Source: Sacculina carcini
Taxonomy: Eukaryota > Arthropoda > Thecostraca > Sacculinidae
Assembly: GCA_916048095.2 (NCBI GenBank)
Contig: OU696571.1
Location: 10,209,449-10,273,448 of the forward strand
Direction: 5' to 3'
DNA: 64,000 nt
The notes below the pieces were generated by a model. That model was not told the DNA's origin. It made no database searches and worked only from the letters and a program-made list of their open reading frames with translations. Shown in pieces: positions 1 through 64,000 of this stretch. How positions within the stretch are numbered: position 1 is the first letter of the stretch; every line of letters starts with the position of its first letter. The position numbers and the translations under genes were made by a program.

Positions 1-511
1 CCTTTGTGACTCTAAAAACGGGTTTTCGGGTTCGTGTAGTTCCATCTCACTGCCAAATGTGTATTCGTTGAAATAATTTCCGGAATTAAGAAAAAGCATT
101 CCTTGTTTGTCTGACCTAGAGCAGTGGGAACATCTCAGGAACCTTTGTATTCCTCGGGTAGACTATTCACAGATATATTTGATTATCGGTCAAGATGTGC
201 CAGATGCCTTGGTACCGCTGGATGTTCGTCGAGGTGAGACTGCAGAGCCGTACGCTGTCAAGACGGTGCTCGGCCGGACGGTGAATGGAACATTGGGAAA
301 TGCAACAAGTGAGACAAATGCTGTATGTAATTTCACCCGCACATCTGACAGACGCGACAGGATTCTTGGAGCGCAGATAGAACGTTTTTGGGAACTCAAT
401 TTTGGTCAATCATTGTCAAATGGGCAACTGCAATTTGATGTTGAAGATAAAAAAGCGGTGGATATTTGGGAAAAACCAGTTGGATTTAAGGACCAACATT
501 ACCAGATGGAC
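1..511 (+). pseudogene. BEL/Pao polyprotein, protease region (5' part of a split element)
   Basis: The open frame resembles the Pao-type aspartic protease and following linker: a WEHLRNL-like segment, LIIGQDVPDALVPL (LIGQD-type motif), then VKTVLGRTVNG. It runs off the left window edge, so gag and the protease active site are not visible. The frame stops being BEL-like exactly at 511, where a solo LTR is inserted, and the same protein context resumes at 1,422 in phase once one TSD copy is discounted. In the family this part precedes reverse transcriptase in a gag-pr-RT-RH-IN polyprotein. It is the oldest element in this part of the window. Family assignment is firm; exact domain limits are not. 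Confidence 0.8.
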
Positions 512-1421
512 TGTAGCCACACACATCAATTCTTTTTTGTTTCATGTATGTCAACTGTGTACACTGTTTTATTGTATTTACATATGCCAATTATATGAAT
601 GCCATTTGATCACTGTCACTGTATTACCGCGAGATCATTACGTATTAATTCCATTTTAAAACAATTAAGTGTGCACGGTGTTTGTATATTGTTTTTTATT
701 GTTATCATTGTTGTTTTATCATTGCTGTTGGTTTTTATTATCATTGATGTTAGCCGCGCATGCGCGTCAGAAAAATGCACACACATTCATCATGTTGCAC
801 ACGGTAGCAGTGACGTCACGTGCAGCACCGTACGGTTGCAATGTGCTGTATATAAAGCGTGCACTGTCGGCAATAAATCTCTATTTCACGTCGTCGGCTC
901 TGAGTTTGACTTGTCTTCACGGTACCGCTCCCGCTCCCTGTAAAATTAGCGAATTAACATACGCAACATACATTTCGATCTTTTTAAAGACCACATCGCC
1001 CTCACAGCATTTTGCCGAGGATACATTGTGCTCTGCCGCCTGTCTTGGACTGAATACCATAGCCAGTTATTCCTCCGAGACAGACACACATAGAAGTGGG
1101 CTTGAGCACATTTGATTCTAAGGCATCATACGTTCACTTTAAACCGTCGAGTCTGGCTAGTGTCACTTAGCGGTGCAATCCCAGCTCGGACGTCTCTTAG
1201 CAAGACGGAAGATTTTTATAGCGAGCTTCGCGCTGTAGGGTAGTCGATTTTGTGTCGACAGACAGGGCACAGCCTGTCGTTCCAGTGTGCTGTAGTTGGC
1301 GTTAGTGAGTGACTGGGTCTCACACCCTCCGTCACTCGTACACTACGCCACTGGTTCACGGCACACCTGCTGCCACAGCCACAGGAACTGATCGCTAGCG
1401 GTGACATGCCCAGCAGCGACA
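512..1421 (+). mobile_element. Solo LTR (BEL-type, here LTR-B) inserted in BEL pol
   Basis: The 910-bp segment starts TGTAGCCAC and ends GCGACA, so it has TG...CA ends. It is flanked by a 4-bp direct repeat GGAC (508-511 and 1,422-1,425). Its whole length matches a second copy at 18,063-18,952. A TATA-like TATATAAAG sits near 850 and AATAAA near 870, as expected for promoter and polyadenylation signals. No internal region accompanies it, so it is a solo LTR left by LTR-LTR recombination. A related copy lies on the minus strand near 47,400-47,680. Confidence 0.88.
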
Positions 1422-2610
1422 GGACATCCCATTCAAGAAGGAACCGGTAGAATTGCCGGATAACAGGTGTATGGCTGAACGAAGGCTTGTGATTCTTAAA
1501 AGAAGACTTGAGAATGATGCATGTCTACATCAGGCATACTCTGAGAGCATGAGCGATCTCATTCAAAAGGGGTATGCTGAGCCAGTTGATTGTTCAAATG
1601 ATGAAATACAGACTGTTTGGTATTTACCACATCATTGCGTGCGTAATCACAACAAGCCGGGTAAGATACGTGTTGTGTTTGACTGTGCAGCTAAATTTAG
1701 AGGTAGCTTAGAGGTAATTTAGTGGTTGTTGAACGAGTATGTACTGCAAGGGCCTGATATGAAAAACAAATTAGAGGTAACTTAGAGGTAGCTTAGAGGT
1801 AATTTAGTGGTTGTTGAACGAGTATGTACTGCAAGGGCCTGATATGAAAAACAAATTGATTGGTATTCTTCTGAGGGTTTGAGAACAACCAGTGGCGATA
1901 ATGGGAGACATTGAATCAATGTTTCATCAAGTTCGTGCCTCTCCGCGCCAACGTGATATACTGAGATTTATATGGTGGCCAGATGGTGATCTGAATTTAC
2001 AGCAGCACACTTACCGTATGACCGTGCATTTATTCGGTGGTGCTGTCCCAGCTGTCCCAGCTGTGCCTGATTTGCCCTGAGACGAACCGCGGATGATCAC
2101 CGAGATTAATTCGACTCAGAAACCATTTATGCAGTCAGGTGTAACTTATATGTGGATTATTGTCTGAAATCGGTTAATTCAGTTGACGACGCCATGAAAT
2201 CTGTTGTATAATCTGTGTGACTTGGTGTCGCTTGGTTGATTATGTTTGAACAAATGGACCTCGATCAGTAAAGAAGTATTGGAGTATGTACCTGATAGCG
2301 AGCGAGCACAGAGCTGTAGGAATTTGAATTTCGATTCTTTTCTTCCTACCGAGTGTGCGCTCGGTCTCAAGTGGGACACAAATATTGATATTTTGGGAGT
2401 CATGTGCAAGAACACAAATGCTGAATTCACGAAAAGAGGGCTGCTGAGGGTACTCAGCTCTGTTTACGACCCCTTGGGATTTCTCAGTCCAGTGGTTTTG
2501 CTTGCAAAGTGGCTCTTTTAGGAGGAATGCAGACGAAAAGTTAGCTGGGACGACTCTCTAGAAGCAAGCAATGAAATCAAATGGAAAGGGTGGTTATCAG
2601 AATTGGTAAC
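1422..2610 (+). pseudogene. BEL/Pao reverse transcriptase, broken
   Basis: Continuation of the split BEL polyprotein. RT features are LPDNR..AERRL, VWYLPHHCV, KIRVVFDCAAKFRG, GDIESMFHQVR (first catalytic Asp), LRFIWWPDGD and YRMTVHLFG, followed by RALG(L)KWD and SSVYDPLGFLSP connection motifs up to 2,520. The frame is broken by an 85-bp tandem duplication (about 1,702-1,860), by frameshifts around 2,060-2,240 and by a TAG at 2,519-2,521. The segment with the YxDD box (about 2,060-2,240) is degraded. The coding sense is cut at 2,610 by the palindromic element and resumes at 16,996 in the same polyprotein context. Confidence 0.88.
1702..1860 (+). repeat. 85-bp tandem duplication within BEL RT
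   Basis: The stretch from GAGGTAATTTAGTGG to GAAAAACAAATT occurs at 1,711 and again at 1,796, a period of 85 bp. Both copies contain the codons that should occur once between FDCAAKFRG and the catalytic block, so the duplication arose inside the retroelement and breaks its frame. Confidence 0.85.
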
Positions 2611-2655
2611 AGTAGTAGAGTACTACACTTTGTTACATTTTAACCCAAGTTTTTT

Positions 2656-2900
2656 GTGTATACCTAACCTAACCTAACCTAACCTAACCTAACTTTTTTT
2701 AGTTTTTTTTAACCTAACCTAACTTTTTTTAGTTTTTTAACCTAACCTAACTTTTTTTTAGTTTTTTTCAACCTAACCTAACTTTTTTTAGTTTTTTTTT
2801 TAACCTAACCTAACTTTTTTTAGTTTTTTTTAACCTAACCTAACTTTTTTTAGTTTTTTAACCTAACCTAACTTTTTTTAGTTTTTTTAACCTAACCTAA
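2656..2900 (+). repeat. Telomere-like (CCTAA)n array interrupted by T-runs, left arm
   Basis: Short runs of AACCT repeats alternate with TTTTTTTAGTTTTTTT blocks, giving a higher-order period of roughly 28-30 bp. The array begins about 45 bp inside the element tip and is split at 2,900 by a Gypsy insertion, resuming at 7,255. The pentamer equals the arthropod telomere repeat read on the C-rich strand. Its inverted counterpart is at about 16,530-16,975. Confidence 0.9.
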
Positions 2901-3166
2901 TGTGGTGTAAACTGTGAACGCCTATGCTGTTTGTCATTGGAACTATGAATGCCTATACTGTACGTTTATGTGTAGTGTGTAATTGTGTCGCTACTGAGCG
3001 TTCTCTTTGTGTGTGTGTGTGTGTGTGTGTACTGGTTGTATGTGTGTGTGTACGTGCGTGTGTGTTCAGTGGACTTGATCGTGTGTGCGTTGTTCTTGGT
3101 TAGTTCTTGTGTGGCATTAGAGTTGAATAAAGCCAACGTTCCTGAAACAGTGTATTGGTTACTTCA
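2901..3166 (+). repeat. Gypsy-1 5' LTR
   Basis: TG...CA-bounded direct repeat of 6,977-7,254. It contains a GT microsatellite, and near its end GAATAAAG, which includes an AATAAA signal. The 16 bases 3,116-3,131 are complementary to the primer-binding region just after the LTR. Confidence 0.9.
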
Positions 3167-3183
3167 ATTTATTCAACTCTAAT
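3116..3183 (+). promoter_or_regulatory. Candidate self-priming site of Gypsy-1
   Basis: ATTAGAGTTGAATAAA (3,116-3,131, inside the LTR) and TTTATTCAACTCTAAT (3,168-3,183, one base after the LTR) are perfect reverse complements over 16 nt. No TGG-starting tRNA-complementary site is visible at the LTR edge. In the Tf1/sushi group the 5' end of the transcript folds back onto the primer-binding site to prime reverse transcription. The arrangement here would fit if transcription starts near 3,116. That start is inferred, not shown. Confidence 0.6.
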
Positions 3184-3184
3184 T

Positions 3185-6100
3185 ATGGAAAAATATCTAC
3201 GGCCGTCGCCTCTGGATATCGACGTAGAGACAGCAGATACTGAAGATCAGTGGCACATGTGGCACGAGAACTTTGAAGCATTCTGTGCGGCCATACCACC
3301 AGATTTGCGACCGGATAAATTGGCTCTACTGCGTTCTCACATGAGTGTGAAACTCTACAAGCTCATCAAAGTCGCACAGAACTATGAGACAGCCGTCAGC
3401 CTGCTAGCGTCCAGGTTTGTCAAACCAAAAAGTGAAGTTTTCGCAAGACACAAATTAGCCACTTGTAAACAACAGAATGGAGAGAACTTGGACACTTTTC
3501 TCGACAATTTGAAAAGTCGGGCAGCTGAGTGTGGCTTCAAAAACTGTACTGCGACTGAAGCTGAGGAGCTGGCAATCAGAGATGCCTACATAACAGGTAT
3601 ATCTTCTAACGCAATAAGACAGCGTTTGCTGGAGAATCTGTCTCTAAATTTGTCTTCCGCAGTAAGTCAAGCACGAGCTCTTGAAATGGCTCAACTTCAT
3701 TCAGCTTCATATTCTATTGACAATTCACTACCATCCACTGTTTCGCTGGTCACTGAAAAATACCAGAGTCAACAAGCAGCACATTGTGAGAATTCACACA
3801 AGAAAGCAGAATCACTGATCGGTTCCTGTGAAAATATTGCTGTGACGCATACGCGAAAGTGTTATTTTTGTGGAAGGGCTGCTCACGCCAAATCTGATTG
3901 TCCTGCTCGAAATGCTTGTTGCGCTAAATGTCATAAAATCGGTCATTACGCCCGTGTATGCAAGTCTTCAGCACGACAACGTTCGCCGCACTTTAGCCAC
4001 AACAAACGGTGCAAGCCACAAGCCACTTCAGCCACAACAAACGGTGCAATGATTGCTTCTTCTTCAGGCGTACTGAAAAGCCTCTCACCCGCTGTTACTT
4101 CAGTGCAGTTCAGCAGTGGCGATTCTATAGATGCTCTGGTAGACACCGGCAGCTGCAGAAGTTTTATACGAACGAACGTGGCAAAGCGCATGAAATTAAA
4201 AGTCGCTCCTTCTTCTGGTCGAATTTCAATGGCTTCATCCAGACAATCGGTTGAAATCACAAAGTGTTGTGTGGTAGACATCATCGTGAATGGAAAATCA
4301 TACAGTGACATCTGTCTTCACCTGATGGACGATCTTCGTGCGCCTGTGCTGCTCGGTCACGACTTTCTAAGTCAGCATCAGAAAATTACGGTGAGTTTCG
4401 GAGGTTGTCAGCCTCCACTTGAGTTGTGCAGCCTTCTCGCCGCTGACATTGAGCCTCCAGCTATATTTTCAAACCTTCCATCTGATTGCCGCCCTACTCA
4501 AATAAATTCAAGGAGATATTCAAAAGAAAATATTCAATTTATCATAGGCGAAGTGGACAGTTTGCTCAAACAAGGCATAATAACTCCAAGCCGTAGTCCA
4601 TGGAGGGCCCAGGTGGTTGTGGTAGACCAGGCAAACAAAAAGAGAATGACCGTTGACTACTCTCAAACCATCAACAAATACACCGATCTCATTGCTTATC
4701 CAGTACCTGGAATTTCAGAAATGGTAGAAAAGATATCGTCGTACAGTTGGTTCAGCTCCATCGACTTGAAAAGCGCCTACCATCAAATCCCACTGAAAGT
4801 CAGCGATCGGCCATACACTGCGTTCGAAGCTGGGGGAAAGCTTTATGAGTTTACTCGTTTGCCGTTCGGTGTTACAAACGGAGCGACGTGCTTTCAACAA
4901 GTTCTAGACGAACTGATTGCTGCTGAAAATCTGAAAGCTACGTTCGCATATATTGATGACATTACGATTTGCGGACACTCCAGACAAGATCACGACCACA
5001 ACTTGGAGCGTTTCCAAAAATTTGCGGAGAAATACAATTTGACCGTAAACGAAAAGAAGAATACATATGCGCAGTCCAAAATTTCCATTCTATGACACGT
5101 CATAGAAGATCACCAAGTCAAGCCTGATCCAGAAAGAATGAGACCTCTAATCGAGATGAATCCTCCCAGCGACGTGCCCAGCCTAAGAAGAACATTGGGG
5201 CTGCTATCGCATTATGCCAAATGGGTGCCAAATTTTTCAGAAAAAATTCGACCATTGATCGATACGAAAACTTTTCCTCTATCCGACGCTGCTACAAGGT
5301 CGTTGATAGAAATGAAAGAAGAAATTTTTAATGCTACTTTGACAGCCATCGACGAGAGTGCTATGTTCACAGTCGAAACAGACGCCTCCGCTCATTCCAT
5401 TGCAGCTTCATTGACTCAAGAAGGAAAACCTGTCGCGTTTTTCTCCCGCTCACTCTCAGAGTCAGAGAAGCGTCAATCTGCTGTTGAGCGTGAAGCATGT
5501 GCTGTAGTAGAATCAATCAAAAAAATGGCGGCATTTCCTCTTGGGGCGCAAATTCAGGCTCGTAACCGATCAACAGTCTGAACGCTTCATGTTCGACAAG
5601 AAAAATCATGGAAAAATCAAGAACGAAAAGATAATGCGATGGAGATTGGAGCTTAGCTGCTTTGCGTACGATATCACCTATCGCCCGGGAAGATTGAACC
5701 AAGTGGCTGATGCCCTCTCTAGAGCAACAGGATGCACTGCATCTGTCACTTTGCCTATCGATCTTGTACGTATACATGAGTCACTGTGTCATCCTGGCAT
5801 TCGGAGAATGACCCATATAGTGAGGCAAAGAAACCTTCCTTTTTCTATTGAAGAAATTAGAACGATGATCGCAAAATGTCACACATGTGCTTCCGTAAAA
5901 CCAAATTTCACAAGATTTACAGGAACACTTATCAAAGCTACAAGACCATTCGAGAGACTGTCCATCGACTACAAAGGCCCCTTGCCGTCAACTTCGAAGA
6001 ACAGATACATTCTCAACATCGTAGACGAGTACAGTAGATTCCCCTTTGCATTTCCCACACAAGACATGTCTGCCAATTCAACCATAAAATGCTTTTTCGA

Positions 6101-6901
6101 ACTCTTTTCCACTTGGGGATTACCCGACTACGTTCACTCCGACCGAGGCCCCGCATTTATATCATCAGAATATCAGAATTTCCTGCACCAGAGAGGAGTG
6201 GGCACCAGCTACTCATCGGCGTATAATCCTCGGGGTAATGGTCAGATTGAACGATTCAATGGAACACTGTGGCGCACCATAAGACTCGCTCTGTCATCTC
6301 GTTCGCTCCCTGTGGTAATGTGGGAAACAGTACTACTGGACGCACTCCACAGTATGCGTTCTCTATTGTGTGTCGCAACTAATAAAACTCCTCATGAACG
6401 CATGTTTGCTCATCCACGGAAAGCAACATATGGTCAAGCCACTCCTTCATGGCTATCCGCCGATAACCAGGCTCTGCTAAAGAAAGCGTTACGACATTCC
6501 AAGTACGACGACGAAGTAGAAGAAGTTCGCCTCCTTCATGTGAATCCGCAATGGGCTCGCGTCGCACATCAGGACGGCAAAGAATCCACAGTGTCTATTC
6601 GTCGACTGGCAACGGCAGCCCGAACGAAATCCTCGGTACAAACTCCAGATATTGGACAGAAAACGATGCACCAACACCGCGGTGACAACGTGGGCGAACA
6701 TTCAGCAGAAAGTTCAGAACTTTTTATTGTTCCAGATACATCTTCTATAAGCAGAACTGAGGGCTGTACTAGAGATGTTAACACGACTCAGACTGAGCCG
6801 CATACGAAGGATATCCCGGCTACTGAAGAGCCACGTCGATCGGGTCGAGTCAGACGGCAACCTGCCTATCTCTCTGATTACGTGAGTGTTGCTCTTGATT
6901 G
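3185..6901 (+). pseudogene. gag-pol: Gypsy-1 Gag-Pol polyprotein, two disabling changes
   Basis: The start ATG at 3,185 lies just after the LTR and primer site. In order: a Gag helical region, two zinc knuckles CYFCGRAAHAKSDC and CAKCHKIGHYARVC (about residues 225-262), aspartic protease VDTGS (about 318), RT with FSSIDLKSAYHQIPL and YIDD (about 588), RNase H with FTVETDASAHSIAA, then integrase with a H-H-C-C N-terminus (HESLCHPG..., CHTCASVK) and a DDE core (IDYKGP, SDRGPAF, NGQIERFNG). An in-frame TGA sits at 5,093-5,095, and one extra base in an A7 run at 5,519-5,525 shifts the frame. Everything else reads through. Gag and Pol are in one frame, with no gag stop or frameshift site evident. 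It ends just before the polypurine tract. Confidence 0.93.
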
Positions 6902-6965
6902 AACTCGGTTCTCTCGTTTCGATTGCTAGTTTGGCCAGCAAGTGGTGGCGCGCTTTGAATATTCA

Positions 6966-6976
6966 GCGGGGGAGAA
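6966..6976 (+). promoter_or_regulatory. Gypsy-1 polypurine tract
   Basis: GCGGGGGAGAA abuts the TG of the 3' LTR. This is the expected primer site for plus-strand DNA synthesis in LTR elements. Confidence 0.8.
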
Positions 6977-7081
6977 TGTGGTGTAAACTGTGAACGCCTA
7001 TGCTGTTTGTCATTGGAACTATGAATGCCTATACTGTACGTTTATGTGTAGTGTGTAATTGTGTCGCTAGTTAGCGTTCTC

Positions 7082-7121
<40 letters not shown>

Positions 7122-7254
7122 GGTTGTATGTGTGTGTGTACGTGCGTGTGTGTTCAGTGGACTTGATCGTGTGTGCGTTGTTCTTGGTTAGTTCTTGTGT
7201 GGCATTAGAGTTGAATAAAGCCAACGTTCCTGAAACAGTGTATTGGTTACTTCA
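6977..7254 (+). repeat. Gypsy-1 3' LTR
   Basis: Direct repeat of 2,901-3,166 with a longer GT run. It is followed immediately by CCTAA of the interrupted telomere-like array. Confidence 0.92.
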
Positions 7255-7735
7255 CCTAACTTTTTTTTAAGTTTTTTAACCTAACCTAACTTTTTTTCTT
7301 TCTTATTCTTCCTTTCTTATTATATTTATTCTTTATTCTATGCCCAACCTAACTTTTTTTTTTCTTATTCTTCCTTTCTTATTATATTTATTCTTTATTC
7401 TATGCCTAACCTAACTTCTTTGTGTATACCTAACCTAACCTAACCTAACCTAACTTTTTTTTTTGTATACCTAACCTAACTTCTTTGTGTATACCTAACC
7501 TAACTTCTATGTGTGTATACCTAACCTAACTATTTTTTTCTTTATTCTATTCCTAACCCGACCCAACCCAACTTTTAGTTTTATTTCTTATTCTTCCTTT
7601 CTTATTATATTTATTCTTTATTCTATACCCAACTTATATTTTTTTATTTCTTATTCTTCTTTTCTTATTATATTTATTCTTTATTCTATGCCCAACTTTT
7701 ATTTTTTTCCTTTATTTCTATTTTATGTCACGATA
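7255..7735 (+). repeat. Telomere-like array continued, plus TTATTATATTTATTC tandem units
   Basis: CCTAACCTAAC blocks continue after the Gypsy insertion and alternate with CTTTCTTATTATATTTATTC-type units, seen at least four times. The same composite occurs inverted at 16,400-16,975. No gene is visible; short open frames here are low-complexity. Confidence 0.85.
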
Positions 7736-7861
7736 CTCATTATATCGGGATCGCCAAGTCGATGTTTGACAGAGACGAGAATATAATAATTTTCAATCAT
7801 ACTTGAAATATATATAAAAAAACGGTTTGACTAAATCGGTCGCAAAGACAATGTTCCAATA

Positions 7862-8140
7862 TGACGATGAATCACTCACCACGTTTATATAAAGTGTCTG
7901 GTTTATGTCAAATACTACGGTAAGGTAATCGGATTAAAATGCCAGATGAATTCATTGGCGTCAAGCCAAGGATGAATATTTTGAATATATTTACCTGATA
8001 CACAGTTATGGGATTAAAACGTTTGCCGGTAACAAAGACCAAATTTACACGCAATTTATGTAAATGTAGCCGAAACGAATGCCTGTGAATCACTAGCTAC
8101 GTTTATATAACGTGTCTGGCTTATGTCAAACACTGACTAA
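7862..8140 (-). repeat. Two direct copies of a TATA-containing ~50-bp block
   Basis: GAATCACT..ACGTTTATATAA.GTGTCTGG..TATGTCAAA occurs near 7,868-7,914 and again near 8,087-8,131. Both have a TTTATATAA core and ACTAAATCGGT sequences nearby. The block is conserved in the inverted arm at 15,960-16,260. It could be promoter-like for the minus-strand gene at 8,286-8,609 or a simple internal repeat; the sequence does not decide. Confidence 0.5.
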
Positions 8141-8285
8141 ATCGGTAATTAAAACGCTATTCGACTGTGTCGGAATTGATACAAAAATGACTTGCAACGA
8201 AATGATCTTTGTGTATTTTCACTTGATACACAACTATGGTAAATATACAAGTGGAAATCATGTAGAATCTTATTGACGACACGAT

Positions 8286-8669
8286 TCAATGAACACATCG
8301 TGAACACAAATGTTTGTTGATTTTTCGATCAATTTTGATTATGTAAATCATATAGTGTGTCTCATACACAATTTCCAGTTCAGCCGACCATGTATCAGGC
8401 ACAGAAACACCTTCTTCTAGAGCGTCCGAAAGACACACGTCAAAAGATGTGTACTCCTTGTACGATTCGCTGATGATTTGTTTGCAATCTGACGAACTAC
8501 CACCAACATAGCGATAGTTATAATTAGGCACTAGTGTAGCAGGAGAAACACAGCTCATGATGTTTATACAAAGAAAGATAAACAATGACTGTAAGAACGA
8601 AATTATCAAACACGGAGTGATGGCGATAATTATGACGCTTGCTCCGATAAGTAGTGCAATTAGTGTCTG
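8286..8669 (-). CDS. Unknown small hydrophobic/secreted protein, left-arm copy
   Basis: The minus-strand open frame encodes a strongly hydrophobic N-terminal stretch (IISFLQSLFIFLCINIMSCV) followed by a hydrophilic domain with cysteines (SSSDCKQI, DVCLSD, LCSRC) and ends CSRCVH. The first in-frame ATG is inside the hydrophobic region (MSCVSPATL, about 90 residues). Upstream the frame stays open through TLIALLIGASVIII to a TAATAATAATCAG sequence that looks like an intron 3' end, so an upstream exon is possible. The right-arm copy (15,438-15,821) differs at only three residues over the last 107, suggesting recent duplication, gene conversion or constraint. I do not recognise the family. A signal peptide or membrane anchor is inferred. 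Confidence 0.5.
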   Translation of the reverse strand, partial: QTLIALLIGASVIIIAITPCLIISFLQSLFIFLCINIMSCVSPATLVPNYNYRYVGGSSSDCKQIISESYKEYTSFDVCLSDALEEGVSVPDTWSAELEIVYETHYMIYIIKIDRKINKHLCSRCVH

Positions 8670-8697
8670 ATTATTATTATTATTCTATTATTATTAA

Positions 8698-9360
8698 TTA
8701 CAGACAAATCCAGTAGCATGGGAAGAGTGCAAGCACTATTACCACCCTATGGTGGCCCCATGTACCGGAAGCGCTCAAAGGATTCAGAGAGAAAGAGAGT
8801 TCGAAAAGAAAAAAGTCTAGAAAGAGAGTTGGAAAGAAAATAATAAATAACAATAAATAATAAACCATCATCCGATAACACTCCATAATGTCACTCCGCC
8901 CACTTTCCTCAATAAATAACAACAATCAACAATAAATATGTGATTAAGTAAATAACAACCATCAATAAATAAGAATAAATATTAATAAATAAGTAATAAA
9001 TAACAATCAAGAACAATAAATATGATTCAATAAGAAACATCCAACAATAAATAAAAATATGATTCAATAAGTAACAACAACACAAATAAATATGATTAAA
9101 TAAACAACAACAACACCAATAAATATTATTCAATAAACAGCAACAACAATAAATATGATTCAATAAACAACAACAGCCAACACTGAGTAAAAGTATAATT
9201 TAATAAATAACAACAACCAATAATAAATAGTAATAAATAGAGAGTAAAATAAGAATACATATAAATAAATAGAAAATAAATAACAATAAAAATGAATAAA
9301 TAAAAATAAATAACAATAAATATGAATAAATAAACAATTAATAAGACTCAACAGTCAATT
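8698..9360. other. AT-rich (ATTTATTGTT)-type low-complexity tract
   Basis: The tract is dominated by AATAAATA and ACAACAACA words and reads as Ile/Tyr/Cys/Leu-rich open frames on the minus strand. It is duplicated inverted at 14,756-15,410. I see no credible gene. It may be an intergenic or intronic part of the palindromic element. Confidence 0.6.
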
Positions 9361-9473
9361 CCGCTCTTTCAGTAGCATTTCATTGACTTTGGCCTTGATA
9401 TCAGCCGTGATACGCAGTTGAGCTCGAGACGCTTGCGGGTGAGGTTGTGTAGCTTTATCGTGGAATTGTCAGC

Positions 9474-10067
9474 ATGAGTCAGGTGAATACAAACGTTGAT
9501 AAGACCAAGCGGATCCTGCCACTGGAACATCATGCGGTCAAGTTTGTTGCCGATACACCGTTCATCTGTGGACACCCACTGGAGCAGAGGATTTAGATTA
9601 TTTTCGGACGACTGGAAAAACATAGTCAGACGGATTTCGAACACTTACAAAAACAGCTTACTAATATTATGCAACTGGAGCGATATTTTGACCCCTTTTG
9701 GAAAATTCACCGCGGCGCGGTGAGAATGTTCACCAACGAGGAGCGTGCACTACAGATTGTGATCGATACAGTTATGAGTCGACCGATGAGAGATGCTGTT
9801 CTCGGAGCCGTTGCAGCCGCTGTATCATTTAAAGTGTTGTCGGTGGCGTTGGTGCGAAGCGACGAGACTCAGATTTACCGGCCGCCCGATGAGACCTGCA
9901 ACACTATGGAGTGGATGAAGACCATTGTCATGAGCTACTATGAGTCGCGAAAACAGTACTTGACCGAAACCAAGATTTATCGTGAATTTAAAGCCGACAA
10001 AATGAAGATGGTTGTGCACAAAGAGGTTCAAGGTGAACCACAAAGTAAACGGAACAAAATTTGTTGA
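9474..10067 (+). pseudogene. Unknown ~197-residue protein of the palindromic element (one in-frame TAG)
   Basis: An ATG at 9,474 opens a frame MSQVNTNVDKTKRILPLEHH that continues to TGA at 10,067, with one in-frame TAG at 9,594-9,596 (codon 41). The part after it from the ATG at 9,669 is uninterrupted for 132 residues: LERYFDPFWKIHRGAVRMF, then an Ala/Val-rich possible helix (RDAVLGAVAAAVSFKVLSVA) and a basic C-terminus (KSKRNK-like). Composition and codon spread look like a real protein rather than a shadow frame. The right arm keeps only about the first 23 codons, because about 890 bp from here to about 10,440 is missing there. No similarity to a known family was recognised. The TAG could be a disabling mutation. 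Confidence 0.5.
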
Positions 10068-10500
10068 ATTATTCTATATGTACGGTTTACCAATACATTT
10101 CGTGATGTGTCACAAGAGTTTGATTATTGCGCGCGAACAAAAACACACTTTGTTATCGTTCAATTTATTCAAATGGTAGCATGCGCGGTGTACATAGATT
10201 CATTGCATACAGCAATTTAGCGAAATGTTGACAACGTAAAATACAACAGTTTGTAGGAATAACATGAGTATATGGACACGGTGTAATGTTGGGTAGTACA
10301 TGTATGTTGCGTGCCTTCATTGATAAATAGTCGGGTAGGATGTCTTCGAGATTTTCAATGTTTACTTCAAGTAGATGCGAAAGTCGACGAGCCTTGTCGA
10401 GACAGCGTAGATGCCGTCAGCCGCCAGGCTTTGGATCAAGTAACGTGTGCCATGTAGTTTATGTTCATACCTGTACTCAATAGGTTGGCGTAGACGTTGT
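10068..10500. other. Left-arm-only segment without a visible gene
   Basis: This region belongs to the 890 bp present only in the left arm. The minus strand has short pieces such as LIQSLAADGIYAVSTRLVDF that may be an exon continuing from the 10,512-10,724 frame, but no continuous frame supports this. Confidence 0.3.
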
Positions 10501-10511
10501 CGGATGCCTGG

Positions 10512-10724
10512 CTATGGATCAGGTAGTTGCGCCGTGCATATTGCCAGCACGTGATGTAAGTTTAAATCGTGAAGTGTCGGCGTCAGAACTAGAGAATTTT
10601 CTTTTCTCTCGGTGTTGAATTTCGCTTGGAGTGGATGTAGGACAATTATCATAAACACTACTCGTCCAATTTCTTTACGGTCATCCTTATGCAGGTATCC
10701 TTCACAGTCTACAAGTATGATCAT
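10512..10724 (-). CDS. Unknown 70-residue open frame, MIILVDCEGY-type, left arm
   Basis: It starts at a true ATG (minus strand, 10,724) and encodes MIILVDCEGYLHKDDR..EIGRVVFMII. The VDCEGY/KEIG pairing is reminiscent of the first motif of DEDD-type exonucleases, but no further motifs are visible, so that is only a hint. The inverted right-arm copy (14,299-14,433) keeps the first 40 residues and then frameshifts to an early stop after FNTEN. It may be one exon of a longer gene. Confidence 0.35.
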   Translation of the reverse strand: MIILVDCEGYLHKDDRKEIGRVVFMIIVLHPLQAKFNTERKENSLVLTPTLHDLNLHHVLAICTAQLPDP

Positions 10725-11097
10725 AGTTTAAAAAGTTCATTGTCGATAGCAGAATAGACACAAAACATATTCGTGTATATCCTTGCACAAAGAGAGCTGT
10801 ACTGTCACACACGCCAGATTTTGACGTCTGAATCACAGTCTAGTGTATACAAATGTGAGATTTGTTTATGTAAGCGTAAGGCCCGGTTTTTGTCGGTAAG
10901 TTCATAGGGTTAAAACACTAGGCGTTCTTATATCACTGCCCTTCTCAAATACTTATTAATTTCAACTTGGAAATATTCGCTGTCATACAATAGTATATTG
11001 TTATACCAAATTGATTCCAGGGCGATACTTTACCAAAAGACCTCTACCTAACACCGCCTCTGGAGATATTCACAAGAGGTATGACTTGCATGTCGGC

Positions 11098-11102
<5 letters not shown>

Positions 11103-11175
<73 letters not shown>
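11103..11175 (+). repeat. (TA)n microsatellite, left arm
   Basis: About 36 TA units. The inverted counterpart in the right arm (about 13,890-13,917) has only about 14 units, so repeat length has diverged between the arms. Confidence 0.95.
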
Positions 11176-11177
<2 letters not shown>

Positions 11178-11538
11178 TATAATGAAATATACATGAATAT
11201 GAACAGGAAAATTCACATCCTCTGCAATATCTCAGAACGTTGTGAATCTCCCTGGTCATTTTTGTTTTGTCCCATGTTTCTATAATTCACTTCCTTCTCA
11301 TATCCTTCTATCTCCCTCTTTTCTCCGCTCTCGCTTCATCTCTGTGCACATACTTATTCTCTAAATATTTGTAATCCCACATTGTCTTACACCATATGGA
11401 AAAAAAACAAATAGTCGCTCAATGTGCGCACTTCTCTTTTGTTTTCACGTATTTTTGTACCATATAATCCTTTTTTTCTATCTCCGATCTCTACCTGATT
11501 ATCTTTTTACCGAAAGTTGTGTTAATTTTCTGATTTCT

Positions 11539-11540
<2 letters not shown>

Positions 11541-11608
<68 letters not shown>
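11541..11608 (+). repeat. (TG)n microsatellite at the inner edge of the left arm
   Basis: A pure TG run. Sequence immediately left (11,420-11,540) matches the right arm inverted (13,523-13,640), while sequence to its right does not. The palindrome therefore ends inside this TG/CA tract. Confidence 0.9.
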
Positions 11609-11609
<1 letters not shown>

Positions 11610-11789
11610 TCTCATGTTTATATATTACGCTCTGTGGTTGTCTCATATTGCTTCGACGTGTAGCTGTTTTTTTCGATATGAATTTTGAATAATAAATGTT
11701 GTATGAGTTATCAATCGTTCATATCCACAGAAATTCTTGTCAGACGTAGGCATATACACACATTTATTTACAAATAGAAAAATTAAAAA

Positions 11790-12330
11790 TAGTGTTGCCC
11801 GAGCGATGCTAGGACGTCGTCAATATGTGGATCGTTCATATCGATGTGTGTGAGTATGAAGCGTGGTCCACCGTCTGCCGGTCGATCGTACACTGGCACC
11901 ATACCTGGAGACGTACACATACAATACAAATAGTCAATATTCTGTATGATAAATAATATTCAGCGAATGCCATATCCATGTCATCGTTGTCGTCATACGA
12001 AGTGGTAAACTCTATTACCTATATAAACCGACACAGTCCGTCACCCACAGGTCTTGCTAATAATGTGAGCGTCTCCTCACCTTCAGCGTTTGTCGAGACG
12101 TCTGAATCGGTAAACATTTCCGGAGACGGCTGGGGCGACTGTGGTGACGACGATGGTGACGGTGACGACAATGGTGGCAATGGTGGTGACGACAATGTTA
12201 GCAATGGTGGAGGCGTTGGTGGTGTTGGTGGTGGTGCACGTGTGCGTCGATCGTCACAGGCACCATTTACAGTCGTCGGTTGACGTTGGTACGGCGCCAC
12301 TCGACATCTTGGTAACCTTCGTGGTGGCAT
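11790..12330 (-). CDS. Possible 3' exons of a spliced gene in the palindrome loop
   Basis: On the minus strand a proline/serine-rich frame (12,330-12,019, PPTPPTPPPLLT...) leads into EMFTDSDVSTNAEGEE. Further on, after a CTCCAG acceptor-like site near 11,910, a protein-like tail VYDRPADGGPRF..HIDMNDPHIDD..SLGQHYF ends at a stop near 11,790. The frames do not connect without splicing. The sequence is not repeated in the arms. I do not recognise the product; this is a tentative gene model. Confidence 0.3.
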
Positions 12331-12433
12331 ACATAATGTTAGAATTTTATTAAAGTCTTACGCTAAACGCTAAATTTTATTAGAACGTTACGTAAATATG
12401 CCAGTATTTGTCAAGGATAGTTCGATAAATATC

Positions 12434-12700
12434 TTACCGTCTATAATTTCGCCCTGTGGAGACAAAGTTGGCGGTAGTTGTCTCGGTCGAGGTGGCGGTG
12501 ATGATGGTCGAGGTGTCAGTACTCAAGGTGGCGGTTGCGTTGGTGGTTGTCGTGACGACTGCGGTGGAGGCGGTGGTAGAATTGGCCCTATTGGTGGCTA
12601 ACATAACCGTTTCCACTATATCCCCTATAGTTTTGACATTTACGTCAGAATATTTCATCACCACAGCCCCGTCCGGTGTAATTTTCACACTTACCTTCAT
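12434..12700 (-). CDS. Possible 5' exon of the same loop gene
   Basis: An ATG at 12,700 opens MKVSVKITPDGAVVMKYSDV followed by NVKTIGDIVETVMLATNRAN and a Thr/Ala/Ser-rich low-complexity segment. Near 12,441 the coding strand reads CG|GTAAGATATTT, a good splice donor. The non-repetitive N-terminus argues for a real exon, while the low-complexity half invites caution. The opposite-strand frames (Gly/Asp- and Val-rich) are taken as shadows. Confidence 0.35.
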   Translation of the reverse strand: MKVSVKITPDGAVVMKYSDVNVKTIGDIVETVMLATNRANSTTASTAVVTTTTNATATLSTDTSTIITATSTETTTANFVSTGRNYRR

Positions 12701-12838
12701 GTTGACTGTTGTCTACCGGTTGTGAGCAGCGGTCTTTTATTCGAAATGTACAACCTGATTTCTAATTTGTTTGCACCAAATAATCAGAGAAATGTTACTA
12801 AATTTAGCACTATTTGGTCACTGTACACATCAGTCATT

Positions 12839-12840
<2 letters not shown>

Positions 12841-12893
<53 letters not shown>

Positions 12894-12958
12894 CACATGC
12901 ATATGCACATACACACACACACACACACATGCATATGCACATACACACACATGCATAT

Positions 12959-12989
<31 letters not shown>

Positions 12990-13086
12990 TGCACATGCAT
13001 ATGCACATACACACACACACACACAGTGGTCCGATGCAGCCTGTACGTAAGCTAAAAGCGAACCGAGGAAACTCAGCAAGCACACA

Positions 13087-13141
<55 letters not shown>

Positions 13142-13215
13142 TCTTGCTCGCACACACACGCACACACACACACACACGCAAACACACACACACATCACAC
13201 ACAAGCACACACATA
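12841..13215 (+). repeat. CA microsatellite cluster in the loop
   Basis: CA runs with embedded ATGCACATGCATATGCACAT words repeat at least three times, then a short unique spacer (13,025-13,082), then more CA. All open frames here (His/Thr or Cys/Val) are artefacts of the dinucleotide repeat. Confidence 0.95.
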
Positions 13216-13379
13216 AACACTGCTGCAATGTTTCATTCCAGGTGGTTAAATATACAACATCCTAATTGGCATGCAGTCACGATATCCACGATAACCATTT
13301 AGATTAGCTGACACATATGTGCTGACAGTGTTGAATCAAATTAATGAAGACAGACTGAGACTTCACGCTCACTCACTCA

Positions 13380-13380
<1 letters not shown>

Positions 13381-13459
<79 letters not shown>

Positions 13460-13480
13460 CACACACATGCACATGCATAT

Positions 13481-13523
<43 letters not shown>
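13381..13523 (+). repeat. (CA)n microsatellite at the inner edge of the right arm
   Basis: Inverted counterpart of the TG run at 11,541. It includes an ATGCACATGCATATGCA block also seen in the loop. The right inverted arm starts here and runs to 16,990. Confidence 0.92.
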
Positions 13524-13525
<2 letters not shown>

Positions 13526-13890
13526 AGAAATCAGAAAATTAACACAACTTTCGGTAGAAAGATAATCAGGTAGAGATCGGAGATAGAAAAAAAAAGATTA
13601 TATGGTACAAAAATACGTGAAAACAAAAGAGAAGTGCGCACATTGAGCGACTATTTGTTTTTTTTCCATATGGTGTAAGACAATGTGGGATTACAAATAT
13701 TTAGAGAATAAGTATGTGCACAGAGATGAAGCGAGAGCGGAGAAAAGAGGGAGATAGAAGGATATGAGAAGGAAGTGAATTATAGAAACATGGGACAAAA
13801 CAAAAATGACCAGGGAGATTCACAACGTTCTGAGATATTGCAGAGGATGTGAATCTCCCTGTTCATATTCATGTATATTTCATTATATTC

Positions 13891-13921
<31 letters not shown>

Positions 13922-14298
13922 GCCGACATGCAAGTCATACCTCTTGTGAATATCTCCAGAGGCGGTGTTAGGTAGAGGTCTTTTGGTAAAGTATCGCCCT
14001 GGAATCAACTTGGTATAACAATATACTATTGTATGACAGCGAATATTTCCAAGTTGAAATTAATAAGTATTTGAGAAGGGCAGTGATATAAGAACGCCTA
14101 GTGTTTTAACCCTATGAACTTACCGACAAAAACCGGGCCTTACGCTTACATAAACAAATCTCACATTTGTATACACTAGACTGTGATTCAGACGTCAAAA
14201 TCTGGCGTGTGTGACAGTACAGCTCTCTTTGTGCAAGGATATACACGAATATGTTTTGTGTCTATTCTGCTATCGACAATCAACTTTTTAAACTATGA

Positions 14299-14433
14299 TC
14301 ATACTTGTAGACTGTGAAGGATACCTGCATAAGGATGACCGTAAAGAAATTGGACGAGTAGTGTTTATGATAATTGTCCTACATCCACTCCAAGCGAAAT
14401 TCAACACCGAGAACAAGAACATTCTCTAGTTCT
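14299..14433 (+). pseudogene. Right-arm copy of the MIILVDCEGY frame, truncated
   Basis: Same start and first 40 residues as the minus-strand frame at 10,512-10,724. A small indel near 14,412 changes the ending to an early TAG. Confidence 0.4.
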
Positions 14434-14562
14434 GACGCCGACACTTCACGATTTAAACTTACATCACGTGCTGGCAATATGCACGGCGCAACTACCTGAT
14501 CCATAGCCAGGCATCCGACAACGTCTACGCCAACCTATTGAGTACAGGTATGAACATAAACA

Positions 14563-14633
14563 AACTTGATCGCATGATGTTCCAGTGGCAGGATCCGCTT
14601 GGTCTTATCAACGTTTGTATTCACCTGACTCAT
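14563..14633 (-). pseudogene. Right-arm remnant of the 197-residue protein (N-terminus only)
   Basis: The ATG (minus strand, 14,633) and about 23 codons match the left-arm gene at 9,474. At 14,563 the sequence jumps to what lies at about 10,440 in the left arm, so the body of the gene and the following spacer are absent. Confidence 0.6.
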
Positions 14634-14755
14634 GCTGACAATTCCGCGATAAAGCTACACAACCTCACCCGCAAGCGTCTCGAGCTCAACTGCGTATCAC
14701 GGCTGATATCAAGGCCAAAGTCAATGAAATGCTACTGAAAGAGCGGAATTGACTG

Positions 14756-15410
14756 TTGAGTCTTATTAATTGTTTATTTATTCATATTTATTGTTATTTA
14801 TTTTTATTTATTCATGTTTATTGTTATTTATTTTCTATTTATTTATATGTATTCTTATTTTACTCTCTATTTATTACTATTTATTATTGGTTGTTGTTAT
14901 TTATTAAATTATACTTTTACTCAGTGTTGGCTGTTGTTGTTTATTGAATCATATTTATTGTTGTTGCTGTTTATTGAATAATATTTATTGGTGTTGTTGT
15001 TGTTTATTTAATCATATTTATTTGTGTTGTTGTTACTTATTGAATCATATTTTTATTTATTGTTGGATGTTTCTTATTGAATCATATTTATTGTTCTTGA
15101 TTGTTATTTATTACTTATTTATTAATATTTATTCTTATTTATTGATGGTTGTTATTTACTGAATCGCATATTTATTGTTGATTGTTGTTATTTATTGAGG
15201 AAAGTGGGCGGAGTGACATTATGGAGTGTTATCGGATGATGGTTTATTATTTATTGTTATTTATTATTTTCTTTCCAACTCTCTTTCTAGACTTTTTTCT
15301 TTTCGAACTCTCTTTCTCTCTGAATCTTTTGAGCGCTTCCGGTACATGGGGCCACCTTAGGGTGGTAATAGTGCTTGCACTCTTCCCATGCTACTGGATT
15401 TGTCTGTAAT
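14756..15410. other. AT-rich low-complexity tract, right arm
   Basis: Inverted copy of 8,698-9,360 with few differences. Open frames rich in Ile/Tyr/Cys/Phe are compositional. Confidence 0.6.
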
Positions 15411-15437
15411 TAATAATAATAGAATAATAATAATAAT

Positions 15438-15821
15438 CAGACACTAATTGCACTACTTATCGGAGCAAGCGTCATAATTATCGCCATCACTCCGTGTTTG
15501 ATAATTTCGTTCTTACAGTCATTGTTTATCTTTCTTTGCATAAACATCATGAGCTGTGTTTCTCCTGCTACACTAGTGCCTAATTATAACTATCGCTATG
15601 TTGGTGGTAGTTCTTCAGATTGCAAACAAATCATCAGCGAATCGTACAAGGAGTACACATCGTTTGACGTGTGTTTTTCGGACGCTCTAGAAGAAGGTGT
15701 TTCTGTGCCTGATACATGGTCGGCTGAACTGGAAATTGTGTATGAGACACACGATATGATTTACATAATCAAAATTGATCGAAAAATCAACAAACATTTG
15801 TGTTCACGATGTGCTCATTGA
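15438..15821 (+). CDS. Unknown small hydrophobic/secreted protein, right-arm copy
   Basis: Same protein as the minus-strand copy at 8,286-8,669, differing by L/F (DVCFSD), Y/D (ETHDM) and V/A (CSRCAH). The frame opens after a run of AAT codons ending in CAG, a possible splice acceptor, and encodes TLIALLIGASVIIIAITPCL before the first in-frame ATG at 15,549. The stretch would form one or two membrane segments or a long signal sequence. It stops at TGA 15,819-15,821. The near identity of the two copies, while microsatellites around them differ, suggests that the coding sequence matters or that the arms convert each other. Confidence 0.5.
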   Translation, partial: QTLIALLIGASVIIIAITPCLIISFLQSLFIFLCINIMSCVSPATLVPNYNYRYVGGSSSDCKQIISESYKEYTSFDVCFSDALEEGVSVPDTWSAELEIVYETHDMIYIIKIDRKINKHLCSRCAH

Positions 15822-16399
15822 ATCGTGTCGTCAATAAGATTCTACATGATTTCCACTTGTATATTTACCATAGTTGTGTATCAAGTGAAAATACACAAAG
15901 ATCATTTCGTTGCAAGTCATTTTTGTATCAATTCCGACACAGTCGAATAGCGTTTTAATTACCGATTTAGTCAGTGTTTGACATAAGCCAGACACGTTAT
16001 ATAAACGTAGCTAGTGATTCACAGGCATTCGTTTCGGCTACATTTACATAAATTGCGTGTAAATTTGGTCTTTGTTACCGGCAAACGTTTTAATCCCATA
16101 CCTGTGTATCAGGTAAATATATTCAAAATATTCATCCTTGGCTTGACGCCAATGAATTCATCTGGCATTTTAATCCGATTACCTTACCGTAGTATTTGAC
16201 ATAAACCAGACACTTTATATAAACGTGGTGAGTGATTCATCGTCATATTGGAACATTGTCTTTGCGACCGATTTAGTCAAACCGTGTTTTTTTATATATT
16301 TCAAGTATGATTGAAAATTATTATATTCTCGTCTGTGCCAAACATCGACTTGGCGATCCCGATATAATGAGTATCGTGACATAAAATAGAAATAAAGGA

Positions 16400-16975
16400 A
16401 AAAAATAAAAGTTGGGCATAGAATAAAGAATAAATATAATAAGAAAAGAAGAATAAGAAATATAAAAATATAAGTTGGGTATAGAATAAAGAATAAATAT
16501 AATAAGAAAGGAAGAATAAGAAATAAAACTAAAAGTTGGGTTGGGTCGGGTTAGGAATAGAATAAAGAAAAAAAAAGTTAGGTTAGGTATAAACACAAAG
16601 AAGTTAGGTTAGGTATACACAAATAAGTTAGGTTAGGTACACAAAAAAAAAGTTAGGTTAGGTTAGGTTAGGTTAGGTTTACACAAAGAAGTTAGGTTAG
16701 GCATAGAATAAAGAATAAATATAATAAGAAAGGAAGAAGAAGAAAGAAAAAAAGTTAGGTTGGGCATAGAATAAAGAATAAATATAATAAGAAAGGAAGA
16801 ATAAGAAAGAAAAAAAGTTGGGTTAGGTTAAAAAACTAAAAAAAAAAGTTAGGTTAGGTTAAAAAAAACTAAAAAAACTTAGGTTAGGTTAAAAAAAAAT
16901 ATAAAAAGTTAGGTTAGGTTAGGTTAGGTTAGGTTAGGTATACACAAAAAAGTTAGGTTAAAATGTAGCAAAGTG
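16400..16975 (+). repeat. Telomere-like (TTAGG)n array, right arm
   Basis: GGTTAGGTTAGGTT blocks alternate with A-runs and AAGAATAAATATAATAAGAAAGGAAG units, an inverted equivalent of 2,656-2,900 plus 7,255-7,735. The longest uninterrupted TTAGG run is near 16,912-16,940, close to the element tip. Confidence 0.9.
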
Positions 16976-16990
16976 TAGTACTCTACTACT

Positions 16991-17444
16991 GTAACATCGG
17001 ATGGATTTAACGTACCGCGATGTTATGTACCACGGGATTCTGGAAGGCTTGTACAGGTGCTCGTTTCTTTTGGCCGAATCTCGCTTGGCCTCTTTGAAAC
17101 AAATAACTGTTCCACGGCTTGAGCTTTCAGCAGCGGTTGTGGTCGTGAGGTTGGACAGAATGATCAGAGACGAACTCCGCCCTGAAATTGTCGATTCCTT
17201 CTTCTGAACCGACAGCCTGATAGTGTTGCAGTATATCAGAGCTCAAAACAAGCGATTTTTGACATTTGTAGCCAATAGGGTGTCAATAATTCATGATGGT
17301 TCGAATGTTGAAAAATGGAAATACGTAGAGTCTTCAGAAAATCCCGCAGACGATGTTTCTCGAGTATTCGGTGCTAAAGAAATTCTTGAGAATGAGCGGT
17401 GGATCCAGGGACCCCGGTTCTTGTGGAGAGAGGAATCTCACTGA
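16991..17444 (+). pseudogene. BEL/Pao RNase H region, broken
   Basis: Coding sense resumes from 2,610 with NVPRCYVP, then AESRLASLKQITVPRLELSAAVVVVRL (RH-associated motif). After an in-frame TGA at 17,205-17,207 follow TDSLIVLQYI, KRFLTFVANRV, KWKYVESSENPADDVSR and NERWIQGPRFLW, diagnostic of BEL/Pao between RT and integrase. A frameshift lies near 17,080. The region ends in the linker toward the integrase, most of which is missing. Confidence 0.87.
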
Positions 17445-18062
17445 CCAGTCACTCCATGTGATATGACAGACACATCAGATGAATAGGAGGAGAAAAGGCA
17501 GGCCAAGAGTCATTTGGCGGTGACAGAGGAGGCAGACTTAGCTGGAAGGTTGCTGACTATACCATTTACAAGTCAATTTGGCAAAAGTGAAAATCAATTT
17601 GGCAAAAGTGAAATTCAATTTGGCAAAAGTGAAAATCAATTTGGCAAAAGTGAAAATCAATTTGGTAATTCTTACAAATTTAGGTGGTAGTCGCATTGAT
17701 AATGCATAATCATATTGTTTATTAGTGTTTTAGTAACAAATTTATTACTCATGCAAATGATATCAATTAATGTTTTATGTTTAAGAATATGTATAGTTTA
17801 AGAAGCTGCCATGTAGGGATATATTTGTTGATGAAGTCCATTATATTTGCATCAAAATTGTCCCAGCTAGAGCCACAATGTATGTTATTGATTTTACATT
17901 AAATATCAAACTTAGTTGTTGTTAGTACATTTTATTGTATTTCACATGAACAATTTAGCATTAGTCGTAAAACACAGATATTTACGTAAGTGACCCTCGA
18001 CCCTCGACCCATAAGTGGAAGAATGACAACAAGACACACAGTGAGCTAGTGTCGAGAGACAT
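17445..18062. other. Degraded BEL linker with a 21-bp tandem repeat
   Basis: The first ~100 bp may be decayed BEL sequence. At 17,571-17,670 a unit of 21 bp (TCAATTTGGCAAAAGTGAAA) is repeated about 4.5 times. The rest to 18,062 is AT-rich without a visible gene. Confidence 0.7.
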
Positions 18063-18970
18063 TGTAGCCACACACATCAATTCTGTTCCATGTATGTCAA
18101 ATGTGTACACTGTTTTATTGTATTTGCATTTGCCAATTATATCACTGTCACTGTATTACCGCGAGTGTCATTACGTTTTAATTCCGTTATATAACAATTA
18201 TGTGTGCACGGTGTTTGTATATGCTTTTGATTGTTATTGCTGTTTTATTTATCGCAAAATGTTAGACGCGCATGCGCGTCAGACAAACACACACACACAC
18301 ACACATACACATTCATCATGTTGCACACGGTAGCAGTGACGTCACGTGTAACACCACACCGTACGGTTACAACGTGCGGTATGTAAAGCGTGCACTTTCG
18401 GCAATAAAGGTCTCTTTCACGTCGTCGGCTCTGAGTTTGACTGGTCTCCACGGTACCGCTCCCGCTCCCTGTAAAATTAGCGAGTTAACCTACGCAATAT
18501 ACATTTCGGTCTTTTTAAAGACCACATCGCCCTCACAGCGTTTTGCCAAGGATAGATTGTGCTCTGCCGCCTGCCTTGGACTGAATACCGTAGCCGGTTA
18601 TTCCTCCGAGACAGACACCCATAGTGGTGGGCTTGAGCACATTTGATTCTGAGGCATCAGACGTTCGCTTTAAACCGTCGAGTCTGGCTAGTGTCACTTA
18701 GCGGTGCACTCCCAGCTCGGACGTCTCTTAGCAAGACGGAAGGTTTTTATACCGAGCGTCGCGCTGTAGGGTAGTCGATTTCGGGTCGACAGACAGGGCA
18801 CAGCCTGTCGTTCCAGTGCGCTGCAGTTGGCGTTAGTGAGTGACTGGGTCTCACACCCTCCGTCACTCGTACACTACGCCACTGGTTCACGGCACACCTG
18901 CTGCCACAGCCACTGGGACTGATCGCTAGCGGCATCATGCCCATCAGCGACACTGGTGACCCCGACGTGA
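18063..18970 (+). mobile_element. LTR-B second copy followed by a primer-binding-site-like sequence
   Basis: 18,063 (TGTAGCCACAC) to 18,952 (CAGCGACA) matches 512-1,421 with small indels. The next bases, CTGGTGACCCCGACGTGA, look like a primer-binding site one base inside the LTR, so this is a 5' LTR rather than a solo LTR. No short TSD pairs its ends. Internal sequence then jumps straight to an integrase C-terminus, implying a large internal deletion or a recombination with the older BEL copy. Confidence 0.8.
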
Positions 18971-19577
18971 CGACAACATAACGTGGGAATTCATCCAGCT
19001 GTCTGCTTCACACATGGGTGGAGTGTGGGAGATCCAGATCAGAACGGTGCGCCCAGTTCTGGATGTTGTCCTGCGAGGACAAGTTCAGGACGATGAGCGC
19101 TTAGCGACGTTATTCTGTGAGGTTGAGTCCATTGTTAATTCACGCCCTTTGACTACTGTTTCTGATGATCCAAATGACGACTCTCCTCTCACTCCTAATC
19201 ATTTTCTTCGTGTCGAGTCTTGTTTGAGTGTTGTTTCAGGTACATTCCAGAAAGAGGACGTCTACCTGAGGCGATAGAGGCACTCACAATTTCTCGCAGA
19301 CCAGTTTTGGTCAAGATGTTTGAAAGAGTACCGGCCGACACTTCAACTGCGTCAACGGTGGATGGAGTCAAAACGCAACCTTAAAGTGGGTGATGTCGTG
19401 TTGGTCCGAGATGAAAGTTTACCGAGGGGTAATTGGCCCCTGGGCCGAGTGGTAAAAACCTTCACGGGAAGAGATGGTCTTGTACGTTCAACAGAGGTTA
19501 AGACGGTTCGAGGAAACTTTGTCCGACCGTGCAATGAGCTGTGCTTCTTAGAGGGTTGTCGGGAAAGTTATGTGTGA
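18971..19577 (+). pseudogene. BEL/Pao integrase C-terminus and DUF5641-like domain
   Basis: SASHMGGVWEIQIRTVRPVL, EVESIVNSRPLTTVSDDPND and LTPNHFLRVE are the end of the BEL integrase core. After a frameshift and a stop near 19,277, LQLRQRWMESKRNLKVGDVVLVRDE..RGNWPLGRV and RSTEVKT..GNFVRP match the DUF5641-type tail. The frame ends at TGA 19,575-19,577, followed by the polypurine tract of a BEL element. Confidence 0.88.
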
Positions 19578-19631
19578 TAGATAGGTCCTTTTTGACCGTG
19601 TTGTTTTTTAGTTGAATGCTCGTTTACTCGC

Positions 19632-19870
19632 ATCCGGGGCAGAGTGTAGCGGTCGCTTAAACGTCGGCCAATAGATGGCAGTGTTTTACTACTTGCGAAA
19701 TAATTTGCGGTTTTTTTATGGCGCACTTTGGCGAGAAAGAAAAATTGCGCATTTGAAAGGTATGGTTTTTTTCTTGTGATCAAACGGTGTGCTTTCATTA
19801 TTTTTGTACAGTGCAATTTTCAACCCACCAAGGTGTCTATGAGATTGAGATGAGGTGTTTGAGATGCTAA
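19632..19870 (+). repeat. BEL polypurine tract and start of its 3' LTR
   Basis: ATCCGGGGCAGAG (19,632-19,644) is followed by TGTAGCGGTCGC. The TGTAGCGG start also occurs in the antisense BEL LTRs ending at 23,562 and 38,214. The LTR start is good, but its right end could not be placed. It differs from LTR-B, so it likely belongs to the old BEL copy that spans 1-19,870. Confidence 0.6.
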
Positions 19871-20049
19871 GGCTTATGATGTGTTGAAGTTCAGCTGCTT
19901 TTCGTTATGTATGAGTCTGTATGGAAGTTTGGTGCGAAAGCCTTATGAATGTGAACCATGTACACCTACTGCTTCAAGTGATTGTTTCCGTATACTAAGC
20001 CTGGGAATACATTGCCACATGCTGAAATTGATTCACCGGCCGTTACACA

Positions 20050-21058
20050 GACCATGCCGCTCTCAAATCTGTGCTCTCATCTAAATCGAGTGGTCGCGCT
20101 GGCAAGCACGAATAATTGTCTTTTCGTACACAATTCAGCACGTGCCTGGTGCTAAATTACCCTGTGTTATCACGGTTAGCGGTCGGATAACCAGTCGAGG
20201 ATGATGATCCGCAAGAAGTCATCGCCACGGTGTTAGATGGTGGAACCACTGTCAGTTTGGGCGACGTGAAAGCGGCGACACGAGAAGATACTCAGCTATG
20301 TGCATTACGTGATGCGCTCGAACGTGGATTCCCGGCTAAGGCAAAACAGTGAGACGCTATAATACAGCCATTCATCCTTGTGCGTTACGAATTGAGCGTT
20401 GCTGACGGATTCATGCTACGAGGAGGTTATCAGGTCGTAGTGCCGGAACGACTTCGTGAGACGTACGTCCAGGCAGCATATGAGGGTCACACCTAACTGA
20501 TAATACGAAGTGCTGCTTGGTTACCAGGAGTTGATCAGGCAGTCGATAAATTTGTTCAAGAGTGTCCAGTCTGTCAGACTACCGACAAGGGCTCATGTGG
20601 TAAGGCTCGAATAGCTCCACTGCAGGAAGTACCGCTTCCTGAAAAAGCATGGGAAAAAGTGGGCATTGACGTGGTGGGTCCAATCAATGCAGCTCCGCAA
20701 TCAAACCGCTACGCGATAACGATGGTTAACTACAGAACCAAGTGGGCAGAAATTGCGTTGACGCTTACGGTGACATCTACGATTGTGATGTATTTCATCA
20801 AGAAAGTCGCCACTAGAAAAGGATTCCCTGATGTGATCATTTCCGACAAATGAACTTCGTTCGTGAGCACTGAATTCGAGGACTATCTCGCTCGGCGTGC
20901 TATCAAACATCACAACTCAGCAGTGTGCTGGCCCAGAGGGAATCGAGTCGTGGACAGATTCAACCGCAGGCTGAAGCAGTGGTTGCTGGACTTGGACAAG
21001 ACCATTCGTGTCAGTGATCACGTGAGGCAACGGCTTGCGCTCTACCGCTCAGCACGAC
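20050..21058 (+). pseudogene. Gypsy-3 RNase H end and integrase, first part
   Basis: A decayed RNase H end (QHVPGAKLP) precedes the integrase N-terminal zinc region (VQECPVCQTTDKG), then WEKVGIDVVGPINAAPQSNRYAI (first D), KGFPDVIISDK (second D), a TGA at 20,851-20,853 within that motif, and a degraded third motif (PRGNRVVDRFNR). Several other stops lie upstream. The integrase is cut at 21,058 by an LTR element and continues at 22,556. Confidence 0.83.
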
Positions 21059-22550
21059 TGTAACAGAAATAAAACTAAAATGTATTCAGTCAGGCGCGCA
21101 TGGGCATCACTGCCCCACGCGCGCCTACAAGAGGTCACAACCAGACCAGACCACGAACACGACTCTAGCTCACACCGTGACACACGGGAGCACAAGCACA
21201 CACACACACACGCACAGTCCTCAGCCGCCGCAACAGCCAATCAGCGGCGAGCCGGTCACTCGCTCGCCGCCGCGGGGCATTCACGCTTCACTAAGCGCAT
21301 ACACACACACACCGAAGCAACTACACACACATTCTCGCACGCCATACACAATTAAACCATACACGATCACACAGACACAATATGACGCTGACACACTCAA
21401 ACACAATCTCACACACACGCACTCTCTCACTGCACACGATCACACTACACCTGCACATGTTTTTACCGAAACATTCAACAAAAATCAACAAAAAACCGCA
21501 AACCAAGCAAACCAGGAAAAATTAACCAATAAACAAAATTAACAAAACAAAAAACAAACAAAACACCTTGGCTGCAGCGAAGCAAAACGCGTCAGGCCCC
21601 AGCATCCACCACGCTCCCGCCTCGCCCGTGCTCTTCAGTGCTCCGCCGCAGCCTGCCGTCTTCTCCATCACCGGCTGCCGCGACAGGACACAACACTTCG
21701 ACCCCAGCACCCACTATGCTCCCGTCGACTCCAGTGCTATTCAGCACCCTGCCGCCAGCAGCCGGGACGTCGCCGTTCACGCAGGCCACGCCGTCGCCGT
21801 CGTTCGTCGTGTTTTCCTCCGGCTTCAGCAGCCACTCTCTGTCATCTGCCGTCCAGCACCAGCATCCTCCACGAGCGATCGTCGCCTCCACCGACAATCC
21901 TGTATTTGCCCGGCGACGTGCCTTACACCAGTGCAGGCGAGACGACCAGCATCCCTCGGCCACAGCTCCTCAAATGCCCCCTGCCGGCATCATGCTGCAC
22001 TGCCGTCCCCCTGCACACCAACCTGGCACGCCACCGAGCACCTCCACCGCTGTTCTCCGCTGGTAGGCCGCTACTGATGCTGGAAGGCATCGTCTCCGCT
22101 GCTGAAGCCGGGTCGCAGACAAAAATAATTCCAAAACCAAAAGGCCGAAATAGCTTGTAACAGAAATATAACTAAAATGTATTCAGTCAGGCGTGTGTGG
22201 GAATCACTGCCCCACGCGCGCCTACAAGAGGTCACAACCAGACCAGACCACGTACACGACTCTAGGTCACACCGTGGCACACGGGAGCACAAACACACTC
22301 ACACACGAACAGTCCTCACCCGCCGCAACAACCAATCAGCGGCGAGCCGGTAACTCGCTCGCCGCCGCGGGGCATTCACGCCTCACTAAGCGCATACACA
22401 CACACACACACACCGAAACAACTACACACACATTCTCGCACGCCATACACAATTAAGCCATACACGATCACACAGACACAATGTGACGCTGACAAACTCA
22501 AACACAATCTCACACACACGCACTCTCTCACTGCACACGATCACACTACA
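21059..22550 (+). mobile_element. Compact LTR element without pol (TRIM-like), inserted in the Gypsy-3 integrase
   Basis: Direct repeats 21,059-21,449 (391 bp) and 22,156-22,550 (395 bp) both start TGTAACAGAAAT and end CACACTACA. They flank 706 bp with no RT, protease or integrase sign. The flanks read ACGAC and ACCAC, a 5-bp TSD with one change, and the integrase resumes right after. The internal part is GC-rich and has overlapping Pro/Ser/Ala-rich frames on several strands that I do not treat as genes. Total length is 1.49 kb, so it must use enzymes from another element. Confidence 0.8.
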
Positions 22551-22555
22551 ACCAC

Positions 22556-23149
22556 ATAATGCCACCGGATCTTCCCCATCACAGCTGCTGCACGGTAGGA
22601 CTATGAGGCTGAATTTTTCGGTTGTCGAAGAAAAGCCACCACGAGTTTTGCCGGAGGAGGTTAACCGGAAGCAATCCAAGAGAAACAAAACGGCTCAAGA
22701 CTCAAAGTTCGGCGTTGAAACCTCACAGCGAAGGTCAACGTGTTTACGTTCAGAAACCGGTGCATGTCGTCAAGGGTTCCAGTCGTTTCATAGACCCTCT
22801 GACCGTAAGACGGAGAGTCGGAAAGTGGACGTTAAAGTTATCCGACGGGAGTGTTCGTAACGCTGCCCATCTGGCACCAGCCGGCGCGTCGTGCACCGAT
22901 CGAGGTGTCACAGCTGATCGGTCGGTTAGCCCGCAAACATATGTCGACGGGGATATGCCGATAAACGGCGGAGGTGCTAGAGAACGCGAGAATCAATCGA
23001 TCGGAGGTCAGTCTGCGGACACTAAGGTGGACGATAGAGCAGACGTCGAGACTCCATCGCAGATTGAGAAACCACCTGATCGCGGGTTAGTGTGGCTGCC
23101 GCCATCGAGTGGAGGATGTTGTCGTTGGCTACCCCGACGACTTGATTAA
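22556..23149 (+). pseudogene. Gypsy-3 integrase, C-terminal part
   Basis: GSSPSQLLHGRTMRL (end of the core) and, after a +1 shift near 22,720, RVYVQKPVHVVKGSSRF..PLTVRRRVGKWTLKLSDG, the C-terminal domain of Gypsy integrases of the K02A2.6/Mag-like type. The frame ends at TAA 23,147-23,149, close to a putative polypurine tract (GCAGAGAGGA) and 3' LTR. Confidence 0.83.
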
Positions 23150-23171
23150 CGCAGAGAGGACGTAGCGAAGC

Positions 23172-23411
23172 TGTAGTTACTTTTTCCTCCTAGAGATGTT
23201 GGTGTGTGTACGTTGAGAAACGACAGCTATCGCGATGACGATCAAGGTCGTCATTAAGCGTTGAACTTGATAGTGTGCGTTGATACCGTGAGGTGGTAAA
23301 TTGAGTGAGCTGTTTCAGTGTTCGTGTTGTGTTATAATAAAGATCGTGCGTTGTGATCGACTGAATTACTAATGTGCGATTAGTGATATTATTAACGCGA
23401 CCGACATTACA
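23172..23411 (+). repeat. Putative Gypsy-3 3' LTR
   Basis: TGTAGTTAC...GACATTACA follows the pol end by 22 bp and contains TATAATAAAG, a polyadenylation-like signal. No second copy was found, so the limits rest on TG/CA ends and position only. Confidence 0.5.
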
Positions 23412-23562
23412 GAGACAAAATGAGTAACACAGAAATAACAACAATACACAATTACGACAATAAATTAATGAATAAAAACAGTGAAACGACATATACACTC
23501 ATTGCGCTATCCTAGCGCCATCTGGTGACAGGTCTGTCGTCACCATGTACGCATCCGCTACA
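23412..23562 (-). repeat. BEL-type LTR fragment, antisense
   Basis: About 120 bp ending CCGCTACA (minus-strand start TGTAGCGG) matches 38,095-38,214: both share GACAATAAATTAATGAATAA and GCGCCATCTG.TGACA. Gypsy-3 may have inserted into it. Confidence 0.65.
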
Positions 23563-24090
23563 ACCTATAGCAACGTACAAATGAACGGGAATTCGTCATT
23601 CTGCATTGGAATAGTATTTTCAAATTAGATTTACGATTCCTATATTTCATTCGATTTTTTTTCTTTATCATCATTGGATTCAGTGTTTTCTGAACGAATA
23701 GTTAACGTAAATCACGAATATACTGTTAGGAAATAATCAATAAGAAAAAAGAACTCTTTAATTGACAGCCGTCAATTGACGGCTCCGGTCTTTCTCAGTG
23801 GTTAAATTTCTCGGTCCTTCTAGTTATAAAATCAGCGATCGTGTTGAACTGAATCTGCAGCTAAATATTTCGATGACATACCGACATTAACCAGGTCATC
23901 TATAAGAGAGTGCCTACCAAGAATCTATAGGAGATCCATACCTACATACATCTATACGATACAACTAAAGGATGTAAATCTATAGGAGCACTGCATCTGG
24001 TGAGTGGTTGCAGCGTCAGATGATGCTAGCAGATCACATGTCATGGGCTTAGCACAGCATTAAGCACATCAGTTGGTGTGCGTACAAGAG
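23563..24090. other. Gene-free stretch with a piggyBac-like end
   Basis: No gene visible. A perfect 16-bp palindrome GCCGTCAATTGACGGC (23,768-23,783) followed by TCCGGTCTTTCTCAGTGG and then TTAA (23,802-23,805) looks like the right end of a TTAA-specific element. A second similar end, CTCGGTCCTTCTAG, follows at 23,810. Confidence 0.5.
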
Positions 24091-25674
24091 TAGAGATGCG
24101 ACCTAAAAAAAACCGAGGTTTTTTTTATAAAAAACCCCGTTTTTTTTGCCCAAAAAAAACGCGACAAAAAAAACACGTTCTTTTTGGCTTTCTTGAAAAG
24201 TCATGCAAAAAATTCAAATTATGGAAATGATATATTTGGGATGTTAAATGAATTATTTTGTATCAACACATGAGTTATAAATGCTATTAGTGACCCTATC
24301 AAATTGAATTATCATTAAATATGCACAATATAATTGTTATAATGTGTCTGAAAGCCCTAATATCATTGCTTGCACAGTACTGTGCGGCACTTCTATGTAT
24401 ACAGTAAATGTTTGCATTCAATTATTGAGTTAATCATTGTGTAAGAAAGCAGGGTTTGAGAACCGTTTTTATGCTAAGATCTGAAACTGTTTTAAAAAAA
24501 CAACAGGTGGCATAATTTATTTTTATTTTTACATATTACTTTTTTCCTACCAGAAATGAACTACGTTGATTATAATAAGTTTCATCATTTCATTCAGCAG
24601 ATCAATTATCTGCAAAAATAAAAGTATAAACATTGCAAATATTTATACAAATACTACAAATATACACACAAACATAGTTTCCCTAATGAGACTACGAATA
24701 AAAGCGGGTCACATCAATCAGAGTGGCAATCCTGACCAGAAAAACGGGCAATATTTTCGTGTAGGAAAAAAACGACTGAGGAGATATATTTAATGTACAA
24801 AAAAGTATTTGAACACAAATTTCTACATCGAAGAAGCCATCATCCATAAAACCAGTTCTAAAAACAGGTTACAAATAAAACCCAATTAATTTGGTTCAGC
24901 TTTCCTTGATAGGCTGCCATTTTTTCTAAATCTCTACATCTACGAAAACCGTTTTTCAAAAAAAATATTTTGAAAAAACCATGTTATAAAAAAACAGTTT
25001 AAATCAAGTGGTTTAACCAGCCGCTAATACGTACCAGCAGGCTACTTGCTATACAAAAGCTATTTAAACGTACATCAATCAAATCTACCTTACATGGATA
25101 CTGTTTTAGAAAAAATTGTTTAATTAAAAGAACGTTAAATATACGTTTGTCAAAAAAACACTTGACCAACCAATTAACTTGTCTTTTTCTGCTGTCAAAA
25201 ATTTCTGAATCTGTACATTAATATAATGAATTTAAAACCAATTTGAAAAACATCATTACATTTTTTCATAAAAAATTGATTTATATAAAAAATACACATG
25301 ATTACTAAATGAATTTGTTTTGTTCTACTGACAAACTATTTCAAATATCCACATAATTATAACCATCTTTAAAAACATGGGTTTTCTCAATGAAAAAACC
25401 TTAACCACCGGATCCGGATGCGCTTTCAAACAGTCTCCTGAGGTATTTATTGATAAATATTTTTGTTTTTCATACTATTATCAAATTATATCTGAAATGA
25501 GATACGTAAAGATGTACAAAACGTCAATTAAACTCGTTTCTATGTACTAAAATCCAACATCCGATGACAATTGGGGCTAATTCTAAAAAACCCAAAAAAA
25601 CAAAAAAACAACAAAAAAAACATGTATTTTGCAAAAAAACCGCCACCAAATGAAAACGGTTTTTTGCATCACTA
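24091..25674. mobile_element. Non-autonomous hAT element, 1.58 kb, perfect 8-bp TSD
   Basis: The ends are TAGAGATGCGACC... and the complement of TAGTGATGCAAAAAACCG. They are flanked by the exact 8-bp repeat TACAAGAG (24,083-24,090 and 25,675-25,682), the TSD length of hAT elements. The interior is AT-rich with many AAAAAACCG/GGTTTTTT words near both ends and no transposase frame. Related ends occur at 48,145 and 63,975. Confidence 0.88.
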
Positions 25675-25839
25675 TACAAGAGCCTTGTACTGTTACAAAT
25701 TCACGTGTTTCATTGATTCATAGTAGCCTCAACTGCTGTACTATCATCCACTGATATAGAGGGCAGCAAGAAAAGTGAGAAAAGCGGACGAAGGTTATTA
25801 TTATTGTGATTATTATTATTATTATCAATTACAGGCACA

Positions 25840-25980
25840 TCTACACCATTTGCAATTTGATTTGATCCAAATGTAATTTTTTTTATCCAAAGGAAATCTG
25901 ATTTAATCCTATTTTCATCTGATTTAATCCAAATGAAATTTAATTCGATCAAAATTCTGATTTTCAAAATTGAAACTTAA
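25840..25980. repeat. ATTTGATCCAAAT-rich repeat, related to 58,735-58,812
   Basis: Words such as GATTTGATCCAAATG and GATTTAATCCAAATGAAAT recur four times and reappear on the other strand at 58,735-58,812 next to a CATTTGCAAATTGA word. It is an unclassified dispersed repeat. Confidence 0.5.
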
Positions 25981-26090
25981 CACTAGAAGGACCGGAGTCA
26001 TCAAATGACGGCTATTCAAATTTCAGTCTCAAATAACTTTTCATTGGTTAGAGTTACATACTTGTATTTTCCTGACTTATTTTTTTGGTA
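25981..26090 (+). mobile_element. piggyBac-like left terminus, split by Gypsy-2
   Basis: TTAA (25,977-25,980) precedes CACTAGAAGGACCGGAGTCA, similar to the inverted ends at 23,801 and about 31,290. TTAA is the piggyBac target. No transposase is visible, so it is probably a MITE. Gypsy-2 interrupts it at 26,091. Confidence 0.45.
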
Positions 26091-26226
26091 TGTGGCCTCC
26101 GCGCCAGCATTGTATTTTATATTCATTTGTATATGTGTTGTTTCATTTGTGGTTTCCGACATACGTTTCCCAGTCAGTCGATCAATACACAGTTACGTGT
26201 TATTATCTTTTGTAGGCGTTCCTACA
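26091..26226 (+). repeat. Gypsy-2 5' LTR
   Basis: 136-bp direct repeat of 30,288-30,423, followed at 26,228 by the primer-binding site TGGTGACCCCGAACG. Confidence 0.92.
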
Positions 26227-26289
26227 AGTGGTGACCCCGAACGTTCGTTGTAAAATATTTTTCTGTATTTATTCGCCTGAAATATCACA

Positions 26290-27064
26290 ATGTCAATTGA
26301 GCCAACAGACGCTCTTTCAGCAGCAGTCCGGGTGGAGCTGCCCGTGTTTGATGACACTGATGTTGACACGTGGCTACTGATGTGTGATAATCTGTTGGAA
26401 GATGGAGGAGTGAAGACACAGCTGACCAAATCTCGCAAAGTCTTGGCAAAACTTCCCCCCGCGAAGTTTCGCATTGTCAAGGACCTCGCGAGTCAATCAC
26501 CGCTGGCAGCCGACTGCTACGATTGACTTCAAAGCAGACTGCGTACCAGGCTCCAACTGTCTCTAGCTGAGACGCTCCAGCGTTTGGAGAGCCTTCCTCG
26601 GCGGCTGGGCTCCATGAAGCCATCCGAGCTTTATGACGTCATGCACGCGCTGTACCCACATGGTCTTTTTGCTCAGGCTTCCCTCAGAGATGCAGCTCCT
26701 GTGCAGAGAATTGCTGAATACAGTAACTCTTCGTGAGGCTGCCCTCAAAATCGACATACACCATCGTGCACGCTCTCATGAGACACCAGCGTCAACTCTT
26801 GTGGTCAGCCAGGAGATCAGTGACGACGACGAATGTGTTGTTGCTGTCACGCGCCATGCGGCCGCACGTGCCCCAACAGACGCGGTTAATCGCCGTCAAA
26901 ACAGCTCGCAGCAAGCAACTGCAGGTTCAAGTTTCGTAGACCGCTGGTGTCGCCTCCACCGCAAATATGGTCCCGCCGCGCGGAATTGTGCTGGACCGTG
27001 CACGTACCACGTTGACCTGCCACAGTTCCAACGACCGGGAAACGGGCGCGGCAACCGGCGGTAA
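26290..27064 (+). pseudogene. gag: Gypsy-2 Gag, broken
   Basis: The ATG at 26,290 begins a DUF7041-type Gag (MSIEPTDALSAAVRVELPVF, FRIVKDLASQSP). An in-frame TGA stands at 26,524-26,526. The same frame continues (TRLQLSLAETLQRLESLPRR, GSMKPSELYDVMHALYP), and a frameshift near 26,670 moves it to EMQLLCRELLNTVTLREAAL. It ends with the cysteine motif CRLHRKYGPAARNCAGPC in place of a CCHC knuckle, as usual in this Gypsy branch. The stop TAA at 27,062-27,064 overlaps the Pol ATG. Confidence 0.87.
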
Positions 27065-30000
27065 TGGTCACGTCCGGTTGCCTCAAACGTGAGTGCAACC
27101 TGTTGTTTGTGACCGACATCTCTGGCCGCAAGTACCTTGTTGACAGTGGTTCAGAGGTGTCATTGTTACCCGTCGGTCAGAAACACCTCAGCGAGTTGCC
27201 TCAACCGAAACTTCGAGCGGCTAACGGCTCTTCCATACCCGTTTACGAGGCTGGTCGCCTAGTCAGCGTCGATCTGGGCCTGGGTAGAGTTTATTCTTTC
27301 AAATTCATCGTCGCGGCTGTACCCACACCGATAATCGGTGCAGACTTCTTGAGGGAATATGGTCTCATGATTGACATGCAAGGCCGGCGACTCGTCGACA
27401 GTGCGACATTTTTGTCCACTAATTCATCACGTCATGTTGACCATCCGGATCTCACGTGCATAAGTGCCGTTCAACGCTCCAATCAAGATGGTGATTTGTT
27501 CCGCGATATCCGCCAGTCTAGCGCGTTCGAGAAACTGGCAGTTCCGCCGTCTGGTTTTCCGGTGGTTACTGTTCCAGGTGTGACGCATCATATCGTCACA
27601 CGCGGCAGCCCAGTGTTCGCGCGTCCTCGTCGCCTGATGCCTGCCAAACTCGCCGCCGCCAAACGTGAACTCGACGAGCTGATCGCACGTGGTATTCTGG
27701 TGCCGTCGTCGTCTCCTTGGTCAAGCCCTATACACTTGGTCGAGAAGGACGGCGACACTTCCTTCAGAATGGTGGGATGTTATGAGCGTCTGAACGCCAT
27801 AACTGTACCTGACAGGTACCCCGTACCACATATGCAAACGTTTACCGACCAACTGGCTGGAGCCAAAATCTTCAGCACAATTGACCTACCTCGTGCATTT
27901 GCCCAAGTACCGGTGCATGAAGACGATCAAGAAAAGACAACCATCACGACCCCATTTGGACTTTTCCATTACACGAGGATGCCGTTTGGTCTCTGCAACG
28001 CGGATCAGACGTTCCAGAGGCTAATGGACACCGTACTTCGAGGCATGCCACGGGCTTACTGCTACCTGGACGACATTATCGTGTTCTCGCCAGACGCTGA
28101 GACCCATCGCGAGGATCTGCAGGAACTTTTCCGCCGCCTGCTGCTGGCTGGGCTGGCTGTGAAGCCAGAGAAGTGCGTTTTCGGTGCATCCAGCGTTCGA
28201 TTCGTAGGCCTCGAGGTGTCAGCCTGCGGCATAGAACCTCTCCCAGACAAAGTCGCCCACTTGCTGGCCATGCAGCCCCCTCGCGCCGCCACGCAGTGCA
28301 GGCGCTATCTGGGAATGGTCAACCATTTCCATCGGTTCCTACCCAACCTGGCATCCACTCTCGAACCGCTCCATGCAGCAGCAAAGCTCAAACGCGAGTT
28401 CGTCTGGGGACCCCAGCAAGCAGCAGCTTTTGAGAGCACCAAGTCAGCGTTAGCGGCCGTATCCCGTCTCGCGTATCCTCTGCACGACGCGCTAACCAAG
28501 GTCGTAGCTGACGCATCGGATCGCGCAGTAGGTGCAGTCATCCTGCAGCTGCAGAATCATAAGTGGGTACCACTTGCGTATCACTCGCGCATACTGACCG
28601 GTTCACAGCTAAAGTGGTGTACAGGAGACAAATAATTGTTTGCCTTGTTCAGCGCCGTGAAACAATTCAGACACCTCTTAGAAGGCCGTCCGAATTTACA
28701 ACTGTGGACTGACCACAAACCGCTGATTCATGCATTCACCAGCTCATCCGAGCGATCAGCTCGCGTTCAGCGCCAACTGGCGTACCTCAGGAAATTCTCG
28801 ACTGACGTCAGGCACATCAAGGGTCGTGACAATGCCGTCTCAGACTGTCTCAGTCGTCCACCAGACGATGCCTTGCGTTCAGTGTCTGAGATACATGCTG
28901 AGGCTCAGCAAGGCTTATACCTTAAAAAGCTTGCCTTAGCACAACAAGGAGCTTCAGATATCGCCGCTCTCGCCGCTTCTTCCTCGCTTCGTATTGAGCG
29001 CCGTGATGTTGAAGGCGTGCCGACTGGTCTTCTGGTGGACGTCTCCACCGGTGTTGACCGCCCACTCGCACCTGAGGCGTTGCAGCACGAGATCTATCTG
29101 CTATTTCACAGCATGCACCATCCCAGCGCGCGAACAGCCCGGCGCCTGATCTCGGAACGCTTTGTGTTTAGTCGCATAAGCTCGAAAGTGTCAGCTTGGG
29201 TGAGGAATTGCACCCTCTGTCAACGATGCAAGGTCGGCCGTCACCAACATACGTCGTTGCGCCGCCCTGCAACACCATCTGGACGTTTCGAGGCGCTTCA
29301 CGTTGACGTCGTCGGACCACTTCCGGAAGACAGTGGTCATCGCTATTTTTTCACAATAGTGGACAGGTACACGCGTTACCCCGAGGCAATACCGATGCCA
29401 GAGGCTTCTGCTGCGTCTTGTGCTCGCGCATTACTTGATTGGACGTCTCGGTTCGGTATGTGCCTGTGCATTACGTCCGACCGTGGCCGACAGTTTGTGT
29501 CCGACCTGTGGACCGAGTTTTGGTCCATCCTCGGGGTTCAGCTGAAGACAACGTGCGCCTATTCTCCTCAGCAGAATGGATTAGTAGAGCGTATTCATCG
29601 CCAGCTGAAATCCTCTCTTACTGCTGCTCTAGAGAGCAATGTCAACTGGATGGCGGCCCTGCCCTTGGTTATGATGGGCATGCGGGCGGCGTACAAGCCG
29701 GACATAAATTCATCATCAGCGGAGATGGTGTTTGGCGAAAAAATGCGCCTCCCGGGCCAATTTTTCTCACAGACTCAGTTGTCACCAGCGAATGAGACAG
29801 CTCGACAGCTCGCTACCTCAATGTCCAGACTCCGGCCAACACCGACCGCTTGGCACCGGCGCTACGACGCCGACCGTCCGTTTGTGTCGCAGCCGCTGAT
29901 GACGGCGACACATGTGTTTGTTCGTGTGGATGCTGTGCGTCGACCACTGACTCCCCCTTACCGCGGACCGTATGCCGTGCTTCAGCGCGGTGACAAAGCA

Positions 30001-30261
30001 TTCGTTTTGGACTTCAACGGACGCCCGGACACATTCGCCATCGACCGTTTGAAGCCGGCATTTTCCGAGAGAAGCCAAACCTGCAGCTCACCACTGCCAC
30101 CTTCAGCCCAAACTTCTCAAGGCGCCGCCGAGGCAGCTGCGGTTCCCACGTCGGTAACGGAGTCGCCTGTTCCTGCTGACACTTCACACACACTCCGGCC
30201 TCCCAGAATCGTTTGGTCCAGGCGCGCCAGGCCAATTTGCGCCCCGGTTCGTTTTCAGTAG
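27064..30261 (+). pseudogene. pol: Gypsy-2 Pol (protease-RT-RNase H-integrase), one premature stop
   Basis: The ATG at 27,064 shares its A with the Gag stop (TAATG). Order: protease VDSGSEVSLLP (about residues 22-32), RT with FSTIDLPRAFAQVPV and YCYLDDIIVFS (about 345), RNase H with VVADASDRAVGAVI, then TAA at 28,633-28,635 where the family normally has an acidic codon before the LFA..VKQFRHLLEGR motif. The same frame continues to the integrase: zinc region (HSMHHPSARTARRL, CTLCQRC), LHVDVVGPL, SDRGRQFVSD, QQNGLVERIHRQLK, and a C-terminal domain VFVRVDAVRRPL..YRGPYAVL. It ends TAG at 30,259-30,261, just before the 3' LTR. Confidence 0.92.
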
Positions 30262-30287
30262 TCGGTGCTCCGCACCTGGGATGGAAC

Positions 30288-30423
30288 TGTGGCCTCCGCG
30301 CCAGCATTGTATTTTATATTCATTTGTATATGTGTTGTTTCATTTGTGGTTTCCGACATACGTTTCCCAGTCAGTCGATCAATACACAGTTACGTGTTAT
30401 TATCTTTTGTAGGCGTTCCTACA
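30288..30423 (+). repeat. Gypsy-2 3' LTR
   Basis: Direct repeat of the 5' LTR with no difference seen by eye. It is followed by the TSD copy GGTA. Confidence 0.92.
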
Positions 30424-30491
30424 GGTAAAATGGACATATTGTCAAAATATTAGTTGTCTAGCATTAATAGTTTTTGCTATAGAAACAAAAC

Positions 30492-30940
30492 TACCTAGAA
30501 GGATCAGAGCCGTCAATGGACGGTTGTTATTTGGGATAGCTTTTTTTCGGCAATCGTTTCCCGAAATTATTAATCAGTATATATATTCGAATAATGTAGA
30601 CAACACTAAATCTAATGGTGCTAAAATGATTATAATGTGCGAGACCAACGACAATGTTCAAAACTAGAGCACCTCAAATTGTACAATTTCACCATGATAC
30701 CAAGCCCAAAAACCAATAAACGCGACTGAAGTACGACCGGTACAGCCTGAACATACCCTAAAAATGTCTAGAGCACCAAGTTGCACCAAGTGACTGAGTG
30801 ACAAGTGACAAGTTGCACCAGAGTATCAAGTGATTTGCTTGCGAGATATACCCTTATTGACTAAACTAATTAACTAAATCTGTATTGTTACATAGTCTGG
30901 CGGTCAAACCGCCATTTGACGACTGCGGTTCTTACAGGCT
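30492..30940. mobile_element. MITE-like inverted-repeat element (piggyBac-like termini)
   Basis: The left end ACCTAGAAGGATCAGAGCCG..CAATGGACGG and the complement of the right end (GCCTGTAAGAACCGCAGTCG..CAAATGGCGG) align over about 33 bp. There is no transposase frame and no clear TSD. It shares its terminal pattern with the ends at 23,801, 25,981 and 31,290. Confidence 0.45.
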
Positions 30941-31289
30941 TATAATGTTATTTGCTATAAAGTAGTAGATAAATTGCAACATAATTATATCATTTGATAG
31001 AACGCAAAATATTATTTTCAATGGTTGTTTTTAAATTGTCATAAAAAGTATTTAACACGGCCTAATAATGAAAATGTGCAAACTCTGTCATTTTTTTGTT
31101 AAACATGAAAATACGAAATTAACCTGACGGCACCCAAAATGATTTTTATCTCAATTTAATTAACACCATTGTATTTAGCCTTATCTAAAACATAAGAAGC
31201 AGTATATTTACACGCAATTCGCCAATAAAAATTGCCAATAAAGCAGCCCTCAATTGATAACCATCAACTGACGGATTCGGTCCTTCTAC

Positions 31290-31369
<80 letters not shown>

Positions 31370-31372
31370 GAA
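30941..31372. other. Gene-free stretch with a piggyBac-like end and (TA)n
   Basis: AT-rich sequence without a gene. 31,252-31,289 (CAACTGACGGATTCGGTCCTTCTACG) resembles an inverted copy of the terminus at 25,981. 31,292-31,366 is a pure TA microsatellite that abuts the Penelope copy. Confidence 0.5.
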
Positions 31373-31524
31373 GTAGGCCATTATGTATGCACGATTTGTT
31401 GAAATCAACAGCAATCTGGGCACTGTTGTGCTGGTACGATAGCTTCTCTATGCTTCGCACGATTTTTCTGTGTTCAGGAGACAACACACTCAGTTGTTCA
31501 CTGAAGTTTATTCCTCGAGGTACT

Positions 31525-31550
31525 TTTCGGCTATCACTAGCCATCGTCAG
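31525..31550 (-). ncRNA. Hammerhead-ribozyme-like core in the downstream pLTR
   Basis: On the minus strand CTGACGA (fits CUGANGA) is followed by a 5-bp hairpin GGCTA-GTGA-TAGCC and then GAAA, the conserved core order of a hammerhead ribozyme. Penelope pLTRs are known to carry such ribozymes. A short stem III (AAGT/ACTT) with UUC could follow, but stem I pairing is poor by eye. The copy in the upstream pLTR (34,148-34,173) has GAAG instead of GAAA. Confidence 0.5.
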
Positions 31551-31707
31551 GAGAAGTAGATATAACACAATACAATACACAGCAAAATACACAATATCAA
31601 ACAATACAGGATAAACGGTGTTTATAAACAAGGTGGACAATATATCACTCATGTGCCAATGTGGCACCTACATAATGACACCTATGCGGCAAACGGTTGA
31701 TACAAAA

Positions 31708-34167
31708 TTAGCACCTATGTGCCAAGGTCGATTGGTGTCGCATGGATGGGAGGGCGACATCTGGCTGTTGCTGAATGTTAATTTCACATTTATTTTTATT
31801 AATAAATACAGCCTCAATTTTGAGCCTACGGATGTCATTTTCCCTGTCAATGATTTCGGTTTTTTCATCCATAGTCTTTCGGTCCAATTTCATTTGATGA
31901 TGCTGGCGGTAGTACCTGGCAATGGCTCCGTCTTGAAGGTGTGCTGAAATTCGTTTGGACAGCGTTGTTGTTGTGTAGCCAATGTAATGCGAGTTTCGGT
32001 GACTGCAGTCACCAGTTGTACATGTATGCTGGTACACTACATTGGCTTCTTGCAACATGCTGGTCTTGGGAAGGCAACTGTTCTTCATCACTAAGCTGCG
32101 TGTTTTGCGTGTCTTGTAATAAATGCCAAGCTGCAACTTGGTGCCTTCTTCTGTTGGCTGCACGTTTCTATGGACGATTCTTCTGATGGCGTTTTCATCA
32201 TATCGATGGGCAGAAGACATGATGTTCTTGTAGTACAATTTGATGGTCAATGTGTCTTTGTGTTTCTTCTCTTCTTCGATATATTTTGACAATTTGTCGC
32301 GTATTACACGATCAATGGTCGTTTGTTCGTAGCCGTTGTTAACCAGTAGCTGCCGGACTCTTTTCAGCTCTGTGCTCGTTGCAGACCATGTTGAGCAATG
32401 CGTAATCGCTCTGTTCACGAACGACCGTATCACGCTCATCTTATACGCTTGCGGGCACTCACTAGCGGCGTTCAGACAGAAGCCTAGGTCTGTATTTTTC
32501 GTATAGACGGCTGTGGGAAATGAGGTCTCATGTCGCTCTACTGCAACGTCCAGGAAACTCAGTTTGCAATTCGCTTCCTGCTGATGTGTGAGCTTCAAAC
32601 ATGAGTCTCGCTGAAGCTGATTTGCCAACTGAATTACGGCGTCTTCCTCGGCACATATAAATACATTATCGACGTACCTGGCGTATATTGGTGGCTTGCA
32701 AGTCGGTTCTGTTGCGAACGTAGTTGTTTCGACGTGGCCCATGTAGAAATTGGCGAAAAGCACGCCGAGAGGAGAACCCATCGCTACACCGTCGTGTTGG
32801 ATGTACATCTTCCCATCTGGTGCGTAGAACGGTGCTTCTTTCGTGCAGGCACACAACAATTCTCGAAGATACGCCTCAGGAATGTCGAATTTTTGCTGTG
32901 AGCTGCGGTAGAGATGGTGACAGATGATATCAATCGTCTCGTCAACAGGAACATTCGTGAAAAGAGATTCAACATCCATCGTGTGCATTTTCCCGTTGGG
33001 CTGAGTCGCTTTCAGAATTTTCAAAAATTCTTCTGATGACTTTATGCAAAACTCGTCGGGCAAGTATGGTGAAATCAAGGCGTTGAGCTCTTTTGCCAGT
33101 TTGTATGTGACCGACGGTGTCTGGCTAATAATTGGGCAAATAGGATAACCATCTCTATGCGTTTTTATGCTGCCGTACGCATAGTCCAATCTATGGTCGC
33201 CTTCAATGATGGACAATTTCTTTTCACTCGTGGTATTGCACTTGAGGATAATTTTATTTAGATTAATTTTCATTGCATCCGTTGGATCTCGGGTTATTCG
33301 GCGAAATTTGGATGCATCACTGAGTATCTGCGCCATTTTGTTGTCATAATCACACCGGTCTAGTATGACGAACATGGATGATTTGTCTGTTCTTCGAATA
33401 ATAATGCTGCTATTATTCCTTAGCTCCAACGCCGCAGCTCTGAGCTCTGGTGAGATCAATGACGTTCTTGAATGCCCGCGAGTGATTTTTGACTCGCGAA
33501 TAATTTCCACTTGCAAGTCAGGGTTTGTTTTCACTTTTCCTCTCCCTTCGAGATTCTGAATGTCATTTAGAAGCATTTCCAGCTCAATGCGCTTACTCAG
33601 GGTTTTTCGTTTACTCATATGGTGACAGTTGAGTCCCAGGTTGAGAAACTGTTTCTGGGCGGCTGTCAATTCAACGCTACTGAGATTGATGAATTCATTT
33701 GCTTTTTGGGGTAAGTCAAAACAACCTCCATAAAGCGCAGAAAGTTTCTTGCCTGTTCTGATGCGCGATTCATACATGTGCTTATCTTCAAATTCTGATA
33801 GCGATAAGTCAATTTGTTCTCTGACCTGTTGTGATACGCAGGCGTCTCTCCAGGCTTGACGCATTTCCTCCAGGCGTTGTTCAGTTTGCGAGCAAATATC
33901 TTCTTTTCTCTTGAGTTCTTCCTTGAGGTAGCTGAGTCGTTCAGCTGGAGTAACTCGTTTGCTGCTCGCCTTGCGACTGTACGTATACTTTGGAAGTAGG
34001 CCATTATGTATGCACGATTTGTTGAAATCAACAGCAATCTGGGCACTGTTGTGCTGGTACGATGGCTTCTCTATGCTTCGCACGATTTTTCTGTGTTCAG
34101 GAGACAACACACTCAGTTGTTCACTGAAGTTTATTCCTCGAGGCACCCTTCGGCTATCACTAGCCAT
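31708..34167 (-). CDS. Penelope-like RT-GIY-YIG polyprotein with YVDN active site
   Basis: An uninterrupted frame of 819 residues from the ATG at 34,167 (MASDSRRVPRGINFSEQ) to a stop at 31,708; the longer open frame upstream has no other ATG. The N-terminal region is charged and partly coiled-coil-like. RT motifs are GSIKTHRDGYPICPI, MDVESLFTNVPVDETI, HDGVAMGSPLGVLFANFYM and, in place of the usual YVDD, YARYVDNVF (about residues 497-505; the Asn codon is 32,665-32,667). Downstream come the basic thumb region and a C-terminal GIY-YIG endonuclease (HYIGYTTTTLSKRISAHL, about residue 725). The second catalytic Asp of the YxDD box is thus replaced by Asn, a single-base change expected to impair polymerisation, although the frame is otherwise intact. 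Confidence 0.93.
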   Translation of the reverse strand: MASDSRRVPRGINFSEQLSVLSPEHRKIVRSIEKPSYQHNSAQIAVDFNKSCIHNGLLPKYTYSRKASSKRVTPAERLSYLKEELKRKEDICSQTEQRLEEMRQAWRDACVSQQVREQIDLSLSEFEDKHMYESRIRTGKKLSALYGGCFDLPQKANEFINLSSVELTAAQKQFLNLGLNCHHMSKRKTLSKRIELEMLLNDIQNLEGRGKVKTNPDLQVEIIRESKITRGHSRTSLISPELRAAALELRNNSSIIIRRTDKSSMFVILDRCDYDNKMAQILSDASKFRRITRDPTDAMKINLNKIILKCNTTSEKKLSIIEGDHRLDYAYGSIKTHRDGYPICPIISQTPSVTYKLAKELNALISPYLPDEFCIKSSEEFLKILKATQPNGKMHTMDVESLFTNVPVDETIDIICHHLYRSSQQKFDIPEAYLRELLCACTKEAPFYAPDGKMYIQHDGVAMGSPLGVLFANFYMGHVETTTFATEPTCKPPIYARYVDNVFICAEEDAVIQLANQLQRDSCLKLTHQQEANCKLSFLDVAVERHETSFPTAVYTKNTDLGFCLNAASECPQAYKMSVIRSFVNRAITHCSTWSATSTELKRVRQLLVNNGYEQTTIDRVIRDKLSKYIEEEKKHKDTLTIKLYYKNIMSSAHRYDENAIRRIVHRNVQPTEEGTKLQLGIYYKTRKTRSLVMKNSCLPKTSMLQEANVVYQHTCTTGDCSHRNSHYIGYTTTTLSKRISAHLQDGAIARYYRQHHQMKLDRKTMDEKTEIIDRENDIRRLKIEAVFINKNKCEINIQQQPDVALPSMRHQSTLAHRC

Positions 34168-34173
34168 CGTCAG
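34148..34173 (-). ncRNA. Hammerhead-like core in the upstream pLTR, overlapping the start codon
   Basis: Same CTGACGA-hairpin arrangement as 31,525-31,550. The ATG at 34,167 uses the last A of CTGACGA, and the first codons form stem II. The terminal core GAAA is GAAG here, predicted to weaken cleavage. Confidence 0.4.
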
Positions 34174-34264
34174 GAGAAGTAGATATAACACAATACAATA
34201 CACAGCAAAATACACAATATCAAACAATACAGGATAAACGGTGTTTATAAACAAGGTGGACAAA

Positions 34265-34374
34265 CTTTGGCAGATTGAACATTTACCCTGGTATATCTCT
34301 GGTCATAAGGTCCAACATGGATAATATGTAGTGAAATTTTGGACGAAAATATGAGCTTAAAGACCGTGATCTAC

Positions 34375-34433
<59 letters not shown>

Positions 34434-34435
34434 TA
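34265..34435. other. Spacer and (TA)n microsatellite
   Basis: About 110 bp of unassigned sequence, then TA repeats (34,377-34,432) directly before a TAGCATTAAAACCCGCCCG repeat. Confidence 0.8.
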
Positions 34436-35098
34436 GCATTAAAACCCGCCCGTTGTGCGGATCAATTAATAAAAATATTGCAAATTAAAAATGAATAAGG
34501 CAAACTCATGAAAACCTTAATCAATTGAAAGGTCTAAATTTCATTATTCTTAATTTTATTTTGACAAAATATTTTCACTCAACCCGCCTCATATTTAAAC
34601 CCGCCCGACGTGAGGAAAAATTCAGAACTCGAACACAATCCGTTCTGGTTCTTGAAGTCAAATCCATTAGTTTTGTATATGAATTCATTCTATACGGTGA
34701 AATTGAACGTTTTATTGCTGCCCGCGGGACATTTTTATTTCATAAAAATGAGCCATCGCTTCGTTTGCGTTTGAAGCCCCTGATCATTGAGCCAGCGAAC
34801 CATGAACCAGCGCAATTATGTCACCTCATATTCAAGCATACATACACAGACAGACAGATATTTTCTTCTTTATGTATATATATATATATATATATATAGC
34901 ATTAATACCCGCCCGTTGTGCGGACCAATTCATAACATGAAATTCATATTCAATTCATAAAAAATATAGAAATAAAAATTAAATAGGGTACACTCATAAA
35001 AATATTAATCAATTGAAAATTATAAGTTTAATTATTTTTATTTCGACAAAATATTCCCCCTCAGTCCGCCTGAGTCATTTTTAAGCCCGCCCGTCGTG

Positions 35099-35100
<2 letters not shown>
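34436..35100 (+). repeat. Two tandem copies of a TA-anchored repeat (AGCATTAAWACCCGCCCGTTGTGCGG start)
   Basis: The copy beginning at 34,433 and the one at 34,897 share TAGCATTAAAACCCGCCCG, GTTGTGCGGA, ATATTAATCAATTGAAA and TTTTGACAAAATATT. The first ends with ACACAGACAGACAGATATTTTC and (TA)n, the second is cut at a TA run at 35,101. A related 3' end with ACAGACAGACAGACACACACA and TTTATATATAT is at 58,300-58,345. The plus-strand frame 34,525-34,899 in the first copy is unrecognised. The class is unknown; it seems to prefer TA repeats as target. Confidence 0.6.
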
Positions 35101-35180
<80 letters not shown>

Positions 35181-35336
35181 TTCATATACGTGTGTGAAAT
35201 GTGCGCTGTCGCACGCATTTACACAATCAGAAACACACACGCTCATATTTACACGACCAATTTTGCAATCGACTGTGACACACACACAAGCAAGCACACA
35301 CACACACACACACAAACACAAACAAACAAGCAAACA

Positions 35337-35424
<88 letters not shown>
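35101..35424 (+). repeat. TA and CA microsatellites
   Basis: 35,101-35,175 is (TA)n and 35,279-35,424 is (CA)n with AAACA interruptions. The unique 100 bp between them shows no gene. His/Thr and Cys/Val frames here are artefacts. Confidence 0.95.
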
Positions 35425-35428
<4 letters not shown>

Positions 35429-35839
35429 TCACAAGCACAAAGAAAAGCAAGCGCACATCTAAGACGCGCTAGTAAGAAATTCATGTGCAAACAACCTGAA
35501 GGCAGCACAAAAACTCAAGGTCAATTGGCACTTTTTTCTGGATAGGCACAAGACCTGAGTGGTGCGTGTTTTCGTCATTGTTAGCTGTTCATGCAATACT
35601 TATGAATGTCGTGACGTGCAGCAACACCAACGTGCAATTTTGGCCACAATCGATGATGGATTTTTGCGATTATCGGAAGCTTGCACGCATATTAATGATG
35701 CACATCGATTGTCCTGGTATCAGGAAGCGTAGTGTTTGTCAACATTCACCGTTAGTTTCCCCATTAGTATGTTCTCCGTTTCATTAGCAAATGTAAGGGA
35801 TATTATAAGCAGACCAAGTTTATTCAAATGTATTCTGTC
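35425..35839. other. No recognisable feature
   Basis: Mixed sequence. Short frames near 35,566-35,787 do not resemble any family. It may be decayed retroelement sequence upstream of the Gypsy tail. Confidence 0.4.
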
Positions 35840-36118
35840 ACGTCCGGTTCAGCGGCGTTCGTACGTTCCCAGTGCATGTCAACGTGTAATCACATGTTCG
35901 TGCGCAAAGATGGTCATCGCTATCCGCTGGAGGGTCCCTTCTTGGTGAAGGCCAGGACTGACAAGACCATCACCATCACGAGACGCGGAAAAAACGACGT
36001 CATCACGATTGATAGCTACGAGCCGGCTTTCGTCGACACAGCTGACGAACGTGTTGCTCCATCGCCTACCGTGATGACTCTACGTCAACAGAGCCTGACA
36101 CTACCGAGTAGTTTGTGA
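35840..36118 (+). pseudogene. Gypsy integrase C-terminal fragment
   Basis: MFVRKDGHRYPLEGPFLVKA, DKTITITRRGKNDVITIDSY and EPAFVD parallel the C-terminal domain of Gypsy-2 (VFVRVDAV...YRGPYAVL..FAIDRLKPAF). It is a short tail fragment ending TGA at 36,116-36,118. No LTR was recognised after it. Confidence 0.7.
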
Positions 36119-36621
36119 GAACCGACGCACATGTTCACCGCAATGTTGAATGTACAAACAGAAGCACGAACAGAACTTCTCAGCACACACACACACACAC
36201 AAGTGGTTCACCAGTCTCTACAGACACAGCCTTGGTTAGACTACTCCATCGTTCAATTTCAAAGACAGCTGTTGTCTCACAAGTTTGTGCGACCACCAGC
36301 ACAATTCTTTCACAATCTTCATGAGCCGCATCTAGCACAATATCCCTCTCAATCGCCCGCGAATGTATATTATAAAATACCTTGTATGTATAATTATACA
36401 AGTGTTCAGGTCCATGAAGCCACATCTTTTTTTCTCCAAGAATTCGTCCACGTACATACCACGTGTGACAGAGGCGGCTGGATTGTCACGAGCAATGATG
36501 CCAATGTGACGGATCTGTCAGACTCTGTATCTCACGAACACGGTTGGCAATGAACTGCTTCCAGCGAGACGCATCTCCCTTAATCCATCCCAATCCATCC
36601 CTTAATCCATCCATCATTTGT
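36119..36621. other. Gene-free stretch
   Basis: It contains a short CA run (36,184-36,201) and CCATCCCTTAATCCATCC repeats just before the SINE. No coding sense was recognised. Confidence 0.4.
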
Positions 36622-36945
36622 GGACTCCGTGGTGTAGTAGTTAGCACACCCGCCTCACAAGCGGGAGGTTCGTGGTTCTAAACCCGGCGGAGCAGAATTT
36701 TATTGGGCGAATTCTACAATCCCACAACCCCTTTCCAACCAGCAGAAAATAATGGTACCAGATATCAGTCATGAGTTGTGCCATGCATTCTGGGGAGGTG
36801 GCCCTATCTAATACGTCTTACGTCCTTGTGGCGCCATAGCGTGGAGAGGGTCGGTTCTGCGGTGGCAGCGAGCTGCACGGGACACGCCTATGTGTTCATG
36901 AGCTTCGGTTTCTTCCCGTGTAGCAGCTGCCACTTAGTCATTTAA
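36622..36945 (+). mobile_element. SINE with tRNA-Val(CAC)-like head
   Basis: 36,622-36,694 resembles tRNA-Val. Box A lies in GTGGTGTAGTAGTTAGCAC and box B in GGTTCGTGGTTCTAAACCC. The anticodon arm CCCGC-CTCACAA-GCGGG gives anticodon CAC. The acceptor halves ACTCCG/CGGAG pair, but the T-stem is damaged, so this is a SINE head rather than a functional tRNA. A non-tRNA body of about 250 bp follows (CAGAATTTTATTGGGCGAATT..). The 3' end and TSD are not clear. Confidence 0.72.
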
Positions 36946-37639
36946 CCTTTTTAACCAACACAATCATCGAATAACTCCAACAATTGTATGGAATACTATA
37001 CAAATATAAACATGGAGTACTAATTGTACAGCCGAAGAGCCTCAATAACATATCGCAATAAACGAGATGCTAAAAACCAAAAGTTCCAGTCGTGGATACG
37101 TTACTGTCTTCAACGGGGCAGCTTCAACAACCCTTAGCCATCACAAGAGAAGATTTACGAGCTCCATCGACATCACACGACAAATACACTATGGCTCCGT
37201 AGCCCCTGGGAGAATCATCTCCTAAAGCATGCAGCTAAAAAACTGTTACTTAGACCACCATGAAAAGAAGTACGATCAAGGAATTGCGTCGTAGCGCGTA
37301 TAGTGACCGCCGTGAGTATTTGGGGTCTCCACCCGCGCGTTCCTGCTGCTCCCGCGCGCGACACAAACACCACAGAAGGCGCGCGGGAAGCGCCGCTACT
37401 GGTTGCACTCCCAAACAACAGGCTGGCTCAGGGGAGAGGCCAAGCTGCCTTTGGTCCAGAGAGAGTGGACCAATGGCGGGGAGCTCGAGATAAGGGAAAA
37501 TGAGAGGAACATGATGGCCCTGTGCTGTGCAAAACTATTGGTAGAGGAAACACGAGCGTAAACCAGCACCTACTGATTTATCCCAGCGATCACACACACT
37601 CACAAATGCCACGACCATTTATTTAGAGTATGATCGGAT
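36946..37639. other. Gene-free stretch, GC-rich centre
   Basis: No family recognised. The centre (37,320-37,480) is GC-rich with CGCGCG words and gives short frames on both strands. It could be an LTR or a decayed retroelement piece. Confidence 0.35.
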
Positions 37640-37910
37640 CTAGTGCAATATTGCCCTATGAACATATTAGCCACAAATTCCCGAGTACTCCCATACTCTA
37701 CAATAGGGTAATATGTTCACCTCGGCCAGTGTAGTGTCAAAGACGTATCAAGTGCGGTGAATGCAACTACGGCTTGAAGCCAATATGTTCACTTTTCACC
37801 ATAGCGAAATTCCATTTCCCTATCCCTATTCCAAATCCCTATTCCAGAGTATGGGAGCACTCGGGCATTTGTGGCTAATATGTTCATAGGGCAATATTGT
37901 AGTACTCCCG
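37640..37910. mobile_element. Inverted-repeat MITE (~260 bp)
   Basis: CAATATTGCCCTATGAACAT..TAGCCACAAATTCCCGAGTACTCCCATACTCT (37,653-37,702) is repeated inverted at 37,849-37,898 with a few changes, giving arms of about 50-60 bp. The loop has no gene. The TSD could not be fixed. Confidence 0.7.
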
Positions 37911-38214
37911 TATGATCGTCTTCGAACACTGCGATGTTGGTCTGATGTTGTGGGCGCTACTTATCTGTTCAGTGCACAGAATATAATCGACAATACACGT
38001 TATACAAGCAATTACACGAAGAGATTGTGCTGATATAATAAATATTAGTCCTGAGTATGAGACATAAATGAGCAACCCGGAAAATAACAACTTTTCAATA
38101 CAATTATGACAATAAATTAATGAATAAAAACAGTGAAAAGTCATACGCACTCATTGCGCTATCCAGGCGCCATCTGTTGACAAGTCTGTCGTCACCGCGC
38201 AGGCCACCGCTACA
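37911..38214 (-). repeat. BEL-type LTR, antisense (3' LTR of a deleted copy)
   Basis: The minus-strand start TGTAGCGGTGGCC at 38,214 and the following ~120 bp match the fragment at 23,412-23,562. It directly follows, in antisense, a BEL gag remnant. The far end is uncertain because the MITE adjoins it. Confidence 0.6.
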
Positions 38215-38215
38215 G

Positions 38216-38800
38216 GAGCATTTAGTCGAACAATGCTTGGCCAAATGAGCCTTGCCATGGCAAACAAAGTACAAATCAAGATATTTCACCTCATTTTTCC
38301 TGTCGGCAATGGGAAGACAGATAATTTCTTCACACTCTCTCACAGTATACTGCCCCCCTCAGAAAGAGAAAACGGCAGTACACTCTGACGCGTTCAGGGC
38401 TGACGCTGTCGGCACTTGTCGCCTTCTCTCTATCATTGGAGAACTCCCGGCCGTCACAGCAACTCTCACCTCTTCTAATTTCTTTGTCCAAACATTCGAA
38501 CAAAAATTCAAGACCACCCATCTTTCCTTCCTCCACTCGCGCCCACTCCAAACGAAATTTTGTATGCAACTTTGATCAAATATGCGGAGTGAGGAAGACG
38601 CCGTACTTTTCAACCCCAAATTTCATCACCTCCAAGCTTCTGACGAGCTTCATAAATGTCGTCTGAAGCTGTTCCATACGCTGTAATCGAGTGACCTGTT
38701 CACCAGATTGCTCCATACTCAAATCTATAAGGCACTGAATATGAGACAGATTATATTCTCTGGACGTGCATACTTTCTCTTGAGCAGAGAACACACAATC
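38216..38800 (-). pseudogene. gag: BEL/Pao gag remnant, antisense
   Basis: Broken frames on the minus strand read EQVTRLQRMEQLQTTFMKLV, KFRLEWARVEEGKMGGLEFL, CLDKEIRRGE and a zinc-knuckle-like CFVCHGKAHLAKHC variant (FVCHGKAHLAKHCSTKC), typical of BEL Gag. Stops and frameshifts separate the pieces. It runs straight into an LTR, so pol has been lost from this copy. Confidence 0.7.
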
Positions 38801-38852
38801 AAATAACTGTCACCGGAAAAAACGAGGCCATATATGACGTTTATAGCCTTTC

Positions 38853-39132
38853 TGTGCCGTACGTATACGTTCAGTGTATGTCCGTGTATGTTCAGTGTAT
38901 GTCCTCGTGTGCTCACATGTGTTCGTATGTCTGTGTGTGTGTGTGTGTGCGTTACTCATCGGGCTAGTGTGTGTGTGTGTGCGTTACTCATCGGGCTAGT
39001 GTGTGTGTGTGTGCGTGTGGCGTACGCGTATGTTCAGTGTATGTTCAATGTGTGCAATTTAGAAGGCGCTACAGATGGTGAGCCATGACTTTGAGTTCGT
39101 CAGGCAGTCAGTCGTACAATACACAGGCTGCA
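38853..39132 (+). repeat. Gypsy-4 5' LTR
   Basis: 280 bp from TGTGCCGTACG to CAGGCTGCA, containing GTTCAGTGTATGTCC repeats and GT runs. It matches the 3' LTR at 46,666-46,913 through AGGGCGCTACAGAT and GTCAGGCAGTCAGTCG. It is followed by a tRNA-complementary primer site. Confidence 0.78.
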
Positions 39133-39189
39133 TGGTGTCAAAAGTGGGATTCGAACCACGCCATCATACGAGGACTAGGACCAGATTTC
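39133..39189 (-). promoter_or_regulatory. Primer-binding site extended into a tRNA-Leu-like 3' half
   Basis: Directly after the LTR comes TGGTGTCAAAAGTGGGATTC. The minus strand reads as a tRNA 3' half: GGTTCGAATCCCAC (T-arm), TTTTGACA and CCA, with a tRNA-Leu-like long variable region (TGGTCCTAGTCCTCGT). The match to a tRNA covers about 57 nt instead of the usual 11-18 nt of a primer site. One T-stem base is missing. It may be a copied tRNA primer; see findings. Confidence 0.55.
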
Positions 39190-39199
39190 TTATATTCGT

Positions 39200-39619
39200 G
39201 ACGGTTGGCCGGATAATCGCTCTAGGTCAGCTTTCGATGTCAGCGTCTATTGGCCTTTCCGCGATGAGTTGACCACTCAAGACGGATTAGTTTTCAAATC
39301 TGGTAGCTTGGTTGTTCCCTGGCCAAAGATGTTCTCTCGCGTTTACACACATCTCACATTGTAATGCTGTCGGTGCTGCGAATTGCTCGCGAAAATATTT
39401 TTTTCTGGTCAGGGATGTCGTCGGCAATTTTAGACATAATTTCCCGCTGTCCTATATGTTTGGCGAATCGTACAAGCCAATCGGCAGAACCACTGTTGTC
39501 TCACGATTTGCCGGAATGCCCTTGGCAAAAACTCGCTGCAGATCTGTTCGAATTTGCAGGTGGCCACTACTTGGTAGTGGTCGACTATTTTAGCAACTAC
39601 GTGGAAGCTGATCGTGTGG
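39200..39619 (+). pseudogene. Gypsy-4 integrase, first part
   Basis: Pieces of the linker and zinc region (WPFRDELTTQDGLVFKSGSL, CPICLANRTSQ) and the first part of the core (WQKLAADLFEFAGGHYLVVV, DYFSNYVEADRV). It is frameshifted several times and cut near 39,619 by an LTR. The internal sequence between primer site and integrase (gag, protease, RT) is missing. Confidence 0.83.
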
Positions 39620-40369
39620 CGTGTCATGCATATTTTATTTGTTATATAAATGTATGCATATTTTAATGTATATGCGTGCGCGTATGCGTCTATATGTATG
39701 TGCCGCATGTGTCTGTATGTTTGTGTGGCATGCCATCTAGAATGTTCCATGTAGGCTAAGTTACGTGTGTCTGCGTGCGACATAGCTTGTGTGTGTGCGT
39801 GCTAGCTTGGGAAAATAGTTCCACCAATCACAGTAGCCTACGTGCTGGCGTGATCACATAGCGACCAATCGGGTGGCTACATTTGTCTGTTTCTATTGCC
39901 TGGCCAATCGTGTTACAATGTTCATACGCGGTCGGGTCGATGCACACGTACGGCCAAGCTTATATAAGTCCCGTCCCCTCGGTGTGCGGGCAGTTGGACT
40001 GGTAATTTGACAATAGCTTGACTGACAGGGGTACTATCTGTGTCTCGCTCGCCTTGTGTCAGTTCGACCCGAGCATCGTCCGACACATAGTGTTGGACAA
40101 CGTGTTCGTTGCGATTGCCGCGCATTGGCCTGGTCGCGCATTGCCTGTATTATTTGTAACGGTGCAGTAGCTGTCTCAGTGGAGGACTCGCTACACCACT
40201 GTTACGGAATTCTGTGCCGCGGCCTTCGTGCCGAGGTTTTGCTGGCCTCCAGCCTTGTGATATTCAATGTACTATTGTTACTGTGTATTAATCATATATC
40301 TTATGTGCTAGACCGCTCTTTGTTATGTGCGCGCTCTGAACGAGCTACCGCGTAAATCGTCTTCTTCAG
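39620..40369 (+). mobile_element. Solo LTR inserted in the Gypsy-4 integrase
   Basis: About 750 bp starting TGGCGTGTCATGC and ending CTTCTTCA interrupt the integrase between YVEADRV and TTASVVNRLL. A TATA box (CTTATATAAGTCC, 39,958-39,970) followed by GTGTGCGGGCAGTTGG supports an LTR promoter. Flanks CGTG/GGTG are a weak 4-bp TSD, so exact ends may be off by a few bases. Confidence 0.65.
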
Positions 40370-40817
40370 GTGACAACTGCATCTGTTGTCAATCGCTTGC
40401 TGGCTCAGTTTGCGCATCATGGAATGCCAGAAGTTTTAGTCACCGATAACGGTCCTCAATTTGCCTCTGAAGAGTTTCGCCGATTCACTCGGTCTGCGGA
40501 CCTTGTTCATTTCACCTCTAGTCCCAGATATCCTCAGTCTAACGGCAAAGCTGAGAACGCGGTTCGTACTGTGAAGACGATACTCAAGAAGGCCGCGTCT
40601 GCGAACGAAAATCCTTTCTGGGCGTTTTTGATATGGAGGAATACTCCTAGCGAAGGCACCCGTATTCACCTTCTCAGATACTCTTTGGCCGTCAATTCCG
40701 CACTACTTTACTTTACTTGCCGAACTTTACTTCACTTTACTTGCTTTTACTTTACTTTACACGTCAATTGCCGCACTACTTTACTTTACTTAGCACTACG
40801 CACTACCTGTGCGTCGG
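40370..40817 (+). pseudogene. Gypsy-4 integrase, second part
   Basis: LLAQFAHHGMPEVLVTDNGP (second D), RYPQSNGKAENAVRTVKTIL (catalytic E) and WRNTPSEG are typical Gypsy integrase. From about 40,685 the sequence becomes ACTTTACTT-type repeats. Gypsy-5 inserts at 40,818. Confidence 0.85.
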
Positions 40818-41002
40818 TGTAGTAAAGTCAGAGGACAGCAGCACAACGTTTCACCTGTATTTTCATGCACCAGCTCTCAGCAATGAGACACCATCCTTCC
40901 ACAGACAACGCACACATCAAACTCTCTAACCTGCACTGGCTTCTCATGACCATCGCACACAAGCACATATCAACATACATGTAAATGCACACACACACAC
41001 AG

Positions 41003-41250
41003 GTTTTTATAAGCAGATGAAAGGAAGAGGACACAAGTATAAATTAAGGAAACCCCGTTGCAAAAAGGATATAAAGAAGTACAGCTTCCCATACAGAGCT
41101 ATAGATAGTTGGAATAAACTACCCACGGATATTGTCGAGAGTGAAAAAATATCAGAGTTTAAAAGTAAAATTGATAGGTTGAGAGACAGGTCAGCTCGAG
41201 CTTAAGCTCAAATCCTGTAGAACAACTCGGTGAGTACAACTCGGTGAGTA
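41003..41250 (+). mobile_element. 5'-truncated LINE 3' end
   Basis: YKLRKPRCKKDIKKYSFPYR, AIDSWNKLPTDIVES and FKSKIDRL match the C-terminal end of Jockey/CR1-like RT proteins (motif ..KYSF..R..WN.LP..V). The frame ends TAA at 41,203-41,205, and a short UTR with two ACAACTCGGTGAGT units follows. It was inserted in a CA microsatellite of the LTR. Confidence 0.75.
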
Positions 41251-41295
41251 CACACACATACACACACCAATATACACACCACTACCTGCCACAGC

Positions 41296-41626
41296 CAGAG
41301 CCGTAGCAGCCGCCCCCCGTACCCCCCGGCCGGGGGGGCCCGAGTGTTGAGGGGCCCCGTTGCTTCACGTATGACATTGAAATTTATCATATTATGTACA
41401 GCCTTTACTTTTTTGCTCAGATGTTTTCACCTGAGCTTGTATTATATGATTATGTATAATAAATAAATTCATTATTTGATAGTTTATTTATAATGGGGGC
41501 CCCAAGTGCTGCCTTCGGGAGGGGCCCCAAGGGCTGCCTTCGGGGGGGGGGGGGTAAGTGTTGCCTTTGGGAGGGGCCCCAAGTGTTGTCTTCGGGGGGG
41601 CCTCATAAGTCCTCGCAACGGCTCTG
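41296..41626. mobile_element. hAT-like MITE with GGGGCCCC-rich interior
   Basis: The ends are CAGAGCCGTAGC and the complement of CAGAGCCGTTGC. Flanks GCCACAGC/GCCTCAAC form an 8-bp TSD with two differences. The intact LTR copy at 45,775-46,177 lacks this segment. The right half contains four variants of a 30-35 bp unit GGGGCCCCAAGTGCTGCCTTCG. Confidence 0.75.
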
Positions 41627-41932
41627 GCCTCAACGCTCAAATGTAAGTCGGGCCGAGTCAGCAGGCTGACGCTGCAAACGTGCACACATTCGCACACAGA
41701 CATACATATGCACGCGAATACGATACTCACTCACACCGCTCTGGCTAGATATACATCACTCTAATATACTAACGCACACTCTCCCCTGATTTTATACAAA
41801 TAAAAAAAACGCAAGTTAACATAGGATAATAGAGGTAAGAAGAAAAGAAGCACAACATAAACATCAAGAGAACAAACCACAAAACGGAACGTTCGTGTCA
41901 AATAGTCATGATAACAATTATAGGACGCCGCG

Positions 41933-42438
41933 CTAACGCTTCTCAATCAGCTTCGCTGATCTGCGAGCCTGAAAACCCGGTAAAGCGTCACATGCCTCGC
42001 GACTCCGTCGATTAGGCAGAGTGAAGCACATTTCATCATCCGCCTTGTCGTCTAGAACTTCTGGTTGTTCAGCCTCGTCATGAGACTGATCACGAACTCG
42101 CAGATCGCGCACGTAGCGCGGAATGTTATCCACCTCCACAGATTGATGCGAAACCACACCAGTCACCACACCCTTACCGTACCTCTGATCACATCGCACG
42201 TTTGGTGGTTTCACCCACACCAAGTCTCCCTTCTTGTACAATCTTCTGATCCGCCCATCAGTGTTGACACCTTATCGATACCTCGCACTCTGATGGCGTA
42301 TTTGTACAATTCAGCGGCTGGACAACTGTCTGATCCGCTACCACGCGGCGTCACGTTATACAAGTATACTGCATCAGCCAGAGAACACCCTTTTCTAGCC
42401 TCTATAACCTTCACGGTTCGATGGTTACGCTCCACCAC
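41933..42438 (-). pseudogene. Gypsy-5 integrase C-terminal part
   Basis: Minus-strand frames MVERNHRTVKVIEARKGCSL and DAVYLYNVTPRGSGSDSCPA (third catalytic motif and following helix), then after a frameshift YKKGDLVWVKPPNVRCD..YGKGVVTGVV, the chromatin-side C-terminal domain. It ends near 41,933. Confidence 0.8.
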
Positions 42439-43150
42439 CCCGTTACCACTTGGTACATACGCACACCTGAACCTCAGTCTGACTCACCATCTTTCAGCAA
42501 AAGCCGAGAAGACTGAAAGCCGCATCGTTATGGCCGAAAAGCTCTTCCGGAGGTCCACGCTCGCAGAAAACACTCAAGTTGCTCGATGACACACGCGGCA
42601 TGCGGTTTGCATGCGCGACGGCCGCCATATTGCAAACCGTGACGGTCCACAATCCACCATGGTTAAGCACGACAATCTTTTCCAGTGGGTAATGTCGATA
42701 GCAACGCGTTGCCACACGCGATCCACCTCCAGATGACCAGATCTCCATTTTTCCGGTGATGGATCTACCGATTCACATATTTGGCACCGCTTCAGAGCCT
42801 CCCGTACCTCTCGCGAGCTCATATTCCGTCGAGTCCGTCTGACACACTGTAACGTCCCCCGAGCTCCAGGAGTTCCCATTAGATGATGAACATCACGAAC
42901 CACCTCTGCTGACGAGCACCCATCGTCTTCACACTCAGCAGTTCCGCACCCGACAAACGACGTTTTAGAGTCACTGAAGCAATCAGTTGATAGCTTCAGC
43001 CACCGTTGAGGCACGAGCGTCATGCCGTCCGCTCTGTTTAGCGCCGAAGCCACTAACGTAACTGAAAGATCCAGGTTGTATTCTTCCACCAACGCGGCCA
43101 CAATTTCAAGTATCCTTCTCAACAGCAGTTTTCCTGCAGCCTTCGTTCGC
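42439..43150 (-). pseudogene. Gypsy-5 RNase H end and integrase N-terminal/core
   Basis: NLDLSVTLVASALNRADGMT (end of RNase H), zinc region (HHLMGTPGARGTLQCVRR, KRCQICESVD), WQRVAIDITHWKRLSCLTMV (first D) and a damaged second motif. Frameshifts near 42,590 separate it from the next part. Confidence 0.82.
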
Positions 43151-44330
43151 AGTCGTCTCTTACCTGACAGTCAGTGACAGTCATTGACAATCAGTGACCC
43201 ATCGATGAACAGTCAGAGAATCGGTAACAATTTCGATCTTCCGCATCTTCCACACCAAGGCCATATTCAGTCCTTTTATCAGTGCGTCTGTAATTCCGCC
43301 ATGTTGTTGTGCGTCGCACTGTTAGATCTCAGTCAACTTGCATCCTCAATTATGTTACCGTCAACGTCAAGACAAACACCCATGGCGAGCGAACTCGCGT
43401 CAACCCAAACCTTCGCTTCGTGTCCTTCCACATTCCATCTGCCACTAAATGGATCCTTATCCTTTGCAACTCTCAGCACCTTCTTTAAACAAGTATTTAC
43501 GTGATCGTTCACATCTGGATCATCCCAGCCCTTCGTTTGTGCATTCGTGAGCCGCTTGATAAAAGCTACTGCCACCCTCAGCCATCCACACACGGGGTAG
43601 TGACCGAGTGATTTCCCACAACACAAAAACACAGATCTTCTTGTTATCCTTTCGGGCAATTCACAAACCTCCCCGTCTCTCCTCCACGACAGCGCACCAC
43701 CCTCTCCCCACACTCTCATTCCCTAGATCTCATTCTCATTGTCGCGCAATATCAGTCACCTTCACACTTGCCTTGCAAACGAGTCCATATCGGTTCAAGT
43801 GAGTCTCAACTCGCTCCACTTTGACAACATCCTCATTCACCAAGATATCGTCAAAGTAAGCCGAAGTCACTCTCTCAACTACGGGGTCGGCTGACAACAC
43901 AAACTGCAGCACAGCTCTCATGACTAACGGCGAGACGTTCAATCCAAACGCCAGATGCATAATACCTTTGACCCTTCACAATCACCGTCTGATATGGCCA
44001 CCATCTTATCAGACACCCGAATCTGCAAGTAGGCTTTTTCAAATCAATCGTTGACATGTTCCTGCCCTGTCGTCTCCATTCACGCACTGGATCTGCGCAC
44101 ACATCAGCGTCTCTAGTGTGTGCCTCAATGTGCTCGTTCAGTCTATCACTGGTCTCACTATGTTTCTTTGTGGCACCGCCATCAGCGGGACAAGACCTTT
44201 TGCAGGACCATGCTTCCGCTCATCATATGGAATCAGCCACCCCACTCGTATCCACTCTTCCAGTTCCTCCTCAAATGCATACCGGACATCGTGCGACATA
44301 GAATACTGCCCGAAGCAATTGTACAACACC
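43151..44330 (-). pseudogene. Gypsy-5 reverse transcriptase and RNase H, broken
   Basis: From right to left: EEELEEWIRVGWLIPYDE, VPLMAVPQRNIVRPVID, NMSTIDLKKPT, LNVSPLVMRAVLQFVL, YFDDILV (catalytic YxDD) and RNase H with WVDASSLAMGVCLDVDGNII. At least four frame changes are needed. The combination of YFDD and a short RNase H is unlike the other Gypsy copies in the window. Confidence 0.82.
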
Positions 44331-44910
44331 CCGGGCTCTTCAGCATCTGACCACTTCCACTAAGCCGTCCACGTGCGTTTGACAGGGTCAAAAACCACAA
44401 CAAAATCATTCTCTTCAGTCCAAACAATTTTTGCATGCGAGCTTGGAGCACAGTCCACTCTGTTCGGCTTGCCATCACGTTTTCAGCACAGTGCTCATGA
44501 ACTGCAAGGCTCAAGTCACCGTCACATTCATCTGGAACCTTATCTCTAGCACCGAGACACACCCCTAACGTAGGACGACTCACTACCACAAGACATTGGG
44601 CTCCGAAACGAACAACACGCGAGGAGCTTACCGTCACACCCCCCAACATTTCAACACCGTTCATCCCCATGATCAACTCGAAACCAAAAGGTCGAATGGC
44701 CACCACCAATACTTTCACCAGTCGCACCCCATCCACTCCATCTATACATACTCTCACATTTCCAATCCCTTTGCACATTTGCCGCTGCCCTGACATTGTC
44801 ACCATTCCTGTTTCTATGGGTCTGAATTCACTACAGATAGAGACATAAGCTACAATTATCGAACGTCCAGTGTCCAACAATGCTGTCGTCCGCTCGCCGT
44901 TGACACACAT
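44331..44910 (-). pseudogene. Gypsy-5 aspartic protease region
   Basis: MCVNGERTTALLDTGRSIIV contains the D-T-G active site. It is followed by VRLVKVLVVAIRPFGFELIM and GMNGVEMLGG, a retropepsin fold end. It begins directly beside the Gag frame. Confidence 0.8.
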
Positions 44911-44933
44911 TTAAACAGTAGGAAGCGCAGAAT

Positions 44934-45740
44934 TTAGAGGGCGGGAGAAGACGCTTGCGCAAACGGCCTCTCCCCTTCGTCGTTTCCCGAACCTTCTCGA
45001 GAAAAATGTCCGACTTCATTGCAGCGATGACACCACACCACACTGCCACGGGACACAGCGCCTGTCCTCATTGTTTTTCCACTAGAGCTCACAGCTCCAT
45101 CCCGACAATGTCTGGCAAAATGTCCTGATCCGCCACAAGCAAAACAACGTAGCTGAGTATTCCTGTTGATTGGCGCAGTCGCTGTTCGAGCACCAAGTCC
45201 TGATTGCACAAATGACGTCTGAGGGTCCTCCTGCAGCAGAATGCAAGCACGAGCCAGAACTTGATAAGTGTCGAGGACTTCCACGCGTGAGCCCACTTTC
45301 AAAAGCTGACGCACATGGGAAGGCAGCCCTGGAGCAAACGAGCACATGACGTTGTCTCTGGTACGCCACTGAAGAGCGCAACCAAACGTCTCAAATCCGC
45401 CAGATATATGTCCGTTGACTCGCCAGAGTACAGTTTGTGGTGCGTGAACTGTCCATAGGCGGTAAACCGGTCCGTGCCAAATTCAGCTTTCAACTCAGCT
45501 TTTAGTTTGTCCCAATTAACCCGATCGGGGGGTTCATCTGCTGGAACACCGCAAACGCCCTGTCACGCTCCTGTCACACGCAGGGTAATGCCAGCTGCGA
45601 CATCGTCCACATTTTTTAGCTGACGTACGAGCTCTACTTATTCCAGCCATTCCGAAACATCTTGTTTCCCGGAGCCGTCAAACTCGGGGATGAGATTGAT
45701 ATCAAACTTTGACTGCGATCCACTCGATTGATCAGCACTA
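44934..45740 (-). pseudogene. gag: Gypsy-5 Gag
   Basis: KAEFGTDRFTAYGQFTHHKL and YLADLRRLVALFSG (capsid-like), then after a frameshift RQLLKVGSRVEVLDTYQVLA and two zinc knuckles: CFACGGSGHFARHC (complete CX2CX4HX4C) and CHRCNEVGHFSREG, whose last Cys is replaced by Gly. The probable start is near an ATG around 45,745 (MSSADQS on the minus strand) close to the LTR. Confidence 0.83.
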
Positions 45741-45774
45741 CTCATGATTGAATCAGTAAAAAACTGAAACAGCT

Positions 45775-45943
45775 TGTAGTAAAGTCAGATGACAGCAACA
45801 CAACGTTTCTCCTGTATTTTCATTCATCAGCGCTCAGCAATGAAACACCATCCTTCCACAGACAACGCAAACATCGAACTCTCTCACCTGTACCGGCTTC
45901 TTATGACCACCGCACACAAGCACACATCAGCATACATGTAAAT

Positions 45944-46004
<61 letters not shown>

Positions 46005-46177
46005 CCAACATATACACCACTACCTGACACAACACTCAAATGCAAGTCGAGCCGAGTCAGCAAGCTGACGCTGCAAACATGCACAGACTTGCACATATAT
46101 ATACATATGCACGCGAATACGACACTCACTCACACCGCTCTGGCTAGATATACATCACTCTAATATACTAACGCACA
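45775..46177 (-). repeat. Gypsy-5 5' LTR (uninterrupted copy)
   Basis: 403 bp with TG...CA ends in both orientations and an internal CA microsatellite (45,943-46,010). It is followed by the TSD GTCGG. Confidence 0.88.
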
Positions 46178-46182
46178 GTCGG

Positions 46183-46613
46183 CAGGTGCTCTTGCCCATG
46201 CTGGCGGAAGGCGTTCAGGAAAGTTTGCATCGTTAGCGAGTTCGTCAGCAGATCGTTCACGGTGCCAGTCCTGGTGTTCGTCCTCTACCACCGATAGTTG
46301 TTGGTTCAGCTGTACGAATGTGCCTGCCAGGGTCCAAGTTATGATCGCCGGGCGTATGCGTCAAAGCTTTGCCTTTTCGGTTATATATTGTGGAACTGAA
46401 TGGCACTCGGTACCGACGCAACCGGCAACAACTGTTGGCTACAGGGAGACTCCTCCACTGATTGTCACTTCAACTCTTCCTGCCTCACCCGCTCCGCCAC
46501 CAGTCCATTCTGTCAGCCCCCCTGCTGCGGATGCTGCTAGTTCTGTTTCGTGCCGCTGAGCCGATCCACCCGCGAGCGGCGTCCTCCAGCTTACCTAGCT
46601 GATTATGTTCACT
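46183..46613 (+). pseudogene. Gypsy-4 integrase C-terminal end
   Basis: Frames corresponding to the GPY/F-like C-terminal domain (SKLWSPGV..., NGTRYRRNRQQLL) and a final RERRPPAYLADYVH with TGA near 46,611. Frameshifts are present. A purine-rich GAGGAAAGGAGA (46,654-46,665) follows as the polypurine tract. Confidence 0.75.
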
Positions 46614-46665
46614 GAATTTTCGTTGTTTTTTTCTCGTTCATTTTTGTGTTTGTGAGGAAAGGAGA

Positions 46666-46761
46666 TGTCGCGTACGCTTATGTTGAGTGTATGTCGTCGA
46701 GTGCTCACGTGTGTTCGTATGGCTGTATGTGTGTATGCGCGAGTGTGCATTACTCATCCGG

Positions 46762-46813
<52 letters not shown>

Positions 46814-46913
46814 CAGTGTATGTTTAATGTGTTCAATGTAGAGGGCGCTACAGATTGTGAGGCATGGCTTTGCGGCCGTCAGGCAGTCAGTCGCACACGC
46901 TATATTCACACGC
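46666..46913 (+). repeat. Gypsy-4 3' LTR
   Basis: Begins TGTCGCGTACGC right after the polypurine tract and shares GTTCAGTGTATG, CATCCGGCTAGTGTGTG and AGGGCGCTACAGATTGTGA with 38,853-39,132. The divergence is visible, so the element is older than Gypsy-1 and Gypsy-2. The right end is approximate. Confidence 0.78.
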
Positions 46914-46924
46914 TACATTCTCCG

Positions 46925-47240
46925 TAAAGACCTCAAGTAAATTAGGACATATCCGCTAAATTACTGCTATCAACCGAACTTGTAAACATTCCCAGAAATT
47001 GTTCCACTCGAAAACATATCTACCATACTTTGGAATGTCAATCTTCGGAGGCTTCATACTGATGTCAATGGCCACTCCACAAGACGTCGACAACTCCTTT
47101 TCATTATTGGCGTCTTGAATAAACTCGCTAGCCTTTGTGGCTACTCTCATAACCGCTTCGCGGAACACTGAAGCTTCGCTGATGATATCATCTAACTGTG
47201 CATCACTCGCATGCACTTCTTGTTAAACCCCGACTGCATC
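46925..47240 (-). pseudogene. gag: BEL gag N-terminus, antisense
   Basis: The minus-strand frame ending at 46,956 reads ISEASVFREAVMRVATKASE, then PPKIDIPKYGRYVFEWNNFW, the LPKFDG-like/W..FWD motif of BEL/Pao Gag. It is cut near 46,925 by the Gypsy-4 LTR. Confidence 0.72.
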
Positions 47241-47399
47241 GTCCAAAACTGCTGTTTGTCAAACTCGGACAAAACCTGGCCCAGTTAAAAACATTTTTCA
47301 GATGAGTGATCGTCCAAAATGTACGTCCACAATCTATCCCTGGCGAAACGCTGTGAGGGCGATGTGATCTTCAAAAAGATCGAAATGGTTGTCGCGTAT

Positions 47400-47680
47400 G
47401 AATATTCGCTAATTGTATAGGGAGCGGGCACGGTACCGTGAATACCAGTCAAACTCAGAGTTGACGACCTGAAAGCGGTTCATTACCCAAAGTGCATGCG
47501 GTATATACTGCAAGCTGCAACCTCACGGTTTAGGGTTGTACGTGACGTCACGGCTAGTGTGCGCAACAAGGTGAATATGTGTGTGCGATAGCTGACATGC
47601 ATTCGCGGCTAACAGTGTGATAATTTTGCAACATGACCAACAACAGTGGAAACAGTGAAAACAATATACAAATAACATGC
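47400..47680 (-). repeat. LTR-B-related LTR, antisense
   Basis: The minus-strand equivalent of TACCGTGAATACC..TCAAACTCAGAG and TTCGCTAAT..GGGAGCGGGCACGGTACCG matches LTR-B at about 770-955 (for example CGGTACCGCTCCCGCTCCCT). It lies just upstream, in antisense, of the BEL gag at 46,956-47,216, consistent with a 5' LTR. Confidence 0.72.
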
Positions 47681-48144
47681 ATACATATATGTATATGTTT
47701 TAAAACCTAATGAACACATAATACAAAATGGCAAAACTAAGGATGTTTATGTAATTGACATATTAATGTATAATAAAACAGTTTACAACCCAACCAAAAC
47801 TCTCCCGATACTTGTGTCACAATTGTCACACCCTTCAAAAATGACAAAGCGAAGCAACAAATGATATTATTTAAGCGAAAAGCGTCCACCACCATAAGGT
47901 GCTGGACGCTTTTCGCCTGGCAGATTAATTTCATGGTTGTGAACTCATGGTTATTGGACCGAAAGATTATATATGCTATATCGTAATGGATTTTATAAGC
48001 CAGCGTGTTTTGGAAACTATCACAATTTATGGCACGGGCCCAGTGAGGCCGGGACCTCGACCCATGCTCCTAGCTGGTTCTGCAGCTGGACAAGATGTTC
48101 TAAGTCAGTGGCTTCCAAACTTTTGCAGGCTGGCGCCCCCTTGG
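47681..48144. other. Gene-free stretch
   Basis: Includes a GGTGCTGGACGCTTTTCGCC inverted pair around 47,880-47,920 and a CAGTGGCTTCCAAACTTTTG (48,105) DNA-transposon-like end. No coding sense. Confidence 0.35.
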
Positions 48145-48201
48145 CTAGAGATGCGACCTCGAAAAAAACGTGTTTTGAAGAGTCATGCAAATAATTCAAA
48201 A
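48145..48201 (+). mobile_element. hAT terminus fragment related to 24,091
   Basis: TAGAGATGCGACC then AAAAAAACGTG and AGTCATGCAAATAATTCAAA parallel the left end of the 24,091-25,674 element in compressed form. The other end is missing. Confidence 0.6.
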
Positions 48202-48344
48202 CCAACTGCTCATCAGAATCATACTCTGATCTGTCTCTGGTACTAGGTTCCGTGTTTTCTGGAACATTTGGACTGAACTTGACTAACCTCACTTTCCTCA
48301 CATTTCTAGACTCTGGGAAATACACCATATATGAAGGACTCTCC
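48202..48344 (-). pseudogene. Copia fragment downstream of integrase, antisense
   Basis: The minus-strand frame KESPSYMVYFPESRNVRKVR follows on directly from the Copia segment that ends VGYDK at about 50,090; the two are separated only by a LINE. The sense stops at the hAT fragment. The RT-RNase H part is missing. Confidence 0.8.
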
Positions 48345-48351
48345 TTGTCAT

Positions 48352-50082
48352 TTGTCATTTGTAGACCATTCCATCTTAAGCCAAGATCTCGCTCATGCTG
48401 GTCTTCCCTCTAGTGCACATTCTCTTCTTACATCTTACCTCACTAACCGATCTTACTCAGTCCGATGCAGCTCAACTACCTCATCGTCTGTCCTTCTCAC
48501 TTCTGGAGTGCCACAAGGCTCGCACCTTGGTCCTCTCCTCTTCAATCTCTATGTCTCATCCTTATGCTTAATCTTGCGCCGCTATCCTATTGCGTACCAT
48601 ATTTATGCTGACGACGTCCAAATATTCTTTCCCCTCACTTTATCTTCCTCATGTCTAGTTTCTGAACTTCTTAATGATATATCTTCTTGGGCTGTCTCAA
48701 GGAAACATGTCCTCAATCATTCAAAGACTGAATATCTTGTATTTCACCCTCCTAGACTCACCCCTCACAATATTAATCTTCCTCTTGCCTCCCAGATTCA
48801 CAACTTGGTAGTTATATTCGATCCATCACTTTGCTTCTCAAGTCATTTCTCTCAGCTCACTCGCTCGTTTAATCATTCGCCAATTTTATCCTATCCGTGC
48901 TTTTATTGATGAAGCATCTGCCAACCAATTAGGCAATTCCTACATCCTCTCAAAAATTGATTACTGCAACTCTCTCTTCTTTCATCTTCCTTTTAAATCT
49001 GTCCGCCCACTTCAATCTGTGATTAATTTAGCATGTCGATTTGTTTTGCGACTTCCTCCTAAAACTCCTACATCATCCCACCTCCGGCAGCTTGGCTGGC
49101 TTCCTGCTCTTTCACGGATTCGATTCAAAATTTTCTGTTTGACATTCAAATTGATTCATTCTCAATCTTCCCCATTGTATCTTCGTTCTCTTCTCATACC
49201 CAGCGTTCGCTCTGATAGTCGCCATCGTAAGCCTTTAGTTAGTCCTCCCGCTATCAATTTATCTCTCTGGTCGTCCAAATCTTATACATTTTATTCTCCT
49301 CGTATATATAACTCGCTTCCCTCACACATCCTTGAAAAAACGTCTCTCAAGTCTTTCTATGTCGCCTTGCACAAACACCTACTTGAATCTGCTTGATCTA
49401 ACCTACCCTGTAATCTGTTTCCGTTATCTTCCAGCTCTTATCCTCATTGTGATCTACTGTGTTTGGCTGGTTGACTCACTTCGGTCTGGTAAATTGTCTG
49501 GTCAGGAGAATTCCTGCTACTGGTACTGTGTAGCCCAGTACAACCAGTCTCATAGTCGAGTGGTCGGCGACTAAACCGGCTCCCCCACTGGTTCCCACCA
49601 GTGAGGAGGGTGGCTAGACACCCAGGAGGACTAAAAATAGAACCTGTCCAAGGGCGGAAGAGCTACTCGCTAGCCAACGGCCATCTAGCATTTATTTTTA
49701 TTATTTTATATCCTATGCTTTTTAATTCTATATCCCACTATAAATTTTCTCTCTTTCCATTGTATGCTCTATTACATTACATTATTCATATATGTATATG
49801 TGTATGCATGTGTATGTGTATATATGTGAGTGTGTATGTGTTTGTGTGCATGTGTTAGTGTGTATGTGTTTGTGTGTATGTATGTATGTATGTGTTCAAT
49901 TTTGCTAGCACCCATGTACTTTCTGTCGATTTGTGCTCCATATTTTTGTCCCCATAGCCCCAAGTTAGCCAGTAGCGCAACACCGCTCTGTGTCTACACT
50001 TTATTACTCAGCTCCTGCTCGCGCCTTTTTCCTCGAAAGTGCGCTATATCAAATACATGTTGTTGTTGTTTGTTGTTGTTGT
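48352..50082 (+). mobile_element. CR1/L2-like LINE, 5'-truncated, in Copia; TSD TTGTCAT
   Basis: The 7-bp direct repeat TTGTCAT (48,345-48,351 and 50,083-50,089) flanks the insert. The 3' end carries (TTG)n, as does the second copy ending near 63,778. The RT frame enters at VDHSILSQDLAHAGL, so truncation lies within the RT domain, as is common for LINEs. Confidence 0.88.
48358..49396 (+). pseudogene. LINE reverse transcriptase C-terminal half
   Basis: SYSVRCSSTTSSSVLLTSGVPQGSHLGPLLF (motif around GVPQGS), YHIYADDVQIFF (catalytic YADD), NHSKTEYLVFHPPRL, then after a frameshift near 48,890 KIDYCNSLFFHLPFK, CRFVLRLPPKTPTSSHLRQL and the usual C-terminal YNSLPSHI...HLLESA, ending TGA at 49,394-49,396. 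Two breaks, a TGA after SYPCFY and a frame change, separate the halves. Confidence 0.88.
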
Positions 50083-50089
50083 TTGTCAT

Positions 50090-52171
50090 ACCCGACAAAA
50101 ACATCCATTTCACTCCTAAAATCCAATTTCTTTATCTTTTGGACATAAGCATAGCAAATTGAACCAAAGATCTGCATATGACTGATGTCTGGCATTTTGC
50201 CCGTAAATGCCTCGAATGGGGGTTGTCCCAGCCTTGGACTGAAACATCTGTTCCTGATATAATCAGATGACATGACTGCATATATCCACATCTCTCGTGG
50301 CAATTTCGCCTCCAGTAACAAGCATCTAGCCATATCAAATGGAGTGCGCCACGATCTTTCCGCAGTCCCATTTTGGGGAGGTGAATACGGTTCAGTCACC
50401 TCATGTCTTATGCTGTGCTTGAACATAACCCGTTGGAAATATGCTGAGGTAAATTCAGCTCCCTGGTCTGTTCTCAAACGCTTGACTTTTACATATTGAT
50501 TGACATAGGCCAACAATTTTTCAAAAGCATAACTATCATCACTTTATCTACGTAGGAAGTAAATGAATGTTAAACCAGAGTAATCGTCAACACAATTCAT
50601 TGCAAACATGTACCCATTCCTAGCCACTGGATCAATATTTCCCGTTAGATCACAATGAATCAACTCCAAAATAGATTCAGCGCGATCATCAGGTTCTCTG
50701 TTCCGACTCTGCACCATTTTTCCTTCGCAATAAATGTTACAGTCACCATGCTCTCTATTGGTTATCGTCATTCCTGAGACTACTCTCTCAAGCTTACACA
50801 GATCGCCAACATTACAATGACCCATTGTACGGTGCCACTGCGTAAAACTCATCCTTGGATCTGTACAAGAAACAACTTTATGCAAGTAGGTAGTACAATT
50901 TCCTCTTCTTTTTGATATTAATTTTTTTCTCCACATGGAGCAGTCATACAGTTATGATCAGCCTCAAATGGTACTTTACAACCGTTCTCAGTAGCCACTT
51001 GAACAGAAAAAATATATTGACCAAATGACGGAATGTGCAGCGCATTATTCAACAAAACATTTCGCAAATTTCCTTCAAGAATCACATAATGTACCCTTTT
51101 GTTTTACAATACCTTTTAATCCACTACCGTCAGCCAGTTCGATACAATGGTTCGACGGATCGAAATCGTTATACAAACTCACAAATGTGGATATATCTCG
51201 CACAATATGTGTTGTCGCTCCACAATCAACCAACGTACTTTTACTTTTACTTTTACTTTTACTTTTGTACTTTTACTATCACCAAAACCAACGTTTCTAC
51301 TGACCTTGAATGCGTAGTCTTCTGCCATATCACTCACAACCTTCGTGTGGTTGCTATTTTTGCAAAATCGTGTGTCATGTGTACTGTTTTTGCACAACTC
51401 ACACCATCGCTTCCGCCTGTGGGGACAATTTCTCAGCATGTGTCCTTCTTCACCACAGCCGTAGTACGTCACTGACGTTCTCTTGCCCTTAGTCGTTCCT
51501 GAACTGGAATTTGTCACGTTCAAAACACTGCTCTCGTCGTTCCGATTCAACATATGTGTCTCTTGAAAGCTTCGCAGACCTTGAATTCCGAGAAAATCAT
51601 GGGCTTTTCTCTTTGAGTGATAACTGCCGAAAATGTTGCATGATCACTGGGCAGCCCTTTCAGCACCATAGCGATTAGTAAGCAGTCACTCACCGACCCT
51701 CCGGCGCTCTTCAGTGAAGTAGCAGCGTTTTCTGCCTTGATCACGTAGTCTGTGGTGTCCTCATTCTGCTTCATTTTCAACGACGTAAGCTCTGTGTAGA
51801 GTGTTATGATACGGGGCGTCCTGTTTGACTGATAATGCTCCCTCAGAATCTTCACATTTCTCATAATCATCTCTGGCATCCCTCATTATCAACGACAAAC
51901 TCTTATCGTCCAACAACTGATTGAGTTCCGCAAATGCCATAGCTTTATCATCCTCAGACACTACTTGGCCTGGTACTGACAACATCACGTGATGAAGCTT
52001 CTGCACTCGCAAATATCCCAATAATTCCATGTCCCACATCCCAAACTTGTCACCGTCACCATAAAAGAGAAGCCGTCTGGGCCCATAACCTGTTGACATT
52101 TTGGTGTTGGTGGTAGGAAAATCAAAATTCAAAATAAAAAATAATCTATTCAACAACAAACCACACTTCAT
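50090..52171 (-). pseudogene. gag-pol: Copia Gag-integrase polyprotein, antisense, broken
   Basis: From right to left: Gag with LLFYGDGDKFGMWDMELLGY and (frameshifted) TLYTELTSLKMKQNEDTTDY, a zinc region GCGEEGHMLRNC in which the first Cys is Tyr, a short (KV)n run from (ACTTTT)n at 51,238-51,266, pre-integrase HRTMGHCNVGDLCKLERVVS..CNIYCEGK, and integrase with CVDDYSGLTFIYFLRR, RTDQGAEFTS and PQNGTAERSWRT (D, D, E). The linker CYAYVQKIKKLDFRSEMDVF leads to the LINE insertion at 50,089. Several frameshifts. The protease region is poorly preserved. Confidence 0.87.
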
Positions 52172-52380
52172 TCAATAACAGCTTCACACTTGACACACAC
52201 ACGAACCAATGACGCAATAACCGTTTTAACACCAAAGTTGCCACTGTGGGAATATTTTTCGCTAAATGTTTTCCAGCCAATATCTCTCTTGCGCACGCAC
52301 AAACACAACCAGTAGAACTGGCCAGTGGTATTCAACTTAGAGTTGTATGACAGTGGGGCCACAATATGTATAGATGATAG
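52172..52380 (-). other. Copia 5' leader/LTR region (limits unclear)
   Basis: Upstream of the Copia Gag start on the minus strand. No second LTR copy is present in the window, and a methionine-tRNA-type primer site is not obvious, so I cannot place the LTR. Confidence 0.35.
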
Positions 52381-52769
52381 CTCATTATTGTTTAAAATGT
52401 GGAGTGTTCATGAACAACTGTTCTAACTCAGTTTATTCGTAGATTATAGTGCATGATGAAGTGGTGTATTGTTGAAATTATTAACATGATTGATAATTGA
52501 TAGAGAAGAAATGTCTATCGACCTAATTTTTGACTACACTAACGACGAGTGGGAACAATAGTTGCGCTTGTACGTGGATTATGTTATTTAAATTATACAA
52601 TTTAATAATTTAATAGAATAATTTCAAATTTTAACTGCATATTCATGTTTGAATAGCTTATGAGTGCAATTTGCACTGAATAAGTTTTAGGAAAATTCAC
52701 CAGAGAATTGTCGTTAATGAATTAATGGAGCATGTATGTAACGCTCTAATTACCAGTGATTGCCACGTG
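52381..52769. other. Gene-free AT-rich stretch
   Basis: No family or structure recognised. Confidence 0.4.
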
Positions 52770-53175
52770 TGATAAAAACGAGCGATAAACGATAAACGAT
52801 AATTATCGCTGAGGTCAAATCTTTTATCGTTTATAGTTTATGGCATTTTTTTAATTATGGCTCATTCACTTATCGCTAGTCCCAAAAATGAGGAACGATT
52901 AACGATAAGTTCAAAAGGCTTTTGTAAAAATAAATAAATGTGCACGGTGGCAATAGTCACAACAGCCCGCCTGACGTTTCCAGACCAGTTCAAGCTGATA
53001 GTATATATAGGGTAGAGACTAGAAGTATCAACACTGGCTTGCAAGTGAATCCTGAAAAACCTCATATGAGAGCTGTCAAGTGTGTGTGTGTAGCTGGCCC
53101 AATCGCATTATTATTCACAGCTGCAATGCGCCAGTCTCGCTGGAGTTCTCAAGTTAGGAAAGTGTGTGCCGCTCT

Positions 53176-54025
53176 CTCCCATGCGCCTTGACCCACCCCA
53201 ACGATGGCCCTCCATGTTAAAGCATGTGATCCCTACCCATGAAGAAGACATCAAAGAGAGGTTCGTCAGGGAGATGGTGACCTCCATCACATGCACACCT
53301 GACAGTGGCGGATCGAGAGTGCAATTTCGGGAGGCGCCGAAATAATTTTGGGGGACTGAAATTCGGGGGCGACCAGTCGTGTACATGCATCCTTATGTAA
53401 CGTCTTTGCGACAATGTTTATATCAACATATTCTACAGAAACATATTTATTTTGAGCTCTTAGTGAACCTCACGGTTATGAGAAGTTGCTAAACACATTT
53501 TTGGGGGGCTTCGGCCCCCTGAACCACCCTCTGGATCCGCCAGTGACACCTAACCCTCTTCCCTCCAGCCAGAACCAGGACATGGTGACAGAAAAGCCTA
53601 TAGAAGCCAGCTACGACCTTTTTGCCCTCCTGGAGAGCCCCAGTCGTGGAGGAGGTTGAGCATAACATTGAGGGGCTTATCAAGGAGGTGGATACCTGAG
53701 GCAGGAGCAAGGTGGAAGCGGTGATGCCTGGGCAATTCCCAGCATGTACAGGTAGAAGCAGATCTCGCTGTTCATCAAGTACAACACTACCTTGTCCAGC
53801 TCTGCTGCCATGAAGCGCATGCCCAGCACTACCGATTACGTCCTCAGGCCCAAGCGTGCATACATGACAAGCGATGGGCTTGAGAAGCTGGTCTACACCA
53901 AACACGAAACATGCAGCTCACTTCACGAAACATGCAGCTCCTGGATGCTGTCTTGAGGAGGGAGGGAGAGTCTGAGTCAGAGAGACTGATGTGGAATATA
54001 ACCTGTAGGACAAAGACTGGTTCTA
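53176..54025 (+). pseudogene. hAT transposase C-terminal fragment, interrupted by a MITE
   Basis: In changing frames: MALHVKACDPYP, REMVTSIT, VEEVEHNIEGLIKEVDT, ISLFIKYNTT, SSAAMKRMPSTTDYVLRPKR and LEKLVYTKHNMQLLDAVL. The last block is the hAT dimerisation region (S-S-A-A..R..S....L.PKR..). Numerous stops. A 243-bp MITE splits it at 53,303-53,545. Confidence 0.75.
53303..53545. mobile_element. hAT MITE (CASTGGCGGATC ends) with 8-bp TSD
   Basis: The ends are CAGTGGCGGATCGAGAGTG and the complement of CACTGGCGGATCCAGAGGGTG. The flanks ACACCTGA (53,295-53,302) and ACACCTAA (53,546-53,553) agree at 7 of 8 positions. It carries TTCGGGAGGCGCCG/GGGGGCTTCGGCCCCCT-rich ends and no gene. Confidence 0.82.
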
Positions 54026-54321
54026 GTGACTGTTTTTGTCTAGATTAATGAATTTTCACTGTGGAAAAATAGTTTGCATGTTTTTTTTTATAAATATTTC
54101 CACTAAAAATGTACTTCGTTTATCGCTTTTGTTATCGCAAGTTTAGATTTTAATCGATATCGTTTTATCGTTTATCGCAGGCTGGGTTTTGAAATTATTT
54201 TCGTTTATCGTTTATCACAGGTTGCGGGAAAACATTATCGTTTTATAGTTATCCCAAGTTAGAAAAAAAGCCTTGGCAGAGGCCACTGCTTCTTACAACT
54301 TACAACTTCACGACTTACTAA

Positions 54322-54883
54322 GGGCGTGTTTCATTATCAATGCTAAAGCGCTAGGAAGCGCTTCACAGTGTTACATTATCTATGCGGAAGATGGAGTGAA
54401 GTACTTCACTGCGCTTCACTCGGAAGGCTTGAAGCAGAAGGCATTAGGCAATCATTGCGCTTTAGTGACATTCCCTTTCCCGTGTGCTGTTTGTTTCGGA
54501 ATTGAATAGAGGATTAAAATATATTTGTTGAGGACTATATAATATAAAATATATTTTCTGTGAGCATTTTGTTCGCCATAGCGGACGGCTTAAAGTACTT
54601 GTGTGGTATTTGTGTGAATCCGACAATGCTGAGGTTAGCGCAGCTCCATATGGAATTAATGAATTCATGAACTAAAATTCAGCAAATCAACAGAAAGCAA
54701 ATGCAAATGATGAAATTAAGCAAAACAAATTATTTGGATCAGAAAGTTTGTGGGTTTATTCGCACTCAGCTGTTCAAAATAGTCAAACAAGCGTCATTGA
54801 TGTATCACTTCACAAAGTGTTTCATTATCCGTTCACTTTCATCAACTTCCTTCAGTACTTACGTTAGTGATAATGAAACGCCC
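54322..54883. mobile_element. PIF/Harbinger-type MITE, TSD TAA
   Basis: The ends GGGCGTGTTTCATTATCA and the complement GGGCGTTTCATTATCACTAA form TIRs. TAA flanks both sides (54,319-54,321 and 54,884-54,886), the 3-bp TWA target of Harbinger elements. The 562-bp interior has no transposase. Confidence 0.82.
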
Positions 54884-54886
54884 TAA

Positions 54887-55684
54887 AATTGCCTGTTACC
54901 GGCTGATTGTATAAACTAGTAACTTATTAGGGCCGGCCTTAGGCAAGCACAAACTATGCGGCCAACTGAGACCACAGATTAGTGGGGAACTCCCGCAGGA
55001 ATCACACAGGAATATATACCTCCGTATATCATTGTAAACTCCGATTACTATTTTATCGGAGGCTAATGATGTGTATTATTTGAACTTTGATTATACGGGA
55101 CTCTTACAGACTGTAAACTTCCTGAACCATGGTGTCCAGAGGAGAGCGCCGCTCAACTGAATACTTTTATGGGATAATGAAAAATCTTGGAAGAGTCATT
55201 TGAAAATGACGCAAATAACAAGGGAAATAATAATATAAATAATAATAATAAGGTTAAATAATAATAATAATAGTATAATCATGATAATAAAACTGGTAAA
55301 TAATAAGGGACTCATTTGTGAAAAATTTACGATTCACAGTGAAAATGTTCATAACCATCGCTGAGTTGAACATCTAATAGCGGAAGCCTTCAAATAGCGG
55401 GCTATTTTCTCGGTCCCTTCGGATCCGCTTTTTGGAGGACCACCTGTTATTTATTAATATTCATATTATCTCCGTACTAATAAATGCCTATATTTTATTC
55501 TGTGCTGTTTTACTATGCTTATTTGCCTGCCTATTCGCCATTATCAAGTGTATAAAAATCCGGTATTTACAAATATAGCTTGTGACCTTGTGGTATATAA
55601 AACTACGATATGTATATAGCCACATGATGGTATATGCTTTGCTCTTTGCCCTTTCTGTATTTCACAAAACATTAAGGTTTCTAT
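54887..55684. other. Gene-free stretch
   Basis: AT-rich, with an AATAATAATA tract near 55,225-55,275. No feature recognised. Confidence 0.4.
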
Positions 55685-56215
55685 CATACACACACACACA
55701 CACGCACACGCACACACACACGCACATACACACATACACAGCGTGACAACATGCAGACTCTGGACCTTACTGGTCTCACTTGCATAGACTACGGGTGGAT
55801 ATCGTTCAAAAGAACTAAGTCAGACAGTCAGTATGCCAGCTTGTACGGAACTTCCGTGGCCACACAACACACACACACATACGCACACTCACATACATAC
55901 ACATACACATACGCATACACACAAATGGACTGAGATCTACATACGCCTGCTTTCTCCATCACGCGCAGTCAGCAAATGTGACGTGGTCGCAATCTGTGTA
56001 CCTCTGACTACAGCAGTCGTGCGCGTGTGTCCGTGTTAAGTGGACTAACCTGAGTGCAGTGACACCTGTTGGCGAAGTCCATACACACACACATACACAC
56101 ACACGCATACACACATACACACATGCACACAAGCACACATACACGTACGTTCAAAAACAAACATGCACGCGCACGCAGACGCGCATACAAACTGGTACAG
56201 CTCAGCATGTATACA
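55685..56215 (+). repeat. CA/ACAT microsatellite clusters
   Basis: Imperfect CA runs at 55,688-55,738, 55,862-55,925 and 56,082-56,145. Frames across them are compositional. Confidence 0.9.
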
Positions 56216-57372
56216 GTAAAACAAGTGCCCTTTTTGCACGAAGTCTTCAGGTACTGCCGGAGGCTATGGCCGCTCAGTCAAACTGTATGGACACACAAAT
56301 GCATGCATGTATACGTGTGTGTGTGTGTGTCTGTCTGCACGTACCTGTCGTGGCACACGCATTCGCGGCAGCCATTGGAGTTTCGTCGTCACAGGCCAGG
56401 TAGATGAGTCAGAGAGTTAGTGAGAGCGAGCGCGTGTGTCTTGTAGTGGTGACTACGTCAGTGTAAGAGAAACAGGTGTTGTTGCTGTGCGTGTCTGTGC
56501 GTTTCTCACAAATCAGTGAATGTGTTCCCACGGCCTTTGTCAAACGACCAATCAATAAGCAAGAAAGTGATACTCTCATTACGCTCGTGCCTGGCGTACT
56601 GGATGTATTCAGTAGGGAGTGCTGGGTGATGTATGCAGTCAGCGACGCAGTGACGTCACACGAGCGCGTTTGACTCGTGACCTCAAAGTGCACAACATGT
56701 AATTCTGCACGGTGTTTCTGGTGAGTGTGGGCGGGGTGTTTGCGTAACAAAGTTTATATTCCATGTTACAATATCTAATTTGTATTCTTATATTCTGATT
56801 TAATCCTTCGTATGTAAATAATCGTAGATTGCTTCTCGTTGTAAGCTGTTTGCTTTGTATCACAGCAAGAGGTCAGAGCGTCGGCCTTTCACACGTATAT
56901 GCACATTTGTTCTTGTAACCACAGAAGATGACATCGATGCTAGTTTCCATATGCATGTGCGATGTTGAAACTGTTTGTTAAGCAGCCAGCTCGGAAACGC
57001 ACATGGCGTTTGCGATGCTGTGTGCTCCATTTGTGGTCAAACTGTTCACGTAGTAGGCGGCGCTTGTTAGTGATATATAAACGGCAGTTTTTAACATTCC
57101 GGTGAAAATATGTATGAGAAGAGAGATAGTTGAGCTAGATTGGGGGAAGATGTGTCTGAGAGGAGAGGTAGTTTAGCTAGGTTGGGGGAAGATTTTCTAT
57201 TCGGTATAGTGTAGCATTAATTAAACTGTACGCAATAAAACCACACCATCCATGCTTGGAGCTAATATGATGCATTCTGAATTGTGATTGGGCTTCAGTG
57301 AAATTTAATCGGTGTATATTCCTGTGTAATCGCAAGTGCGCATAATAGCTGTCAAATTGGTAAAATGTCCTT
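56216..57372. other. Gene-free stretch
   Basis: Contains a GT run (56,316-56,330) and CAGTGACGTCACACGAGCGCG-like sequence near 56,650 resembling the GACGTCACGTG element of LTR-B, but no aligned LTR. Two GAGAGATAG/GAGAGGTAGTT..GGGGGAAGAT copies stand near 57,118-57,195. Confidence 0.4.
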
Positions 57373-58245
57373 TTGAATTTACACCGCCGTAACTTCTTTC
57401 AGATACACTTTGGAAAATTAATAATTATACCGCATTGTAGAAAACAAAATTTCCAGCACGATGGTATATTTTAGTTTAATGTGTGACAAATAGTTACTGA
57501 GAAATAGGTAGAAAAATGAATAAATTTTAGTCGCCCGGTGTTCAAGTGCAATTTTGGATGTATTTGAGAATTTTGCCAATTTTACACGTTTTTTGTATCA
57601 TTTGTGGGTAAAAAATTTTTTTTTTGTAGAACACAAAATTCTCTACACAATAGTATAATGTTTATAACTCTAACTTTGCTGGTTTATGGGGAATAAATAG
57701 CGGAATATTGACCGAAATATTCGCGTTTTTCAGTGCTAATTTTGCTATTTTGACTTTGTCATTTTGACCTCACACCGCCGTAACTTTTTTTAATACACTC
57801 TGGAAAATTAAAATTTATACCGTGCTGTAGAATTTCCAAAATTCCCAGCATGATGGTATTATTTAATTAGATGTGTGATAATTAGTTTTTGAGAAATAGA
57901 GAAAAAAGTAAAGAAAATTGGACGTGTGGAGTATAAATATAATTTTGAATGTAGATTGAAATTTTGTCATTTTTAGATATTTATATTTAATTTTTGGATA
58001 TAAATTATACCCTATCTGGTAGAACGGAAGTTTCTCTACACAGTGGTATACTCTGTATTGCTGTACCATTTCTGGTTTAGGAGATCTCGATGGCAGAATA
58101 TTAACCACAATTTTCGCATTTTGCAGGGTTCATTTTGTCTTTTCACCGCTATAACTTTTTTTGGTTTCATATGTAAAATTTAAAATTTAGTGTAAAGTGT
58201 AGACAAGACAATTTCCAACGTGATGGTACAAATTGTTAGCGAGTA
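57373..58245 (+). repeat. Diverged ~0.4-kb tandem repeats
   Basis: The block TTTACACCGCCGTAACTTCTTT..TACACTTTGGAAAATTAA..ATTATACCG..TCCAGCACGATGGTAT recurs at about 57,376, 57,770 and (partly) 58,140. A second block (TCTCTACACA.TAGTATA.T.TTTATAACTC) recurs about 400 bp apart. Copies are strongly diverged. No gene. Confidence 0.72.
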
Positions 58246-58734
58246 CATTTAGTGGTGGCCGAGTAATAGTTGATAGAAAATGGACCAACGAGGGTGGGAC
58301 ACACAGACAGACAGACACACACACAGAGGATCTCTTTTATATATATCATGGACTACTAAATAGGATTTAATAGTCCTTGATATCAACAAATATTCATATC
58401 AACAAATTACATCACAATATCACATCTGTAATATTGGATTTTCTATGTTGTGTAAGCGTTTTTATAACCAGGCCACGTTATCATCATGTATTATACTACA
58501 TTTTCTATCCCTATATTTCATTATATTCAATGTTTTACCTACTTTTAATTAATAAATTCAGTATTCATTTCATAACTTATGATGTTTGAAAGTATTAATC
58601 CAAAATGTAACATGCAAATAGGAAATATAAAAAGCTATTAAATTATATATCATTATATACAAATACAAATATTTTCTTGGATAATTAACAGCCAATCGTT
58701 ACATTTATATACAATTTTTTCATTTTTCAATTAA
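58246..58734. other. Repeat 3' end and gene-free AT-rich stretch
   Basis: 58,295-58,347 has ACAGACAGACAGACACACAC and TCTCTTTTATATATAT, similar to the 3' end of the TA-anchored repeat at 34,436. The rest is AT-rich without a visible gene. Confidence 0.5.
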
Positions 58735-58812
58735 GGTTCAATTTTGTCGATCATATTTAATTTGGATCAAATCAGATTTCATTTGGATCAAGTCAATTTG
58801 CAAATGGTATAG
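58735..58812 (-). repeat. Copy of the ATTTGATCCAAAT repeat
   Basis: TTTGGATCAAATCAGATTTC and TTTGGATCAAGTCAATTTGC are inverted relatives of 25,850-25,975. Confidence 0.5.
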
Positions 58813-59545
58813 TATCAGAGGCGGCACCAATGCTAGCACCAGAGGCGACACCAACGCTAGCTTCATATGTGGCTCTAGCACCTGCCTCAGAGGCGGTAGC
58901 AGCACTAGCATCAGAGGTAGCACTAACATCAGCATCTTTGGCGACACCAACACTGGCTTCAGAGGCAGCACCAATAACAGTGTCAAAGTCGGCAGCAGAG
59001 ACAGTACCGGAAGTGACACCAGAGACAGCACCAGGGAGAGAGGCGACATCAGTGATGGAGCTGATAATGTCGGATCGGGGCTCAGATACGGCCGTCGCTA
59101 TTTTTCTGTCAATGATTTCCACCATTGAAATTAAAGGTTCTGAGTTGACAGCTTGTGCTGTGACGGGATGATTGAACATCGCATAGGTATCAACATTGAC
59201 CGCCTTGGCAAACGTTTCTTTGCAGGGCATGGAGTGCCAGCGCACTTATGACTTCGTGATAACTCTCAGAATGGTCGCCGCCACATTGACACACCTTTTG
59301 TGCATGCACTGCCCACACAGTCCGCACATTAGATCTTCAGTAGCGGCGTCACACACAAAGCAGACGATCGTTGACGGTCTGACCATGCTTGGCACGAACC
59401 CGATGTATGCGATGAGAATGGTAGGGATTAAAACTGACAGCAAGTAATAGGGCCGAAAGGGTCGATCAAATTCGACGCACACACAGGCGGTCTTACAAAT
59501 GCGAGGGCACAAGGCCGGAGTGGGGAAAACAGCCGCACACGGCAA
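58793..59545 (-). pseudogene. Unknown zinc-finger-like open region with Ala/Ser-rich tail
   Basis: The minus-strand frame contains a hydrophobic stretch (YYLLSVLIPTILIAYIGFV), then a cysteine cluster CFVCDAATEDLMCGLCGQCM-HKRC (CX2C..CX2CX2CXHX2C, treble-clef/PHD-like), a TAA at 59,246-59,248, and in the same frame CKETFAKAVNVDTYAMF..MVEIIDRKIATAVSEP followed by degenerate repeats of SE/GASVGVASGAS type. The repeated part corresponds to a DNA minisatellite at 58,812-58,990 that is open on both strands. It could be an ORF1-like piece of a LINE, but I do not recognise the family. Confidence 0.35.
58812..58990 (+). repeat. Degenerate coding-like minisatellite
   Basis: Units such as GAGGCGACACCAACGCTAGC and GAGGCAGCACCAATAACAG repeat every 18-36 bp. 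Multiples of 3 keep frames open on both strands. Confidence 0.65.
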
Positions 59546-60139
59546 AGGCTAGATGAGTATTCTCAATAGTTGACTGGTGTGTTCATCATCAAGGTGTACC
59601 GATAAATGTCATCTTTATCACCATCGTCATTTAGCGATTGTCATATATTGAATTTGTAACATTGATGTATTTGGTCTGATTCCTTTTGTCCATTTGTTAA
59701 GTACAAAATAAGCCGTTTTATTGAGGTATACATCTTTCAGTGTACTTTACAATAATGGCAACTTGAACTTCTGGACTTCCACTCGTTGATCGATTTTCCT
59801 TCATTTTTATGATTGCCTCCTCCAGCCCCTCTCTCTTTCATTTGTTCATTTCCGTTTTAATCCGCACATTTCGGCTCTTTAATTTGTCTCCAAGTCTCCA
59901 TGTTGTCATCAATATTTCATCTGCTACTGTTTTTAAATCTAATTGGATTCTCATTCGGTCTGATTTTTCGGATTAATAAAAGCGAATCCCGTGTACATCA
60001 TCCATGTCGTTCTCTGTGCGAAGGCCACTAATGACAATCAGTATATTTAAATAACGACTAGAACAACCGCAATATATTAAAAACAAAATTAGAAAACCAC
60101 GTTGCGTCTTTGACCGCAAAAACACCCCTGTCACCCACT
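59546..60139. other. Gene-free stretch
   Basis: No feature recognised. Confidence 0.4.
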
Positions 60140-60910
60140 CGCCACAAGTGTCCCAGCCACAAGGACATATAGTACTGCCAATCCACCTCACAACAACTCT
60201 CCTCCTCTTTTTGAAACGAACATTAGATGGTCTCGATGAGACCATCTAAGTGTCTCAAGTAAGTAAGAGCTGAGTGGCTCGGTGGGCGCGTGCTGAGCGG
60301 CACTATGGAGCGGCCGGTGGAACGACGATTCTCGGTTCGACCGCTGGCGATAGGACTGGTTCCGCCTGCACGTCCGAGCCGGCGGTGACTTCGGCGGGCC
60401 GTGTCGGCACAATCTGCGGCGTCTCCGTCACTTCCGGGACGGCGCGTGCGTAACGCCGTCGAATGAAACGTCGGTTGCGGCACAGTACACGGCCACTGGC
60501 CATTTGTACCATATGCTGACGATTCGGGTTCACGGCGACGATAATCCCGTACCGTGACCAATGTCATGCTGACTGGTCCTGTATCGCGACCTGGTTGCCG
60601 ATCGTCAGTTCCTGCAGATCACGAGCTGCCTCGTTGTAACGATCCACAGTGCGCGCCGGGACCCGATCAGCGATATCGGCTGCAACTTGCCACTTGTGGG
60701 CCAAAGCGCGTAGGTGGGCTTTGCTGGACGGTGTCGCTTTGCAGGACGGTGTCCTGCAAAGCGTGGCCGAAAACCACCTGAGCTGGTTGCATCCCATTGG
60801 CTGCAGATCTGTTCCGGTACTGCAGGATTCCGCGGATCCATTCGTCCTCCAGCTGCGAACGAGAGCGTGTACGAGTTTAGTGTCCAAATGCTCGTACACC
60901 AGCATTTGGA
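60140..60910 (-). pseudogene. Gypsy-6 integrase C-terminal part, antisense
   Basis: On the minus strand HKWQVAADIADRVPARTVDR, YNEAARDLQELTIGNQVAIQ, then after a TGA at 60,564-60,566 HWSRYGIIVAVNPNRQHMVQ, SGRVLCRNRRFIRRRYA and a proline-rich tail PAEVTAGSDVQAEPVLSP. The pattern (L..G..V.IQD....W...G.I......R.Y.V...SGR...RNRR.LRR) is a Gypsy C-terminal domain. A Trp-to-stop type change explains the TGA. Confidence 0.83.
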
Positions 60911-61016
60911 TACTAACCTCTTAACGCTTTTCACTGCTGCTTCGGTGTGACCGTTCGACTGCGCATACCCGGCTGAAGATTTTATATGTTGTCCTGTTTT
61001 TGGCTCGAAATAAAGC

Positions 61017-61920
61017 CTAAATCATTGAGTATGTGGTATCTGGTGTCAATCCTGTTGATCTTGATGGGTGAAAGAACGCGAATGTTCTAATAGCCGAAAG
61101 CTCTTCTCGGGCGCGCTGGAAGCACGAGTCATGAGAACAGTCCCACCGAAACTCGTTACTAGTCTTGAGTAGCGGGAGCAGCGGCGTCAACAGTGGCACT
61201 ATTTCATCGAAGAACGACGCCAGATGATTGGCAAATCCAAGAAATCACCTTAGTTTGGTGATGTTTGTCGGTGTCGGGAAGCGGGAGATGGCCTGGGTCA
61301 ATGTGGTGTCCATCTGGTAATCATTTTTGTCCACCTCATAGCCAGCAAACTTGGCGCTTGTCTGTTCCGCGCGAATTTATGGCGGCTGAGCGAAACGCCG
61401 GCGTCCGATCACCGTTGCAGGAACTTGGCCACATGTTTGAGATGCTCCTCCAATGACCGGCTATACACTATGACGCCATCGACCACCCGAGCAAACCTCT
61501 CCAGCCCTGAAAAACTGGACGGTTATAGGGTTCTGAAATGGTATTTATTCTATAAGGACCGCGGAAGAAGCGATATCGACCATACGGTGTCGAAAACGTT
61601 GTCAGCATCTGGCTCTGTTCATCAAGAGGGTATTGGTGGTATAGACCACTTGAGAGCGTCAAATGCTGTGAACCAACCTGCGTCAGCCTGATATATTGAC
61701 ACCACTGTTTCTGCGTGTCTCACTCTGGTACCGCTCACGGGCAACATATTTGTTCAAATGGGATAAATTCACACAGCCGAAGCTTCTCACTTTGATTTTT
61801 TGGTGTCACGGCGATTGACGTGCACCATTCTGTTGCTCCTGTTTTCGGTTCAATATTGACGCAAAATGGTCTGGCGTCGTCCCGTATCACAATCTTGAAT
61901 TTTTCACCTGACATCGATTT
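61017..61920 (-). pseudogene. Gypsy-6 reverse transcriptase / RNase H, antisense, broken
   Basis: From right to left: SGEKFKIVIRDDARPFCVNI, EWCTSIAVTPKN, GLYHQYPLDEQSQMLTTFST, GRYRFFRGPYRINTISEPYN, a frameshifted VVDGVIVYSRSLEEHLKH region (YxDD box degraded), LRWFLGFANHLASFFDEI and RNase H start PLLKTSNEFRWDCSHDSCFQ..AFFHPSRSTGL. The core integrase between 60,910 and 61,017 is missing. Confidence 0.8.
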
Positions 61921-62510
61921 TATTATTCCATAAAATATCTTCGAAACATGAATCCATTTGCTCGGTGAAATTTTTGAATTTCACTGTCGCATCAAAAATG
62001 GCCATCGACTTGACTGTGGTGTGGTCTGCCACCTCGGGATCATCTTCGTGAGGAGACAGACGATGCAGTTCCATTTTCAGCGCCCTCATTACGTCGACAT
62101 CTGCAACATATATATCGGCACCGGATTTGCGTTTTGGTCGAGTTGATGGTCACCGCCACTTTTGGTGCGTGATCAGCGACAATGGATGCAATTATCGTTG
62201 ACACCTTGAGTTTCCTGGGTGTCTTTTGCCTGCACATCTTTCCAAAATGTCCTCATATGTAACATTTCAAACAGGTGGCGTCTCTCGCCCATCAGTTTTT
62301 GATGTTCTCATGCCAGTTACCACCACACCAATAACAAATACGTTTCTTGGAGGCCGTATTTGTAGTGTTCTGTGCGTTGTTTTGTTTGTGCAGTTTGCTT
62401 ACCTGATAGCCCACAATGGCTGAAGCGCCTCTGCTGACAGCTTTCTCAACTCTACAAACGTCTATTGCGGTTTCCAAGGTGAGCTTGGATACTACACACA
62501 CTTTTTTGTT
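61921..62510 (-). pseudogene. Gypsy-6 Gag zinc region and protease, antisense
   Basis: Minus-strand frames ETAIDVCRVEKAVSRGASAI and RICYWCGGNWHE (an incomplete zinc knuckle), then KVSTIIASIVADHAPKVAVT and KMELHRLSPHEDDPEVADHT near RT. The protease active site is not clearly visible. Confidence 0.6.
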
Positions 62511-62850
62511 GTAGTATCACTCAGGAACATGAAAAGGTGTTTTCAGAACAGGTGCTGTTTGAAAAAAAGTTGGTATCTTGAAGAGAGTAGTTGTTCTGTC
62601 AGCGAGTTTTTATTAGAGCGGCCCGTTGTTTTGATTGTCAGGCTGTTGCTAGCTCGTTTCGTATCAATTGGTGCTGGTATTCGGTGTTTGGCATGTGTTT
62701 GTTGAATAAGAAAAACTTGATTTTTTACTAAACTGTTCTTGTGATCAGTGTGATTTTGCATAACGAATGCGAAAAACGTTGAGCAGTACTGAATAAATAA
62801 ATACAGGATATATAGAGACGCGTATTTTAGGGACCCCGCATATAAGAGAC
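62511..62850. other. Gene-free stretch
   Basis: No feature recognised between the Gypsy-6 remnant and the LINE. Confidence 0.4.
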
Positions 62851-62859
62851 TCTGGATAT

Positions 62860-63778
62860 ATGATAATTTTTCCTGTTTCACATACTCCTTCCTCTCTTGC
62901 TCATGACCTAATCTCGCACATCTCATCTTGGGCCTCATCAAGGCGGCTCCTTTTGAACCCGGACAAGACTGAGTTCATGGTCTTTCATCCCCCCAGGCTC
63001 ACTCCTCCAACTCTCAATTTATCACTCGCCTCACACATTCGGAACCTGGGTGTAGTATTTGACCCCACACTCTCTTTCACCCGAAATTTTTCACTCATCA
63101 CTCGCTCTTGTCGCTTTGTTCTACGAAATTTTTTTCCTATCCGGTCTCTCATCGATGAATCATCTGCAATTCTTCTCGTTAACGCATATATCTTCTCTCG
63201 TCTGGACTACTGTAATTCGTTATTTCTTCACTTGCCTCTCAAGACGATTCGCCAACTTCAATCTGTCATTAATCTTTCATGCCGTTTTGTTCTGAGACTT
63301 CCTCCAAGAACGCCGACTTCCTCTTACATCCGTCAACTTGGCTGCTTCCCTGCTCCCCTCAGAATTCGCTTCAAAATTTGCTGTTTAGTCTTCAAAATTA
63401 TTAAGTCTCGATCTTCCCCATCTTACCTACGTGAACTCCTGTCACCTCAAGTACGACCCTCATCTCGATACCCTGTCCCACTCTTCTGCCCTCCCGCCAT
63501 CAACGAGTCCACCTGGTCGGCCCAGTCCTTCTACTTTTCTGCCCCTCGCCTCTACAACTCTCTACCTCCTCAGCTTCATCAAATTAGCTCCTTTGCTTCC
63601 TTTTCATCTGCTCTCCACAAACATCTTCTTGCTTCTTCTTCTGAATAAATGCGTTTCTTGAACTCTTTTCAGTTTTTTATGTTGTTACCTCTGATTGCTT
63701 TGCCTCTCATGTTTTTTGCGCCTTTGCATTTTATCGTGCGCTATATTAAATATATGTTGTTGTTGTTGTTGTTGTTGT
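62860..63778 (+). mobile_element. Second CR1/L2-like LINE copy, 5'-truncated
   Basis: It contains a 3' RT end, about 125 bp of 3' UTR with GTGCGCTATATTAAATATATG and a (TTG)n tail at 63,753-63,778, the same tail sequence as the copy at 48,352-50,082 (GTGCGCTATATCAAATACATG, TTG repeats). The 5' edge and TSD are unclear. Confidence 0.85.
62908..63648 (+). pseudogene. LINE reverse transcriptase C-terminus (open, truncated)
   Basis: An open frame without internal stops from just after the YADD box: ISSWASSRRLLLNPDKTEFM, VFHPPRLTPPTLNLSLASHI, LGVVFDPTLSF, SRLDYCNSLFLHLP, LQSVINLSCRFVLRLPPRTP and YNSLPPQLHQ..LHKHLLAS, ending TAA at 63,646-63,648. The catalytic part is missing, so it cannot be functional. 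The preserved frame shows that it is younger than the copy at 48,358. Confidence 0.88.
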
Positions 63779-63974
63779 CTCCCGATCACTTTTTTATATC
63801 CGGAGTACACTATAGTGTATTCAGAAAGGCAACTCTACGTAGTATATAACGACGTCTTCAGCAGCTCTTGTGCCGCCCTAAACGCGTGCCGCCCCTCCTA
63901 CATCCCCACATTATGTCACTTCTATGCGTGAGTGTAATCTATTGTATTTTATGGCCATGTTGATGACTTGTCAC

Positions 63975-64000
63975 TAGGGATGCAAAAACCGTTTTCTTGG
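63975..64000 (+). mobile_element. hAT terminus at the window edge
   Basis: TAGGGATGCAAAAACCGTTTTC matches the right TIR (read inward) of the 24,091-25,674 element, TAGTGATGCAAAAAACCG. The rest lies outside the window. Confidence 0.55.

Follow-up and report, generated by a model that had tools for sequence, protein, structure and literature searches.

Symmetric defective genomes of adenoviruses (left-end duplications of the SYREC type) are mirror-image, linear products of protein-primed replication. Polintons (Mavericks) are described as carrying a protein-primed polymerase, an ATPase, an integrase, a protease and two capsid genes over a length of ca. 17 kb, with ends of the type (AG)3 or (AGT)2, and their replication mode has been inferred from the polymerase and these ends; the 6-bp target duplication is reported for the vertebrate Mavericks (PMC8097293). 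Long, internally repetitive and structurally labile inverted arms, such as those found here, are known from Foldback and from Galileo of Drosophila, the latter placed in the P-element superfamily (PMC3573991). Origin-dependent inverted-repeat amplification is reported to form inverted duplications via between-strand template switching in replication, but it gives chromosomal copy-number variants, whereas the products described here have transposon tips and target duplications (PMC4689423, PMC10766183).

The stretch analyzed here (the window, 64,000 nucleotides of the Sacculina carcini contig OU696571.1) contains an insertion of 14,380 bp (2,611 to 16,990) inside a BEL/Pao retrotransposon. Exact copies of the target duplication GTAAC are found on each side (2606 to 2610 and 16991 to 16995), so that a single 5-bp duplication encloses the whole palindrome, and the tips are equally exact, AGTAGTAGAGTACTAC... 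beginning at 2611 and its reverse complement finishing at 16990. Subtracting a 4,354-bp LTR retrotransposon nested in the left arm, the element measures 10,021 bp. The BEL reading frame continues over the insertion site, with ...LSELV before the left junction and VTSDGFNVPRCYVP after the right one. A mobile element with a 5-bp GTAAC duplication, inserted in a BEL frame that resumes behind it, was what the initial annotation had described, and both observations held. When four pieces of the flank were compared to Pfam, a match (Pao retrotransposon peptidase, E 2.6e-6) was obtained for the 39-aa piece that precedes the stop codon of the flank itself, while the two pieces adjoining the insertion and one upstream ORF gave no match. 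A genome search with a 41-bp pattern of the empty site (up to 3 mismatches) gave 0 matches, and the evidence for that site is therefore limited to the duplicated GTAAC and the resumed reading frame; the BEL copies elsewhere may be too diverged to show it. The BEL repeats that flank the insertion differ by a K2P distance of 0.08.

To identify relatives, we searched the same genome with a degenerate tip pattern (an earlier, more specific one had matched only 1 site), which revealed about 160 tips of the window type and 0 with the reversed pattern as a control. A target duplication of at least 5 bp was present in 28 of 31 pairings (27 of 5 bp and 1 of 9 bp, the latter in a run of CA; none in the other 3). 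Other copies with these tips and 5-bp duplications, the absence of which had been named as an argument against the element, are thus plentiful. The longer ones encode a protein-primed-type family B DNA polymerase (DNA_pol_B_2, PF03175; E 6.3e-46 in copy C15 and 1e-45 in a second copy), a retroviral-type integrase (PF00665; 4.2e-12 in C15 and 7.6e-12) with Ty3 Gag-Pol as best solved relative (E 3.5e-4), and an A32/FtsK-type packaging ATPase (Pox_A32; 3.5e-7 in C15 and 5e-7), the second value of each coming from copies other than C15. C15 also contains an adenovirus-type cysteine protease (Peptidase_C5, 4.0e-8), matched by adenoviral protease chains at E values of 2e-5 to 5.3e-5. The major capsid protein had no Pfam match; its AlphaFold model (pLDDT 82, pTM 0.82) is a double jelly roll for which Foldseek retrieved the capsids of PBCV-1, an iridovirus, Sputnik and mavirus (E 5e-17 to 4e-13, TM ca. 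0.5 to 0.6), and 3 of its 88 relatives are named F54H12.2-like. As for a minor capsid protein, an ORF of 487 to 520 aa lies upstream of the capsid gene, and its 487-aa version had no match in Pfam.

The longer relatives with the same tips are therefore Polintons, although their target duplications measure 5 bp instead of 6 bp, a difference that we treat as a trait of the lineage and not as a matter of definition. The canonical copies (ca. 16 to 20 kb) resemble described Polintons in gene set, end motif (AGTAGT for the window element; either AGTAGA or AGTAGT for other copies), terminal inverted repeats (TIRs; longest end-to-end inverted match of 0.6 to 1.3 kb in five longer copies) and integrase-type target duplication. 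Besides the 5-bp duplications, they differ in the TTAGG-type pentamer arrays of their TIRs (runs of at least 3 units at 9 of the 10 loci inspected), and mirror-image pairs are nearly as numerous as canonical ones among the sites listed (see below). The TIR and right-end gene region of the window element are ca. 86 to 97% identical to those of longer copies. Thus, the element does not belong to an unknown class, as had first been supposed, since relatives with its tips carry the integrase, ATPase, polymerase, protease and capsid of Polintons. A new class of fold-back transposon with its own transposase might have been suspected from the window copy, which lacks recognized hallmark genes (as already noted in the initial annotation), including a family B polymerase, and from its TIRs, long and internally repetitive like those of Foldback and Galileo. 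However, tips, TIR sequence and one gene are common to the window and the Polinton copies, none of 17 ORFs of relatives compared to Pfam matched a transposase, P-type or other, and the parents here, unlike those of Galileo, encode the Polinton set with an integrase and make 5-bp duplications, so that we regard this reading as refuted.

The window arms are 97 to 99% identical overall, save the outermost, repeat-rich part, where 2609-2789 pairs with 16992-16810 at 93%. The other pairs are 7254-9548 with 16854-14559 (98.65% over 2297 columns, with 32 substitutions and 6 gap columns), 10457-11154 with 14561-13865 (98.1%) and 11149-11607 with 13916-13449 (97.0%). Chance does not account for inverted repeats so long and so similar, and the palindromic form with long arms proposed at the outset is confirmed by the alignment. 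On the forward strand, the left tip and outer TIR with its pentamer run (2663-2692) occupy 2611 to 2900 and pair with 16990 inwards. They are followed by the nested LTR retrotransposon (2901 to 7254), which is Gypsy-like (Pfam matches to protease, RT, RNase H and integrase) and does not belong to the palindrome, with its own duplication CCTAA (2896-2900 and 7255-7259) and an LTR pair (2899-3166 and 6975-7254) that shows 2 substitutions in 268 aligned sites and 12 gap columns. The left arm resumes at 7255 to 8667 with the remaining TIR and right-end-specific sequence, ca. 91 to 97% identical to right ends of longer copies, the left ends of which match only to ca. 8195. An interspersed repeat (3,696 first-look candidates genome-wide, 40 of them scored) is inserted in the Polinton end at 8668 to 9400; the two arms share its position, at which the longer copies compared lack it.

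The Polinton right-end gene region, recognized by comparison to longer copies, covers 9401 to 10474. Its ORF at 9597-10067 corresponds to the last 156 aa of an orphan gene that encodes 208 aa in the longer copies (93% at the protein level) and is broken by an in-frame stop in the window; no intact gene was recognized in this copy, the center of which is rearranged. None of 119 candidate homologues of the orphan gene had an E value of ≤0.001 and its AlphaFold model was poor (pLDDT 37), so we claim no function. Inner arm segment B (10370 to 11607) begins with ca. 105 bp that are homologous to, but diverged from, the right-end region and terminates in (TG)n (11541-11607); a 36-mer within it is present at 59 places. 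That B might be a TIR belonging to another transposon, nested at the center, was considered and rejected, as B is found inside other mirrored copies with Polinton tips. The arms finish in (TG)n and (CA)n around a loop (11608-13448) that consists of a rare part (11608 to 12727; 4 strong matches genome-wide, window included) and (CA)-rich repeat sequence (12728 to 13448). In one relative (L044; 96% over 1.9 kb) the rare part lies next to the gene of the Polinton polymerase; we do not assign it to the Polintons, since none of the ten pieces compared with it, taken from longer or mirrored copies, matched. On the reverse strand, the right arm comprises the inverted copies of 10457-11607 (13449 to 14561) and of 2611-2900 plus 7255-9548 (14562 to 16990), and lacks the counterpart of 9549-10456 (908 bp; microhomology of 3 bp, GTT, at the break, by eye). 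Palindromes are classic products of chimeric inverted reads, but an assembly artefact is hardly credible here, given the 32 substitutions between the arms, the 908-bp deletion in one, the nested and separately duplicated-flanked (CCTAA) retrotransposon in the left one, and the many mirrored pairs of different spacing elsewhere in the genome.

These mirrored copies were the unexpected part of the analysis, and they recur in this genome. Among the first 100 of 233 left-end and the first 100 of 166 right-end sites, there were at least 31 left-right, at least 19 left-left and at least 5 right-right neighbor pairs. Convergent order was found in 19 left-left pairs among the 100 left-end sites listed (random mean 0.18, maximum 3), in 5 right-right pairs among the 100 right-end sites listed (0.15, maximum 2) and in 18 pairs among the 59 B sites (0.05, maximum 2), which gives about 34 distinct convergent pairs among those listed (18 B plus 19 left-left, minus 8 shared, plus 5 right-right). 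Two adjacent opposite insertions, or a nested insertion followed by a deletion, could mimic a palindrome, and nesting is common here; 10 of the 29 listed left-end neighbor pairs were not convergent (4 -+, 3 -- and 3 ++), nor were 4 of the 9 right-end ones (3 -- and 1 -+). Nevertheless, we consider this explanation very improbable, because the other 19 of the 29 are convergent, a single duplication surrounds the whole window palindrome, within which no further tip was found, and a right-right copy (L049) is colinear through its loop. In the latter, 1-1615 mirrors 5935-4321 at 99.3% and 1616-6201 is colinear with longer copies, indicating a clean fold-back junction with a 2.7-kb loop; with 0 to 1 bp of microhomology, this junction gives no support to a microhomology rule. 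Target duplications were confirmed for two left-left elements (C11 and C3:10316226) and were absent from the pair C1:10865709-10881791; among right-right elements, the window element was the one examined for this.

Segment B was found in 13 of the 19 listed left-left pairs, 8 of which have it on both arms; these pairs are spread over 10 contigs, and 17 of their 21 B sites sit 1685 to 1774 bp from the left-end marker. Given this recurrence at mostly the same distance, mirrored forms probably move as palindromes. Other relatives have a single copy of the arm in the stretch retrieved, and their B segment has no convergent counterpart up to 16 kb away. Within-copy identity of the B arms is 99.7 to 100% (3 copies) versus 99.0 to 99.9% between palindromes, a contrast too small to claim homogenization.

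We conclude, with a probability of roughly 0.8, that the window element is a non-autonomous Polinton, one end of which was inversely duplicated by fold-back or template switching before integration. Right-end Polinton sequence stands at both of its ends, and the initial suggestion that it derives by fold-back from a larger Polinton-like element is well supported by the shared tips and genes and by this mirrored right end. During protein-primed strand-displacement replication, a nascent or displaced single strand would most likely have folded back or switched template, in the window at the complementary (TG)n and (CA)n tracts. What the element retains, as an inverted duplicate, is the end opposite the integrase; most of the remainder is lost, and the same tip stands at both ends, which are probably recognized in trans by integrase and polymerase supplied from complete copies. 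The mirrored product would then have integrated, the nested LTR element and the 908-bp deletion in one arm coming later. Less in favor of this reading are the neighbor pairs that are not convergent, the left-left pair that showed no target duplication, the microhomology of 0 to 1 bp at the L049 junction and the rare loop part that matched none of the ten pieces.

The main rival, an unlikely one in our view, is that a normal left-right copy turned into a palindrome within the chromosome: one TIR would have invaded the other, inverted one and the opposite end would have been copied inwards, through break-induced replication or gene conversion. This would require no more than homologous TIRs and host repair, and both tips and duplications would likewise be preserved. 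Moreover, the right end of one copy (C23) is followed by at least 1.5 kb of the left host flank in inverted orientation, and another copy (C22) has a 1.4-kb tandem copy of its own left end, so end-to-end template switching in place does occur. Against this rival stand the repeated presence of B on ten contigs at a mostly constant distance, and the mosaic of right end, interspersed repeat and B that the window arms share and that is also found in copies with one arm in the stretch fetched.

Returning to the fold-back origin, the window element, L049 and the left-left pairs all show one terminus inversely duplicated around a unique center with the other end lost, as in symmetric defective adenovirus genomes. 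By analogy with protein-primed viruses, the mirrored copies are most likely symmetric defective genomes, although here they are integrated in a genome assembly, derive from both ends and are multicopy in at least one type. More tentatively, and at somewhat less than even odds, Polintons in this genome may replicate extrachromosomally by protein priming and routinely yield symmetric defective genomes from both ends, which a helper integrase re-integrates, at least one type being a self-perpetuating palindromic satellite family.

Judging by titles and the beginnings of abstracts among the papers listed, we found no description of palindromic, inverted-duplicated or fold-back Polintons in the literature. 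The mirrored copies illustrate a route from a virus-like transposon to a long-armed fold-back element without recognizable genes. To our knowledge, the Polinton replication cycle has never been watched directly. Mirror copies with intact tips and duplications are the expected trace of protein-primed replication with fold-back errors, which makes the replication mode testable from sequence. If the extrachromosomal replication and satellite reading is true, this genome would hold a fossil record of the Polinton replication cycle.

The palindromic insertion in Sacculina carcini (2611-16990) is flanked on both sides by its target duplication, GTAAC, and interrupts a BEL/Pao retrotransposon, whose upstream piece matches the Pao retrotransposon peptidase and whose reading frame picks up again downstream. 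The interrupted BEL element also carries a perfect 85-bp tandem duplication (1697-1857). The left arm contains a nested Gypsy-type LTR retrotransposon (2901-7254), which is flanked by CCTAA duplications and whose LTRs are almost identical; without it the insertion measures 10,021 bp. Going inward from its tip, an arm has a TIR containing arrays of TTAGG-type pentamers, then sequence from the parent element's right end (to 8667 in the left arm), an interspersed repeat (8668-9400) whose position is shared by the two arms, the right-end gene region (9401-10474), and finally the innermost segment, called B (10370-11607), which terminates in (TG)n. Arm-to-arm identity is 97 to 98.6% across ~3.4 kb and 93% in the repeat-rich outermost part, and the right arm has no counterpart of 9549-10456, with GTT microhomology at the break. 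The first 1.1 kb of the loop (11608-13448) has four strong matches genome-wide, including the window, adjoins the Polinton polymerase gene in a relative (L044), and had no match in ten pieces taken from mirrored or longer copies; the remainder is a CA-rich repeat. Since B ends in (TG)n and the rest of the loop is CA-rich, complementary TG and CA tracts mark the inner ends of the arms.

The TTAGG-type pentamers, which are arthropod-telomere-like, form arrays in the TIRs at 2663-2692, 7429-7453, 16653-16677, and 16909-16938, the only runs of at least four units in the window. Similar arrays lie in the Polinton TIR of another locus, L015 (1553-1607 and 1672-1786), the longest array in Polinton TIRs having 23 units, and runs of at least three units were present in 9 of 10 other loci examined. 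More retroelements occupy 27016-30261, 31708-34302, 48310-49396, and 62797-63648, among them a second Gypsy-type element whose first ORF encodes RT and RNase H, non-LTR RT fragments recognized by eye, and a minus-strand ORF of 864 aa, resembling by eye a Penelope-like element, which had no match in Pfam or PDB. A tRNA-Val (CAC) gene or tRNA-like repeat is found at 36623-36695.

The parent family of the insertion is Polinton/Maverick, because copies elsewhere in the genome encode integrase, ATPase, polymerase, and protease domains (all four in copy C15, the first three found again in others), together with a 459-aa protein, upstream of the protease gene, modeled structurally as a double jelly roll like the PBCV-1, Sputnik, and mavirus capsids. 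Among the protein's 88 database relatives, three bear the name F54H12.2-like. Gene order, allowing for orientation, was constant among copies as far as they were read. For the 208-aa gene adjoining the right TIR (L022, 5832-6458; 97 to 98% identical in two further longer copies), the database search gave no relative; window positions 9597-10067 retain its last 156 residues, downstream of an in-frame stop. Target duplications are 5 bp here, in contrast to the 6 bp given for vertebrate Mavericks in PMC8097293.

A strict tip pattern matched 24 times in the genome and a degenerate one 160 times (reversed-pattern control, 0). Among 100 tips listed of the 160, 30 convergent pairs were 3.2 to 28.7 kb apart, 13 of them at 16 to 20 kb and 8 at 12 to 14.4 kb; one more pair, spaced by just 83 bp, was left out. 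Duplications were sought in 31 pairings, namely, 29 of these 30 pairs (all but C1:10144218) and the outer pairings at C22 and C23. A target duplication of at least 5 bp was present in 28 (exactly 5 bp in 27). It was absent from one left-left pair on C1 and from an inner pairing at each of C22 and C23, two loci where the outer tips do have it. Two of the 28 sites (C3 and C37) share flanks with another site and are probably segmental duplications, so 26 would be independent.

Mirror-image copies were counted with end-specific markers. The left-end marker, a 36-mer diagnostic of the end that carries the integrase (present in 9/9 left-end loci and 0/6 right-end loci), had 233 sites and the right-end marker 166; the 100 sites listed for each follow contig order (C1 to C21 and C1 to C29, respectively), so the resulting pair figures are subset counts and not genome totals. 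Left-end neighbors within 20 kb formed 29 pairs among the sites listed (19 convergent left-left, 4 divergent, and 6 tandem), while random placement gave a mean of 0.18 convergent pairs and a maximum of 3 in 1000 trials. Within 16 kb, the listed right-end sites formed 9 pairs, 5 convergent (random mean, 0.15), 3 tandem, and 1 divergent. Left-right neighbors among the sites listed were in canonical orientation in 31 cases, mostly ~13 kb apart, and in other orientations in 5. Segment B, with a complete list of 59 sites, formed 18 convergent pairs (window included) and 1 divergent pair.

Two right-right copies were read, the window element and L049 on C10. Positions 1-1615 of L049 are mirrored by 5935-4321 (99.3% identity), and 1616-6201 are colinear with the longer copies L026 and L037 (95 to 99%), so a strand has folded back over a 2.7-kb loop. 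The left-left copy at C11:3119517-3132504, read in part, has a TIR and a C-terminal integrase piece at each end; its arms extend for 4.8 kb or more, and its duplications are ACACG. In another, C3:10316226-10326996, left-end markers lie 1082 bp from each tip, and the duplications are CACAC. A fourth mirrored element tested, on C1, had no duplication.

Other rearrangements were also seen. At C22:377236-380100 (L012 and L013) the left end of a copy is tandemly duplicated (period, 1444 bp; 99.9% identical). Direct-orientation tips exactly 4408 bp apart (C1:10157618, 10162026, and 10166434) or 4413 bp apart (C35:2375354 and 2379767) resemble tandem arrays of one element end. Several places in C3:9066426-9349698 and C10:6437253-6680992 have a tip ~2.1 to 3.2 kb from the right-end gene, perhaps multiple copies of a short deletion derivative that is not mirrored; at least one of them, C3:9203396-9208630, is a complete 5.2-kb element with an ACTCG duplication.

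Judging from its sequence, the history of the window element would have begun with a right end that recombined with B-type sequence and acquired the interspersed repeat. Inverted duplication would have come next, then insertion into BEL; the left arm would later have received the LTR element and, finally, the right arm its deletion. The combination of right end, B, and interspersed repeat is also found in L042 and L045, each with one arm in the stretch read and without another B segment in convergent orientation within 16 kb. Divergence between the arms (K2P of 0.006 to 0.012 by segment) is similar to that between the LTRs of the nested element (0.0075, from 2 substitutions), so little time may separate these steps.

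As for the origin of the mirror forms, a molecule whose two ends carry an identical functional tip can be replicated from both of them and joined by the integrase. Protein-primed strand displacement would produce long single strands, and a mirror-image genome could result if such a strand folded back and self-primed or if the polymerase switched strand. Fold-back or strand switching is the explanation for symmetric defective adenovirus DNA. It agrees with the microsatellite tracts at the fold-back point of the window element, and the nearly blunt junction of L049 neither supports nor excludes it. Conversion between inverted TIRs in the chromosome is a real rival, because in the long copy C23:5700014-5718840 (L015, L016, and L017) at least 1.5 kb of the left host flank is repeated in inverted orientation after the right end, with a second right tip and a GTACC duplication beyond it. 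However, a single duplication encloses each of the window, C11, and C3 elements, and the left-left architecture with B recurs: B lies inside 13 of the 19 left-left pairs listed, on ten contigs and on both arms in 8, and 17 of the 21 B sites in these pairs are 1685 to 1774 bp from the left-end marker. This repeated architecture and the single duplications favor the movement of these Polintons as palindromes.
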